Of a stretch of 64,000 bases of DNA, positions 1-64,000 are shown piece after piece; position 1 is the stretch's first letter; each line of letters begins with the position of its first letter. The position numbers were made by a program, and so were the translations under genes. The stretch covers positions 1 through 64,000 of the forward strand of contig JAJTFH010000005.1 in the NCBI GenBank assembly GCA_021298395.1. The letters run 5' to 3'. Under the pieces are notes generated by a model that saw nothing but the letters and a program-made list of their open reading frames with translations, ran no database searches and was not told the DNA's origin. This DNA comes from Gemmatimonadota bacterium. GTDB lineage: Bacteria; Gemmatimonadota; Gemmatimonadetes; Gemmatimonadales; Gemmatimonadaceae.

Positions 1-1
1 C

Positions 2-754
2 GTGAACTATCGGCTCCCGCATGTCGTCGGGCTCGACGCCGACGTACTGACGCTCGACTCGACCGCGACGGTGACGCTCTCCGTTCCGATCGCGAAGGCG
101 GTGATCCGCTACACCACGGATGGGAGCGATCCCACCGCGATGAGCCCACGCTACGAAAAACCGCTCACCCTTCCGGTGACAACCGCCGGGACGCGCGTGA
201 CGGCGCGCGCCTTCACCGCTGAGGGGAAGGCGAGCCCGCCGCGCGCGGCGACCTTCCGTCAGACCTCGTATCGCGCGCCGGAGTCGATCGACGCCCGCAC
301 GCTGCAGGCGGGGCTCGCGCTCACCTACCACGAAGCGTCGCTGAGCGCGGTCGCACCGCTTGATACCCTCGCCGTGGTGCGCCGAGCGGTCGCGGCGACG
401 ATCGCGCGCACCGGAGCGGAGCGCGCCGAGGGGTTCGGCCTCGTCTTCCGCGGGTTCCTCACCGTCCCGACGGACGCGATGTACGAGTTCGCACTGGCCT
501 CGGACGATGGGAGCACGCTCGACATCGGGGCACAGCTCGTCGTGGATAACGATGGCCTGCATGGCACGCAGGAGCGAACGGGGATGATCGCGCTCTGCGC
601 GGGATCACACCCGATCACGGTGCGCTTCTTCCAGGCGGGGGGCGGCGCCGATCTCTGGCTCAAGGTGCGCACCACCGGTGGCGCTTGGCAGGAGATATCC
701 TGGCAGGATGTGTCCCGGGGTTCGTCCCGCCACCGCGCGCCGTGTCGAGGGTAG
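2..754 (+). CDS. C-terminal part of a secreted glycan-active protein with chitobiase/beta-hexosaminidase C-terminal-like and PA14-like domains (truncated by window edge)
   Basis: ORF runs in from the window edge; 'AVIRYTTDGSDPTAMSPRYEKPLTLP' is CHB_HEX_C-like; 'FRGFLTVPTDAMYEFALASDDGSTLDIGAQLVVDNDGLHG' is PA14-like. Confidence 0.7.
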   Translation: MNYRLPHVVGLDADVLTLDSTATVTLSVPIAKAVIRYTTDGSDPTAMSPRYEKPLTLPVTTAGTRVTARAFTAEGKASPPRAATFRQTSYRAPESIDARTLQAGLALTYHEASLSAVAPLDTLAVVRRAVAATIARTGAERAEGFGLVFRGFLTVPTDAMYEFALASDDGSTLDIGAQLVVDNDGLHGTQERTGMIALCAGSHPITVRFFQAGGGADLWLKVRTTGGAWQEISWQDVSRGSSRHRAPCRG

Positions 755-2097
755 AGGGGGGTCCGGCACCGAACATCGTGCTCCTCCTTGCGGACGACCT
801 CGGCATCGGGGAGCTCGGGGCGTGGGGGCAGCAGGAGATTGCGACCCCACATCTCGATCGCCTCGCCCGCGAGGGGGTCCGGTTCACGGAGTTCCGGTCG
901 AGCGCCGCCGTCTGCGGACCCGCGCGCTGTTCGCTAATGACCGGATATCACAACGGGCGCTGTCGGCTCGATGACAACGACAACGATTATCTCCGGGAGG
1001 CCGACCTGACCCTCCCCGAACGCCTGCGGACGCGCGGGTATGTGAGCGGACTCTTCGGGAAGTGGGGACTGAGCTGGGACTCGGAACCTGAGAGCTGGCC
1101 GAACGCCCAAGGGTTCGATGCCTTCTTCGGATACCGCGACCAGGTGCACGCGCACAACTTCTACCCGGAATGGCTCCTCGACGGCACCGATTCCGTGCGG
1201 ACGCGCAATGTGGTGCCAAGGGCGAACGCCAAAGGGGCAGGCCGTGCGACAGTCCGTCTCGATTACGCACCTGAGTTGATCAAGCGCCGCGCGTTCGACT
1301 TCGTCCGCCAGCACCGGGATCGCCCCTTCTTCCTGTACTGGGCCACGAACCTTCCGCATATCAACAACGAGGGCTCTCGCGGGCCAGACGACGGGTATGA
1401 GGTGCCGGACCTGGGGAGATACGCCGCGCGGCCCTGGCCGGAGGGGAAGAAGGCCTACGCCGCCCAGGTGACGCTCCTCGATGCTCACCTCGGCCAACTA
1501 CGCACGCTCCTTGACTCGCTCGGGATCACCGACCGGACCCTGATCGTGTTCCTCTCGGATAACGGGGCCACATTCCTTCGACGCACCTCGGACGGGACGA
1601 GCGACATCGTCGGGCGGTGGTTCGACGGGACGCTCCAGTACCGTGGATTCAAGGGAGACCTCTACGACGGGGGGCTCCGAGTCCCGGGGATCATGCATTG
1701 GCCTGGCAGGACGACGGCGGGGATGACGTCCGCCGTCCGAGCCGATTTCACGGACCTCCATGCGACACTGGTCGAGATCGCGGGGCTCACGGCGCCGACG
1801 GAGATCGACGGTCGCCCATTCCTCTCATCGCTCATGGGCACCGCGGCGACCGGTGCCGCGCTCGCGGCCGCTCGCCCGTACCAGGTCTGGTTCTCCCCCG
1901 ACCGAAACCAGGCAGCGGTCCTCGAGGGCCGCTGGAAGGGGGTCTGGATGCGTGACACGCTCCGCGTCTTCGACCTCGCCGCCGATCCCGGCGAGCGGAA
2001 TGACCTCGCCGCACGGGAACCGATGGTGGCCGCTCGGCTCGACGCGATCCGTCGACGTGAGGATCGCCGTGTGACGCACCCGCTCCCACCGCGCTGA
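742..2097 (+). CDS. Sulfatase (arylsulfatase family, formylglycine-dependent)
   Basis: '[17 protein letters not shown]' N-terminal metal site and '[17 protein letters not shown]' (C-x-P-x-R formylglycine motif); start uncertain, GTG at 742 or ATG at 685. Confidence 0.9.
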
Positions 2098-2816
2098 ATG
2101 CCGTCGATGTCCACCACCCTCGCCTTCGGTGCCTTCGTCCTTCGTGGCACCACGCGCACGATCTGGTTGACGCTGCGACAGTGGATCGTGCGCGTGGCCC
2201 TCATCCTCGTCCTCGGTCCCTTCCTGGCAATCCTCCCGCTCAATCTCGTGCAGCCGCTCACCACCGCGGTGATCGTCCAGCGGAGCATGCAGCGCGCCAT
2301 CGATGGCAAGCGCCCGATCTACCCGCGCCGCGATGTGGTCTCGATCTGCGGCGGGCCGTGCTCGCCGCCGAGGACGATCGCTTCTATCTGCACTGGGGAT
2401 TCGACCTCGAGGAGATCGAGAAGGCGATCGCGCGCGCAAAGCGTGGAGGCCGACTCCGTGGGGCCTCGACGATCACCCAACAGGTCGCGAAGAACCTCTT
2501 CCTCTGGGAGGGGCGCTCCTTCGTGCGGAAGGGGTACGAGGCGTATCTCACCCTTGTGCTCGAGCTCTGCCTCCCGAAGGATCGGATCCTCGACCTCTAT
2601 CTGAATCTGGCCGAGTGGGGGGATGGGGTCTTCGGGGCGGAGATGGCGGCGCGGCAGCACTTTGGCGTGCCAGCGGCCAAGCTCACTCGAGAGCAGGCAG
2701 CCCGCCTCGCCGCGATCCTCCCCAGTCCCCGTCGTTGGTCCCCGCGTGGTGCCGTCGCCTCGGCCCGTGCGGGTATAATCCTTGAGAAGATGCAGTACGC
2801 CGCTCCGCGTCCCTAA
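2098..2816 (+). pseudogene. mtgA: Monofunctional biosynthetic peptidoglycan transglycosylase (GT51) split by an apparent frameshift near 2335-2345
   Basis: N-terminal TM region in frame of 2098 (…[11 protein letters not shown]) and catalytic GT51 part in a different frame ([29 protein letters not shown]…[16 protein letters not shown]…[17 protein letters not shown]). Confidence 0.8.
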
Positions 2817-2831
2817 CACCACGACCGCCCC

Positions 2832-5800
2832 ATGCGCCTCCGGTCCCTCGTCCGCTCCCTCCCCCTCGTCGCCTTCGTGCTCACGACGACGCTCCCCGCA
2901 CAACAGCGCCCCGCCCAGACGCCGGCGAAGGCGCCCGCGAAGGCCCCGGCCAAGCCCCCCGCGAAGCCGCGCACGACCGCTGCGAAGGCGACCGCCGCAC
3001 CGGCGCTCCCGGCCCCGATTCCCGTCACGCACTTCGCGAATCTTCGTTGGCGCTGGGTCGGCCCCGCGCGCGGCGGCCGCGTGACCACGGTGACCGGCGT
3101 CGATCAGGAGCCGCACACCTTCTACTTCGGCTCGACGGGCGGCGGCGTCTGGAAGACGACCGATGCCGGCGCCCTCTGGGTGAACGTCACCGATGGTGAG
3201 ATCGACGTCGGCTCGATCGGCGCGATCGACGTCGCCAACAGCGATCCGAACATCGTCTATGTGGGCAGTGGCTCCGATGGCTACCGCTCGAACGTCTCGA
3301 TCGGCCGTGGGGTCTGGAAGTCGACCGACGCCGGCAACACCTGGCGCACCGTCGGGCTGCGCGACGTCGGGAATGTCGGCGCACTGCAGATTCACCCGAC
3401 CAATCCCGACATCGCCTTCGTCGCCGCGATCGGCGACCCCTTCCGCCCGACCAATGCGCGCGGCGTCTATCGCACCGTCGATGGCGGGAAGAGCTGGAGC
3501 CGCGTGCTCTATGTGAGCGATTCGACCGGCGCGGTGGATCTGGAGTTCCACCCGACCGACCCGAGCATCCTCTACGCCTCCATGTGGCGCGCCGAGCGCA
3601 AGCCGTGGACGATCATCTCTGGTGCGCGCGAGGGTGGGATCTACAAGAGCACCGATGGGGGGACGTCTTGGCGTCGTCTCGCGATGGGGCTCCCCGACAG
3701 CCTGATCGGGAAGAGCAACATCGCCGTGAGCCGCGCCGCACCAAATCGCGTCTATGTCCTGATGGAAGCGAAGCCCGGGAATGGCCTCTATCGCTCTGAT
3801 GATGCCGGGGAGTCGTTCACGCAGGTCTCGAACTACGACCAACTGATCACCCGTCCCTTCTATTACACGACGATCACGGCCGATCCCACCAACGCCGACG
3901 TGGTCTACGCCGGCGGCGAGGGGTACTTCAAGAGCACCGATGGCGGGACGACGTGGAACCCGATGCGCACCCCGCACGGTGACAACCACGATCAGTGGAT
4001 CAACCCGCGCGATGGCCGCATGATGATCCAGGCCAATGACGGTGGGGTGAACGTCTCGCTGAATGGCGGGAAGACCTGGAGTACGCAATACAACCAGCCG
4101 ACGTCGGAGATCTATCAGGTCTACGTCGACAACCAGTTTCCGTATCGTCTCTATGGGGCGCAGCAGGATAACTCGACATTGATCCTCCCCTCGCTTCCTG
4201 TGGGGAGCACGGGCTTCGACGATCCGATCCAGGGGTGGCGGTCGGGCCCAGGGTGTGAGACGGGACCGATCATGCCGCACCCGATCAATCCCGACACCGT
4301 CTACGGCTCCTGCAAGGGACAGTTCTCCCGCATGTCGCTCAAGACGGGGCAGGAAAAGCATTACTGGGTGGGGGCGCAGTCACTCTATGGGAATGCCGGG
4401 AAGGATCTCATCTACCGCTTCCAGCGCGTCTCCCCGATGGAGGTCTCGCCGCACGATCCGAGCGTGCTCTACTACGGGTCGCAGCATGTGCATCGCACGC
4501 GCGACGAGGGCGTGACCTGGGAGACGATTTCCCCCGATCTCACCTGGAACCCCGCGGATAAGCAGGGGATCTATGCCGGTGGTCCGATCACCGTCGATAA
4601 CACCGGCGAGGAGTTCTTCTCCACGCTCTACGCGATCCGCGAGTCCCCACTCGAGCGCGGGGTGATCTGGACGGGGGCGAACGATGGCCCCTTCGCGATC
4701 ACGCGCGACAACGGCGCCACCTGGCAGCGGATCACGCCGCCCGGACTCGAACTCGGCGGGCGCGTCCAGAACATCGAACCCTCTCCGCACCGGAAGGGAT
4801 CGGCGTACTACGCGGTGCTCCGCTATCTCCTTGGCGACCACCGTCCCTACATCTACAAGACCGACGACTACGGGAGGACGTGGACGCTGTTGACCACCGG
4901 CACCAACGGGATTCCGGCGGATGAACCGGTGCGCGTCGTGCGCGAGGATCCCAATCGTCCGGGGCAGCTCTACGCTGGCACCGAGTTCGGGGCGTATGTC
5001 TCGTTCAACGACGGGAAGAGCTGGCAGTCGTTACAGCTCAATCTGCCCGCGACCCCGATCACCGACATGAAGGTCCACCAGAAGGACCTCGTGATCTCCA
5101 CGCAGGGGCGCGGCTTCTGGATCCTGCACAACATCACCCCGCTCCATGAGGCGGGGCAGATCGCGGCGGCGGCGCAGGGGCATCTCTTCGCCCCGGTGAC
5201 GGCCTATCGCCGTCGCTATCGCACGGGGTTCGGCGGGCTCGAGAGCGCGCGCGTCAGCGACTCCGATCCGCAGTATCCCCAGGCCGGCGCGACGATCGAT
5301 TACTGGTTCCCGCGCGACCCGACCACGGAAGTGACGCTCGACATCCTCGACGCGTCGGGGGGCGTGGTGCGTCGCTTCTCGAGCCGCGCCTCTGGCGAGC
5401 GGTTGGTGCTGCCGGCCGAGCCCTCGATGCGTGGGCCGATGTGGGAGCGGATCGGGACGCCGCGTCTTCCGGCCGTGGCGGGTCATAATCGCTTCGTCTG
5501 GGATCTCACCCTCGCTGGTCCGTGGGAGGCCAATGCGCAGCGCAGCGGGCGGAACGGCCCCACGGTCGTGCCCGGGAATTATCAGGTGCGGATCACCGCC
5601 GGGAGCTGGTCTGCGACCCGTCCGCTGATCATCACGAGCGATCCGCGGGTCGAGGCTGATGGTGTGACGATCCCGGTGCTGCAAGCGCTCCTCGCGCACA
5701 ACCTCGCGGTGCGGGACCTCGTCAGCGAGGTCAATCAGCTGCGCGCCGATCTCGAGGCGGCGCTCGCAAAGGCCTCCGGTGACCAGAAGCAGCGCCTCGA

Positions 5801-5993
5801 GGCGCTGCAGGTGGAGCTCGAAGGGCAGCCGTGGCGCTACGGCCGCCCCGGGCTCGCCGACCAGATCACCTATCTCTACAGTGCGATGATGCGCGGCGAT
5901 CAGGCGGTCGGCAACGATGCGCGGGCGCGGCTCATCCAGCTCCGGAAGGAGCTGGACGCCTTCACCCCGCGTGTGCGCGAAGCCATGCGGTGA
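2832..5993 (+). CDS. Secreted BNR/VPS10-sortilin-like multi-repeat beta-propeller protein
   Basis: 1053 aa; repeated 'S.DGG.TW' Asp-box motifs (e.g. KSTDAGNTWRTV, KSTDGGTSWRRL, KSTDGGTTWNPM); signal peptide followed by a PAK-rich linker. Confidence 0.85.
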   Translation: MRLRSLVRSLPLVAFVLTTTLPAQQRPAQTPAKAPAKAPAKPPAKPRTTAAKATAAPALPAPIPVTHFANLRWRWVGPARGGRVTTVTGVDQEPHTFYFGSTGGGVWKTTDAGALWVNVTDGEIDVGSIGAIDVANSDPNIVYVGSGSDGYRSNVSIGRGVWKSTDAGNTWRTVGLRDVGNVGALQIHPTNPDIAFVAAIGDPFRPTNARGVYRTVDGGKSWSRVLYVSDSTGAVDLEFHPTDPSILYASMWRAERKPWTIISGAREGGIYKSTDGGTSWRRLAMGLPDSLIGKSNIAVSRAAPNRVYVLMEAKPGNGLYRSDDAGESFTQVSNYDQLITRPFYYTTITADPTNADVVYAGGEGYFKSTDGGTTWNPMRTPHGDNHDQWINPRDGRMMIQANDGGVNVSLNGGKTWSTQYNQPTSEIYQVYVDNQFPYRLYGAQQDNSTLILPSLPVGSTGFDDPIQGWRSGPGCETGPIMPHPINPDTVYGSCKGQFSRMSLKTGQEKHYWVGAQSLYGNAGKDLIYRFQRVSPMEVSPHDPSVLYYGSQHVHRTRDEGVTWETISPDLTWNPADKQGIYAGGPITVDNTGEEFFSTLYAIRESPLERGVIWTGANDGPFAITRDNGATWQRITPPGLELGGRVQNIEPSPHRKGSAYYAVLRYLLGDHRPYIYKTDDYGRTWTLLTTGTNGIPADEPVRVVREDPNRPGQLYAGTEFGAYVSFNDGKSWQSLQLNLPATPITDMKVHQKDLVISTQGRGFWILHNITPLHEAGQIAAAAQGHLFAPVTAYRRRYRTGFGGLESARVSDSDPQYPQAGATIDYWFPRDPTTEVTLDILDASGGVVRRFSSRASGERLVLPAEPSMRGPMWERIGTPRLPAVAGHNRFVWDLTLAGPWEANAQRSGRNGPTVVPGNYQVRITAGSWSATRPLIITSDPRVEADGVTIPVLQALLAHNLAVRDLVSEVNQLRADLEAALAKASGDQKQRLEALQVELEGQPWRYGRPGLADQITYLYSAMMRGDQAVGNDARARLIQLRKELDAFTPRVREAMR

Positions 5994-6393
5994 CCTCGTC
6001 CGCATGCCCCGCGGGCGTCACCTTGGTGAAGACCTGGGCGATCGTGCCCGCGGGGTCGATGAGGACGGTCGTCCGCTCGACTCCCATGTACTTGCGACCG
6101 TACATCGACTTCTCGACCCAGACGCCGTAGGCCTCGAGCATCGTGTGCTCGGGGTCGGAGAGGAGGGGGTAGGTGAGCCCCTCCTTCTCCCTGAACTTCT
6201 GGTGGGACTTCACCGAGTCGGGGGAGACGCCGAAGACCTTCGCCTTCATCTTCTTGAAGCGCGGGAGCGCGTCGCGGAACTCGCACGCCTCCACGGTGCA
6301 TCCCGAGGTCATGTCCTTCGGATAGAAGAACTCTCCCGCATCGTCCTGGACCTTGAAGGCCGGGGCCTTCTTCCCGATCAGTGGTGCCGCCAT
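5962..6393 (-). CDS. bcp: Thioredoxin-dependent peroxiredoxin (BCP/PrxQ-like)
   Basis: 'FYPKDMTSGCTVEACEFRD', 'VFGVSPDSVKSHQKFREKEGLTYPLLSD'; start set at MAAPLIGKK. Confidence 0.85.
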   Translation of the reverse strand: MAAPLIGKKAPAFKVQDDAGEFFYPKDMTSGCTVEACEFRDALPRFKKMKAKVFGVSPDSVKSHQKFREKEGLTYPLLSDPEHTMLEAYGVWVEKSMYGRKYMGVERTTVLIDPAGTIAQVFTKVTPAGHADEVTAWLRAHAG

Positions 6394-6397
6394 CGTC

Positions 6398-7314
6398 TCA
6401 CTCCAGAGGTTCGCCGCCCATGAGGACGGCCATGATCGCCTTTTGGACGTGGAGCCGGTTCTCCGCCTCGTCCCAGACCCGACTCTGCGGCCCATCGATC
6501 ACCTCGGCGCTCACCTCCTCGCCGCGATGTGCGGGGAGGCAGTGGAGGAAGATCGCCGAGCTCGCAGCACGGGCCATCAGGGCCGTATCGACCTGATACG
6601 AGGCGAACGCGGTGGCCCGCACCGCCTGTTCCTCCTCCTGCCCCATCGAGGCCCAGACATCGGTGGTGACCACATCGGCGCCCTCGACCGCCTCTCGCGG
6701 GTCACGCAGGAGCGTGACATGGCCGCTCGCCTGGGCGCGCGCGAGGATCGTGGGATCGGGGTCATATCCCGGCGGACAGGCCAACCGCAGCTCGAAGCCC
6801 AGGCGGAGCGCTGCGTCGCACCAGCTATTCGCCATGTTGTTCCCGTCGCCGATCCAGGCGATGCGCTTGCCGTCGACGCTTCCGAGATGCTGCTGCACCG
6901 TGAGGAGGTCGGCGAGGATCTGACAGGGATGCTGCAGGTCGGTGAGCCCATTGATCACCGGGATGCGCGAGTGCCGCGCGTACTCCTCCACGTCCGCATG
7001 GGCGAAGGTCCGGATCATCATCCCGTCGACCATCCGATCGAGCACGCGCGCCGTATCGGCCACCGCCTCGCCCCGTCCGAGCTGCACATCGCGCGGGGTG
7101 AGGAAGAGCGGGTGCGCGCCGAGCTGCCACGCCCCCACCTCGAAGGAGACACGGGTCCGCGTCGAGCTCTTCATGAAGAGCATCGCGAAGGCCTTCCCTT
7201 CGAGTGGGCGCTTGCGGTACGCGCCGCGCCGCATCCGGTCGGCGAGCGCGAAGAGCCCCCGCAGCTCGGCGGTGGAGAAGTCGGTGATCGCGAGGAAATC
7301 GCGTCCGTCGGTCG

Positions 7315-7318
<4 letters not shown>
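6398..7318 (-). CDS. argF: Ornithine carbamoyltransferase
   Basis: 'SSTRTRVSFE', 'HPCQILAD', 'HCLPAHRGEEV' and 'WASMGQ' motifs. Confidence 0.95.
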
Positions 7319-8753
<1,435 letters not shown>

Positions 8754-8754
<1 letters not shown>

Positions 8755-9299
8755 CAGGCCGTCGGTTCGACGACGGTGATCTGCGTGTTGGTGTACACGC
8801 AGATCTCTCCCGCGATCGTGAGCGAGCGCCGCACGATCTCCGCCGGTGGCAGGGTGGTCTCCCGCACGAGGGCACGGGCGGCGGCCAGCGCGTACGACCC
8901 CCCGGACCCGATCGCGAGGATGCCATCATCGGGCTCGATCAGCTCCCCGGTGCCCGAGAGCATGAACCCATGGTCGCGGTCGACGACGATGAGCAGCGCC
9001 TCCAATCGCCGCAACGCGCGATCCTGCCGCCAATCCTTCGCGAGCTCGACCGCGGCCCGCTGCAGGTTCCCGGGATGACGCTGCAGCTTCTCCTCGAAGC
9101 GCTCGAAGAGGGTGAGCGCATCGGCGGCGGCCCCGGCGAATCCCGCGAGCACCTTCCCCCCGGTGAGGGCGCGTACCTTCACCGCGCCCCCCTTCATGAC
9201 GGTATCGCCGAAGGTCACCTGGCCATCGCCGCCGATGGCGACGGCGCCGCCGCGGCGGACAGCGAGGATCGTGGTGGCGTGGAAGGTCGGGAGGGTCAT
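8754..9299 (-). CDS. hslV: ATP-dependent protease subunit HslV
   Basis: '[28 protein letters not shown]', '[14 protein letters not shown]'; adjacent to hslU. Confidence 0.97.
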
Positions 9300-9327
9300 C
9301 GGAGAAAGATAAGGGGCCGTGTCGCGG

Positions 9328-10257
9328 TCAGGCCCGCGGGTGGGCCTTCCGGTGGACCTGCTTGAGCCGGTCGACCGAGGTATGGGTGTAGATCTGCGTC
9401 GTGGAGACGCTGGCGTGGCCTAAGAGCTCCTGCACCGCCCGTAGGTCGGCCCCGCCATCGAGGAGATGGGTGGCGAAGGTGTGCCGGAGGGCGTGGGCGC
9501 TGAGCCCCGCCCCCTCATCCACCTCACCGAGTCGCGCGACCACCGCATTGTGCAGGGTCTTGGGGCTCATCCGCCGTCCCCGTTGGCTGAGGAAGAGCGC
9601 CGAGCGATCGGCGCTCGCCCCCACCTGGGCGATCAGCTGCTCGCGCGCGCGCTCGTACTCGCGTAACGCCTGCTGTGCTGGCCCACCGACCGGGACGATC
9701 CGCTCCTTTCGCCCCTTACCACGTACCTTCACGAGACCGCCGAGCAGGTCGAGGTCGCGACGATCGATCCCGCGTAACTCACTCAGGCGTAACCCAGCAG
9801 AGTAGAACAGCTCGAGGATCGCCCGATCCCGCACATCGGTGAAGCGCCCCTCCTGCGCGCGCGTCGCCGCGGCGGTCAATACCGTCTCGATCTGTGCCCG
9901 GTCGAGATGCCCAGGGAGATGCCGCTCGAGCTTCGGTGATCCCACCGCCCGCGCCGGATTCACCTCGACGAGATCGGCGCGATGGAGGAACCGATAGAAG
10001 CTGCGCGCCGCGGAGAGCATCCGCGCACTGGTCCGCTTGGCGAGCCCTCGCCGCGCGAGCGAGGCGAGCCAGGCCCGCATCTGCAACCGGTCGACGGTCC
10101 CCCACTCCACGCGCTCGACCCCGAGGTGCCCGCAGAGGAAGGCGTGCAACCCCTCGAGGTCGCGCGCGTAGGCCGCCACCGTGTTCGGCGACAGATCCCG
10201 CTCCTTCGCGAGATAGGTCAGGAATTGCGCGATGGTCTCGTCGGTCGACTCGTTCAC
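9328..10257 (-). CDS. xerC: Tyrosine recombinase XerC/XerD family
   Basis: '[13 protein letters not shown]'-type box I, '[38 protein letters not shown]'; located between trmFO and hslV. Confidence 0.92.
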
Positions 10258-11600
10258 ATCGGCCTCGGTGTGATCCCCTCGGCCTGACGCCAGGTCTCGA
10301 GATCACGTAACGCCCGCTCGGCGTAGCGCTCCCGCTTCACCGACTTGTCGCGCGGCGGGTCCACGAGCTCCTCCAGGAGCCCAAAGTTCGCATTCATCGG
10401 TTGGAAGTGCGCCGGGTCGGCCTCCCACAGGTAGCGGTAGAGCGCCCCGAGCATCGTGGTCGGCGGCGGCACCACCGGCTCGTGTCCGTGCAGCAGCCGA
10501 TCGAGATTGATCGCCGCGAGGAGTCCCGTCGCCGTGCTCTCGGTGTACCCCTCGACCCCGGTGAGCTGTCCCGCGAAGAGCGTGGTGGGCGCCTCACGCA
10601 GCGCGAGATGCGGCGCGAGATACCGGGGCGCATTGAGATACGAATTCCGATGGATGCTCCCAAACCGTAAGAACTCCGCACCAGCGAGCCCTGGGATCAT
10701 CCGGATCACGCGCTGCTGCTCCGGGATGCGCATCCGCGTCTGGAAGCCGACGAGGTTCCACATCCGCCCCGCGCGATCCTCGCGTCGGAGCTGGACCACC
10801 GCCCAGGGGCGCTTCCCTGTGCGCGGATCGCGAAGCCCGACCGGCTTCATCGGACCGAAGCGCAACGTGTCGCGGCCGCGGCGTGCCATCTCCTCGACGG
10901 GCATACACCCTTCGAAGTACGGCACCGCGTCGAACTCGTGCGCGGTGAACTGATCGGCGGCGGTCAACGCATCGATGAACGCCTCATACTCCGCCTTGTC
11001 CATCGGGCAGTTGAGGTAGGCGCCCCCTTCGTCGGCGGCCTCCGCCATCGTCTCCTTGTCCCACCGCGCGGCACGGAAGGCGATCGACTCGTCGATCGAC
11101 TCCACCGCGAGGATCGGGGCGATCGCGTCGTAGAACGCAAGCGCCTCCCCGCCCACCCGCGCGCGGATCGCCTCCGCCAGCGCATCACTCGTCAACGGCC
11201 CTGTCGCGACGATCCCTAGCGACGGCAGGGTGGTGACCTCCTCGGTGACCACCCGGATGCGCGGATGCGCACGCACCCGCGCATCCACGAAGGCGCTGAA
11301 CTGATCTCTGTCGACGGCCAAGGCCGAGCCCGCCGGCACGCGCGCCGCATCGGCTCCTTCGAGGATCAGACACCCGAGCACGCGCATCTCCGCCTTCAGC
11401 AATCCATGCGCATTGGTGACCTCGGTGCTCTTGAAGGTGTTGGAGCAGACGAGCTCGGCCAGACGATCGGTCTGATGCGCGGCGGTCCCGCGCACGGGAC
11501 GCATCTCGGCCAGTACCACCTGATGCCCACGCTCCGCCAACTGAAAGGCGGCCTCGCTCCCAGCGAGGCCGCCCCCGACCACCGTCACGCCGTCGGTCAT
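10254..11600 (-). CDS. trmFO: tRNA (uracil-5-)-methyltransferase, folate/FAD-dependent
   Basis: 'VTVVGGGLAGSEAAFQLAERGHQVVLAEMRP', 'ELVCSNTFKS', 'NANFGLLEEL'; ATG at 11600. Confidence 0.95.
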   Translation of the reverse strand: MTDGVTVVGGGLAGSEAAFQLAERGHQVVLAEMRPVRGTAAHQTDRLAELVCSNTFKSTEVTNAHGLLKAEMRVLGCLILEGADAARVPAGSALAVDRDQFSAFVDARVRAHPRIRVVTEEVTTLPSLGIVATGPLTSDALAEAIRARVGGEALAFYDAIAPILAVESIDESIAFRAARWDKETMAEAADEGGAYLNCPMDKAEYEAFIDALTAADQFTAHEFDAVPYFEGCMPVEEMARRGRDTLRFGPMKPVGLRDPRTGKRPWAVVQLRREDRAGRMWNLVGFQTRMRIPEQQRVIRMIPGLAGAEFLRFGSIHRNSYLNAPRYLAPHLALREAPTTLFAGQLTGVEGYTESTATGLLAAINLDRLLHGHEPVVPPPTTMLGALYRYLWEADPAHFQPMNANFGLLEELVDPPRDKSVKRERYAERALRDLETWRQAEGITPRPM

Positions 11601-11604
11601 CCCG

Positions 11605-14034
11605 TCACCCCGCCGCCGCCACCTCGACCGCGGCGTCGGTCTCCGGCACCTCCCACTCATTCTGGCAGTCGGCGTTGAGACACTTCCGATAGGCCCCACG
11701 CGTCTTGTTGCTCTTGGCCTCCGCACCGACCTTCCCGCACTCTGGGCAGGTATCCGGCACCGGCTTATCCCAGCAGACGAAGTCGCAGTTGGGGTAGTTC
11801 TCGCAGCCGTAGAAGGTCTTCCCACGCTTCTTCGACTTCCGCGCCGCGATGTCCCCGCCATCCTTGGGGCACTTCACCCCGGTCGGCATCGACTTCGTCC
11901 CCTTGCACTTCGGGAACCGCGTGCACCCGAGGAACTCCCCACTCCGCGACCTGCGCACGATCATCGGACGCTCACTGCACTCCGGGCAGGCCACGTCCAC
12001 ATAGCGCTTCTCCTTCTGCTCGTTCTTGAGCGGGCGCGTGAAGGTGCAGCTCTTGGGGTGATGCTCGCAAGCGATGAAGGGCCCGAAGAACCCGCCCTTC
12101 GGGATCAGGCGCCCCCCGCAGGTCGGACAGCGCTCCTGTTCGAGCGCCCCGAGGTCGTGTGCCTCACGGATCAACGCCTCCGTATCGACCGAGCCGAGCG
12201 AGGTCTCGAAGGGGCTCCAGAACGCCTCCAACACCTTCTCCCACGACAGGGTGCCTTCCTCGACCTTGTCGAGCTCGTGCTCCATCTCGGCGGTGAAGCC
12301 GACGTCGAACTCGCGCGGGAACTGCCGCACCATCACCTTCTCCACCGACTCGCCGAGCGGCGTGGGGAAGAAGCGGCGCTGCTCGAGGTCGGCGTAGTGC
12401 CGCTCGGTGAGCGTCGAGATGATCGAGGCGTAGGTCGACGGGCGTCCGATCCCCCGCTTCTCGAGCTCCTTCACGAGCGAGGCTTCGGAGTAGCGCGGCG
12501 GCGGCTCGGTGAAGTGCTGGGTCGGGTCGACCGACGTCACCGGGACCTTCGCCTTCGCCGGGATCGGCGGGAGGGGCTGCGCATCCTCGAGCGCCGTGTG
12601 GTCCCCCTCCTCGTGCGCCTCCTTGTAGAGGGCCAGGAAGCCGGGGAACTTCACGACCGAGCCGGTAGCGCGGAAGAGATAGCGCCCGAGGTCGAAGTCG
12701 ATGGTCGTCGTATCGAACATCGCCGGCGCCATCTGTGACGCCATGAAGCGCTGCCAGACGAGCGTATAGAGCTTGAGCTGCTCGGGGGTCAGATAGCGGG
12801 CGACCGACTCCGGGGTCCGCGCCGGATCGGTCGGACGGATCCCCTCGTGCGCGCCCTGCGTCGCCTCGTCCTTGGCCTCGGTGTAGAGCTGCGGGCCCTC
12901 GGCGAGATACGAGGCCTCGAACTGCGAACCGAGGTACGCCCGCGCCGCGGCCGCCGCCGATTCGGCGACGCGCACATGGTCGGTACGCATGTAGGTGATG
13001 AGACCGACCGCGCCCTCCGCCGTCGAGAGCTGGACGCCCTCGTACAGATTCTGCGCGAGACGCATGGTCCGCTTGGAGCCGAAGCCGAGCTTCTTCGCCG
13101 CCTCCTGCTGGAGGGTGCTCGTCTTGAACGGCGCCTCAGGGCGCTTCCGACGCTCACGCTGCTTGAGGTCGGTGACGTCGAAGCTCTTCCGCTGCGCTAG
13201 CTCGGCGACGATCGCCTGCGCCGCGTCTGCGCTCCCGATCTCCGGCTTGGCCCCGTCGATGTGATGCAGCTTGGCGGCGAAGGTCTGGCCCTGGTACGCG
13301 AGCTGCGCGGTGATCTTCCAGTACTCGCGCGGGATGAAGGCGCGGATCTCACGCTCACGCTCCACGAGGAGGCGGAGGGCGACGGTCTGCACGCGGCCGG
13401 CGGAGAGCCCCTTCTTCACCGTCTTCCAGAGGAGCGGGCTCGCCTTGTAGCCGACGAGGCGGTCGAGGACGCGTCGCGCCTGCTGCGCATCGACCTTCTT
13501 CTGGTCGATCGCACGGGCCTTCTGCAGCGCCTCGCGGACCGCGTCCTTGGTGATCTCGAAGAAGAGGGCACGCTTGATCGGCGGGGCCTGTCGCCCCGCG
13601 ATCTGCTGCTCGACATGCCAGGCGATCGCCTCTCCCTCGCGATCGGGGTCGGTCGCGATGAAGACCTCCTTGGCGGTCTTCGCCGCGCTCTTCAGTTCGG
13701 CGACCGTCTTCTCCTTCCCGGGGATCGTCACGTACTGCGGGGTGAACCCGTGCTCGATGTCGATCCCGATGTGCTTGACCGGGAGGTCCCGGATATGGCC
13801 CACGGTCGCCTTCACGGCGTACCCGGAGCCGAGGTACTTCCCGATGGTCTTGGCCTTGGCGGGGGACTCGACGATCACCAGTGACTTGCCCGCCGCGGCC
13901 CGGGCCGCCTCCTCGTCGTGCGGGAGTTCGGGCTCGGCCACGACGCGCTTGGCCCGCTTGGCGACGGTCTTGGTCGCCGACTTCGCCGCCTTCTTCACGG
14001 ACTTCTTCACGGTCTTCTTCTTGGTGGTCGCCAT
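11605..14034 (-). CDS. topA: DNA topoisomerase I with C-terminal zinc ribbons
   Basis: 'LVIVESPAKAKTIGKYLG', 'GLITYMRTD', three C-terminal Cys-rich zinc ribbons, Lys-rich N-terminal extension; ATG at 14034. Confidence 0.96.
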   Translation of the reverse strand: MATTKKKTVKKSVKKAAKSATKTVAKRAKRVVAEPELPHDEEAARAAAGKSLVIVESPAKAKTIGKYLGSGYAVKATVGHIRDLPVKHIGIDIEHGFTPQYVTIPGKEKTVAELKSAAKTAKEVFIATDPDREGEAIAWHVEQQIAGRQAPPIKRALFFEITKDAVREALQKARAIDQKKVDAQQARRVLDRLVGYKASPLLWKTVKKGLSAGRVQTVALRLLVEREREIRAFIPREYWKITAQLAYQGQTFAAKLHHIDGAKPEIGSADAAQAIVAELAQRKSFDVTDLKQRERRKRPEAPFKTSTLQQEAAKKLGFGSKRTMRLAQNLYEGVQLSTAEGAVGLITYMRTDHVRVAESAAAAARAYLGSQFEASYLAEGPQLYTEAKDEATQGAHEGIRPTDPARTPESVARYLTPEQLKLYTLVWQRFMASQMAPAMFDTTTIDFDLGRYLFRATGSVVKFPGFLALYKEAHEEGDHTALEDAQPLPPIPAKAKVPVTSVDPTQHFTEPPPRYSEASLVKELEKRGIGRPSTYASIISTLTERHYADLEQRRFFPTPLGESVEKVMVRQFPREFDVGFTAEMEHELDKVEEGTLSWEKVLEAFWSPFETSLGSVDTEALIREAHDLGALEQERCPTCGGRLIPKGGFFGPFIACEHHPKSCTFTRPLKNEQKEKRYVDVACPECSERPMIVRRSRSGEFLGCTRFPKCKGTKSMPTGVKCPKDGGDIAARKSKKRGKTFYGCENYPNCDFVCWDKPVPDTCPECGKVGAEAKSNKTRGAYRKCLNADCQNEWEVPETDAAVEVAAAG

Positions 14035-14047
14035 AAGGTGGGCTATC

Positions 14048-14623
14048 CTAGTCCGGTCGCTGTCCCAATGCAAGCGCAACTATAAGAGTGGCCACGTCGT
14101 CCGCCCCCATCGAATCGGTGCTAACCACATGATTTGATTGCAGATAGAGGGCTTCACGACGCCGCAGGAGATTCCGGACCGATTCCACCGGATCCAGACC
14201 CCGCAGCAGGGGCCGGTCGGCGACGGTCGCCCCCATCCGATGCACCGCGACCTCCGGCGAGACGGCAAGGTAGATGGCCCGCCACGACACCCCGAATCGG
14301 GCCCGATGGTCCGGGTCCTCGACCCATCCCCCGCCCGGTACCAGGACCACCGGAGGGCCATCGGCGGGGGCCATCTCGGCGGTCAGCCGCCGCTCCCAGG
14401 CGCGGAACGCCCCCTCCCCCGCCTCCGCGAAGAGCTCGGCGATGGTGCACCCTGCGGCCCGCTCGATCGTGCGGTCGAAGTCGATGCACGGCCAGCCGAG
14501 TCGCTCGGCGACCAACGCCCCGACGGTGCTCTTCCCCGCACCGGGCAACCCCACCAGGACGATCGATCGTGGCGCGCCGGGCGAGGCGCCCGCGCGGGAA
14601 TCAGCCCCGGCGTTCGTCGACAC
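14048..14623 (-). CDS. aroK: Shikimate kinase
   Basis: 'IVLVGLPGAGKSTVGALVAERLGWPCIDFDRTIE'; GTG start candidate at 14623 overlapping the aroC 3' end. Confidence 0.88.
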   Translation of the reverse strand: MSTNAGADSRAGASPGAPRSIVLVGLPGAGKSTVGALVAERLGWPCIDFDRTIERAAGCTIAELFAEAGEGAFRAWERRLTAEMAPADGPPVVLVPGGGWVEDPDHRARFGVSWRAIYLAVSPEVAVHRMGATVADRPLLRGLDPVESVRNLLRRREALYLQSNHVVSTDSMGADDVATLIVALALGQRPD

Positions 14624-15800
14624 GCGCGAGATAGGCGGCGAGGTTCCGCTGCAGTTCGCCGAGCGAATCCCCACCGAACTTCTCGAGGAGCGCGTCCGCG
14701 AGGACGAGTGCGGTCATCGCCTCGGCGATCACCCCCATCGCGGGCACCGCGGTCACATCGCTCCGCTCGACGGAGGCCTCGGCGGGGGCCCCGGTCGCCG
14801 TGTCGACCGTCGCGAGTGGGCGCATCAAGGTGGAGATCGGCTTCATCGCCACGCGAAGGACGAGCGGTTCACCCGTCGTCATCCCCCCTTCGAGCCCCCC
14901 GGCATGATTGGTCTCGCGTCGCACATGCCCGCGGCGGGTCACGCCGGCGTCGGGGACGATCGCGTCGTGCACCGCGGAGCCGCGTCGACGGGCCGCGTCG
15001 AAGCCAAGACCCATCTCGACTCCCTTCACCGCCGGGATCGAGCAGAGCGCCTGCGCGAGGCGCCCATCGAGCTTGCGGTCCCAGGCGACGTGTGAGCCTA
15101 ATCCGATCGGGAGGCCGGTCACGACCACCTCACAGATCCCACCGAGGGTGTCACCGGCGGCCTTCGCCTCGTCAATCGCCGCGAGCATCCGCGCCTCGGC
15201 GTCACGATCCAGGCAACGCACCGGCGAGGCATCGGCCGCCGCATTGAGATCGGCGGGCCACGCCATCGGCGACGCCGCATCGACCCCGCCCAGATGGACG
15301 AGATGGCTGCCGATGGTGATCTCACAGGCGTCGAGGAGCCGCCGAGCGACGGCGCCCGCCGCGACGCGTGCGACCGTCTCGCGAGCCGAGGCGCGCTCCA
15401 GGATGTCGCGCGCATCGGTGCGATCGTACTTGAGGAGCCCGGTGAGATCGGCGTGTCCCGGGCGGACGCGGGTCACCTGGCGGGCGCGACCTCGCTCGGT
15501 GGCATCCTCCGGGCGCGGCGCGGGATCCATGATCGCCGACCAGTTCGCCCAGTCCTTGTTGCGTATGAGGATCGCGATGGGTGAGCCCAGCGTCTCCCCG
15601 GCGCGCACGCCCGAGAGGAACTCGCCGCGGTCCTGCTCGATCTGCATGCGACGCCCACGGCCATACCCCTGCTGGCGGCGCGCAAGGTCGCGATCGAGGT
15701 GATCCACCTGAAGCGGCAGCCCCGCCGGCACGCCCTCGACGAGGGCGAGCCCGGCCGGGCCATGGGATTCACCGGCGGTGCGGAAGGTGAGCCGCGTCAT
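14601..15800 (-). CDS. aroC: Chorismate synthase
   Basis: 'FRTAGESHGPAGLALVEGVPAG', 'RRQQGYGRGRRMQIEQD', 'NHAGGLEGGMTTGEP'. Confidence 0.96.
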   Translation of the reverse strand: MTRLTFRTAGESHGPAGLALVEGVPAGLPLQVDHLDRDLARRQQGYGRGRRMQIEQDRGEFLSGVRAGETLGSPIAILIRNKDWANWSAIMDPAPRPEDATERGRARQVTRVRPGHADLTGLLKYDRTDARDILERASARETVARVAAGAVARRLLDACEITIGSHLVHLGGVDAASPMAWPADLNAAADASPVRCLDRDAEARMLAAIDEAKAAGDTLGGICEVVVTGLPIGLGSHVAWDRKLDGRLAQALCSIPAVKGVEMGLGFDAARRRGSAVHDAIVPDAGVTRRGHVRRETNHAGGLEGGMTTGEPLVLRVAMKPISTLMRPLATVDTATGAPAEASVERSDVTAVPAMGVIAEAMTALVLADALLEKFGGDSLGELQRNLAAYLARVDERRG

Positions 15801-15822
15801 CGGACGATGCGCTGCACCAGGC

Positions 15823-17391
15823 TCACGGTCTGTCGGGCGTCCCGCGGATGACCTCGCCCTCATCGACGATGTGCGGGGTCACGAGGATGAGGAGATCCTG
15901 CTTCCGCTCCTCGAGGCGTTCCTGTCGGAAGGCGCGCCCGATCCATGGGAGGTTCATGAGGATCGGGATCCCGGATTTGACCGTGGAGACCTGAGTCTGC
16001 GTGAGGCCGGCGATCACCACCGTCTCACCATCGGCGACCAGGACCTCGTTCGTCGCGGTCCGCTCGCTGATGCTCGGGCCGGCCGCCGTCGTCCCGAGCA
16101 ACGATTGCTGCCCTGCGGAGATCTCCAGATTCACCTGGCGGTTCGCCGTGACATGAGGAGTGACATCGAGGGTGATCCCAACCCGCTGGCGGAAGATCTG
16201 TGGTGCGACCGCCTGCAGCTGACCAGGGACGATCGGTGGGGTGAGGAGAAAGGCGATCTCGGAGCCGGCGAAGAGCGTCGCCGTCCGGTTGTCGATCGTC
16301 GTGGTGCTCGGCTCGGCCTGCACATCGGAGAGCTGCTCGGAGCTCAAGGCATCGAGGAACGATGTGAGATTATACCCGCGGAGCACCGTATTGAAGATGA
16401 GTGAGAGCGCGGAGCTCTGCTGGAACAACCGATTCGCGTTGGCGACCCCCGAGAAGGCGTCACCCGCCAGATTGATGCGAAAACTCCCCTGGACGGGGGT
16501 CTGTCCCCCGGGAAGGAGACGCGGCACGAGCCCCTGCTGGAACGTCGCGGGGGTCCCCACATCGTAGCTCACGCCAAGCTCCTGCGTGGCGGTGCGATCG
16601 ACGGAGATGATCTTCGCGCGGATCGCGACCTGCGGCGTGCGCCGATCGAGATCCCTCACGTACCGCACGATGTCCGAGAGACGCGAGGCTGTCTCGGTGA
16701 TGATGATCGTGTTGGTCTTCACGTCCGTCGCGACGGTCCCGCGTCCGCAGGATGTCGGGGAGGTCAGGGTGGGCGGCGCCGTCTGCGCCCCGGTGGGTGG
16801 GGCGCTCGAGGCACCCATGCCACCCGATGGTGCGCTGGCGCACGCCGCGATCAACTGCTTGATCGTCTCGGCCAGTTCCGCGACCTTGGCATAGTTCACC
16901 GGAATGACCTGTGAGACCAAGGGCTCGACCGAGGTCCGATCCGCGATGTTCTTGTAGCTATCGATCGTGATGATCCCCGTGGAATCCTCGACCGCCGAGA
17001 ACCCGTTCGCCTGCAGGATCTTCCCGAGGGCGATATCCCAGGGCTGATTGGCGATCTCCGCGGTGATGGCCCCGGTGACCTGAGGCCCGAAGACGAAGGT
17101 CCGGCCTGAATGCTCGGCAAAGACCGCGATGACCTCGTTGATCGGGGTCGCGACGAAGGCGACGCTGATGCGCGAACGCGGCGGCTGTGCCATCGAGGCT
17201 CGCTCCGCGCTGTGGGTGGGGGCAGCCACCGGGACCTCCCCCTCGACCGCGATCAGCACGTCGGCGCGAGCCGTCCCCGGTATGTTGCGGACGGCCGCCT
17301 CTCTGGCGGGCACATCGCCCGCGGCGATCGCGGGCCTCCCCCACCCCATCAGGACCGCCACCAGCGCGACCCGTGCCCCTCTGCGCGTCAT
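15823..17391 (-). CDS. pilQ: Type IV pilus secretin
   Basis: Secretin/STN architecture: 'ISVAFVATPINEVIAVFAEHSGRTFVFGPQVTG', 'VLVADGETVVIAGLTQTQVSTVKSGIPILMNLPWIGRAFR', last gene of pilMNOPQ. Confidence 0.93.
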   Translation of the reverse strand: MTRRGARVALVAVLMGWGRPAIAAGDVPAREAAVRNIPGTARADVLIAVEGEVPVAAPTHSAERASMAQPPRSRISVAFVATPINEVIAVFAEHSGRTFVFGPQVTGAITAEIANQPWDIALGKILQANGFSAVEDSTGIITIDSYKNIADRTSVEPLVSQVIPVNYAKVAELAETIKQLIAACASAPSGGMGASSAPPTGAQTAPPTLTSPTSCGRGTVATDVKTNTIIITETASRLSDIVRYVRDLDRRTPQVAIRAKIISVDRTATQELGVSYDVGTPATFQQGLVPRLLPGGQTPVQGSFRINLAGDAFSGVANANRLFQQSSALSLIFNTVLRGYNLTSFLDALSSEQLSDVQAEPSTTTIDNRTATLFAGSEIAFLLTPPIVPGQLQAVAPQIFRQRVGITLDVTPHVTANRQVNLEISAGQQSLLGTTAAGPSISERTATNEVLVADGETVVIAGLTQTQVSTVKSGIPILMNLPWIGRAFRQERLEERKQDLLILVTPHIVDEGEVIRGTPDRP

Positions 17392-17876
17392 GGCGTCTTC
17401 TCCTTGCGAGGATCCTTGAGCATCAATATCTCCTGTCGCGTGTTACCGAACTCATCGATCGCCACCACGACCTCTTTGGCACGGATCGCCGTGACCCGAA
17501 TGCGTCCAAAGACCGAGCCCACCTTGGCCCGATAGAGCTGGTTCGTCGAAACATCCTTCATCATCGCCACCGACTGGCTCCCCGTCGGATCTACGAGGAT
17601 CCCCGTGACCCGGAGGTCGGCAAAGAGGGGACGGACCTCTCCGCTGGCGATCAGCGAGGCGAAGGGATCACGACGCCCCCGACGCTCGTAGGAGAATTCC
17701 TCACGGAGCAAGGTGACGCGCCCCGTCGAATCGGTGGCGATCATCGCGTTCGCCGCCTTGGCCCGCGGGGCAGCCGTAGGCGCCGTCCTCGGCACACCAC
17801 CCTGGGCCGACGCTGGCCGAATCGGCCCGACGAAGACCAGGCCGCCTACCAGAAGCAGCCAGACCCGGGTGATCAT
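17388..17876 (-). CDS. pilP: PilP-like pilus assembly lipoprotein/periplasmic protein
   Basis: Position between pilO and pilQ; 'RRGRRDPFASL…VRPLFADLRVTGIL' PilP-like core. Confidence 0.7.
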   Translation of the reverse strand: MITRVWLLLVGGLVFVGPIRPASAQGGVPRTAPTAAPRAKAANAMIATDSTGRVTLLREEFSYERRGRRDPFASLIASGEVRPLFADLRVTGILVDPTGSQSVAMMKDVSTNQLYRAKVGSVFGRIRVTAIRAKEVVVAIDEFGNTRQEILMLKDPRKEKTP

Positions 17877-18463
17877 GGCGCCACCCCCGTGCGGACGACA
17901 TAGGTCTGCACATCGAATGTCGCCGATAGCATCTGTTCTCCCATCACCGCCTCACGCCGACCCGGCGTCGTCACCGGGGACAACGTCACATTGACCGGGA
18001 CGATGATCCGCCGTAGCGAGGCGATCGAGGCCAAGACCTCGCCGATCTCATGATAGGTCCCGCGCAACGAGAGCCGGAACCCGAAGGTATCGAAGGTGGT
18101 CCCCGTCACGGCCTGGCTCGGGGAGAAGTCCCCGAGCTCGAGGTTGTTCCGACGCGCCGCCGCCAGGATCTGATCGAGGAGTGCCGGCACTTCGTTCCCC
18201 GAGGGGATCAGCGACCGCATGAGCCGGAGGTTCTCGTTCAGCTCCGCCTGTTGCCGGTCGAGGGAATCGACCGACCCACGCGCCAAGACGGCCTTCGCCC
18301 GCTGATTGCTCGCCTCGAGCCTCTCGACGTGCGCCGCCACCTCCACCAGCGAGGCCGCCTGCGGTTGATGGAGGAAGTACCAGTACGCGAAGACCCCGGC
18401 GAAGGCCAGGAGGCTCACCAAGAACATGGCCTGATCCCGCTGACTCGTCGGTCGACCGATCAT
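17873..18463 (-). CDS. pilO: Type IV pilus assembly protein PilO
   Basis: Single N-terminal TM, coiled coil, 'FGFRLSLRGTYHEIGEVLASIASLRRIIVPVNVTLSP'; in pilMNOPQ order. Confidence 0.88.
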   Translation of the reverse strand: MIGRPTSQRDQAMFLVSLLAFAGVFAYWYFLHQPQAASLVEVAAHVERLEASNQRAKAVLARGSVDSLDRQQAELNENLRLMRSLIPSGNEVPALLDQILAAARRNNLELGDFSPSQAVTGTTFDTFGFRLSLRGTYHEIGEVLASIASLRRIIVPVNVTLSPVTTPGRREAVMGEQMLSATFDVQTYVVRTGVAP

Positions 18464-19161
18464 CGATCAGGCCCAGGCACGGTGAGGGGGACGGTCCGTA
18501 GCAGCGCCGGATCGGGCCGCTCATATACCAGATCAAGCGTGAACTCATTGACCGCCTTTCCCTCCACCTCCGTCGCGGTTGAGGTCGCGAGATTCACGTC
18601 GGCGATGAAGGGCGAGGCCTCCAGTTGCTTCATGAAGATCGTGAGCGCCTGGATATCGATCGTCACCCCGATCACCCGCACCGCGAGTGGCGGCAGCGAG
18701 TCGGCGGCGATCTGATCCACCGAGGCCGTCGTGACGGCTGACGATTGTGCGACCGACCGCAGCCAGGTGTACATCGGGAGGGATCGCGCGATCTCATCGA
18801 GCAGATGCGGCCAGATGAAGCGACGGCGGTCGAGCACCGAGATCGTCCCCATCTGCGCGAGCACAGAGTCCCGCTGGGCCTCGGCCGTGCGCAGCCGTGT
18901 GATCACAGCGCGGAATCGGATGCTGTCCTGGGTCGCCCGCGTCTCCTGCGCCAGGAGGTCCGTCGCCATCCGTCGCTGGAGGTTCCACATCGTGCCGCCG
19001 ATCGCACCCGCGAGCATGACGCTACCGAGCGCGATGGTCAGCCAGGGATCCGTGAATCGGCCCCCGAACCCCGCGACGAGCGCGCCAAGGTCGATGCGCC
19101 GACGCGCTGCCTTGGGTTTCGCCGTGGTCCCCGGGAGGAGATTGATCTCGATCATCGCCAT
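18460..19161 (-). CDS. pilN: Type IV pilus assembly protein PilN
   Basis: 'MIEINLLPG' hallmark N-terminus followed by a single TM; operon position. Confidence 0.9.
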   Translation of the reverse strand: MAMIEINLLPGTTAKPKAARRRIDLGALVAGFGGRFTDPWLTIALGSVMLAGAIGGTMWNLQRRMATDLLAQETRATQDSIRFRAVITRLRTAEAQRDSVLAQMGTISVLDRRRFIWPHLLDEIARSLPMYTWLRSVAQSSAVTTASVDQIAADSLPPLAVRVIGVTIDIQALTIFMKQLEASPFIADVNLATSTATEVEGKAVNEFTLDLVYERPDPALLRTVPLTVPGPDR

Positions 19162-19165
19162 GCGA

Positions 19166-20212
19166 TCACCCCGGGCCCCGCAGCGCGAGACCGATCGCCA
19201 GCATGAAGAGCGGTGCGACCGCCTCGGCGTCCAGCGACTCGAAGGCCCCCTCGCGAGCCGTGAGGTTGGCCAGCGGGGTAGCGAGGACGATCGGGACACG
19301 GAGGCGCGCGCCCATCGTGTCCAGCATGCCTGGCGTCCGCGCTCCGCCCCCACAGACATAGACCGACGAAACCTGCACTTGGGAGTGCGATGCGGAGGCG
19401 AGGAAGGCCGCCGCCCGTTCGATTCCGACGGCGATCTCCTCCCCCCGCGCGACGAGCACCGTGTCGAGCGCCGTCGAGCGATCCGGAGCATCGAGGACGG
19501 CCTTCGCCTCTTCCGCGCTCAGGCCAAGGTCACGTTGCAGGTCCTCGCGGAGTCGGCGCGTCCCGACGTTCAGGTCGCGCGTCAGGACCGGCACCCCATC
19601 CTCGACGATGTTGATGTTCGTGCTCTCGTGCCCGATGTTCACGAGCGCCACCACCCCGGTCATCGCCTCAGGATGGCTTCGCTCGAAGGCATTGTGCAGA
19701 GCGAAGGAGTCCACGTCGACGATCGCGGCGGTGAGTCCGGCCTCCTCGAGCACCCGCAACTTCGCCTCCACCAGGTCGCGCTTGGCCGCGACGAGCAAGA
19801 CCCGCATCTGCTCATCGTCCGCCTCGGGATCCAGGATCTGGAAATCGAGCTCCACCGAATCCATATCGAACGGGACATGCTGTTCCGCCTCCCAGCGCAT
19901 GAGCTCCTGCACCTGGGACGCCTTCACCCGGTCGATGATGATCTTCTTGACGATCACATCACGCCCCCCGACCGCCGTCGCCACCGCCGCCGGGTTGACC
20001 TCCGCGGCGCTCAGGGCGGCCCGGATGGCATCGGAGACGATGGCCGGATCCATGACCTCCCCCTCCACGATCGCGTCGGCCAGCAGGGGGACCATGGCCA
20101 CCCGGGCGAGCTCTGGCTCGGCCCCGCCGTGGTCGATGACGGCCACTTTGACGAGCCCCGACCCGATGTCGAGTCCTACGGCTGTCTTCTGCTTGCGGGA
20201 GAAAAGGGCCAT
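19166..20212 (-). CDS. pilM: Type IV pilus assembly protein PilM (actin-like ATPase)
   Basis: 'TAVGLDIGSGLVKVAVID', 'VALVNIGHESTNINIVEDGVPVLTRDL', 'VYVCGGGARTPGMLDTMGARLRVPI'. Confidence 0.95.
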   Translation of the reverse strand: MALFSRKQKTAVGLDIGSGLVKVAVIDHGGAEPELARVAMVPLLADAIVEGEVMDPAIVSDAIRAALSAAEVNPAAVATAVGGRDVIVKKIIIDRVKASQVQELMRWEAEQHVPFDMDSVELDFQILDPEADDEQMRVLLVAAKRDLVEAKLRVLEEAGLTAAIVDVDSFALHNAFERSHPEAMTGVVALVNIGHESTNINIVEDGVPVLTRDLNVGTRRLREDLQRDLGLSAEEAKAVLDAPDRSTALDTVLVARGEEIAVGIERAAAFLASASHSQVQVSSVYVCGGGARTPGMLDTMGARLRVPIVLATPLANLTAREGAFESLDAEAVAPLFMLAIGLALRGPG

Positions 20213-20362
20213 GACGGGAGCGAAGGGGACGACCTACGACAACCGAGGAACGTTGCCCCTCGGGTGACGACGGGCCGGCACGCGATGACGCTCTATGGTA
20301 GAGCACCGCCGCTGAAACTATAACGAATTACATGGGGGGAGGTCACACCCTCGGCGGCCAGG

Positions 20363-20830
20363 TCATTCCCCAGGTCGCGCGAAGATCGCGCCGGCAGCGG
20401 CGGGGCGAAGGGTGGATCCGTAGCAGCGCATGCCGGCCGGGGTCTGTTCGACGGAATCGGGGACGAGCCAGACGAGAACCCGGCGGCGCGCCCCTCGTGG
20501 GCCGGTCGCGTCGATCTCCGCGAGGACCACCGCCGCACCGACATGACGCCAGCGCACCTCGACTCCACGCCCACCGTCGAGCGACCAGCGCTGTCTCCAC
20601 AGACGAAGGGGAACAGACAGGCACAGGTCGGGCACACTCGGTGGAGTGGTGGCCACCTCGAGCCCGAATATCAACCCGCGGTACGCGTCGAGCGCGTCCA
20701 TGGCCACGGTCGACCTCTGGACCGCTGTACTGGCGCGCCCCAGCGCGATCGCCGCCAACGCGGAGAGCCAGAGCACGATGAAGAGGATCTGCGGGAGGAG
20801 GAATCCCCCCCTATGGTCGCGCTGCCGCAT
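20363..20830 (-). CDS. PilX/GspK-like minor pseudopilin
   Basis: 'RGGFLLPQILFIVLWLSALAAIALGRAS' prepilin-like N-terminus (GG then hydrophobic helix); within the pilin cluster. Confidence 0.55.
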   Translation of the reverse strand: MRQRDHRGGFLLPQILFIVLWLSALAAIALGRASTAVQRSTVAMDALDAYRGLIFGLEVATTPPSVPDLCLSVPLRLWRQRWSLDGGRGVEVRWRHVGAAVVLAEIDATGPRGARRRVLVWLVPDSVEQTPAGMRCYGSTLRPAAAGAIFARPGE

Positions 20831-21617
20831 TCCCTATCGTGCCTTCGAATGGAGCATCGACACCGTACACGCGCACGCCGACATGCACCCACCCCATCAG
20901 CGAATCCTGTCGGAGGGTGAGTCCGCCCTCTGCTCGGGAACGAAGGGGTCCCACGATCGGTTGCACAGGGCCACAGATCCCCTGAGGACAGGCGCGCCAC
21001 CCCAGCATCCATCCCTGCCCGGCCGTAGGGTAGGTCAGGAGGCGGATCTCACGAAACACTTCCGCGGGGCTCCCCGGGGTGAGCAACCACGAGGTCTGCA
21101 GGGTGAGGCGCACCACCTGACGATCCCGTAGCTCTGGAGAGGCAAAGGGCGTATCCGTGCCACATCCCTCAGCCGCCGCGAGCCGACTGACCTCGACGAT
21201 GCGCGACGTATCCCATCGCGGACCCTCCGATGAGTCCTCTCGGTAGACCTCGAGCAGATCCCCCTGCGCGGGCATATCACTCGCGAACGTGAGCGCGTCG
21301 AGGGAGCCCGGACTCATCGGTGCAAGGGTGATCGAGGAGGGCCCGACGGCACAGGTGACACCGGCAACTAGGCGCAACTCCGCTTGGAGTGCCGTGTCAC
21401 CGAGGACATACGGGCGCCGGAGCTGGTATCCGATCGTCGACAGCACGGAGAGGACCTCATGCCCCAGCCGTTCGGCCTCTCCCCGACGCGCAAGCTGAGC
21501 CGAGGTGCGCTGCATATGGAGGAGTGCCCCGACCGACGCTCCCGAGACGATGCCCCCGACGGTCAGCCCCACCATGAGCTCCACCAACGTGAGACCGGAC
21601 CGGATCCTCATCCGCAT
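20811..21617 (-). CDS. PilW-like minor pilin (prepilin-type N-terminal cleavage/methylation domain)
   Basis: 'RSGLTLVELMVGLTVGGIVSGASVGALL' class III signal peptide. Confidence 0.8.
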   Translation of the reverse strand: MRMRIRSGLTLVELMVGLTVGGIVSGASVGALLHMQRTSAQLARRGEAERLGHEVLSVLSTIGYQLRRPYVLGDTALQAELRLVAGVTCAVGPSSITLAPMSPGSLDALTFASDMPAQGDLLEVYREDSSEGPRWDTSRIVEVSRLAAAEGCGTDTPFASPELRDRQVVRLTLQTSWLLTPGSPAEVFREIRLLTYPTAGQGWMLGWRACPQGICGPVQPIVGPLRSRAEGGLTLRQDSLMGWVHVGVRVYGVDAPFEGTIGNAAARP

Positions 21618-21958
21618 CGGCGCCTGACCGCCAAGGCGAGGTGGACGATGCGAGGGGGATGACCCGCCTCGACCACGCCCTGAAGCTCGACGATGGAATC
21701 CAAGCGTCGCAGCCGCCAGCGCGAGGACACTGACCGGTGATCCGTGGTGGTCCACGAGGAATCTTGGGTGGGGCAGGCGCTGCGTTCAAACGCCTCGAGG
21801 TGGGCGAGCGCCACACGCGCACCCACGATACGTCGCCAAGCCCACAGCTCCGTGCGTTGGGCGTGCACGGCCCCGGCGATCGCTCCGGTTGCCCCAACGG
21901 TGAGCAGGAACAGGGCGACGAGACACTCGGCGAGGGAGATTCCGGGACGTTGACTCAT
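21608..21958 (-). CDS. PilV-like minor pilin
   Basis: 'MSQRPGISLAECLVALFLLTVGATGAIAGAVHAQRTE' class III signal peptide with Glu at +5. Confidence 0.75.
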   Translation of the reverse strand: MSQRPGISLAECLVALFLLTVGATGAIAGAVHAQRTELWAWRRIVGARVALAHLEAFERSACPTQDSSWTTTDHRSVSSRWRLRRLDSIVELQGVVEAGHPPRIVHLALAVRRRCG

Positions 21959-22122
21959 GCGTCAGGAAGATCGACGAGATCGTCCAGGCTCTATCACCTT
22001 CCAGCCGCCGCTACCACACTGGGAACGCACCCCGGTCCTGATGCGGAACAACCCGTCCGCACGGGAATGGCCCGGGCGCACACTGGCCACCCGCCGGGCA
22101 ACACCGTTTCCTCGTCACAAAA

Positions 22123-22141
22123 CACGGGAGGGGGCTGGGTT
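22123..22141 (-). terminator. Rho-independent terminator downstream of pilA (full hairpin 22123-22168)
   Basis: Perfect 19-bp inverted repeat CACGGGAGGGGGCTGGGTT / AACCCAGCCCCCTCCCGTG with 8-nt loop; followed on the minus strand by TTTT. Confidence 0.85.
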
Positions 22142-22231
22142 CGCGCAGGAACCCAGCCCCCTCCCGTGACACCGGCTGCCCGCTCAGGTACGCCCTAAGC
22201 GGAGAGACTCACAGCGCTCGCACCGTCGAGC

Positions 22232-22615
22232 TTACGGGGCTTCGTCCTCACAGACCGGCGCACCAGTCGCGGTCGAATCCGTGCCAACCTTGATCGTGCA
22301 CGGACGCGTCGCCCCGGAAGCGGACGCAGTGGCTTGCCAGCCACCCTCCAAAGTGCCCAGGGTGATCGTGACACCAGCCGACGGGGTGAAAAAGCTCGAG
22401 AGCTTCGCCACGTCAGCAACCTCGTAACTGCCGCTGTCAGCGAAATACGATTCCTGGGCCGTCTGGAGGTTTCGGAGATCCGATTTGAGGCTTGACTCGA
22501 CCGCTCGTGATTTCGTGCTGCCAAACCGGGGAATCGCGATGGCGGCCAGGATGCCGATGATCACAACGACGATGAGTAGCTCGATCAGGGTGAAACCGCG
22601 ACGCATCTGAGACAT
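22232..22615 (-). CDS. pilA: Type IV major pilin
   Basis: 'MRRGFTLIELLIVVVIIGILAAIAIPRFGSTKSRAVESSLKSDLRNLQTAQESYF', C-terminal Cys pair. Confidence 0.93.
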   Translation of the reverse strand: MSQMRRGFTLIELLIVVVIIGILAAIAIPRFGSTKSRAVESSLKSDLRNLQTAQESYFADSGSYEVADVAKLSSFFTPSAGVTITLGTLEGGWQATASASGATRPCTIKVGTDSTATGAPVCEDEAP

Positions 22616-22665
22616 GACGACTCCTATAAGGCGGATGGATGATGACACAAATTGACCTGCCGAGA

Positions 22666-22694
22666 ATAGTACGATTTGGCGGCATGAGTGGCAA
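22666..22694 (-). promoter_or_regulatory. Putative sigma70-type promoter of pilA
   Basis: Minus strand TTGCCA-17 nt-TACTAT located ~50 nt upstream of the pilA ATG; AGGAG Shine-Dalgarno just before ATG. Confidence 0.6.
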
Positions 22695-22695
22695 C

Positions 22696-24477
22696 TTATG
22701 GACGGACCCGCCCCCCGTTGAAGCTCAAGCGGGTCGCCACACGGTCGACTGCGAACACCGCCACGTCGAAGTCTCGACCGGTACGGTCAAATGGCCGGCC
22801 GGTCCCAACCCACGCATTGCGGGAATCAACCGAATCACTCGCCGCCAGGAGAGAATCTGCGACGAGTCGCATCCGAGCGAACACCTGGGGGGCAAACCCG
22901 TTGGCCCGCGCCGCTACCGCCAGCCGTCTCCCCTCGGCGAACCTGCGGAGGGAAAGGAGACAGGCTCCTTGGGTGATCCAAGCCTCCTCCGTGTTCGGGA
23001 ACCCAGCGAGGACCGGAGCGAGGATTGGCAATGCTTGGCCACACCGATGGGTCATCTGCAGGAGCCGCGCGTACTGGAGACGCGGCTGCGGCGCGGTCGG
23101 CATTAGGGTGACCGAGCGAGCGATGTATGCCTCCGCCCGCTCGGTGCTCCCCAAGCGGAGATACAGCTCACCGACCGCGGACTGCCCTCGATAATTCGTC
23201 GGGGCGTCTGCGACCAGCGTCGTGAACACGGTCAGCGAATCCGCCCAGGTCGGCTGTCGCGTCGCGCTCTGCCACCCACCGGCGACCACCAACGCGACCG
23301 CCGCGATCACCACGAGACCCCGGAGGCGCTGGTACCGCGACCAAATCCCTTGGAAAAGGCACCCCGCGAGGAGACCGAGACCGGCACTGGGAAGGAAGAG
23401 GGTCCGCTCCGCCAGCAGGATTCCCGTCGGGAAGAGCAGATTGGACACCAGCAGGAAGGTCAGGGGGATCCAGACCAGGGCGAGCAGCATCCCCCCAGCC
23501 CGCACCCGCCATGCCTGACGGGAGAGGACCACGACCCCGATCAGCATCAGCGCCGGTACGAGATGCGGTGCGCCGAGGGTCCGGTGAATGGTCACCTGCT
23601 GCGGGGAGTAGTCCGCGTACAGTCGCGCCGGCCACACGAGGAGCCGAAGGGTCTCCGGCCAGAGTCCCACCGCCCCCCAGATGCGCTCCCCGTGTGTAAG
23701 CCCGACAAGGGCATCATGGGGCACACCGCTGATCCGACCGAGGACGAGTGTCCGTAGGGTGAGATAGACCACGGTCAGGAGGGCGACGGCTCGGACCATG
23801 CCCCATCCCCGAGCCGCCTCCATCGGTCGCCACCCCTGACCCGATCGCCACAGGATGAGCTCGACCGCGACCAGGAGTGCTGGCAGCACGATCGCATGTT
23901 CCTTCGACAGCAGCGCGACGGCATACAAGATGAGTATCCCGACCACGGCACCCCGGGTGAGGCCTTCAGACCGTCGGGACCGTACATAGAGATTCACCGA
24001 CGAGATCAGCGACAGCCCGACCAGTAACTCCGCCTGGCCCACCACATTGGCCACGGCCTCCACATGGGCCGGATGGATCGCGAAAAGCGAGGCCCCAACG
24101 AGCGCGGCACGCGGCGAAAGGAAGTGCTCACAGAGGGTCAGGGTAGCGACCGAGGCCGCAGCGTATAGCCCCACGCTGACGGCATGAAACAGCCACGGCG
24201 CGCCATCGCCCAGCGTCCACTGGAGACCGAACAGGGCGAGGGTCAGCGGCCGATAGAGATCCGGAGGGAAGGCGCCGGTCCAGTAGGTCTCGCCGAAGAG
24301 ACGCCAGAGCTGCCGCCATTCGTGTATTCGCTCGTTGTCGACGATCATCGGCAGATCGTCATAGGCGAATCCATTGGACAGGCCCGTCGCGGACGCCGCG
24401 ACCGCGAGTGCCGCGACGATCGCGACCCTCCACCATCGGGCCAATCGCAGATTATCCTCCCCTGCATGGCTGAGCAT
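22696..24477 (-). CDS. Multi-TM glycosyltransferase-like protein with C-terminal TPRs (TMTC-like)
   Basis: 'YDDLPMIVDNERI', 'YRPLTLALFGLQWTLGDGAPWLFHAVSVGLYAAASV', 'ERTLFLPSAGLGLLAG', TPR-like C-terminus; ATG at 24477. Confidence 0.8.
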   Translation of the reverse strand: MLSHAGEDNLRLARWWRVAIVAALAVAASATGLSNGFAYDDLPMIVDNERIHEWRQLWRLFGETYWTGAFPPDLYRPLTLALFGLQWTLGDGAPWLFHAVSVGLYAAASVATLTLCEHFLSPRAALVGASLFAIHPAHVEAVANVVGQAELLVGLSLISSVNLYVRSRRSEGLTRGAVVGILILYAVALLSKEHAIVLPALLVAVELILWRSGQGWRPMEAARGWGMVRAVALLTVVYLTLRTLVLGRISGVPHDALVGLTHGERIWGAVGLWPETLRLLVWPARLYADYSPQQVTIHRTLGAPHLVPALMLIGVVVLSRQAWRVRAGGMLLALVWIPLTFLLVSNLLFPTGILLAERTLFLPSAGLGLLAGCLFQGIWSRYQRLRGLVVIAAVALVVAGGWQSATRQPTWADSLTVFTTLVADAPTNYRGQSAVGELYLRLGSTERAEAYIARSVTLMPTAPQPRLQYARLLQMTHRCGQALPILAPVLAGFPNTEEAWITQGACLLSLRRFAEGRRLAVAARANGFAPQVFARMRLVADSLLAASDSVDSRNAWVGTGRPFDRTGRDFDVAVFAVDRVATRLSFNGGRVRP

Positions 24478-24921
24478 CGTGAGCAAGAATCTAGCGAGGG
24501 CGGCCTCCGCATCTCCCCGCTGCTCACCATCCCCGCGCACGAACTCACCATCCACGCCACCCGCGCCGGGGGCCCCGGCGGGCAGCACGTGAACACCAGC
24601 AGCACCCGGGTCGAACTCACCTGGTGCATCGCGACCTCGCGCGCGCTCACCCAGGCCCAGCGCGAGCGCCTCCTGGCGCGGCTCGCCTCTCGGCTCGACT
24701 CGGCCGGCACGATCCGTATCGTCTCCGCCGAGACCCGAAGTCAACGGCAGAACCGTCTGCGCGCGCTGGAACGACTCGCCGAGATGATCGCCGCTGCGCT
24801 CGTGGTCCCGAAGGTGCGAAAGAAGACCCGCCCGACACGGGGGTCGGTCGAACAGCGCTTGTCAGAGAAGAAGCGGCAGACGGAGCGAAAGACGAACCGT
24901 CGCTGGCGCGGCGAGGATTGA
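24466..24921 (+). CDS. arfB: ArfB/YaeJ-like peptidyl-tRNA hydrolase (GGQ domain)
   Basis: 'ATRAGGPGGQHVNTSSTRVEL' GGQ motif, basic C-terminal tail 'KKTRPTRGSVEQRLSEKKRQTERKTNRRW'. Confidence 0.85.
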   Translation: MAEHREQESSEGGLRISPLLTIPAHELTIHATRAGGPGGQHVNTSSTRVELTWCIATSRALTQAQRERLLARLASRLDSAGTIRIVSAETRSQRQNRLRALERLAEMIAAALVVPKVRKKTRPTRGSVEQRLSEKKRQTERKTNRRWRGED

Positions 24922-24932
24922 TCGGACGAACC

Positions 24933-24972
24933 CCCCGCGTCGCGACCGCCTCGAGGCGGTCGCGACGCGGGG
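24933..24972. terminator. Bidirectional hairpin terminator between convergent arfB and tolC-like genes
   Basis: 40-nt perfect palindrome CCCCGCGTCGCGACCGCC-TCGA-GGCGGTCGCGACGCGGGG. Confidence 0.75.
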
Positions 24973-24973
24973 C

Positions 24974-26410
24974 TCAGCGCCCATTGTCACCGATCAGCAA
25001 CGACGGGTCGCCCAGGGCGACCACCAGCGCGCCGAGCGCCGCCGCCCGGCGCCCCTCCAGCTGCGCGAGCCGTAACCGCTCATCGAGCACGGCGCGCTCC
25101 CGGAGGTTCACGATCAGCAACGAGCTCGCCCCCGTCTCGAACCGCCGCTGCTCCGCCACGAGCAGGGCCTCCGTCGCGACAATCACCCGTCGCTGCCCCG
25201 CAAGCTGCCCCTCGACCCCGCGGAGCTCGACCGTGGCGCGATCGACCGCGAGCGCGACGTCGCGCCGGACGCGGTCCCGCTCCCACCGGAGCTGGGTGGT
25301 GCGCGCCTCAGCGGAGCGCAACCGCCCGAACTCCCGGCGCGCGAGGAGCGGGAGACGGGTCGAGACGCCGGCCTTGTAGTCCTCGCCGCTCAGATCGAGC
25401 GCCCCGAACTCACGCCCCGCCCCGAGCCCCGCGACCTCCAGGTTCGCCGATGGCACCACCGAGACCAGTGCGAGCCGACGCTGCGCATCGGCCTGCAACC
25501 AGCGCACCTGCACCTGCTGCACCGCCGGGTGCCGATCGATCGCCCCCGTGAGAGTCAGTCGCGAGACCACGAGCCGCATCCCAGCGGGGGCGCTCGTCGC
25601 CGGAAGCGCGACCGGCTCCCCCTGCGCGCCCCAGAGATACCCCGTGACCACGAGGCGCGCGGCCTCGCGCGCCGCGCGCGCATCGATCGCGAGCACGCGG
25701 CGTCGCTCCCACTCCGCGAGGGCCTCGACGCTATCGATCGCCGCACCGGCCCCCGCGATCACCCGCTTCCGCACCGCATCGAGTCGGAAGGCCGCGAGCG
25801 CCACCCCCTCCTCCGCGATCCGGAGCCGTGCCTCCCCCTCCCACCAGCTCCCCCAGTCACGCGCGGCCCCCTGCAACAGCCGCGCGACCGCGAGGTCGCG
25901 ATCGGCATCGGCCCCCTCGTCGGCGAGCTCGGCCTGCCGGAGCGCGGTGCGTCGTTCGTCGGTGAGGAGCCGCGGACCGATCGGGAGACTCACCCCCGCC
26001 GAGAGGAGCCCCTGCCCCGGCGTCTTCCGCTCAGGATTGATGATCTGCCCTGCCGCACGCTCCCATCCCATCGTGAAGTCGAGCCCCCACGGCGTCGGCA
26101 CGGTCAGTCGCGCATCGAGCTCATCGAAGTAGCCGATCCCGTTGAATCGCTTGAGATCCCAGGTGGCAGAGATGGAGGGATCGAACCCCCCACGAGCAAC
26201 GCGCAGCTCCTGTGCGACCTGCCGCCGCTGCTCCATCGCCTGCTGCGCCAACGGGTGCGTGTCGCGCACGCGCGACAGGAAGGCCTCGAGCGAGAGGGAA
26301 TCGGCCCCCTGCCCCACCACCGCCCTCGGCGCGATGAGTCCAGCGAGGAGCACGGCGAGGCGTGCGCCCCACCGCACCGCGGTGCCCCACCGCATCAGAC
26401 GGCCGATCAT
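24974..26410 (-). CDS. TolC-family outer membrane efflux protein
   Basis: Signal peptide, 'SLSLEAFLSRVRDTHPLAQQAMEQRRQVAQEL', coiled-coil repeats; operon with HlyD and ABC genes. Confidence 0.85.
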   Translation of the reverse strand: MIGRLMRWGTAVRWGARLAVLLAGLIAPRAVVGQGADSLSLEAFLSRVRDTHPLAQQAMEQRRQVAQELRVARGGFDPSISATWDLKRFNGIGYFDELDARLTVPTPWGLDFTMGWERAAGQIINPERKTPGQGLLSAGVSLPIGPRLLTDERRTALRQAELADEGADADRDLAVARLLQGAARDWGSWWEGEARLRIAEEGVALAAFRLDAVRKRVIAGAGAAIDSVEALAEWERRRVLAIDARAAREAARLVVTGYLWGAQGEPVALPATSAPAGMRLVVSRLTLTGAIDRHPAVQQVQVRWLQADAQRRLALVSVVPSANLEVAGLGAGREFGALDLSGEDYKAGVSTRLPLLARREFGRLRSAEARTTQLRWERDRVRRDVALAVDRATVELRGVEGQLAGQRRVIVATEALLVAEQRRFETGASSLLIVNLRERAVLDERLRLAQLEGRRAAALGALVVALGDPSLLIGDNGR

Positions 26411-27705
26411 GGCGTCTTGGCGCCGCCCGAGCCCGCATCCGCCGGCAACGCCGGTGGGAACCCATTGAGCGTCCGCCAGATCTCGAAGCCGACCGTGACA
26501 TCGCGCAGGAGCGCCCACCCACGCGCCCCAGATCCGATCCGCAACTCATCGGGCCAGGCCTCGTCCTCGGGATCGGCCTCGACCAGGACCCGATACGATC
26601 CGGTCGCAGACGCCACCTCGTCGATCACCGCCACCCGACCCCCGAAGGTCCCCACCGCGACACTCGGCCAGCCGCTGAACTGCACCGCGGGCCACCCGTC
26701 GAACTCGATCCGCACCTTGTCGCCGATGCGCAGCAGCGGGACATCGCGCGCGCGCACGAGGAAGCCGACCGCGAGCGTCGCATCGTCGGGCTGGATCGTC
26801 GCGATCGCCTCCCCCTCCTTCACGACCTCCCCGACCCCGGCGCGCAGCGCGCGCACCACGATCCCATCGCGCGGCGCGCGCACCACCAGGAGGTCACGTC
26901 GCCCTTCGAGGTTGTCGCGACCGGACTGCAGCTTCGCCACCTCCGCTGCCCCCTCTGCCGCCTCGGCGAGGGTGCCGTCACGGTCGGACTCGACCTTCGC
27001 GATCTTCTCCGCGTATTCCGCGTCGACGCCGCGCCGCTCGGCCTGCGCGGTATTGAGCGCGGCGGCCTGCTCGATCGCGAGCGCCGAGGCGCGCTGGGCG
27101 CGCTGACGCGCCACCTCGAGCTCGAGCGCCGACTGCAGACCATCGCGCACGAGGGTCACGGTCCGGTTGAGCTGCACGGTGGCCAAGGAATCCTCGAGCC
27201 GCGCGGCGGCGAGCGTCGCGCCCCACTGTGTGATCCGATTGTCGGCCTTCACGCGCGCGGCGACCCAGGCGCTATCGAGCGCCCGGAGCTGCCGCGTGAG
27301 CGCCGCCGCCTTGCTCCGCTTGGCCTCGACCGCGGCCTCCTTCTGGCGCACCTGCTCCCCGGCGCGCTCGAGGACACGAGGATCGAGATAGGCGTCCTTC
27401 ACCTCGGTGAGGGTGACGATCGGATCACCCACCTTCACCACGGCGCCCTCCTGCACATACCAGCGCACGATGCGTCCCCCGACCGCGGCCACCGCCTGGT
27501 GCGGACGCGCCATCGGGTCGAGCGCGGTCACGTCCCCATTCGCCTGGATGTTCTGCTGCCAGGGGAGGAAGGCGACGATGATCAGGAAGAGTCCCATCCC
27601 ACCGAGCCACTGAGTCAGGCGGCGGAAGGAGGGTTGCTTCGCCAACAGCTTGACGCTGTCGAGCTCTGCGCCGCCGTCGTTCAGGAGATCGAGTTCGCTC
27701 GCCAT
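26407..27705 (-). CDS. HlyD-family membrane fusion protein
   Basis: N-terminal TM, 'GGRIVRWYVQEGAVVKVGDPIVTL', coiled coil, 'VVRAPRDGIVVRALRAGVGEVVKEGEAIATI'-type lipoyl halves. Confidence 0.88.
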   Translation of the reverse strand: MASELDLLNDGGAELDSVKLLAKQPSFRRLTQWLGGMGLFLIIVAFLPWQQNIQANGDVTALDPMARPHQAVAAVGGRIVRWYVQEGAVVKVGDPIVTLTEVKDAYLDPRVLERAGEQVRQKEAAVEAKRSKAAALTRQLRALDSAWVAARVKADNRITQWGATLAAARLEDSLATVQLNRTVTLVRDGLQSALELEVARQRAQRASALAIEQAAALNTAQAERRGVDAEYAEKIAKVESDRDGTLAEAAEGAAEVAKLQSGRDNLEGRRDLLVVRAPRDGIVVRALRAGVGEVVKEGEAIATIQPDDATLAVGFLVRARDVPLLRIGDKVRIEFDGWPAVQFSGWPSVAVGTFGGRVAVIDEVASATGSYRVLVEADPEDEAWPDELRIGSGARGWALLRDVTVGFEIWRTLNGFPPALPADAGSGGAKTP

Positions 27706-29885
27706 CAGAGCACGCGCCGTTCGGTGGAGAGGAGTGCCGCCATCTGCGGGGTACGCGCCGCCTCCGTCCAAGGCGCGTTGAGCTGGAGCTGCCCATCATC
27801 GAGGACGAGCACGCGATCGCTCAGGGCGAGGAGATCCTGCGAGTGCGCGACGATCACGAGGGTCCACGGCGCCGACCGATCGGTGAGCGCCGTGACGAGG
27901 GCCCGACGTGCCTCCGGTTCGACGGTCGCGAGACATTCGTCGATCAACAGGAGACGGGGTCGTGAGGCGATCGCGCGGGCGATGAGGAGGCGCGTGCGGA
28001 GCGTCGAGGGCAACCCACGGCCACCCCCCGCCAGCGGGGTGCGCAGGGCGAGCGGGAGGCGCTGGATCTGGTCGGCGGCGCCGACGACGCTCAGGGCGGC
28101 GAGCACTTCCGCCGTCCCCACGCCGGAGCGCCCAAGGGTGATGTTCTCCTCGACGGTCCCTTCGAAGAGATCGGCATCGCCGAGCAGGAGCCCCACGCGA
28201 TCGCGCACGGTGGCCGGGTCGAGATCCCGGAGGCTCAGCCCATCGATCTGCACCGTCCCCTCGTAGCCGGTGAGGAGTCCCGCGAGCACCGCGAGCAGGG
28301 TCGATTCTCCTGACCCATCAGCACCCGTCACCGCGATCCGTTCCCCCGGCGCCACGGTGAAGGTGAGGTCGGCCAGGGCTGCGCGCTCACTCCCCGGATA
28401 GCGATAGGAGAGCCCATCGACCTGGAGTGCGACCCCGCCCGTGCGCGCGGGGATCGCCAACCCGACCGCCGGCTCGACCGCGAGATCGGTCACGCCGCCG
28501 AGCTTGTACACCGAGGTCATGACATCGTAGACCTCGGCGAGGGACCCGACGAGCCTCTCGATCCCGGCGAGCACGGTGACGATCACGAGCTCCGCCGCGA
28601 CGAACTGCCCGAGGGTGATCTGCCGATCGATGACGAGGACGCTCCCGAGGATGAGGAGGGCACCGGTGACCACGGTCTTGAAGCCGATCGCCGCCCACGC
28701 CTGGGTGACGAGGACACGGAAATGCCGCTGCCGATAGCGGAGATAGCCGGCGACATGTCCATCCATCTTGTCGAGCGCTGGCGTCGCCCGTCCCGCCGCC
28801 TTGAAGGTGGTCGCCGCGCGCGCCACCTCCTCGAGCCAGTGCACCGTGCGGTACTTGTACGCGCTCTCGAGGAGACTCGTCTCCAACCCACGCGGCCCCG
28901 TATAGCGCACGATGAGGGCGAGCGTGACCACCAACCCGAGCCCGAAGAGGGTGAAGTACGGGTGGTAGAAGGTGAGGAGGAGAAGACCGAAGATCACCTG
29001 CAGCAGCGCCGTGGTGGTCCCGGTGAGCAGCTTGCCCAGGCTCTTCTGGATCGTGACGACCTCGAAGAATCGATTCATCCGCTCGGGGAGATCCTCGCGC
29101 CACGCCTCCTCGGTGCGGATCCGCGGCACACGGAGGGAGAACTCGAGCGCGACGCGCGCGAAGATGCGCTGTTGGATCCGCTCCACCGCCGCCAACTGCA
29201 ACACCTGCAGCGCGCCCGTGGCCAGCGTCCCCGCCACCACGAACCCGATGAGGAGGACGACCGGCTGGAGGAAGAGCCCGCCCGAGACCAGCCCGATGAT
29301 CGCCTGGACACCGAGCGGGAGGGTAAGGCTGAGGAGACCGACCAAAGTCGCGTAGCCGTAGACGAGCCCGATGTTCCCCCTCTCGAGGAGGAGGAGCTGC
29401 CCGAGCCGCTCGAGGGGCCCCGCCTTCTCCGCCGCCTCGGTCGAGGCCTGCTGCACACCGACGACGGGAAGGAGCACCGCCACCACGCCCTCGGGACCGG
29501 CGATCCGCGTGAAGAGGTCGGGGACCTCCATGCGTTCGGGCGCGGCGAACCCATCGGCGTCGCCGAAGCGAACGGTCAGGGACCCCGCCCCCACGTCGTC
29601 GACCATCGCGACCCGGGTCGCCCCCTGCGCATCGTCACCGATGACCAGGAGCGGGGCGGTCCCGCGCGCGAGGACGCTGGCCCAATCGCCACGTCCCGCC
29701 GACCTTCGTACGAAGGTGACCCCGGCTCGGCGCCCCACCTCGACCACGGCCTCGGTGAGCGCGGCAGCGGGCGCCTCGGGGAGCACCATCCGCCGGATGT
29801 CCTCACGCCACCCCTCCGGCGGTTCGTCCATGCGAAGTCGGCCGAGGATGTCGCGTGTCAGGCGTTCAGGGAGGGGTCGACGCAT
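27705..29885 (-). CDS. ABC exporter (TMD-NBD fusion) with degenerate nucleotide-binding motifs
   Basis: N-terminal cytosolic domain, 6-TM-type exporter core, NBD with 'GADGSGESTL' (Walker A Lys to Glu), 'LLLIDE' Walker B, 'VAHSQDL' H-loop; ATGA overlap with HlyD gene. Confidence 0.88.
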   Translation of the reverse strand: MRRPLPERLTRDILGRLRMDEPPEGWREDIRRMVLPEAPAAALTEAVVEVGRRAGVTFVRRSAGRGDWASVLARGTAPLLVIGDDAQGATRVAMVDDVGAGSLTVRFGDADGFAAPERMEVPDLFTRIAGPEGVVAVLLPVVGVQQASTEAAEKAGPLERLGQLLLLERGNIGLVYGYATLVGLLSLTLPLGVQAIIGLVSGGLFLQPVVLLIGFVVAGTLATGALQVLQLAAVERIQQRIFARVALEFSLRVPRIRTEEAWREDLPERMNRFFEVVTIQKSLGKLLTGTTTALLQVIFGLLLLTFYHPYFTLFGLGLVVTLALIVRYTGPRGLETSLLESAYKYRTVHWLEEVARAATTFKAAGRATPALDKMDGHVAGYLRYRQRHFRVLVTQAWAAIGFKTVVTGALLILGSVLVIDRQITLGQFVAAELVIVTVLAGIERLVGSLAEVYDVMTSVYKLGGVTDLAVEPAVGLAIPARTGGVALQVDGLSYRYPGSERAALADLTFTVAPGERIAVTGADGSGESTLLAVLAGLLTGYEGTVQIDGLSLRDLDPATVRDRVGLLLGDADLFEGTVEENITLGRSGVGTAEVLAALSVVGAADQIQRLPLALRTPLAGGGRGLPSTLRTRLLIARAIASRPRLLLIDECLATVEPEARRALVTALTDRSAPWTLVIVAHSQDLLALSDRVLVLDDGQLQLNAPWTEAARTPQMAALLSTERRVL

Positions 29886-29954
29886 CGGAATCAAAAGGGG
29901 AGTATTTCTATCCGAAAAAATGTAACTCGTTGCAAAGCAACAGCGCACACGGCG

Positions 29955-30821
29955 TTATCGAGGCGGGATCAGCGCGCGGACCGCCACCGGCATCGCCACC
30001 GCTTCTTCCGAAACACCGTCGAATTCGATCGACGAGATGGTCAGAAGCGTCTCGAATTGGGGATTGCGCTGGATGGTGCGGGTAGGGCGCAACACCCCGC
30101 CGAAACGCTGGTACCCCTGGAAGACGGAGACGAGTTCCATCGCCCCCATCGGACCGGTGACCGAGGCGCTCACCCCGGCGCTGAGCCCCGTCTCCGCATC
30201 GAAGTACTCGGTCAGGATCTCGCCGGTGGGGCGCGTCATCCGCACCCGGTAGGTCGGTCGGCCCTCGAAGGTCGTCTGATCGACGGTCTCCACCTTGTCG
30301 AAGCGAGCGAGGTCGTGCAGATCGGCGTAGAAGTCGGCCTGATCGGCGATCAGCTTCCCCTCGGCCCCGGTCACCAGGGTGGGCGCCATCCCGGGCTGGA
30401 TCGCCCAGGCGTGTTCGCCGTCGTAGCCCGAGAGGAGCTCCCCCATCGGCCCGAGCTGCGCGCGAAAGAGGTAGCGATTCGGTTTGACCTTGAGGATCTC
30501 GAGCGGGGCCTCGAGCCCCATCGCCGTCACGGCGAGGGTCCCCACCATCCGCATCGAGCGGGACCCCTCGAGCGCCGCGCGCCCACCGACGAGGGAATCG
30601 TGCCGGGCAGCGAGCGCCGCGGGGGTCGGGAGTGCCGTCTGCGCGGAGAGCGCGACGACCGGGGCGAGGACCGATGCCAGGGCGAGGAGGACGGCCCGGG
30701 AGGGGGAACCAAGGAGGGACACGGGGAGCTCGCAGAGAGGATGAGATGGGGCCGGCGCCGCACTGCCAGCCAGAGATGCTGGGAGAGATACGACGGTCAC
30801 GGCGGCTCGGTTCCCTCCCAC
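29955..30821 (-). CDS. LolA-superfamily-like periplasmic protein (hypothetical)
   Basis: 'AALEGSRSMRMVGTLAVTAMGLEAPLEILKVKPNRYLFRAQLG…GYDGEHAWAIQPG' lipoprotein-carrier-like beta pattern; long, possibly over-extended N-terminus. Confidence 0.5.
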   Translation of the reverse strand: MGGNRAAVTVVSLPASLAGSAAPAPSHPLCELPVSLLGSPSRAVLLALASVLAPVVALSAQTALPTPAALAARHDSLVGGRAALEGSRSMRMVGTLAVTAMGLEAPLEILKVKPNRYLFRAQLGPMGELLSGYDGEHAWAIQPGMAPTLVTGAEGKLIADQADFYADLHDLARFDKVETVDQTTFEGRPTYRVRMTRPTGEILTEYFDAETGLSAGVSASVTGPMGAMELVSVFQGYQRFGGVLRPTRTIQRNPQFETLLTISSIEFDGVSEEAVAMPVAVRALIPPR

Positions 30822-30835
30822 GATATCTTCCGAAA

Positions 30836-31240
30836 ATGTCCCCGCGTGATCCCGCCCCCGCCGCCACCCCGGTCCGCCTCGACAAGTGGCTCTGGGCGGC
30901 GCGGTTCTTCAAGACGCGCTCGCTCGCGACCGAGGCGGTGGATGGCGGGAAGATCCAGGTCAACGGGGAGCGGGTGAAACCATCCAAACCGGTGAAGGTC
31001 GGGGACGAGGTCCGGGTGCGGATCGGTCCCTACGAGCACATCGTCGAGGTCACGGGGATGGCGGAGCGGCGCGGCCCCGCCACCCTCGCCGCCACGCTCT
31101 ACCAGGAGACGGAGGCCTCACGGACCGCACGCGAGCGCCTGCACTGGCAGCTCACCGCCGCCGCCCCCGCCCTGGACCCCGAGAAAGGTCGCCCCACCAA
31201 GCGGGACCGCCGTGACCTCGAACGCTTCCGGAACCGCTAG
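30836..31240 (+). CDS. hslR: S4-domain RNA-binding protein (Hsp15/HslR-like)
   Basis: 'VRLDKWLWAARFFKTRSLATEAVDGGKIQVNGERVKPSKPVKVGDEVRV' S4 domain. Confidence 0.9.
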   Translation: MSPRDPAPAATPVRLDKWLWAARFFKTRSLATEAVDGGKIQVNGERVKPSKPVKVGDEVRVRIGPYEHIVEVTGMAERRGPATLAATLYQETEASRTARERLHWQLTAAAPALDPEKGRPTKRDRRDLERFRNR

Positions 31241-31315
31241 GGCGCCGATTACCGTTCGTCTCGGCAGCAGATCCATCGGTTCCCCGCCCCTCAGGCCATC
31301 CTTGGAGTGACCCGC

Positions 31316-31477
31316 ATGTCCGGCAGCACCGCACCGCACAACCCGAACACCCTCGGCTGGGGCTTCGCCGCCGTGATCATCGTGCTGGCGATCGTCGCGA
31401 ACGTGACGGCCTACTCGATCCACAAGGCGACCTACCAGAAGCCGGATACGCCGGCGGCGGCGCAGGCCGCGCACTGA
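31316..31477 (+). CDS. Small single-TM membrane protein (53 aa), absent from supplied ORF list
   Basis: ATG at 31316: MSGSTAPHNPNTLGWGFAAVIIVLAIVANVTAYSIHKATYQKPDTPAAAQAAH*; followed by a strong terminator hairpin. Confidence 0.55.
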   Translation: MSGSTAPHNPNTLGWGFAAVIIVLAIVANVTAYSIHKATYQKPDTPAAAQAAH

Positions 31478-31519
31478 GGCGCACGGCGCCTCGCGGCGCG
31501 CCGCAGGCCGATGCTTGAA

Positions 31520-31547
31520 GGGGCGCCCGTCCAAGGACGGGCGCCCC
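31520..31547. terminator. Bidirectional hairpin terminator between the small protein gene and infA
   Basis: GGGGCGCCCGTCC-AA-GGACGGGCGCCCC perfect inverted repeat. Confidence 0.75.
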
Positions 31548-31593
31548 TTCGCCGTTCACCGATCGAGCGCGAGGAGCCCGAGCGAACCGCCGC

Positions 31594-31815
31594 TCAGGTC
31601 TTGTGGCGGAAGGTGATCCGACCGCGGCTCAGGTCGTAGGGCGAGACCTCGACCGTCACCCGATCCCCCTGGAGCACCCGGATGCGGAAGCGCCGCATCT
31701 TGCCGGCCATCGTCGCGAGCACGTCATGCCCGTTGGAGAGGAGCACGCGAAAGGTCGCGCTGGGGAGCACTTCGGTGACGGTGCCTTCGAGTTCGATCGC
31801 CTCTTCTTTCGCCAT
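31594..31815 (-). CDS. infA: Translation initiation factor IF-1
   Basis: '[73 protein letters not shown]'. Confidence 0.96.
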
Positions 31816-31917
31816 GAGATCCGGTGCGGGTGAAGGGGGAAAGCTATCGAGCCGCCCCACGGGAGGGGTAGGGCTGGGACCCTATCCTTTTCCCTGCGGC
31901 CCACATAGCCTCCCCCC

Positions 31918-32490
31918 GTGCCCACGCTCGAACTCCTCGCCGCCGCCCTCGGGATCGCCTGTGTCTGGTGCAACGCGCGCGAACGGATCGAGGGATGGCC
32001 GCTGGCGATCGCGAGCGCCGCGCTCTACCTCGCCGTCTTCTGGGAGGCGCGTCTCTACGCCTACATGGGGCTCCAAGGGGTCTTCATCGTCCTCTCCGCC
32101 TCCGGCTGGTACGAGTGGCTCCATGGCGGGGCCGACCGCGGGCCGCTGCGAATCACCCGCACCACCGGCCGGCAGTGGCTCACGCTGGCGGCGCTCGGGA
32201 TCGCCGGCTCCGCCGGTCTCGCGGTGCTCCTCGCCCGCACCACCGATGCCGCCATGCCCCTCACCGATTCGATCGCCTCGGTGGCGAGCGTCCTCGCGCA
32301 GTGGATGATGACGCGGAAGCTCATCGAACACTGGATGCTCTGGATCGTGATCAACGTGGTGAGCATCGGGCTCTTCCTCTCGCAAGCCCTCTACCCCACG
32401 GCGGCGCAGTACGCCGTCCTCCTCGGCCTCGCGATCGCCGGGCATCGCCACTGGACCCGCACATGGCAGCGACCCGACGCGTCGTCCTGA
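31918..32490 (+). CDS. pnuC: PnuC-like nicotinamide riboside transporter
   Basis: Multi-TM; 'NARERIEGWPLAIASAALYLAVFWEARLYAYMGLQGVFIVLSASGWYEWL'; followed by NadR kinase; GTG start. Confidence 0.88.
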   Translation: MPTLELLAAALGIACVWCNARERIEGWPLAIASAALYLAVFWEARLYAYMGLQGVFIVLSASGWYEWLHGGADRGPLRITRTTGRQWLTLAALGIAGSAGLAVLLARTTDAAMPLTDSIASVASVLAQWMMTRKLIEHWMLWIVINVVSIGLFLSQALYPTAAQYAVLLGLAIAGHRHWTRTWQRPDASS

Positions 32491-32993
32491 TCGGCCCCGA
32501 GTCCACGGGGAAGACGACGCTCGCGGCGGAGCTGGCGGCGGCCTTCGGTGCGCCGTGGACGCCGGAATCCGCCCGCCTGATCGCGGAGTCGAACCCCGAG
32601 CCCCTCTCGGCGGCGACGATCGAACCGATCGCACGGCGGTGCATCGCACTCGAAGATGCGGCCCTCGCCACGCATCCCCCGCTCCTCATCCGCGACACCG
32701 ATCTCGTGAGCACGGTGGTGTATGCGCATCACTACTACCACACCTGTCCGACATGGATCGAGGCGGAGGCGCAGGCGCGGTTGGGTGACCTCTATCTGCT
32801 CTGTGCCCCCGATCTCCCCTGGACCGCCGACGGCATCCGGGATCGTCGCGACTCGCGTGACGCGCTCTTCGAGGACTTCCGACGGGAGCTCACACGACGC
32901 GGGGCGCACATGGTGGTGATCCGCGGGACCGGGGCGGGGCGGCGGGAGGCGGCGATCGGGGCGGTGAGGGCGAGGCTGGGGACCGCAGACTAG
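32463..32993 (+). CDS. nadR: NadR-like nicotinamide riboside kinase (P-loop ATPase)
   Basis: 'VVLIGPESTGKTTLAAELAAAFGAPWTPESAR' P-loop; 'RDTDLVSTVVYAHHYY'; partner of pnuC. Confidence 0.8.
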   Translation: MAATRRVVLIGPESTGKTTLAAELAAAFGAPWTPESARLIAESNPEPLSAATIEPIARRCIALEDAALATHPPLLIRDTDLVSTVVYAHHYYHTCPTWIEAEAQARLGDLYLLCAPDLPWTADGIRDRRDSRDALFEDFRRELTRRGAHMVVIRGTGAGRREAAIGAVRARLGTAD

Positions 32994-33030
32994 CGGCGGG
33001 ACGTTCCCAGCCGCCGGCACCACCCGCCGC

Positions 33031-34221
33031 CTACTGCACCATGTTGATCATGTCGAAGATGGGGAGGTACATCGCCACCACCATCCCCCCGACGACGACG
33101 CCGAGGAAGACGACCATCACGGGCTCGAGGAGGGAGAGGAGTCCGCTGACCGCGGCGTCCACCTCCTCATCATAGAAATCGGCGATCTTGCCCAGCATCT
33201 CGTCGAGACCGCCGGTCTGCTCACCGACGGAGATCATCGAGATCACCATCGGTGGGAAGACCTGGCTCTTGGCCAAGGGAGCGGCGATGGTATCGCCGCC
33301 GGCGATCGAGGCCCGCGACTCCATGATCGCATCGGAGACGACGCGATTCCCGGCGGTCTTGGCCGTGATCTCCAATCCGTCGAGGATGCTGACACCGGAG
33401 CTGATGAGCGTCCCGAGTGTCCGCGTGAACCGCGAGACCGCAGACTTCCGCAGCATGTCCCCGAGGACCGGGGCATTGATCAGGATCCGGTCGATCACGA
33501 GGTGCCCGTCGGGCGTCTTGTAGTAGCGCTGGAGCGAGACGACGAACGCCGCGACCACGGCGATCACCACCCACCAGAAGCGCTGCAGGAACTCCGACAT
33601 CACGATCACGATGCGGGTGGGGAGCGGCAGGGCGACGCCCGCCGATTCGAACATGGTCTGGAAGGTCGGGATCACGACGACGAGCAGGATGACCACCGCA
33701 CCGAAGGCGACGCTCAGAATCACCGCCGGGTAAATCATCGCCCCCTTCACCTTGCGCACGAGGGCATCGTTCTTCTCCATGAACGTCGCCAATCGGAGCA
33801 GGATCGTATCCAGGATGCCACCCGCCTCTCCGGCAGCGACCATGTTCACATAGAGATCGGTGAAGGCATTCGGATGTTTGGCCAACGCATCGGCCACCGT
33901 GTGCCCGGACTCCACGTCGAAGACGACCTGCCGCGTCACCTCTTGGAGGACCGGGTTCTCCGATTGCGTCGCGAGGATGTCCAACGCCTGCACGAGCGGG
34001 AGGCCGGAGTTGATCATCGTCGAGAACTGTCGGGTGAAGATCACGATATCTCGCATCGTGACCTTGCCCGAGGTCTTCCGCTTCGTCACTTCGTCGAGCT
34101 TGACGACGGTCAGGCGCAGTCGCTTGAGCTGCGCGGCGGCATCGTCTCGGCTCGAGGCATCGATGGTCGCGGTGCGGACCTCGCCTTGGGCCGTCCGGGC
34201 GGTGTAGAGATAATTCGGCAT
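33031..34221 (-). CDS. pilC: Type IV pilus inner-membrane platform protein
   Basis: 'FTRQFSTMINSGLPLVQALDILATQSENP', 'FTRTLGTLISSGVSILDGLEITAKTAGN' T2SSF repeats. Confidence 0.95.
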   Translation of the reverse strand: MPNYLYTARTAQGEVRTATIDASSRDDAAAQLKRLRLTVVKLDEVTKRKTSGKVTMRDIVIFTRQFSTMINSGLPLVQALDILATQSENPVLQEVTRQVVFDVESGHTVADALAKHPNAFTDLYVNMVAAGEAGGILDTILLRLATFMEKNDALVRKVKGAMIYPAVILSVAFGAVVILLVVVIPTFQTMFESAGVALPLPTRIVIVMSEFLQRFWWVVIAVVAAFVVSLQRYYKTPDGHLVIDRILINAPVLGDMLRKSAVSRFTRTLGTLISSGVSILDGLEITAKTAGNRVVSDAIMESRASIAGGDTIAAPLAKSQVFPPMVISMISVGEQTGGLDEMLGKIADFYDEEVDAAVSGLLSLLEPVMVVFLGVVVGGMVVAMYLPIFDMINMVQ

Positions 34222-34230
34222 GGGGAGAGA

Positions 34231-35394
34231 CTAGCTCCGGGGCCTCGGCCCCGCCCCGCCCCCGTGCGGCTCGTCCGCCCCCGCGCGCCCGATCATCCGG
34301 AGGAACTCGTTGCCATCGGGACTGACCCGCAGGCAGTCCTCCTCCGTCACGAGATTCGCCTGATGGAGCTGCATCAAGGAATCGTTCAGCGTCTGCATCC
34401 CGAATTTCTTCCCCGACTGCATCATCCCGTAGATCTGGTGCACCTTGTCGTCGCGAATCAGCGCCCGGATCGCCGGCGTCGCGACCAGGATCTCCATCGC
34501 GGCCACGCGTCCCTTCCCGCCCTTCCTGGGGATGAGCGCCTGGGTGACGACCCCCTCGAGCACGAAGGCGAGCTGCGTGCGCACCTGCTGCTGCTGATGG
34601 CTCGGGAAGACGTCGATGATCCGGTTGATCGCTTCGGCCGCGCTGTTCGTATGCAACGTCGCGAAGGCGAGATGCCCCGTCTCCGCGATCGTGAGTCCCG
34701 CATGGATCGTCTCGAAGTCACGCATCTCGCCCACCAGCACCACATCAGGATCCTCGCGGAGCGCGTACTTGAGCGCGCTCGCGAACGACTTGGTGTCCGC
34801 ACCGACTTCGCGCTGATTGATGAGGCATCCCTGATGCTTATGCACGAACTCGATCGGATCCTCGACCGTGAGGATATGCCCCTTGCGCTCCCGATTGATC
34901 TTGTCGAGCATCGCTGCCAGGGTCGTCGACTTCCCGGAGCCGGTGGGGCCGGTGACCAAGACGAGTCCGCGGGGCCGCTCCGCCAGGTGCGCGATGACCG
35001 GCGGGAGCCCCAACTGCTCCACGGTCTGGATCAGGTGGGGGATCTGCCGCAGGACCATGGCGACGCACCCGCGCTGCCGGAAGCAGTTCGCACGAAAACG
35101 CGCCAGATGCTGGATCCCGAAGGAGAAATCGAGCTCATCCTCCTGCTCGAAGCGCTTCTTGTGGCTCTCCGTCAGGACGGAGTACGCGAGCTGTGTCGTG
35201 TCCTTCGGTTGGAGTATCACCTCCACGCGCGAGCGCCGCATCTCACCGTCGATCCGCAACATGGGGTGATTGCCCACGGTGAGATGCAGGTCGGACGCCC
35301 CCCGCTCGATCATCTCTTCCAAGAGCGTGCGGAGATTGAGGACGGACGAGGCGGTCGCCTCAGGGACCGACGACGGGACAGTCATGTCGCGCAC
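34231..35394 (-). CDS. pilT: Type IV pilus retraction ATPase
   Basis: 'GLVLVTGPTGSGKSTTLAAMLDKINRER', 'ALREDPDVVLVGEMRDFETIHAGLTIAETGHLAFATLHTNSA'. Confidence 0.95.
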   Translation of the reverse strand: MRDMTVPSSVPEATASSVLNLRTLLEEMIERGASDLHLTVGNHPMLRIDGEMRRSRVEVILQPKDTTQLAYSVLTESHKKRFEQEDELDFSFGIQHLARFRANCFRQRGCVAMVLRQIPHLIQTVEQLGLPPVIAHLAERPRGLVLVTGPTGSGKSTTLAAMLDKINRERKGHILTVEDPIEFVHKHQGCLINQREVGADTKSFASALKYALREDPDVVLVGEMRDFETIHAGLTIAETGHLAFATLHTNSAAEAINRIIDVFPSHQQQQVRTQLAFVLEGVVTQALIPRKGGKGRVAAMEILVATPAIRALIRDDKVHQIYGMMQSGKKFGMQTLNDSLMQLHQANLVTEEDCLRVSPDGNEFLRMIGRAGADEPHGGGAGPRPRS

Positions 35395-35419
35395 CGAGGA
35401 GCGGGGACGATGCCGGGGA

Positions 35420-37255
35420 TCACGCGCTGGTCTCGCGGACGACCTGTTCCAGCGTGGTGATCCCCTTCCAGACCTTGATCAGGCCGTCCATCCGCAGGGT
35501 CAACATGCCATCGGCGATGGCCGCATCGCGGATCTCCGCCGCGCCGACGTTCTGCAGGATCAACTTCCGGAGCGCCGGGGTCATGAACATCACCTCATAC
35601 GCGCCTTGACGGCCCTTCAAGCCCGATCCGCCACAGGCCTCGCACCCACGCCCCCGGAAGTACGGCAGCTGACGCACCTTGGTATCGAGCGTGACGGACG
35701 CCAAGAGCGATGCCGACTCCTTCGGCGCGCGGGCGATCATATCGCGGATCGACGGCTCGGTGAAGCGAAGGTCGCGCAACGACGTGTCCGATCCGAGTTT
35801 CGCGGCATCGAACTCGAGCGGATCCGGGGTGACCATCGTCTTACACCCCGAGCAGATGCGCCGAAGGAGCCGCTGGGCCAACACGAGGTTGAGCGCCGAG
35901 CTCACATTGAACGGCTCGAGCCCCATGTCCAGCAGGCGCGTCACCGTCTCCGCCGCGGAATTGGTGTGCAGCGTCGAGAGCACCAGATGCCCCGTGAGCG
36001 CCGCCTTGATCGCGATCCCACCAGTCTCGAGGTCGCGGATCTCGCCCACCATGATGATGTTCGGGTCCTGTCGCAGGAACGCCTTGAGCGCCGCGGCGAA
36101 GGTCATCCCGACCTCCGTGCGCACCTGCACCTGGTTCACCCCGTAGAGGTTGTACTCGACGGGGTCCTCCGCGGTCATGATGTTCGTGTCGACCGCATTG
36201 ACCTTGCTGATGCAACTGTAGAGGGTCGTCGTCTTCCCCGACCCCGTGGGCCCGGTGACGAGCACCATGCCGTAGGGATTCGAGACCGCCTCCATGAGCT
36301 CCTTCTCGGCGCGCGGCTCGATCCCGAACTTCTCGAGCTCCAGCGTCAGATTCCCCTTGTCGAGGATGCGGAGCACCACCTTCTCCCCGAAGAGGGTCGG
36401 GAGCGTGGAGACACGGAAGTCGATGACCTTCTTCCCCAACTTGAGCTTGATGCGCCCATCCTGCGGAACGCGCCGCTCGGCGATGTTGAGCGCCGCCATG
36501 ATCTTGAATCGGGAGATCAGGGCCGGCTGCATCCTCTTCGGGGGCTTCATCACCTCGATCAGCGCCCCGTCGATCCGATACCGTACCCGGAGGTCATGCT
36601 CGAAGCACTCGAAATGAATGTCCGAGGCGCCACGCCTCACCGCGTCGGCCAGGATCGCGTTGAGGAGCTTCACCACCGGGGCGTCGTCGACCGCGGCCGC
36701 CCGCGCCGCCGCCGACGTCTCCTCGGCGGTGGCCTCCATCACCTCGATGTCCGTCTCGACATCGAGCTCCTCCAGCTCGGTGAGGAGCGCCGACATCTGC
36801 TCCTCCGCCTTCGTCTCATACTGCCGGTCAATGACGCCCTTGAGGGTGTACTCTCCCGCGATCACCGGGAAGACGTCATACCGGGTCATGAACTTGAGGT
36901 CTTCGATGACCCCGAGGTTCGTCGGGTCGGCCATCGCCACCGTCAGGACCCGCCCATTCCGCTTGAGGGGCAACACCAAATGCGTGGTGGCCAGGTCTGC
37001 CGGAATCAACTTGGCGATCTTGGGGTCGACCTCGAACTTCGACAGGTCGACCGCCGGTACCTTGTAGTGCCGGGCGAGGAAGCGCGTGAGCTCGTTCTCG
37101 GGAATGAACCCGAGCTTCACCAGGTTGTAGCCGATCCGCGTCCCATGCTCCTTTTGCATGGCGATCGCCCGATCCAACTGCTCGCGCGTGATCTTCCCCT
37201 CCGCCAGGAGGAGGTCGCCGATGCGAACGGAAATCGTGGAGACGGGAGCGGCCAT
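35420..37255 (-). CDS. pilB: Type IV pilus extension ATPase
   Basis: N-terminal MshEN-like domain, 'VTGPTGSGKTTTLYSCISKVN', 'FLRQDPNIIMVGEIRDLETGGIAIKAALTGHLVLSTLHTNSA', Cys zinc motif. Confidence 0.95.
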   Translation of the reverse strand: MAAPVSTISVRIGDLLLAEGKITREQLDRAIAMQKEHGTRIGYNLVKLGFIPENELTRFLARHYKVPAVDLSKFEVDPKIAKLIPADLATTHLVLPLKRNGRVLTVAMADPTNLGVIEDLKFMTRYDVFPVIAGEYTLKGVIDRQYETKAEEQMSALLTELEELDVETDIEVMEATAEETSAAARAAAVDDAPVVKLLNAILADAVRRGASDIHFECFEHDLRVRYRIDGALIEVMKPPKRMQPALISRFKIMAALNIAERRVPQDGRIKLKLGKKVIDFRVSTLPTLFGEKVVLRILDKGNLTLELEKFGIEPRAEKELMEAVSNPYGMVLVTGPTGSGKTTTLYSCISKVNAVDTNIMTAEDPVEYNLYGVNQVQVRTEVGMTFAAALKAFLRQDPNIIMVGEIRDLETGGIAIKAALTGHLVLSTLHTNSAAETVTRLLDMGLEPFNVSSALNLVLAQRLLRRICSGCKTMVTPDPLEFDAAKLGSDTSLRDLRFTEPSIRDMIARAPKESASLLASVTLDTKVRQLPYFRGRGCEACGGSGLKGRQGAYEVMFMTPALRKLILQNVGAAEIRDAAIADGMLTLRMDGLIKVWKGITTLEQVVRETSA

Positions 37256-37385
37256 GATCCAAGGCGAGGGGGACACCGGAGGGGTTGCCTGACCGCACGA
37301 CCCCATCAAGAGAAGATAGCAAAGCTCGAGCGCACCGGGCGGCCAGGGGCGCGTCACGGATGACCGACCCTCGCACCCGACGGAC

Positions 37386-37889
37386 TCACGGAGGACGACG
37401 AGGGGAGCCAGAGAAGGTCACATACGGCGCCAGACGGGCGGTCGTCTTCTCTCCGATGCCCGGGACACGCATGAACGCCGTCGCCGAGCCGAACATCCCG
37501 CTTTGCTCACGGTCCTGGACGATCCGCTTCGCCAGCGCCGGTCCGATCCCCGGGAGGGTCACCAAGACCGATTCTGGTGCGGTGTCGAGGTCGACCGGCG
37601 GCGTCTTGGTCCGTCGCTCCGCCCGCGTCTCGCCTCGTGACGCGGTGGGCGCCACGGGTGGCAGCGGGGGCGACGAGACGGACCGCTTCGATGCGAAGGC
37701 CGGCGCACCTGCGCCACGCCGCCCGCGCGCCGCGAGCGCGCTATCCACGGCAGCGAGTTGGCCTGCGAGCGCCTCCCGCGCCGAGGGAGGCGTCTCCGCC
37801 TCTCGCCAGCGCATCACCCGCACCCCCGTTCCCAGCGAGAGGACAGCGGCGAGGAAGAGGAGCGCCTGACGTTCCGCGGGGGTGGGCAT
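37386..37889 (-). CDS. comEA: ComEA-like helix-hairpin-helix protein
   Basis: 'VDLDTAPESVLVTLPGIGPALAKRIVQDREQSGMFGSATAFMRVPGIGEKTTARLAPYV'. Confidence 0.82.
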   Translation of the reverse strand: MPTPAERQALLFLAAVLSLGTGVRVMRWREAETPPSAREALAGQLAAVDSALAARGRRGAGAPAFASKRSVSSPPLPPVAPTASRGETRAERRTKTPPVDLDTAPESVLVTLPGIGPALAKRIVQDREQSGMFGSATAFMRVPGIGEKTTARLAPYVTFSGSPRRPP

Positions 37890-37942
37890 CCCCCACCCTG
37901 CCCCAGGGAGGCCCCCCCAGCATCACCTCGCCATCGCGCCCA

Positions 37943-38914
37943 CTACCGTGGCGTCGCGGTGAGCTCCCGGATCAGCGCGACCGCCACGTCCCCCACGAGC
38001 TGCAGGGTCTGCTGCGACACCCTATCCGGGGTGTCGGCGACGGTGTGGTGCCAGGGATAATCGAGATCGATCACATCGATCACCCGGAGCCCCTTCGCGA
38101 GCAACGGCACATGGTCATCGGTGATCGCCAACCCGCTGCGATTGGTGAAGACGGCGCCATGCCCGAGCCGCTGCGCGGTGGACCAGACGCGTTGCACGAC
38201 CTCCGGCGCCCCGCGCACCGAATGGGCCTCCTGCTCGAAGACCGGCGCCTCGTCCCCGACCATGTCCCAGAGCACCCCGAACAACGGGGCGTACCCCGGC
38301 TCGGGGAGGCGCTCGGCGAAGTACCGGGAGCCGATCAGGACATCGGTGTTGGTCTCGAAGTCGCCGTAATCCTCGCCATCGACCAGTAGGAGATCGACCC
38401 CGACCTCCGGGGCGCGACGCGCCAACGCCTCGGCGACCCCCAACAGGATCGCGACCCCGGAGCCCCCATCGTTCGCGCCGAGGACCGGTGCGCGGCGCTT
38501 GGCGGGATCGGGGTCGCTGTCGGCGACGGGACGGGAGTCCCAATGCGCCAGATAGAGCACGCGGCGGGCTTCCGTCGGGCGGAACCGCGCGAGGATGTTC
38601 CGCATCGGCAGGGACCGCCCATCGGCGGTGGTATGGGTCCAGCGCTGGACGATCACCGTATCGGCCCGTCGGCGGAGCTCGGCCTCCAACCAGTCGGCGG
38701 CTCGGGCATGGGCCTCGGTTCCGGGGACACGTGCGCCGAAAGCGACCTGGGCCTGGACCGCCTCGAGCGCGGCGGCCCCGTCGAACTCGCTCGCAGCACC
38801 TGTGGCCGCCGCCTCGCGCCCCGCCGCGTCAGCGCGCTCACCGCCGCAGGCGGCCCCGGTGCAGAGTACCGCGCCCCACGCGAGCACGATGAGCGAATCA
38901 CGAATCTGGGACAC
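37943..38914 (-). CDS. M28-family zinc peptidase / glutaminyl-cyclase-like lipoprotein
   Basis: 'YLAHWDSRPVADSDPDPAKRRAPVLGANDGGSGVAILL', 'DGEDYGDFE'; GTG start at 38914 with lipobox-like ACGG. Confidence 0.85.
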   Translation of the reverse strand: MSQIRDSLIVLAWGAVLCTGAACGGERADAAGREAAATGAASEFDGAAALEAVQAQVAFGARVPGTEAHARAADWLEAELRRRADTVIVQRWTHTTADGRSLPMRNILARFRPTEARRVLYLAHWDSRPVADSDPDPAKRRAPVLGANDGGSGVAILLGVAEALARRAPEVGVDLLLVDGEDYGDFETNTDVLIGSRYFAERLPEPGYAPLFGVLWDMVGDEAPVFEQEAHSVRGAPEVVQRVWSTAQRLGHGAVFTNRSGLAITDDHVPLLAKGLRVIDVIDLDYPWHHTVADTPDRVSQQTLQLVGDVAVALIRELTATPR

Positions 38915-39043
38915 AGGGGGGCTCCTCAGGGGTAAGAGAGGGCGGCTCCGACCCACGCCACCGGCGCGGTGCGCTTGCCCGGACACCTCGTTCCCTATGA
39001 ATATAGAAGGTTGTCCCCGTCCCCTGTCCCGAACCGTCCCCGA

Positions 39044-40564
39044 GTGCGCATCGTCACACGCTACGTGCTGAAGGAGCATCTCGGTCCGTTGGCCTTCGCG
39101 GTCTCGGCCCTGACCTCGCTCCTCCTGCTCAACTTCGTCGCCAAGCGCCTCGGCGACCTGGTCGGGAAAGGACTCCCGTGGACGGTGATCACGGAGTTCC
39201 TCCTCCTCTCGATCCCCTTCACGTTGGCGATGACGCTCCCGATGGCGGTGCTCGTCGCCACCATGCACGCCTTCTCGCGCCTCGCCGCGGAGAACGAGAT
39301 CACCGCCTTCAAGGCGAGCGGGGTGAGCATGCAGCGGCTGGTCATCCCCGTCATCCTCGCCTCGGTGGGGCTGACCCTCGGGATGGTGCTCTTCAACGAC
39401 CAGGTGCTCCCTCGGGCCAACCATCGGCTCGCCACCTTGCAGGCCGACATCGCGCGGGTGAAGCCGACCCTCGCGCTCAACGAGCAGGTGATCAACGAGG
39501 TGGTGCCGCGGCAGCTCTATCTCCGGGCCGCCCGCATCGCCTCGGGCTCCAACCAGATGCAGGATGTCACGATCTACGACCTCGCCGATCCGGCGAACCG
39601 TCGGACGATCGTCGCCGACAGTGGCCACCTCGCCCTCTCGCCGAGCGGGGAGGACCTGATCCTCACGCTCTACGACGGGAGCACCACGGCGATCGATCCC
39701 GCGCAGCGGGCGCGACTCCAGCGCAGCTTCTTCCGCGAGGATGTGATCGCGGTGCGTGGGGTCTCCGCGCGCCTGGATCGGGGGAACGACCGTGGCATGT
39801 ACAAGTCGGATCGCGAACTGAGCGTCTGCGAGCTCCAGATGCGCGTGGCGGACGCCTCGGTGCAGCGGGATAGTGCGTGGGCGCGCATCCGCCGCGCGGA
39901 GGGGGATTCGATCGCCGCCCAGCGGGTGCCCGGGGTCCCGGGGGGTGTCGGGGCGCTCTACTGCGCCGCGTTCGCGCAGGTGCTGCGATGGATCACCCCG
40001 GATCCGGCGCATGCCGCGACCGTGGTCGCGACCGTGGCTGGAACCATGGCCGCGCAACCACCCCGCGTCGCGCCGGAGGTCCCGGCCGCGCCCGCCGGTG
40101 CCGATGTGACCGTCGCCGCCAGCGCCGACGCGGTGTTGCTCGAAGGGATGCGGTTCGAGCTGCAGGTGGCGCAGCACACCATCGACCAGTACCGCGTGGA
40201 GATCGAGAAGAAGTTCGCGATCGCCGTGGCGTGCACGGTGTTCGTGTTGCTCGGCGCGCCGATCGCCCTCCGGTTCCCGCGCGGTGGCGTGGGGCTCACC
40301 ATCGGCGTGAGCCTCGGGGTCTTCGCGCTCTATTACATCGGCCTGCTCGGCGGCGAGGCGCTCGCCGACCGGGCGATCCTGAGCCCCACCCTCGCGATGT
40401 GGGGGGCGGACATCGCCCTCGGACTCCTCGGGATCTGGCTCACCCTCCGACTCGGCTCCGAGGGGGCCACCTCGCGCGGGAGTGAGACCGCGGAGCGCTG
40501 GCACCGGTGGAAGCAGCGGTGGGCCGCGAAGCGCCGGCCCACGGCCGCGCGAGGGCGAGCCTGA
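39044..40564 (+). CDS. lptF: LptF/YjgP-family permease (LPS export)
   Basis: 'RYVLKEHLGPLAFAVSALTSLLLLNF', 'ENEITAFKASGVSMQRLVIPVI'; GTG start candidate. Confidence 0.87.
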   Translation: MRIVTRYVLKEHLGPLAFAVSALTSLLLLNFVAKRLGDLVGKGLPWTVITEFLLLSIPFTLAMTLPMAVLVATMHAFSRLAAENEITAFKASGVSMQRLVIPVILASVGLTLGMVLFNDQVLPRANHRLATLQADIARVKPTLALNEQVINEVVPRQLYLRAARIASGSNQMQDVTIYDLADPANRRTIVADSGHLALSPSGEDLILTLYDGSTTAIDPAQRARLQRSFFREDVIAVRGVSARLDRGNDRGMYKSDRELSVCELQMRVADASVQRDSAWARIRRAEGDSIAAQRVPGVPGGVGALYCAAFAQVLRWITPDPAHAATVVATVAGTMAAQPPRVAPEVPAAPAGADVTVAASADAVLLEGMRFELQVAQHTIDQYRVEIEKKFAIAVACTVFVLLGAPIALRFPRGGVGLTIGVSLGVFALYYIGLLGGEALADRAILSPTLAMWGADIALGLLGIWLTLRLGSEGATSRGSETAERWHRWKQRWAAKRRPTAARGRA

Positions 40565-41649
40565 TGGCGCGTCGCCTGCGTCCCCTGGATCGCTACGTCC
40601 TCCACGAGTTCTGGCGGGTGCTCATCGCCACCGCCCTCGGGTTCCCGCTCCTCGTCATCATCATCGACGTGAGTGAGAAGCTCGATTCGTATCTCGCGCG
40701 CGAGTTGCCGCCGGTGGACATCGCCCTCGCCTATCTCTTCGGGATCGCCGACACGATGTTCCTCGTCCTCCCGGCCGCGGTGCTCTTCGCGACCGTCTTC
40801 ACGATCGGGAACTTCACCCGACACAGCGAGATCACCGCGGCCAAAGCCTCGGGGATCTCCTTCCATCGGTTCATCGCGCCGATCGCGGTCGGGGCGGTCG
40901 GGGTGACGCTCTTCGGCCTCCTCCTCGCAGAGGTCGTCCCCCCGCTCAATGCGCGGCGCCTCGAGCTCTTGCAGGAGAAGGCGTTCCGGAACGCCGACCA
41001 GCGCGCGAACTTCGCCTACGCCTCGGAGACGGGGCGCGTGTATCGGATCAGCCAGGCGTCGGTGACCGGTGGGACGGTCGAGGGGATCGAGATCGAGCGA
41101 CGCGGCACGGGACCGGACTATCCGACCTATGTGATCGCGGCGGGCACGGGCGAGTGGGCGGAGTCCGCGGGGTGGGTGCTGCGCGACGGGGTCGTGCATC
41201 TCCTCCCCGACTCTCTCTCCAACCTCACCTTCCGGTTCGACTCGTTGCGTGATGCCGGTTTCCGCGAGCCCCCGGCCAGCCTGATGGCGAACCCCAAGGC
41301 CCCGGCGGAGATGGGATATCGCGACCTCGGGCGCTTCATCGAGGCCATGGAGCGCTCCGGCACGAACGTGAAGAAGTTGCGGGTGGAGCGGATGCTCAAG
41401 ATCGCGATCCCCTTCACCTCGGTGATCATCATGTTGATCGGGGCCCCGCTCGCCACGAGCACGCAACGTGGGGGAACGGCGTACGGGATCGGGATCAGTC
41501 TCGCGATCACCGTCGTCTTCCTCATGATGATCCAACTCACGCAGGCGATCGGGGCGGGCGGGCTGGTACAGCCGGAACTCGCGGCCTGGATGCCCGGGGT
41601 CTTCTTCGGGATCATCGGCTCCATCCTCCTCTATCGGGTGCGCACATGA
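40564..41649 (+). CDS. lptG: LptG/YjgQ-family permease (LPS export)
   Basis: 'LDRYVLHEFWRVLIATALGFPLLVIIID', 'HSEITAAKASGISFHRFIAPI'; tgATG overlap with lptF. Confidence 0.87.
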   Translation: MARRLRPLDRYVLHEFWRVLIATALGFPLLVIIIDVSEKLDSYLARELPPVDIALAYLFGIADTMFLVLPAAVLFATVFTIGNFTRHSEITAAKASGISFHRFIAPIAVGAVGVTLFGLLLAEVVPPLNARRLELLQEKAFRNADQRANFAYASETGRVYRISQASVTGGTVEGIEIERRGTGPDYPTYVIAAGTGEWAESAGWVLRDGVVHLLPDSLSNLTFRFDSLRDAGFREPPASLMANPKAPAEMGYRDLGRFIEAMERSGTNVKKLRVERMLKIAIPFTSVIIMLIGAPLATSTQRGGTAYGIGISLAITVVFLMMIQLTQAIGAGGLVQPELAAWMPGVFFGIIGSILLYRVRT

Positions 41650-42482
41650 CCTCCGGATCGCGCCCCACCGAGACCTTCCCCGTCGTGCAGCGGAGCGGCC
41701 TGCGCTTCTTCCGGATGATGGGACGCCAGGCGATGGCGCTCATCGGCGGGATCGGGGCGCGGGTGCTCTTCGTCGGCGATATCCGGCGCGCCCTACGCGA
41801 GGGCCCCACCTGGCGCGGGCAGGTGATCCATCAGATGCGGGAGATCGGGGTGAACTCCCTCCCGCTCACGCTGATGGTCGCGGCCTTCATCGGCGGCGTG
41901 ATCGCGATCCAGATCCGCTATCAGCTCTTCCCGGGGATCCAGCTCTCGATCGTCGGGCTCTCCACACGACAGATCGTGATCTTGGAAACGGGCCCTCTGC
42001 TCACCGGGCTCGTGCTCGCCGGCCGCGTGGGAGCCAAGATGACAGCGGAGATCGCGACGATGCGCGTGACCGAGCAGATCGATGCGCTCGAGACCCTCTC
42101 GTTCGATCCCGTCGCCTATCTCGTCGTCCCGCGCTTGATCGCGGCGACGATCATGCTCCCCCTGCTCACCGTCTTCGCCGATGTAGCCGGGGTGACCGCG
42201 GGGATGCTCTCGTCGGTGCTCGTGGCCGATGTCCCGCTGGCGCAGTTCCTCGAGGGGATGCGCCTGGGCTACGACCAGTTCCAGGTGACCTACAGCCTGA
42301 TCAAGGCCACCCTCTTCGGCGCGGCGATCGCCTTCCTCTGCACCTTCGAGGGGTACATGACCTTCGGCGGCGCGGAAGGGGTCGGCAAGAGCACCGCTCG
42401 TGCCGTCGTCATCACCTCGATCGCGATCCTGATCCTGGACGCGACCACCGCCATCCTCCTCGCACCCTATCTTCAGGCATGA
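41646..42482 (+). CDS. mlaE: MlaE-family ABC transporter permease
   Basis: 'LVLAGRVGAKMTAEIATMRVTEQIDALETLSFDPVAYLVVPRLIA' MlaE signature; ATGA overlaps both sides. Confidence 0.95.
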   Translation: MTSGSRPTETFPVVQRSGLRFFRMMGRQAMALIGGIGARVLFVGDIRRALREGPTWRGQVIHQMREIGVNSLPLTLMVAAFIGGVIAIQIRYQLFPGIQLSIVGLSTRQIVILETGPLLTGLVLAGRVGAKMTAEIATMRVTEQIDALETLSFDPVAYLVVPRLIAATIMLPLLTVFADVAGVTAGMLSSVLVADVPLAQFLEGMRLGYDQFQVTYSLIKATLFGAAIAFLCTFEGYMTFGGAEGVGKSTARAVVITSIAILILDATTAILLAPYLQA

Positions 42483-43360
42483 AGCGACGTGACGAAGTCC
42501 TCGTCGGGATCGTGGCCACCGCGGCGGTCGGGTTCGCGGTGGTCGGCTCCCTCTATCTCGCCCGCGGGGGGCTCCTCCCCGGCTATGAGGTCTACAGCGT
42601 CTACGACTGGGGGGCGGGGCTGCGGCAGGGGCAGCCGGTGATGCTCTCCGGCGTCTCAGTCGGGTACGTGGGGGACGTCGACATCCGCCGCGACGGGAAG
42701 CTCGTCGTCCAGATGCGGATCTACAACAAGTACCAGGTCCCGCATGGGACGACCTCCAAGGTCGCCCCCAACGGGGTCTTCGGCGACATGATGGTGACCT
42801 TGCACCCCTCCAAGGCAACCGATGACTACTTCGTGGCTGGTGACACGGTGCCCGCGGGGCCACCCTCGGTCGGCGTCGCCGATATCCTCGGCAAGGTCGA
42901 TTCGATCAGCCGCGATGTGCAGCTGCTGACGACCACGTTGCGACGCTCGCTCGTCGACGAGCGGGGATTGGACGACCTGCGTCGGACGATCGGCTCGGCC
43001 CAGTCGTTGATCGCGGTGTTGGAGCGGGTGGCGACGGAGCAGTCGCGCGAGCTCACGCAGACGCAGCGCTCCTTCCGCCGGCTCGCCGACGCCGTGGACT
43101 CGGCGCAGGTCGATTCCACCGTGCGCGCCGTAGGCGACGCGGCGGGACGCCTCGCGACGCTCACCACCGAGCTGCAGGGGACCACCGCCCGACTCAATGG
43201 GGTGCTCCAGAAGATCGAGACCGGCGAGGGGTCCGCAGCCAAGCTCGTGAACGACCCCGGGCTCTACACCGATGTCCGCGCCCTCGTACAGCGGCTCGAT
43301 TCGCTGACCGCCGACTTCCAGAAGAACCCGAAGAAGTACATCAATGTGAAGGTGTTCTGA
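42479..43360 (+). CDS. mlaD: MCE-domain (MlaD-family) protein
   Basis: N-terminal TM plus 'YDWGAGLRQGQPVMLSGVSVGYVGDVDIRRDGKLVVQMRI' MCE domain. Confidence 0.92.
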   Translation: MKRRDEVLVGIVATAAVGFAVVGSLYLARGGLLPGYEVYSVYDWGAGLRQGQPVMLSGVSVGYVGDVDIRRDGKLVVQMRIYNKYQVPHGTTSKVAPNGVFGDMMVTLHPSKATDDYFVAGDTVPAGPPSVGVADILGKVDSISRDVQLLTTTLRRSLVDERGLDDLRRTIGSAQSLIAVLERVATEQSRELTQTQRSFRRLADAVDSAQVDSTVRAVGDAAGRLATLTTELQGTTARLNGVLQKIETGEGSAAKLVNDPGLYTDVRALVQRLDSLTADFQKNPKKYINVKVF

Positions 43361-43368
43361 TGGAAACG

Positions 43369-43406
43369 ACGAAGCCCCGGGGCGCCTGAGCGCCCCGGGG
43401 CTTCGT
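43369..43406. terminator. Bidirectional hairpin terminator between mlaD and TonB-dependent receptor
   Basis: 17-bp perfect inverted repeat ACGAAGCCCCGGGGCGC-CTGA-GCGCCCCGGGGCTTCGT. Confidence 0.8.
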
Positions 43407-43427
43407 CCATCCTACGTGGCGCTGACC

Positions 43428-46400
43428 TTAGTTGAAGGTGTAGCGCACGCCCAGCTGCATCCGCCAGACATCGCCGATGCCGAAGTTCCGCTGGAAGGAG
43501 CGGTCGAGCAGCGAGCTCCCGATCCTGCGCATCTGGAACTGCGGGACACCCGAGGCATCGACGCCGGCCGGCACGAGCGGGGTCGTGGAGGTGAAGCTCC
43601 AGCTCCGGCCCCAATCCGAGTTGAACATGTTGGTGAAGTTCAGGAGGTCCATGCGGACCTGGAGCTTGTTCGGCTTGCCCATGACGCTCTGCACGATGTC
43701 CTGGGTCAGGCTGACATCCATACGGGTCGTCATCGGGGTGAAGATCCCGCCACGCTCCACGTACTGCCCGCGGCGGTTCCGCAGATAGCGGTCCTGCTGG
43801 ATGAACTTCTCGAAGGCGTCGATCTGCTGGGCGGCCGTGAACGGCGCCGAGCCGGTGACCGGGAGGAAGCGCATCTCGCTCGCATCCTTGGGGATGTAGA
43901 GCAGGTCATTCGAGGTGCCGCCGTCGCCGTTCATGTCGCCACCGTAGACGTACGACCCGTTCCCCTGGAAGCTATTGAGGAAGAACGAGATCCCGGTCGG
44001 ACCGATCGGGAGGAACTGCTTGGTGTAGGCGGCGGTCAGGAAGTAGCGGTGGCCCTGCGAGGCGCCGGAGAAGCCGACCCCCGGGGTGTTCGGGCCGTTC
44101 ACGTGCTGGTTGCCGTTCCACGACCCGAAGGCGATCGAGCCGGCGTCCACGGTGTTGCGCGAGAGACCGTAGCTGTAGGCCGCCTTGGCGAAGAAGCCGT
44201 TGGCGAACGCCTTCTCGAGCGAGGCCGAGAGGTTCCACGAGCGACCGACATCCTGGTTCTTGAGGATGACCGCGCTCGTCACGTTGCAATTGATGCGCTG
44301 CTGCGTGCCGCTGACGGTCGGGCAGTCATCGACCGACCACCGCGGGCGCTGGTCGGGGCCGTTGAACTTCCCGTCGGCCGTCGAGAGGTTGCCGTCCACG
44401 TAGTAGATGCCGTTGATGTCCTGCGCGAGGAGGAGCTCGACGGTGCCGGTGGTCCCGAAGGGGAGCTTCCGGTCGACGGCGAGATTCGTGCGGAGGATCT
44501 GCGGGAACTTGAAGTTCTTGTCGGTGAGCGCGAGCTCGTACGACGCCGCAGGGGCCCCGGTCACGCTGGACGGCTTGTACTTGTCCGGATCGGGGTGGAA
44601 GGGCCGCGTGTTCACATTGTCGTACTGCTCGAACCCGGTGAGCACGCCGTTGTTGCCGACCTGGTTGGAGATCCAGACGTAGGCCGGACGCCCGGTGAAG
44701 ACGCCGGTGCCGCCGCGGACCTGCGTCACCCCCTCACCCGCCACGTCCCAGTTGAAGCCGAAGCGGGGCGAGAAGAGGAGCGAAGGCGTCGGGAGCGCCT
44801 GCGTCTCGTACTGCTGCGCCTCCCCGTTCTCATCGCGGAAGATCATGTTGTTGGCGAGCGGGTTCTCGAACCCGGTGTCCCCGAAGCGCGCCTGCTCGAC
44901 GCGGAGGCCGAAGGTCGTCGTCAGGTTCCGGCTCGGGCGGTACTCGTTCTGCGCATAGACGCCGGCGAAGAGCACCTCGAGGGGCTGGACCGGCTTCTCC
45001 ATCCCCGGCTGGTTCGCATAGCGGACCTGGAAGCGGCGGAGCGAGACCGGCGAGGTGGTGCGGTTCGGATTCGCGAGGTAGTCGTTCGCATCCGTGTAGA
45101 AGTCGTTGAGCGAGCGATAGACGTACACGCTCTGCGACCCCGGGAAGAAGACGTTCTCCGACTCGTACCGCTCGACGCTCACGCCAAGGGTGAAGTCGTT
45201 CTTGTCGCCGTAGATCGTGAAGTTGTTCTGGAACTGCTGGCTGTTGTAGCGCAGCTCGTTGTTCGGCGTGAAGGGCTCGAAGCCGAACGAGGTGAAGACG
45301 TCATTCCCCTCGAGCACGTCCACGAGGGGGAAGGGCTTCCCGTTCACGATCCCACCGCGGACGTCGCGGCTCTCGTCGTTCTTGGTGTAGCCGACGATCA
45401 TGTTGTTCGACATGTTCGAGCCGATCACCGCGTTCCACTCACCGACCACCGACTCAAGGTTCTCCAGGATCTGGTAGTTGGAGTTCTGGAAGTTGAGCGA
45501 CTGCAGGCTGCTGCGACGCGAACCCCAGCCGAGCGACGACGAATTGGAGAGGAGGACGTCGGTCTTGGAGTCGAGCTTGGTGTAGCGGAGGCTGAACTTG
45601 TTCTTGTCGTTCATCGCGTAGTCGAGCTTCGCGGTGAGACGCATCGACGGGGTCTCATGCGAGTAGCCTTCGTAGGGGCCCGTCGCATAGCCAAAATTCG
45701 TCGAGAGGAACGAGCTGAGCGAGTCGAGCGCCGTCGCGCGCACGCGCGTCACCTGCCCGCCGGAAGTCTCGCCCGGCTGGAGGGCACGGAAGGTCGTCCC
45801 CGGCTCGGTGATGCCATCGCTCTCGAACGAGGCGAAGAAGAAGAGCTTGTTCTTGATGAGCGGCCCGCCGATGCGCGCGCCCACCTGGCTGAAGTCGAAG
45901 GTGCCGGGGTTGAATGCCCGCCCGCCGATCTTCGTGCCCACCATGTCGTTGTCGCGCTGCAGGTAGTAGACCGAGCCCGAGAAGTCGTTGGTGCCCGACT
46001 TGGTCACGGTGTTCACCGCGGCGCCGACGAAGTTGCCCTGGCGGACGTCGTACGGGGCGATGCTCACCTGCACCGCCTCGATCGCGTCGAGCGAGATCGG
46101 GGCGACGCCCGTGCGGTCACCCGGCTGGCCGCCGAGACCGAACGAGTTATTGAAGTAGGCGCCGTCCACCATGATGTTGTTCAGGCGGTTGTCGACGCCG
46201 GCGAACGACGAGCCGCTCGCCTGCGGGGTGAGGCGGGTGAAGTCGTCGATGCGGCGCGAGATCGTCGGGAGCTGCTCGAGCGCCTGCTGCGGGATCGAGG
46301 TCGCGGCACCGGTCCGCGTCTGCGAGATCTCCGTCCCCGTCGAGGTCACCGTGACCGCGCTCAGCTGCGTCGCGATCGCGCCCATCTTGAAGGTGACGTC

Positions 46401-46724
46401 GGTCGAGACGCCGAGGCCGACGCTCAGGCCGCTCCGCGACTGCCGCGCGAACCCGATCCGGGTCGCTTCGACGGTGTAGGGGCCACCGACGCGCAGGCCG
46501 GGGAGGATGAAGCCACCGTCGGCACGGGTCGTCGACTGATAGACGGTGCCCGAGGGGGTGTGGGTCGCGGTGACCCGAGCGCCCTGGATCGGGGTCCCGG
46601 CCGAGTCGAGCACCGACCCACGCATGGAGCCGGTGGTGACCTGGGCCGAGACCTCGGCGGTCCAGAGGGCCCCGACCAGAGCGAGCGCCCCAGCGATGGC
46701 CAGTGAACGGAGACTGCGGAGCAT
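43428..46724 (-). CDS. TonB-dependent receptor with N-terminal carboxypeptidase-regulatory-like domain
   Basis: Signal peptide; 'GSMRGSVLDSAGTPIQGARVTATHTPSGTVYQSTTRADGGFILPGLRVGGPYTVEA' CarbopepD_reg; plug and beta-barrel; C-terminal 'LQLGVRYTFN'. Confidence 0.92.
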   Translation of the reverse strand: MLRSLRSLAIAGALALVGALWTAEVSAQVTTGSMRGSVLDSAGTPIQGARVTATHTPSGTVYQSTTRADGGFILPGLRVGGPYTVEATRIGFARQSRSGLSVGLGVSTDVTFKMGAIATQLSAVTVTSTGTEISQTRTGAATSIPQQALEQLPTISRRIDDFTRLTPQASGSSFAGVDNRLNNIMVDGAYFNNSFGLGGQPGDRTGVAPISLDAIEAVQVSIAPYDVRQGNFVGAAVNTVTKSGTNDFSGSVYYLQRDNDMVGTKIGGRAFNPGTFDFSQVGARIGGPLIKNKLFFFASFESDGITEPGTTFRALQPGETSGGQVTRVRATALDSLSSFLSTNFGYATGPYEGYSHETPSMRLTAKLDYAMNDKNKFSLRYTKLDSKTDVLLSNSSSLGWGSRRSSLQSLNFQNSNYQILENLESVVGEWNAVIGSNMSNNMIVGYTKNDESRDVRGGIVNGKPFPLVDVLEGNDVFTSFGFEPFTPNNELRYNSQQFQNNFTIYGDKNDFTLGVSVERYESENVFFPGSQSVYVYRSLNDFYTDANDYLANPNRTTSPVSLRRFQVRYANQPGMEKPVQPLEVLFAGVYAQNEYRPSRNLTTTFGLRVEQARFGDTGFENPLANNMIFRDENGEAQQYETQALPTPSLLFSPRFGFNWDVAGEGVTQVRGGTGVFTGRPAYVWISNQVGNNGVLTGFEQYDNVNTRPFHPDPDKYKPSSVTGAPAASYELALTDKNFKFPQILRTNLAVDRKLPFGTTGTVELLLAQDINGIYYVDGNLSTADGKFNGPDQRPRWSVDDCPTVSGTQQRINCNVTSAVILKNQDVGRSWNLSASLEKAFANGFFAKAAYSYGLSRNTVDAGSIAFGSWNGNQHVNGPNTPGVGFSGASQGHRYFLTAAYTKQFLPIGPTGISFFLNSFQGNGSYVYGGDMNGDGGTSNDLLYIPKDASEMRFLPVTGSAPFTAAQQIDAFEKFIQQDRYLRNRRGQYVERGGIFTPMTTRMDVSLTQDIVQSVMGKPNKLQVRMDLLNFTNMFNSDWGRSWSFTSTTPLVPAGVDASGVPQFQMRRIGSSLLDRSFQRNFGIGDVWRMQLGVRYTFN

Positions 46725-46836
46725 GAGTGATCCTCTGTAGGGGTATCTACGGGGGGTCCAACATGGCAAAACTACTACAGGCGGACCCGGGAGTCCAACG
46801 TGGGGGGACGACGGAAAGTGCCCTGCGACAGGACCG

Positions 46837-48204
46837 TTACACCCCCTGGTGGGTACCGCCGTGGGCCTTCCGGCCGACCGTCAGGTAATAGAGGGGGACC
46901 CCCACCAGACAGGCGCCGAGCACCCCCAGCGTCTGCCACCGGCTCGAGGGGTCGATGATCGCGTTCAGGAGGAGGTAGAGGACGGCGAGCATGAAGAGGA
47001 GGGGGACCACCGGGTAACCCGGGCACCGGAAGCCGGGGCGGTAGTCGGGGCGTCCCCGGAGGCGGAAGATCGAGGCCACCGCCAGGAAGTAGAACGGGAG
47101 GAAGGCGGTCACGAAGGCATCGGCCAGCTGTTCGAAGCTCCGAAAGAGGACGAAGACCGCCCCGATCGTCGCCGTGAGGGCGATCGCCACGTAGGGGGTG
47201 CCGAACCGGGGGTGGACCGCCCCGACCCCCCGGAAGAGGAGCCCATCCTCCGCCATCGCGAAGAAGATCCGCGGACTGGTGAAGAGGATCGTGTTGAGGG
47301 TCCCGAAGGTCGAGATCATCACCGTGACGGCGACGAAGGCCACCCCGACGGGGCCGATCACCCGCTGCGCCACATCGGCGGCGACGAGCTTGGAGACCCG
47401 GATCTCCTCGATCGGCATCACCGCCAGATAGGCGAGGTTCGCCAACATGTAAATGAGGATGACGAGCAGGGTCCCCCCGATGAGGGAGCGCGGGAGATTC
47501 CGCTGCGGATCCTTGACCTCCCCCCCGTTGTAGACGATGTCGGCCCACCCGTCGAAGGCCCAGAGGGTGCTCACCAGCGCCAGGCCGAAGGCGGGGACGG
47601 TGAAGGAGCCCTCCGGGATCGCCGGGGTGTAGAAACCCCCCGTCTGCGGCAATCCGACGGCGAAGGCGACGGCGATGATGAAGAGGAGCCCCCCGTACTT
47701 GGCGAGGACGGTGAGGTTGGTGAACGCCGCCCCCACCTTCACGCCCACGATGTTGAAGGTCCCGGTGAGCAGGATCGCCCCCGCCGCGATGTAGCGGACC
47801 GTCATCGCCTCCTCGGGGGTGGCCTCGGCGCCGCGACTCACGCGCCAGAAGTACTCGGCGAAGGTGATGGAGATCGCGCCCAGCGACGCGGCACGGATCA
47901 TCGCGAGCTGGCCCCACCCGAAGACGAAGGCCGACATCCGCCCCCATCCCTCGCGCAGGAAGACGTAGATCCCCCCCGTCTGTGGGAGGGCGCTCGAGAC
48001 CTCGGCCAGGGTGAGGGCCCCACAGAGGGCGAAGACCCCGCCTGCCACCCACGACATGAGCATCGGGACGGGGCCCGGGAGCTTGTCGGCGATCCCGGCG
48101 GGGGAGCGGAAGATCCCGGAGCCGACGGTGGAACCGATGACGACGGCGATGGCGCTCCAGAGGCCGATGCGGCGCTCGAGGCCGGAGGTGGGGGTCGCGG
48201 ACAT
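46837..48204 (-). CDS. APC-family amino acid permease
   Basis: 'IGLWSAIAVVIGSTVGSGIFRSPAGIADKLPGP', ~12 TM helices. Confidence 0.92.
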   Translation of the reverse strand: MSATPTSGLERRIGLWSAIAVVIGSTVGSGIFRSPAGIADKLPGPVPMLMSWVAGGVFALCGALTLAEVSSALPQTGGIYVFLREGWGRMSAFVFGWGQLAMIRAASLGAISITFAEYFWRVSRGAEATPEEAMTVRYIAAGAILLTGTFNIVGVKVGAAFTNLTVLAKYGGLLFIIAVAFAVGLPQTGGFYTPAIPEGSFTVPAFGLALVSTLWAFDGWADIVYNGGEVKDPQRNLPRSLIGGTLLVILIYMLANLAYLAVMPIEEIRVSKLVAADVAQRVIGPVGVAFVAVTVMISTFGTLNTILFTSPRIFFAMAEDGLLFRGVGAVHPRFGTPYVAIALTATIGAVFVLFRSFEQLADAFVTAFLPFYFLAVASIFRLRGRPDYRPGFRCPGYPVVPLLFMLAVLYLLLNAIIDPSSRWQTLGVLGACLVGVPLYYLTVGRKAHGGTHQGV

Positions 48205-48265
48205 CTGCCGAAGCTACGCCGGAGGACTCCCGTCAGCGAGGGGCAGTCGGCGATCATTCCCCGTC

Positions 48266-48520
48266 ATGCCCTCTCTGCTGATCGCTATCGTCTTCTGGGC
48301 CGCCGTGGCGGCCGTGCTCCTCGCGCAGGTGATGATCCTCCGCTCGACGCGACGCGTGCTCCGCGCCGCCGCCCCCGCGCGCCCCGCGCTGGAGTGGGGA
48401 TTCGCCCTCGTCCCCGCGCTCGTGCTGGTCATCGTGCTGGTGGCGAGCTGGCGCGCCGCGGTGCGCCCCCCCGTGCTGGAGTTCTCGGTGCCGGCGGCGC
48501 CAGGGGAGATCCGCTCATGA
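48266..48520 (+). CDS. Small two-TM protein resembling the membrane anchor of cytochrome c oxidase subunit II (no CuA domain)
   Basis: 84 aa; 'PALEWGFALVPALVLVIVLVASWRA' resembles COX2 TM2; overlaps ctaB start (ATGA). Confidence 0.5.
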   Translation: MPSLLIAIVFWAAVAAVLLAQVMILRSTRRVLRAAAPARPALEWGFALVPALVLVIVLVASWRAAVRPPVLEFSVPAAPGEIRS

Positions 48521-49422
48521 CCTCCTCGCCGTCCGCCACCCCTGACGCCTCGGTACCGCCCAGCCTCTGGCGCGACCTCGTCACACTCACCAAGCCGCGC
48601 ATCATCTCGCTCCTGCTCGTGACGACGATCGCCCCGATGTTCGTCGCGGGGCGTCCCTCGCTCGGCACCGTGCTCCTCGTCGCCTTGGGCGGGTACCTGA
48701 TGGCTGGCGGGGCGAACGCGGTCAACATGTATCTCGATCAGGACATCGACGACGTGATGACGCGCACCAAGCTGCGGCCGATCCCGAGCGGGCGGATGCA
48801 GGCGCGCGCGGTGATCGCCTTCGGGGTGGGGATCGCGACGGCGGCGACCTGGATGCTCGCGACCTTCGTGAACGTGCTGACGGCAGCGCTCGCCCTGGGT
48901 GGCTTCTACTTCTACGTGTTCATCTATACGCGGTGGCTCAAGCGGAGCTCGCCGCAGAACATCGTGATCGGCGGCGCGGCCGGCGCCTTCCCCCCGCTCG
49001 TGGGGTGGGCCGCGGTGACGGGCTCGCTCGATCTCACCGCGTGCTTCCTCTTCCTGATCGTCTTCTATTGGACGCCGCCCCACTTCTGGGCGCTCGCCCT
49101 CAACAAGCAGCACGACTACGGCAATGCGCGCGTCCCGATGGCGCCCTTGGTCTGGGGGGAGCGGGAGACGATCGACCAGATGTGGTGGTACACGATCCTC
49201 CTCGTGGGGCTGACGGTGATCCCGGTGGCGTTCGGCGCCTTCGGTCTCGTCTATCTGGTCTCGGCCCTCGTCCTCGGCGGGCTCCTGCTCCGCGGCGTCT
49301 GGCGCGTGAGGCACGCGAGCGACTACGTGAAGCCCAGCTGGTGGGTCTACGGCTACTCCCTGCTCTACCTCGCGCTCCTCTTCGTGGCGATGGTCATCGA
49401 CCACGCCCTCCCACTCGGCTGA
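48517..49422 (+). CDS. ctaB: Protoheme IX farnesyltransferase
   Basis: 'LTKPRIISLLLVTTIAPMF', 'NMYLDQDIDDVMTRTKLRPIPSG', 'YWTPPHFWALAL'. Confidence 0.96.
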   Translation: MTSSPSATPDASVPPSLWRDLVTLTKPRIISLLLVTTIAPMFVAGRPSLGTVLLVALGGYLMAGGANAVNMYLDQDIDDVMTRTKLRPIPSGRMQARAVIAFGVGIATAATWMLATFVNVLTAALALGGFYFYVFIYTRWLKRSSPQNIVIGGAAGAFPPLVGWAAVTGSLDLTACFLFLIVFYWTPPHFWALALNKQHDYGNARVPMAPLVWGERETIDQMWWYTILLVGLTVIPVAFGAFGLVYLVSALVLGGLLLRGVWRVRHASDYVKPSWWVYGYSLLYLALLFVAMVIDHALPLG

Positions 49423-49425
49423 CCC

Positions 49426-50619
49426 TCAGACCACGTACAGCTCGCGCTGGATCTCGCGCGGGGTGACCACGAGCGATCCCTCTGCCGTGAGATAGGCGTT
49501 CACCTCGGAGCGCATCCCGATCTCCCCGGTGAGGTAGATCCCGGGTTCGATCGAGAAGCCGACACCGGGGAGTAACCGGCGGGTCTCACGCGTCTCGAGG
49601 TTGTCGATATTGGGCCCCATCCCGTGGAGGCCGCGCGCATCGATCGAGTGGCCGGTGCGATGGGTGAAGGCGGGGCCGAACCCGCGCGCGGTGATCACCG
49701 CGCGCGCCGCGTCATCGGCCTCGCCACCGATCACCGGCGCCCCGCTCGCCAGCCGCTCGCGCAACGTCGCGATCGCGGCATCGCGGGCGTCGCGCACCGC
49801 CTCCCAGACCTCGAGCGCCCGCGCCGAGGGGGCGCCGATGTGCGCCATCCAGGTCTGATCGGCCCACATCGCGCCGGACTCGGGGCTCGTCGCGAAGAGA
49901 TCGATGAGCACCACATCCCCCTCACGAAAGACGCGCGGGTGCTCGACGGAGGGTGCGTAGTGCGGATTCGCGGCGTTCTCGGTGGCGGCGACGATCGGGC
50001 CATGATCGACGACCAGGCCCTCGGCGGCGAAGCGCTCGCGGATCCACGCGGCGACCTCGTGCTCATGGAGTGGGGTCGCGGTGCGGGCCGCCGCCCCGAT
50101 CCGATCGAAGGCGGCGAGGGCGATCGTGCGTAGGGTCTCGGCGTTCCGCTCGTGCGAGGCGATCTCCGCGGGGGACCAGAGCGCGAAGAAGCGCGTCACG
50201 AGCTCCGCACTGGTCGCCACCGTCGCCCCGCTCGCGCGCACGAGATCGAGGATCCCAGCTGGCACGCGATCGACGACGGGAACGGCGTCACCCGGGGAGT
50301 ACTCCATGGCGACGCGCTGCCCGCGCACGAGGGTGGCGAGGGCCGACTCCATCTCCCCCCAGGCGCTGTAGACGACCGTGGTCCAGGTGGCGGGCCAATG
50401 CTTCCACGGCCCCTGTTCGATCGCGTGCGTGATGGCGACCGGGGTGCCCTGCGCCGGGATCCAGGCGAAGAAGCGCCGCGTCGCCATCCCCTCGAAGCCG
50501 GTGAGGGCGGTGGCGACGGGGTTCAGGCCGCGGAAGTCATAGAGGAGCCAGCCGTCGAGGCCGGCATCAGCGAGCGCGGCTTGGAGCGTGGGGAGCGAGG
50601 CAGGGGTGAGCATCGTCAT
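49426..50619 (-). CDS. M24-family Xaa-Pro aminopeptidase
   Basis: 'FTHRTGHSIDARGLHGMGPNID', 'GVGFSIEPGIYLTGEIGMRSEVNAYL' metal-site motifs. Confidence 0.9.
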   Translation of the reverse strand: MTMLTPASLPTLQAALADAGLDGWLLYDFRGLNPVATALTGFEGMATRRFFAWIPAQGTPVAITHAIEQGPWKHWPATWTTVVYSAWGEMESALATLVRGQRVAMEYSPGDAVPVVDRVPAGILDLVRASGATVATSAELVTRFFALWSPAEIASHERNAETLRTIALAAFDRIGAAARTATPLHEHEVAAWIRERFAAEGLVVDHGPIVAATENAANPHYAPSVEHPRVFREGDVVLIDLFATSPESGAMWADQTWMAHIGAPSARALEVWEAVRDARDAAIATLRERLASGAPVIGGEADDAARAVITARGFGPAFTHRTGHSIDARGLHGMGPNIDNLETRETRRLLPGVGFSIEPGIYLTGEIGMRSEVNAYLTAEGSLVVTPREIQRELYVV

Positions 50620-50631
50620 GGCGACTCCGGA

Positions 50632-51255
50632 TCAGCGACGGACCTTGCTCCATTCGGCGCGCCACTCACAGCTCCCCTCCTGCCGGCTGGTGCAGCGGAC
50701 GTGGTCGACCATCCCGACGGCGCCGAGGAACTGGCGCATGAGCTCGCCGAGCATCGCGTCGTAGAAGGTGCAGGCGGCGGACGTGGGGGCGGCGGCGATG
50801 GTGACGGACTGACGGACCTCAAGGATCACGGCGGCGCCGACGCGGCGCACCGTACCGAGGGCGTAGCGCCCCGCGATGTGGCGTACGTGCCCGAGGGCGA
50901 AGGGGCGCGCCAGGAAGGCCGGCATCACGCGGATGATCCCGCGACTGAGGGCGAGGACCCGACCATAGGTCACACGGGCGAGCTGGCGCCCCGCCTGGCG
51001 GAAGACGGCTTCGGCATCGGGGCGGCGCCCGATCAGGCGGGCGATCCCCGCCGCTTCCTCAAAGGGGAGGCGCTGGCCCTTCTTCACCGCCTCACGGTAG
51101 CGGATGATCTGCGCGCGCACCGTCTCACTCAACCCGAAGCGCTTCGTGCGGAGTTCCTCGACGAACTCCGCCTCGAAGGCGTCATCAGGGAGGTCGACGG
51201 TACGGACCGCCTCGAGGAGGACGAGCGGGATGAGCGGATCGACGGTGGAGGACAT
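50632..51255 (-). CDS. Hypothetical protein (possible TIGR02265/V4R-like fold)
   Basis: Conserved-looking ORF from ATG 51255; C-terminal Cys-containing motif 'VRCTSRQEGSCEWRAEW'. Confidence 0.55.
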   Translation of the reverse strand: MSSTVDPLIPLVLLEAVRTVDLPDDAFEAEFVEELRTKRFGLSETVRAQIIRYREAVKKGQRLPFEEAAGIARLIGRRPDAEAVFRQAGRQLARVTYGRVLALSRGIIRVMPAFLARPFALGHVRHIAGRYALGTVRRVGAAVILEVRQSVTIAAAPTSAACTFYDAMLGELMRQFLGAVGMVDHVRCTSRQEGSCEWRAEWSKVRR

Positions 51256-51432
51256 GGTGGGACGAGGGGCGTTCCGGGGCTGGCGGCAAGCTAACCGCGG
51301 CGGGGACAGGGCGCACGGCACGAAATCGCGGGACCCGGCGTTACATCGGGTGGAAGGTCCGGTCTGGATCGCCGCGGGCACCGCGTCCGCGCAGGTTCGG
51401 GGCCCGGTCTCCCCCCCTTCCGACCACCGCCC

Positions 51433-51714
51433 GTGCCCCTCTCCCCCCACGCTCCCGACGTGCCGTGCCGTGCCTTTCGCACGGCGGTCGATGAGCGACT
51501 CGATGGCTCGCCCGATGCCCTGCAGGGAGTGCGGTCGGCGCCCCATCTCCGCCGTTGCCCTCCCTGTCTCGCCTGGGTGGCCGCGCGCCACGCCTACCGC
51601 CGGATGATGCAACGCCTCGGCGAGGCCGTGGTCGCCCCCCTCGACCTGCGCGACCGCATCCGTGGCGTCCTCCAGCGCGACGCCGCCCGCGACGCCCAGC
51701 GCCCGAACGCCTGA
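51433..51714 (+). CDS. Small putative zinc-finger (zf-HC2/anti-sigma-like) protein
   Basis: 'HLRRCPPCLAW' matches H-x3-C-x2-C; located just upstream of flavin reductase gene. Confidence 0.5.
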   Translation: MPLSPHAPDVPCRAFRTAVDERLDGSPDALQGVRSAPHLRRCPPCLAWVAARHAYRRMMQRLGEAVVAPLDLRDRIRGVLQRDAARDAQRPNA

Positions 51715-51725
51715 CGACGTCCCCT

Positions 51726-52217
51726 ATGTCCACGCCCATCGACCCCGCCCAGTTCCGGGCCGCCCTCGCGCGCTTCGCCTCCGGCATCACCGTGCTCACC
51801 ATGCGGGATGCGACCGGGACCGACCTCGGGATGACGGCGACCGCCTTCACCTCGCTCTCGCTCGACCCGCCGCTGATCCTGGTCTGCGTCGATGCGAACG
51901 CGACGATGGCGACGCCGCTGATCAAAGGCGCCGCCTTCGCGGTGCATGTCTTGCGCGAGGACCAGGAACATCTCTCGCGTCGCTTCGCCGCCACCACCGG
52001 GGATCGCTTCGCGGATCTCACCCTCGAGCGGTCACCCGAGGGAACCCCGCTCCTCCCCGACACGCTGATGCGGATGGAATGCGCGGCGGTCGCGCGGCAT
52101 CCCGGGGGGGACCATCACATCATCGTCGGACGTCCGCGGCGGGTGACGGTCGCCGCGATCGGCGAGCCCCTGCTCTATTTCCGTGGGCGGTACGGGCGCC
52201 TGGCGCAGACGCCCTGA
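51726..52217 (+). CDS. Flavin reductase-like (FMN-binding split barrel) protein
   Basis: 'FRAALARFASGITVLTMRDATGTDLGMTATAFTSLSLDPPLILVCVD'. Confidence 0.92.
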   Translation: MSTPIDPAQFRAALARFASGITVLTMRDATGTDLGMTATAFTSLSLDPPLILVCVDANATMATPLIKGAAFAVHVLREDQEHLSRRFAATTGDRFADLTLERSPEGTPLLPDTLMRMECAAVARHPGGDHHIIVGRPRRVTVAAIGEPLLYFRGRYGRLAQTP

Positions 52218-52238
52218 GCGGAGCGGCGTGGGCCCGGC

Positions 52239-52697
52239 TCAGGGGCCCTGGGAGAGATAGCTCGCCGCGTAGCGATCGACGCTCTCGCGGATGATCCGCA
52301 TCGCCACATCGCTCTTCCCCCAGCCGCGGATCTCGACGCGCTTCCCCTCGAGGTCCTTGTAGATCGCGAAGAAGTGCTCGATCTCGCGGAGGGTGTGCTG
52401 TGGGAGGTCGGCGAGGTCGAAGTACTCGCCATGCGCGGGATCGTCGACGGGGACGGCGAGGATCTTATCGTCCGGCTCCCCCTTGTCGAGCATCTTGAGC
52501 ACCCCGACGGGGCGCACATCGATCAGGCAACCGGTGAAGGTCGGCTCCTTGATCATCACGAGGACATCGAGCGGGTCGTTGTCCTCGTGGAGCGTGCGCG
52601 GGATGAGCCCGTAGTCACCGGGGTAATGGACCGCCGAATAGAGGAGCACGAGGGTCGCCGCATAGGCGAGCCGGTAGTACAGCGCGTTGTCCGGCAT
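52239..52697 (-). CDS. Chimeric ORF: CcmD-like N-terminus fused to an N-terminally truncated inorganic pyrophosphatase
   Basis: 'MPDNALYYRLAYAATLVLL' (CcmD-like, directly after ccmC with tgATG overlap) joined to 'LYSAVHYPGDYGLIPRTLHEDNDPLDVLVMIKEPTFTGCLIDVRPVGVLKMLDKGEPDDKILAVP' (family I PPase from mid-protein onward). Confidence 0.7.
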   Translation of the reverse strand: MPDNALYYRLAYAATLVLLYSAVHYPGDYGLIPRTLHEDNDPLDVLVMIKEPTFTGCLIDVRPVGVLKMLDKGEPDDKILAVPVDDPAHGEYFDLADLPQHTLREIEHFFAIYKDLEGKRVEIRGWGKSDVAMRIIRESVDRYAASYLSQGP

Positions 52698-53395
52698 CAG
52701 CCCCCCACCGCCGCGTCGTCGAGTGCATCGCGTTCCACCGCGAGCGCCATCCGTGCCCGCACGAAGGCCACGTAGAGGAGCGTGAAGGCGAAGAAGGCGA
52801 AGAAGAAGGTCGTCACCATCACCGCCGGCATCGCGGGCCCCTCGGGCCGCGCCACCACGGGGAGGGGATGCAGCGTTCGGAAGAGATAGACGCTGAGATG
52901 GATGAAGGGGATCAATAGCGCACCGAGGATCCCGACGACCGCCGCATAGCGCGCGCGTTGCTCCCGCCCCGGGATCACCCCGCGGAGCACGAGATATCCC
53001 ACGTAGATGAACCAGAGGAAGAGGGTGAGCGTGAGCCGCGCATCCCAGGTCCACCAGGTCCCCCAGACCGGCTTCCCCCAGAGGGGCCCGGTCACGAGCA
53101 CCGCCGTGGTGAAGATCACGCCGACCTCGGCCGAGCTCTCGGCGAGGCGGTCGAGGCGCTGGTCCTTGAGGAAGAGCCAGAAGGCGCCGGCGAGCGCGGT
53201 CACGCCGAAGGCGAGGAAGGCGACCCAGGCCGCGGGGGCGTGCACGTAGAGGATCTTCTGTGCGAAGCCCTGGGTGGCCTCGGGCGGGGTGAACCAGATG
53301 GCCCGCCCATAGGCGAGCGCGACGACCGCGAGCGCGAGGAGCGCGACGGGATCGATGCGGCGCGAGGCCGAGGGGGTGGGCGAGAGGTCAGTCAT
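52697..53395 (-). CDS. ccmC: Heme exporter / cytochrome c biogenesis protein CcmC
   Basis: WWD-type motif 'WGTWWTWDARLTLTLFLWFIYVGYL', conserved His 'LYVHAPAAW'. Confidence 0.93.
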   Translation of the reverse strand: MTDLSPTPSASRRIDPVALLALAVVALAYGRAIWFTPPEATQGFAQKILYVHAPAAWVAFLAFGVTALAGAFWLFLKDQRLDRLAESSAEVGVIFTTAVLVTGPLWGKPVWGTWWTWDARLTLTLFLWFIYVGYLVLRGVIPGREQRARYAAVVGILGALLIPFIHLSVYLFRTLHPLPVVARPEGPAMPAVMVTTFFFAFFAFTLLYVAFVRARMALAVERDALDDAAVGG

Positions 53396-54074
53396 CGAGG
53401 GTCGCGGGGAAGACGAGCATGCAGGCGTACGCGAAGACGAGATCGAATGCCAACAAGATACGCAACCAGGCGAACGATTCGGCGAGGGGGCGTCCCGCGA
53501 GGAGCTTGGCGGTGGCCTGCGCCGCCGGCATCACGATGGGCACGAAGAAGGGGAGGGCGAGCACCGGGAGGAGGAGTTCCGCCAGCCGGGTGTTGGCCGT
53601 GAGCCCCGCGAAGAGGGTCCCCACCGCGACGAGCCCGATCGCGGCCAGGACCATCACCCCGATCAGCGCCGGCCAGGCCGCCCCGACCCCGACATCGTAG
53701 AAGAGGACCATCGCGGGGAGCGCGACCCCCTGCACCCCGAGGACGAAGGCGAGGTTCGCGAGCGCCTTCCCGACGAAGATCGCCTGCCGCGGGACCGGGG
53801 CGATCAACAAGGCATCCATCGCCCCATCCTGCGCCTCGACCCCGAAGGAGCGATGCAACCCGAGGAGCCCCGAGAAGGTGAAGGTCACCCAGAGGACACC
53901 GGGGGCGAGGTCCCCTGCCCCGACGGCGGTCGGGTCCCAGGCGAAGTAGAAGATCACGATCGCGAGCAACGAGAGGACGAGCGCCGAGAGGAAGGCGCTG
54001 CGCGTGCGGAACTCGATCGCGAGGTCCTTCCGCGCGATCAGCCAGGCCGAGGCGATGAGGCCGGGGGCGCTCAT
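53388..54074 (-). CDS. ccmB: Heme exporter protein CcmB
   Basis: 'LIARKDLAIEFRTRSAFLSALVLSLLAIVIFYFAW'; between ccmA and ccmC. Confidence 0.92.
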   Translation of the reverse strand: MSAPGLIASAWLIARKDLAIEFRTRSAFLSALVLSLLAIVIFYFAWDPTAVGAGDLAPGVLWVTFTFSGLLGLHRSFGVEAQDGAMDALLIAPVPRQAIFVGKALANLAFVLGVQGVALPAMVLFYDVGVGAAWPALIGVMVLAAIGLVAVGTLFAGLTANTRLAELLLPVLALPFFVPIVMPAAQATAKLLAGRPLAESFAWLRILLAFDLVFAYACMLVFPATLDD

Positions 54075-54769
54075 GCGACGAGGGCCCGGTAGGTGTCGGC
54101 GTACGCGAGGGGATCGAGCCCCTGGGCGGGCTCATGGCGGACGAAACGTCCCCCCTGCATGATCGCGGCGTGCGTGGCGAGGGCGAGCCCTTCGTGCAGA
54201 TGGTGCGTGACCACGACGATGGCGGCGCCGGCCTCGCGCCGCTCGCGCAGGAGCGCGGTGAGGGCGCTGGCCCCCTGTTCGTCGAGCCCGGTGTAGGGCT
54301 CGTCCGCCAGGAGGACGTCGGGGCCGTGCACGATGGCGCGGGCGATGGCGACGCGCTGCTGCATCCCGCGCGAGAGCTGGCGCACCGGGACATCCGCACG
54401 CTCCGCGATGCGGAGCGCGCGCAGCGCGCGATCGGTGGCGCCGTCGGGATCGGGGAGCCCGTAGAGGCGCGCGGTGAACGCGACGTTCTCTCGACCTGTC
54501 AGGGCCTCGTAGAGCATCGCGCGGTGCGAGATGAGGCCGATGTGGTGGCGCGCCTCGGGCGCCGGGAGGCGGACCCCGGCGACGCGCGCCTCGCCGGAGG
54601 TGGGGGAGAGCAACCCCGCGAGCAGGCGAAGGGTGGTGGTCTTCCCAGCGCCATTCGGGCCGAAGAGCGCCAAGCACTCTCCGGCCCGAAGGGAGCAACT
54701 CACGCCGTCGACGGCGCGCCGCCCACCGAACACCCGGACGAGGTGAAGGGCCTCGACGCGCGGCGCCAT
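54071..54769 (-). CDS. ccmA: Heme exporter ATP-binding protein CcmA
   Basis: 'LFGPNGAGKTTTLRLLAGLLSPTSG', 'LSRGMQQRVAIARAI', 'LLADEPYTGLD'. Confidence 0.93.
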   Translation of the reverse strand: MAPRVEALHLVRVFGGRRAVDGVSCSLRAGECLALFGPNGAGKTTTLRLLAGLLSPTSGEARVAGVRLPAPEARHHIGLISHRAMLYEALTGRENVAFTARLYGLPDPDGATDRALRALRIAERADVPVRQLSRGMQQRVAIARAIVHGPDVLLADEPYTGLDEQGASALTALLRERREAGAAIVVVTHHLHEGLALATHAAIMQGGRFVRHEPAQGLDPLAYADTYRALVA

Positions 54770-54791
54770 GCGATCGGGGGGGGAGCCCAGG

Positions 54792-55196
54792 TCAGGCCTC
54801 CCCGGTGATCGCCGTCTCGAGCTCGTCCGCGATGCCAGCGGCGAGGGCGACCGCGCCCGCCAGACTCTCTGGCGAGGCCTGCGTGGCGACCGGCAGGCGA
54901 TACAGCAGCAGGCTGCCACGGGTCATGAGCCCGCCGCCTCGCTTGGCACTGACCTGCTCGAGCAGCGACCCCATCAGGGCGAAGTTGCCCGCGAGCTCCC
55001 CGACGTCGGCGATGAAGCTCACGACGTACCGAAAGGCGTACGCGCCGATGGAATCGACATCACGGGTGATCCATACCGTCTGCGTCCGACCGCTCTCGAG
55101 CGGGACGATGATGCGCGCATCCCCATCCTCGTCGATCCGATAGTAGAGCGCGGTGGCATCGAGCAGGGCGCGGAAGTCGGCGGCATGCGGGGTCAT
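54792..55196 (-). CDS. Hypothetical protein upstream of ccmA
   Basis: ATG at 55196: 'MTPHAADFRALLDATALYYRIDEDGDARIIVPLESGRTQTVWITRDVDSIGAYAFRYVVSFIADVGEL'; same operon direction. Confidence 0.55.
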   Translation of the reverse strand: MTPHAADFRALLDATALYYRIDEDGDARIIVPLESGRTQTVWITRDVDSIGAYAFRYVVSFIADVGELAGNFALMGSLLEQVSAKRGGGLMTRGSLLLYRLPVATQASPESLAGAVALAAGIADELETAITGEA

Positions 55197-55396
55197 GGTT
55201 CCTCTCCTCGGGAATATAGCGGGATGCGCGGGGGAGACGACGGCGAGGGGCTCCTCTGGCGCCTCCGCGGCGACGATCGCGACGCGTCCATGGACGTGCG
55301 GCACAAGTTATCGTCGCGTGACCGGTACCGCGCCCACATCCCCGGGGGCTCGGCGGACCCTGCCGCACCGTTCCCGTGCGCCGTAGGATTGGTCGC

Positions 55397-57361
<1,965 letters not shown>

Positions 57362-57400
57362 GGGGGCGCCGGACGCGATCGCGCGACCGGCGCCGCGGCG

Positions 57401-58117
57401 TCAGCGCGCGGCGGTCGTGGCCGCCGCGGAGTCGAGCCGGGCCGTCTCGGTCTCGATATAGAGCCGCATCTGGTCGTAGGTGAGGCTCCCCGGGTAGACC
57501 TTGTTCCCGATCTTGAAGGTCGGGGTCGACTGGATGCGGAGCCGCTCCGCCTCGCGCCGATTGGCGGCGATCTGCGGCAGCATCTCCCCGGAGTCGTAGC
57601 AGGCGGTGAAGGCCTTCCCGTCGAGGTCGAGCGATTCGGCGAGCTCGATCATGATCTTGCGGACCTTCTTGGGGTCCCGTGCCGCCTGCGAGTTCCACCG
57701 CTCCTGCGAGGCGAAGAGCAGGTCGTGCATCACCCAGAACTTGTCCTGCGCATTGGCGCAGTGCGCGGCGTTGTGGGCCGCGACCGCGTTGCGGTGGATG
57801 TCGAGCGGGAAGTCCATGAAGCGGAAGCGCATCTGCCCCGAGGCGACGAGGCGGGCCTTGATGTCGGGCGCATGCAGGGTGGCGAAGTAGCCGCACCCGG
57901 GGCACTCGAAGTCGGCGAACTCGATCACCTCGACGGGGGCATCAGGGCTCCCGATCACGATCCCACCGGGGGCGACGGACGCCGCCGCCGCAGGGTCGAG
58001 GGTGATGACCGGGGTCGGACGCGACCCGAGGTAGCCGAGGAGCACGACGCCGACCACCGCGACCACGGCGAGGAGGGCACCAAAGGACTTGTTCTTGGGC
58101 TGCTGCTTCTTCGCCAC
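57401..58117 (-). CDS. DsbA-family thiol:disulfide oxidoreductase (membrane-anchored)
   Basis: N-terminal TM and 'EFADFECPGCGYFATLHAPDIKARLVASGQMRFRFMDFPL' (CPGC active site). Confidence 0.9.
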   Translation of the reverse strand: MAKKQQPKNKSFGALLAVVAVVGVVLLGYLGSRPTPVITLDPAAAASVAPGGIVIGSPDAPVEVIEFADFECPGCGYFATLHAPDIKARLVASGQMRFRFMDFPLDIHRNAVAAHNAAHCANAQDKFWVMHDLLFASQERWNSQAARDPKKVRKIMIELAESLDLDGKAFTACYDSGEMLPQIAANRREAERLRIQSTPTFKIGNKVYPGSLTYDQMRLYIETETARLDSAAATTAAR

Positions 58118-58272
58118 GGGGGACTCCTGAACGGCGGACGGGAGGAGGGGAACGAGGTCAGGGGATAATCTGTCATCCCGTGCGGGGGGCGGGGTAGGAG
58201 TTCGGGCCCGGTTCGGTTATCTTCCGAGGACGGGCCAGATGGTCCGTTCCTCCGACCCCATGACCGGACGAG

Positions 58273-58536
58273 ATGAGCAGACAGCGTACCCGTGGACCGG
58301 CAGCCCCGGCCACCCCATCAGCATTCGATCAGGCCCGCGACGAGTTGTTCCAGCATGTCATCAGCTGCGGCGTGATCGGCTCCGAACTGGAGCATCAGAA
58401 GGAGTGGTTCGACGAGACCATGAAGTACTTCGCCGAGCGGTATCACGAGCTCGGGAGCCGGCAGATCGCAGACCTCCGCGTGTTGGGCGAGCGCTTCGCG
58501 GCGCCGACCAAGCGGCCAGAACCCGCGACCGCCTGA
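58273..58536 (+). CDS. Hypothetical small protein (87 aa)
   Basis: 'AFDQARDELFQHVISCGVIGSELEHQKEWFDETMKYFAERYHELGSRQIADLRVLGERFA'; followed by terminator. Confidence 0.6.
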   Translation: MSRQRTRGPAAPATPSAFDQARDELFQHVISCGVIGSELEHQKEWFDETMKYFAERYHELGSRQIADLRVLGERFAAPTKRPEPATA

Positions 58537-58557
58537 TCGACCGATAGACGACGTGAC

Positions 58558-58594
58558 ACGAGGCCCCGCGATCCGATGGATCGCGGGGCCTCGT
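58558..58594. terminator. Bidirectional hairpin terminator
   Basis: 17-bp perfect inverted repeat ACGAGGCCCCGCGATCC-GAT-GGATCGCGGGGCCTCGT. Confidence 0.8.
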
Positions 58595-58611
58595 CCATTC
58601 CGGCGCCGCCC

Positions 58612-59139
58612 TCAGCGTCCGACGGGTCGACGGGTTCGGAAGACGACAGCGAGTCGTGCCCCGCCGCCGAGCGCGAGCTCGACGGCCGGGATCGTGCGCC
58701 GCGTCCCGAGCGGCCCCTCCACTCCGACCACCACGACAAGGTCCCCGCGCACCGGGTCCCCCGGCGCACGTCGGACGGCGAATCCCCCCCCGCCATAGAG
58801 CCCGCGAGGGAATTCACCGAAGGGGTCGAAGAGGAAGCGGGAGACCGCCTCGACGCGTTGCACACCGACGACGCCGTCGCCGCGACGCACGATCCCGGCC
58901 GCGGCATGGACGCCGACCCGGGCATAGTACCCCGCCCTCACATTGATACCGAGGCCAGCCGCGATTCCCGCGGCCGGGGTCGGCGCCACCTCGATGCGGC
59001 GCTCCAGTTGTGGTAGGGCCGCCGAGCGGGTCGAACCGGCGGTCTGCGCGAGGAGACCGGCGGGGGCGAGACCCATCGTGAGGACCCAGCGCGCGAGGTG
59101 CCGGGTCGGGCGACGCCTCTGGTGGATGCGCCGGGTCAC
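58612..59139 (-). CDS. Hypothetical secreted/outer-membrane-like protein
   Basis: GTG at 59139 overlapping M16 stop (GTGA); hydrophobic leader and Gly-rich beta-like pattern 'GLYGGGGFAVRRAPGDPVRGDLVVVVGVEGPLGTRRTIPAVELALGGGARLAVVF'. Confidence 0.5.
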   Translation of the reverse strand: MTRRIHQRRRPTRHLARWVLTMGLAPAGLLAQTAGSTRSAALPQLERRIEVAPTPAAGIAAGLGINVRAGYYARVGVHAAAGIVRRGDGVVGVQRVEAVSRFLFDPFGEFPRGLYGGGGFAVRRAPGDPVRGDLVVVVGVEGPLGTRRTIPAVELALGGGARLAVVFRTRRPVGR

Positions 59140-61757
59140 GACGTGCGGCCGCGGACGATCCCCTCGACGCGGCGCGAGGCATCGAACCAGCGCCGTGCGG
59201 CCCCTTGCAGGGTCATCGGCGTCACGCGCCCCAGCGCGTGTGGGTAGCGGGCGACCTCGTCGAGCGTACCGTGCACCCAGGCCTCCGCGATCGCACCGAG
59301 CACGGCACTGCCCGAGGCCTGCCGGATCTGCCACGCCCCGACCGCATGGGAACGCGCCCGATCGAGCTCCTCCGCGGTGACGGGCTCCTCCGCGAAGCGC
59401 TGGAGCTCGCGGAGGAGTCCCTCGCGCGCCTCGGCCTCGCGATGCGGCGAGGTCGCGATGTACGCGGCGATGGCGCCGGCGCGGAGGCGCGGGATGGGGC
59501 GCGCGAGCACGGTGTAGGCGAGCGAGCGCTTGTCGCGCAGCTCCTCGAAGAGCCGCCCGCCGAGGCCACTCGCGATCCCCGCGAGGAGCTCGGCGTCGAA
59601 GCGCGCCTCGTCGGTGCGCGCCGGGCCCGGGAAGAGCATCGCGAGCGCGGTCTGCGCCCGGTCGCGCTGGTCGAGTCGCTCGGTGAAGGCGGCGGGCCAC
59701 ACGGTCGGGGCGATGGCGGGCGCCGGCGCGGCGCGGAGCGCCGCGAATCGCCGCGCGAGGGTGTCGGCGGCCTCCTGCGGGTCGAGGTCCCCGACCACCA
59801 CGAGGGCGGCGGCCGACTCGTTGACGCGCGCCGCATGCCAGGCGGCCACTCGATCGACCGTGGCGCCACGGATCACCGATTCATCGCCCAGCGGGGAGCG
59901 GCCATAGGGATGCCCCACCCACGCCGCCTCGCTCGCGAGCCGCATCGGCTGGCGGTACATGTCGTCGCGCAGCGTCCCGAGCGCGGCGAGCGCGACCGCA
60001 CGCTCCGCCTCGAGGCCGTCCTCGGGGTAGGTCGGCGCGAGGACCACATCGGCGAGGAGCTCCGCCGCGTCGGCGAAGGCGCGGGTCGACACCCCCATCG
60101 TCCACTCGAAGACCTCGCTCCCCACCCCGACCGCCGGCACCCCACCGAATCGCTCCGCATCCTCGGCGATCCGTGCGGCGGAGCGACGCGCGGTGCCGCG
60201 CAGCGCCGTGCGCGCCATGAGGGTGGTGAGCCCCGACTCGTCAGGGCGCTCCTCGACCGCCCCACCGGGGATCACGACGCCGAGGTGGACGAGGGAGGCC
60301 CCCGGCCGACGCTGCACGAGGATCGGGACATCGTGCGCGGTGCGGAAGGCGTGGATGCCATCGACGACGCGCTCGCGCCGTGCGCCGTCGCCGACGATGG
60401 CGGGCGCAGCGAGGGGCGTGCCCATCGGATCGATCGGCGCGGGACGCGCCGCGCCCAGCATCGCGCGGACGGCGTCGGGGTCCGTGCCCAACGGCGCGGT
60501 GCCGCGTGGGCGATAGGCGAGCACCGTCGCCTGCTCGGGATCGAGCCAGCGCTTCGCGACGGCGGTCAGTCGGGCCGCATCGACGCGCAGCAACGCGTCG
60601 TGATGCGAGACGCCCTGTCGCCAATCCCCGAGGAGCTCCCACGCGCCGAGGAAGTTGGCCTGGCCCTCGGGGGACTCGAAGCGTCGGAGCGCCTGCGCGT
60701 CGACGATGGCCCGCGCGCGATCGACCTCTGCCGCGGTGATCTCGCCCGCGCGCACCCGTCGCACCTGATCCCAGATCGCGCCCGCCGCCTCACGCATCGT
60801 CTCGGGCCGCGTCCCAGCATGGATGACGAAGACCCCGAGCTCGGTGGGGGTGTAGTCATAGGCGGTGACACTCGAGGCGAGGCGACGATCCCGCACCGCG
60901 CGCGCCAGGCGTGAGGCGCGGCCGACGCCCAGGACGGTGGCGAGGATGTCGAGCGCTGGGGTGTCGGGATGTTCGAGCGGCGGGGTGCGCCACCCCACGA
61001 GCAGCTCGGTCTGCGCGATGTCCCCTTCCCACTCGCGGCACCGGAAGCCGGCGGGGGCGCGCTCCTGCGGGCTCAGCGTGCGCCCGACCGGCGCATCGGG
61101 GAGATGCCCGTAGTGCTGTGCGGCGAGGGCGAGCGCCTCGTCGGGGTCGATGTCGCCGACGATCGCGAGGACGGTGTTGGACGGCCGATAGAAGCGCGTG
61201 TAGAACGCGTGGAGGCGATCGCGCGTGAGCGTACGGAGGCCATCCTCCCGCCCCATGCGCCACCGGCGGATGCGATGCCGATCGTGCAGCACCTCGAAGA
61301 GGGTCTCCACCGCGAGGGCCGACGGGGTATCGGCCTTCCGCTTGGTCTCCTCGATGATGACCTCGAGCTCGCGCGCGAGCTCCCCGGCATCGAGCACGCT
61401 GTTCGCGTAGGCATCGGCCTGCACGGCGAGCCCCGCGGCGAACCCCTCCGAGGGGAGCACGACGTAGTAGTGCGTGTGATCGTAGATCGTCCCGGCGTTG
61501 AGATAGCCACCGGCGGCCTTGGTCTCGCGCGCGATCTCCCCCACCCCGCGCGTCGACGTCCCCTTGAAGTACATGTGTTCGAGCACATGGGCGATCCCGA
61601 CCACATCATCGGGTTCGTCGAAGTACCCCGCCTTCACCCAGGTGACGATGGCGACGACGGGAGCGGTACGATCCTGACGGACGAGGACGCGCAGCCCATT
61701 GCCGAGCCGGACGCGCCGGACGGAGGTCGGGGGGAGGATGCCGTCGAGCGCGCTCAG
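59136..61757 (-). CDS. M16-family (insulinase-like) zinc peptidase, fused double domain; probable CTG start at 61757
   Basis: 'GIAHVLEHMYFKGT' (HxxEH) and a second, inactive M16 domain; family-typical N-terminus 'TSVRRVRLGNGLRVLVRQDRTAPVVAIVTWVKAGYF' encoded upstream of the listed ORF start. Confidence 0.85.
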   Translation of the reverse strand: MSALDGILPPTSVRRVRLGNGLRVLVRQDRTAPVVAIVTWVKAGYFDEPDDVVGIAHVLEHMYFKGTSTRGVGEIARETKAAGGYLNAGTIYDHTHYYVVLPSEGFAAGLAVQADAYANSVLDAGELARELEVIIEETKRKADTPSALAVETLFEVLHDRHRIRRWRMGREDGLRTLTRDRLHAFYTRFYRPSNTVLAIVGDIDPDEALALAAQHYGHLPDAPVGRTLSPQERAPAGFRCREWEGDIAQTELLVGWRTPPLEHPDTPALDILATVLGVGRASRLARAVRDRRLASSVTAYDYTPTELGVFVIHAGTRPETMREAAGAIWDQVRRVRAGEITAAEVDRARAIVDAQALRRFESPEGQANFLGAWELLGDWRQGVSHHDALLRVDAARLTAVAKRWLDPEQATVLAYRPRGTAPLGTDPDAVRAMLGAARPAPIDPMGTPLAAPAIVGDGARRERVVDGIHAFRTAHDVPILVQRRPGASLVHLGVVIPGGAVEERPDESGLTTLMARTALRGTARRSAARIAEDAERFGGVPAVGVGSEVFEWTMGVSTRAFADAAELLADVVLAPTYPEDGLEAERAVALAALGTLRDDMYRQPMRLASEAAWVGHPYGRSPLGDESVIRGATVDRVAAWHAARVNESAAALVVVGDLDPQEAADTLARRFAALRAAPAPAIAPTVWPAAFTERLDQRDRAQTALAMLFPGPARTDEARFDAELLAGIASGLGGRLFEELRDKRSLAYTVLARPIPRLRAGAIAAYIATSPHREAEAREGLLRELQRFAEEPVTAEELDRARSHAVGAWQIRQASGSAVLGAIAEAWVHGTLDEVARYPHALGRVTPMTLQGAARRWFDASRRVEGIVRGRTS

Positions 61758-62866
61758 CGGAGGATGCGGAGGAGGCCAGCATCAGCGCTGGCGCGGAGGA
61801 AGCTCTCCGCATCGCGCGTGGGGATGAGGACCCCGGTGAGGGCGAAGCCACGACGGGCCTCCCCCTGCATGAACTCCTCGACGGAGCGATGGGCGCCCCC
61901 GATGGTGGCATCGCGCATCGATGCGACGATCTCCTCCCAGGTCCCCTCGAACCGCCGGCCATCGCGCGCGACCACCTCATGCCGCTCCGGGGCGCGCTTC
62001 GCCTCGGCGGCCTCGGCGAGCATCGCGCCAAAGAGTTCGAGCTGCTGGCGCGCCTCCTCCTCCGCCCGATCCGAGGCACGCGACTCGATCTCGGCGAGCA
62101 TCTCGTCCAAGGGATCGGTGGAGGGGGCGAGCTCGGCGAGCCGCTCCTCCCAGATGCGCAGCGAGGGATCCCCATCGGCCAGACGGAGGTGCGACTTCTT
62201 GAGCTCCATCAGCCGCCAGATCCCGAGTTCGTCCCAGTGATCCTCGGGCTTCGTGCGCTCGAACTGGAAGAGCGCCGCCTCGAACTCCTCGCGATCGTAG
62301 TGGAGGTTCGCGAGGTAGATGCGGGCCTCGGTGTGCTCGGGGTCGATCTGCAGCGCGCGCTTCAGGGTCTCGATCGCTGCCGTATCCTCGCCAAGGCGGT
62401 GCTCCACATAGCCGACCATGGCGATCGCCTCGGCATGGTCGGGGACCTGTCGGATGGCGATCGCGAAGAACTCCTTCGCTTCCGCGACGAGCCCATCGCG
62501 GAAGAGGGTGCGCCCCACCTGGAGCATCAGCTCGATGTCGTCAGAGTAGCCGAGCTCGAGGATGCGATTGAACGCCTTGAGCGCCTGCGGGGTCTGTCCG
62601 AAGCGCAACAAGGTCTCGCCGAGGCCGGCGAGGGCATCCTCATGTTCCGGATCGAGGACGAGCGCCTCCTCGAACGCCTTTCGTGCCCACGCGAACTCAT
62701 CGCGCGCGAGACGGGCATAGCCGACGCCCACATGCAGCTCGACGGAGGTGGGGTAGAGGCCCAGGCCCTCACGGAGCGTGGTGAGTGCCGCCTCGTAGTT
62801 CCCCTCGTTGTAGAGCTGGTGCGCGCGCTCGTCGTACTCTTCGGAGCTCAGGAACGGCGTGGGCAT
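61754..62866 (-). CDS. Tetratricopeptide-repeat protein
   Basis: TPR repeats: 'YNEGNYEAALTTLREGLGLYPTSVELHVGVGYARLARDEFAWARKAFEEALVLDPEHEDALAGLGE'. Confidence 0.88.
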   Translation of the reverse strand: MPTPFLSSEEYDERAHQLYNEGNYEAALTTLREGLGLYPTSVELHVGVGYARLARDEFAWARKAFEEALVLDPEHEDALAGLGETLLRFGQTPQALKAFNRILELGYSDDIELMLQVGRTLFRDGLVAEAKEFFAIAIRQVPDHAEAIAMVGYVEHRLGEDTAAIETLKRALQIDPEHTEARIYLANLHYDREEFEAALFQFERTKPEDHWDELGIWRLMELKKSHLRLADGDPSLRIWEERLAELAPSTDPLDEMLAEIESRASDRAEEEARQQLELFGAMLAEAAEAKRAPERHEVVARDGRRFEGTWEEIVASMRDATIGGAHRSVEEFMQGEARRGFALTGVLIPTRDAESFLRASADAGLLRILR

Positions 62867-62959
62867 CGGGGGAATGACCTCCGGCGCAGGGGTTGCCCAA
62901 TCATACCACCCAGCCCCGTAGGGCGATACCGGTCGATCGGACGCGAAACGCGCGGCGCG

Positions 62960-63835
62960 TCATCGTGTCGCACCGAGCGCCACCGCGATCTCGGCGGCGA
63001 GGGCCGCGTTCGCCTCGAGCAACGCGAGATTGGCCGCGAGGGAGCGCCCCGCGGTCGCGCGCTCGACCGCGGCGAGGAGGAAGGGGGTCACGGTCGCACC
63101 CCGTACACCGACGGTCCGTGCCTCGACCAACGCCTGCGCGACCGCCTGCTCCACGACCTCGGCCTCCAGCGCCGCATCGGCCGGCGGGGGCTGCACGACG
63201 AGGAGCGCGCTCCGGCGCCCGAGGGCCCGCGACGCGCGGAAGATCGCGGCGATCTCCGCCGCCTCATCGATGCGCTGCGGGACGCGGAGCCCGGTGTGCG
63301 CGGTGAAGAACCCTGGGAACTCGTCGGTCCGGTAGCCGAGGACGGTGACGCCGTAGCTGTCGAGACGTTCGAGCGTCCCCGGGAGATCGAGGATCGACTT
63401 GGCGCCGGCACAGACGGTGATCACCGGGGCGGTCGCGAGCGCGAGGAGATCGGCCGATTCATCGTAGGCCGGCTCGCGATGCACCCCGCCGATCCCGCCG
63501 GTGGCGAAGACCTCGAGGCCGGCGGCGGCGGCGAGGGTGAGCGAGGCGGCGACGGTCGTCGCGCCGTCGCGGCCCCGTACCATCGCGGGGGCGAGGTCGC
63601 GCGAGGAGAGCTTCGTGACCCCATCGCGCGCGAGGAACCGCTCCAGATCGTCCCCGCCGAGCCCGATGGTCGGGACCCCTCGCACCACGGCGGCCTCGCG
63701 GTTGGCGGGGATCGGGAGCCCCTGCGCCAGGACCGAGCTCTCCAGGGTGACGAGCGGTCGACCGGCGGCGCAGGCATCCGCGACCTCGGCGCCGCAGGTG
63801 ATCGGATGTGGCACGCCGGGGACGGTCCCGCTCAC
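62960..63835 (-). CDS. psuG: Pseudouridine-5'-phosphate glycosidase, apparently internally shortened
   Basis: 'LVTLESSVLAQGLPIPANREA', 'GVTKLSSRDLAPAM', 'VFATGGIGGVHR', 'VCAGAKSILDLPGTLERLDSYGVTVLGYRTDEFPGFF'; GTG start at 63835 overlaps upstream stop (GTGA). Confidence 0.88.
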   Translation of the reverse strand: MSGTVPGVPHPITCGAEVADACAAGRPLVTLESSVLAQGLPIPANREAAVVRGVPTIGLGGDDLERFLARDGVTKLSSRDLAPAMVRGRDGATTVAASLTLAAAAGLEVFATGGIGGVHREPAYDESADLLALATAPVITVCAGAKSILDLPGTLERLDSYGVTVLGYRTDEFPGFFTAHTGLRVPQRIDEAAEIAAIFRASRALGRRSALLVVQPPPADAALEAEVVEQAVAQALVEARTVGVRGATVTPFLLAAVERATAGRSLAANLALLEANAALAAEIAVALGATR

Positions 63836-64000
63836 GTCACCGTCGGGCGGGACCCCGCGAAGCGCTGCCATGCCCCGGTCGCGAGGATGTCGTCGATCTC
63901 CCCGATCACCCGCTCGACCTCGTCATCGGTGGTGTAGAAGTGCGGGGCGATGCGGATCCCCGCCCCTGGGCGGAAGTCGATCACCACCTCGCGCGCGAGT
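63832..64000 (-). CDS. C-terminus of an aminotransferase class V/kynureninase-like protein (truncated by window edge)
   Basis: Minus-strand translation 'LAREVVIDFRPGAGIRIAPHFYTTDDEVERVIGEIDDILATGAWQRFAGSRPTVT*'. Confidence 0.65.
   Translation of the reverse strand, partial: LAREVVIDFRPGAGIRIAPHFYTTDDEVERVIGEIDDILATGAWQRFAGSRPTVT

Follow-up and report, generated by a model that had tools for sequence, protein, structure and literature searches.

Within the CcmABCD haem-release complex, CcmD is the small subunit; it has been described as essential and is required for the release of CcmE (PMC10457321), and the family I soluble pyrophosphatase (PPase; PF00719) is represented by E. coli Ppa (PDB 1faj). 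An H+-PPase is able to replace the essential soluble PPase in E. coli (PMC9959109), and some bacteria live on a membrane PPase only; Clostridium thermocellum has no soluble PPase (PMC7657619). Deletions between short direct repeats, produced by replication slippage and leaving in-frame fusions, form a third point of comparison. The locus described here joins a piece of ccmD to a piece of ppa. With the short-repeat deletions it has in common a loss of 218 bp, ends on a 9-bp repeat and the fusion of neighbouring genes, and it differs from clean slippage in that the product carries one extra CTC triplet. Its first 18 residues are identical to those of CcmD from G013, the closest relative, while PPase sequence takes the place of the second half of the membrane helix and of the Arg-rich cytoplasmic tail. 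From the soluble PPase it keeps 134 middle-to-C-terminal residues, including the D-x-D-P-x-D metal-binding signature, but it lacks the first 46 residues and with them the first barrel strands and four active-site residues. The fused gene reflects either a local mutation or an error of assembly, and adds no new protein family.

The fused reading frame

The window, i.e. the whole stretch of 64,000 nucleotides that was analysed, lies on contig C47; the assembly comprises 76 contigs, totals 1.82 Mb and is estimated to be 100% complete. It is the only assembly of the species that was available, and the named genomes closest to it are metagenome bins of Gemmatimonadota, several of them from lakes. 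On the minus strand, at 52239-52697, a 152-aa open frame consists of 18 CcmD codons followed by PPase residues 47-180, both parts being numbered as in the intact proteins of G013, and its translation starts MPDNALYYRLAYAATLVL-LYSAVHYPGDYG... The frame sits in the CcmD position directly after ccmC and begins MPDNALYY, with the same start and the same ccmC overlap as in G013; it is probably translated via coupling to ccmC. Residues 18-143 match positions 27-152 of the 153 in the Pfam profile PF00719 (E = 2.5e-48; 164.2 bits against a curated cut-off of 23.5), which places them in the family, and since the match begins only at profile position 27, the start of the pyrophosphatase is gone. The ORF with its coordinates, its CcmD-like start and its body taken from the middle of a PPase are thus just as the first-pass annotation had read them. 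The features of the region are as follows.

51726..52217, plus strand: flavin reductase-like gene, convergent, downstream of ppa; beside ppa in G004 too
52239..52697, minus strand: fused ORF, 152 aa, CcmD 1-18 joined in frame to PPase 47-180
52239..52643, minus strand: 3' remnant of ppa (family I inorganic pyrophosphatase), 134 codons plus stop, without the first 46 residues
52643..52644, minus strand: deletion junction; 218 bp of G013 (L085:3055-3272) gone, ending at the 9-bp repeat CGTGCTCTA, with one extra CTC
52644..52697, minus strand: 5' remnant of ccmD, 18 codons MPDNALYYRLAYAATLVL; ATG overlaps the ccmC stop (TGATG)
52697..53395, minus strand: ccmC, intact
53388..54074, minus strand: ccmB, intact
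54071..54919, minus strand: ccmA (ABC ATPase); the listed ORF may reach upstream of the true start

In the fused protein the CcmD helix is cut after L18 and the basic cytoplasmic tail is gone, so that a full helix followed by a tail is not present, and the best 19-residue hydropathy is 1.33, against 1.86 in CcmD of G013. Because the membrane helix is halved and the tail lost, the CcmD function of the gene would probably be lost as well.

The junction and the native gene order

The alignment of the window contig with the syntenic contig of G013 (C5, ~90% identical) is interrupted at 52643/52644, opposite G013 positions 23758/23539, by 218 bp, and a separate search with the G013 sequence returned the same limits. 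A deletion or join had been proposed from the window alone, at an 'L(L)YSA' coding stretch common to ccmD and ppa, within about 52632-52650; it can now be located between 52643 and 52644, and the ends of the missing DNA lie on the 9-bp repeat CGTGCTCTA, which encodes that very stretch. This repeat is the longest direct repeat, and the only one of 9 bp, in the ccmD-ppa stretch of G013, where its copies are 221 bp apart and coincide with both ends of the deletion; in G004 the corresponding direct repeat is 10 bp long. When a shift of 3 is allowed, a 9-bp repeat marks the two ends of only 0.16% of random 218-bp intervals on the G013 contig. If the two copies had exchanged cleanly, 221 bp would have been taken out instead of the 218 bp actually gone, and the product, CGTGCTC-CTCTA, has one CTC beyond such an exchange. 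Given this extra triplet, either the parental alleles were not the same or the deletion did not arise in a simple step.

Searched with the G013 sequence, the whole genome assembly of the window contains no other copy of the lost 218 bp. The N-terminal PPase protein segment was likewise sought there and not found, which extends its reported absence from the locus to the whole assembly, and neither a second family I PPase nor a family II PPase turned up across the same contigs. The genes ccmE and ccmF, together with ccmH, are intact on contig C6. The suggestion that the rest of the ccm operon had been lost here, i.e. that the operon was wholly truncated, has to be given up, as those genes reside on another contig and ccmD directly precedes ppa in the genus.

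Comparison with relatives bears out that last point. In all ten same-genus loci that could be assessed (those without a contig-end cut), ccmC, ccmD and ppa are intact and adjacent, so the contact between ccm genes and ppa is the native order and not a product of the join; the ccmD-ppa fusion was looked for in the relatives and none carries it. For these comparisons CcmC was located by tblastn, a Trp-motif pattern being too strict. Intact CcmD in the same-genus relatives is 41-59 residues long, its coding sequence stopping at the ppa start or close by. In G013 the ccmD stop and the ppa start overlap by four bases (GTGA), and the CcmD start lies 269 nt ahead of the start of the PPase match, compared with 51 nt in the window. 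The neighbourhood of ccmC and ppa is not a feature of the whole family, since ppa in the other genera is intact and does not adjoin ccmC. The possibility of a homologous PPase subfamily naturally without its N-terminus was rejected after a survey of 80 related loci: the N-terminal motif was detected by pattern in 73, and of the other seven, four (L067, L074, L095, L108) carry it on inspection, two (L050, L080) run into a contig end, and in L098 stops interrupt the frame upstream of the PPase, a probable frameshift.

The pyrophosphatase remnant and the membrane pyrophosphatase

In an alignment with E. coli PPase, whose active-site numbering and residue roles are used here, the fused protein retains Y51, Y55, D65, D67, D70, D97, D102, K104, Y141 and K142 as aligned, identical residues and is without E20, K29, E31 and R43, all four of which are present in the intact PPase of G013. 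The E. coli reference sequence was checked over its full length against PDB 1faj. With four active-site residues and the N-terminal strands gone, the PPase function of the fused protein is probably lost, as judged from the sequence. An AlphaFold model of the fusion has a mean pLDDT of 82.5, with residues 1-12 below 50, and gives TM-scores of 0.72-0.79 (by query length) against solved PPases; since the model was built on an alignment of PPases, part of the fold is imposed by it, and it is no proof that the protein folds or works.

The remnant itself is ~97% identical to the matching part of the intact G013 protein. With G004 as the outgroup, 8 synonymous and 2 nonsynonymous changes fall on the window branch since the split from G013, neutrality over the whole of that branch is rejected (P = 0.0002), and the share of the branch compatible with a neutral remnant is roughly one fifth or less, values from three sequences and ten changes that serve as a guide only. 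An excess of protein change in the window remnant over G013 (2 of 10 vs 0 of 26 changes) was discarded as not significant (P = 0.07). The constraint on the remnant implies that the deletion is recent, or that the remnant is still selected, or that the deletion is absent from the cells.

The gene for the membrane pyrophosphatase, hppA, is intact in the window genome and present in all 11 good-quality genomes of the genus. G035, a 100% complete genome from another genus of the family, has hppA and no family I PPase. It could be, then, that hppA compensates for the lost soluble enzyme. In a further genus, locus L124 (G022:C3:27305-27430) holds only a short C-terminal PPase fragment (a 70-aa frame), possibly a ppa pseudogene, in a genome with two hppA-like genes. 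Separately, the draft genomes G009 (C43, C91) and G002 (C158, C163) have a split or duplicated ppa at contig ends, probably owing to fragmentation.

Discussion

The explanation that we consider probable is a real, recent loss-of-function deletion of 218 bp that joined ccmD and ppa in this lineage. It can be envisioned that the two copies of CGTGCTCTA, 221 bp apart in the closest relative, misaligned, and that ccmD thereby lost its 3' half and ppa its 5' quarter. The frames of the two genes would have matched by chance and left an open fused frame, whose product would have neither CcmD nor PPase function, and the hydrolysis of pyrophosphate would fall to the intact membrane pyrophosphatase. A de Bruijn assembler would not collapse a repeat as short as 9 bp, and the short repeat, the absence of Ns from the window and the clean synteny with G013 on both flanks of the junction together favour a deletion that exists in the cells. 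Set against it are the extra CTC, the single assembly available for the species, the apparent lack of decay in the PPase remnant, to judge from the synonymous and nonsynonymous changes on its branch, and the fate of ccmD. Given that CcmD is described as essential (PMC10457321) and that the ccm system is otherwise intact, the fixed loss of ccmD would be somewhat surprising.

An assembly artefact, which we regard as unlikely, is the stronger of the alternatives. Here the cells would have intact ccmD and ppa genes, and the contig would owe its shortening to a chimeric read, to gap closing or to a minority variant. In its favour, a single event would disable two genes that are normally conserved, and the PPase remnant nevertheless appears constrained; the assembly is in 76 contigs, the relatives in the public collection are metagenome bins, one assembly of the species was available, and every other assessable genome of the genus is intact. 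On the other side, the sole repeat is far under the usual k-mer sizes, the lost piece has a G+C content (71% in G013) similar to that of its surroundings, and neither Ns nor a break in synteny marks the place.

A functional fusion appears improbable. In this reading selection would maintain a PPase-derived protein tethered to the membrane, which might serve as a regulator or as a scaffold on the CcmABC complex. The frame is open and in phase, but an in-frame join has a one-in-three chance of arising. Purifying selection acted on the PPase part over most of the branch, and that signal could wholly predate a recent event. Most metal ligands are retained and four catalytic residues are gone; the PPase-like fold is predicted by a model on which it was partly imposed. 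The topology of CcmD would place the PPase part in the cytoplasm, yet the hydropathy of the anchoring segment has fallen with the halving of the helix, and the fusion is absent from all relatives. The new membrane-anchored PPase-like protein that the first-pass annotation had entertained is disfavoured on these grounds. More doubtful still is a narrower version, in which a lineage-specific derivative tethered to the CcmABC haem exporter would no longer be catalytic and would still bind metal or pyrophosphate, acting as a sensor or a structural part.

If the deletion is present in the cells, the locus offers a snapshot of a freshwater lineage with a small genome in which the soluble pyrophosphatase is lost and the membrane pyrophosphatase stays, and in which ccmD is lost from a cytochrome c maturation system whose other components are intact. 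Should it be an error of assembly, it cautions against inferring gene fusions from single assemblies.

Other differences from the G013 contig

Nothing on the syntenic G013 contig corresponds to blocks of 4-9 kb at window positions 15809-24504, 25136-29918 and 33611-37924, and another such block lies beyond the window at C47 65613-70254. Opposite window positions 55249-55358, G013 has ~490 bp more (L115:3338-3936), with an open frame that, judged by eye, resembles a protein with a STAS domain and a zinc ribbon; a DNA search of the window's genome did not find this extra sequence, and the site may represent another small gene loss beside the fusion. At window position 43361, close to the 3' end of a gene, the window lacks 66 bp of G013 (33046-33111), just past a strong GC-rich hairpin that is common to both contigs.
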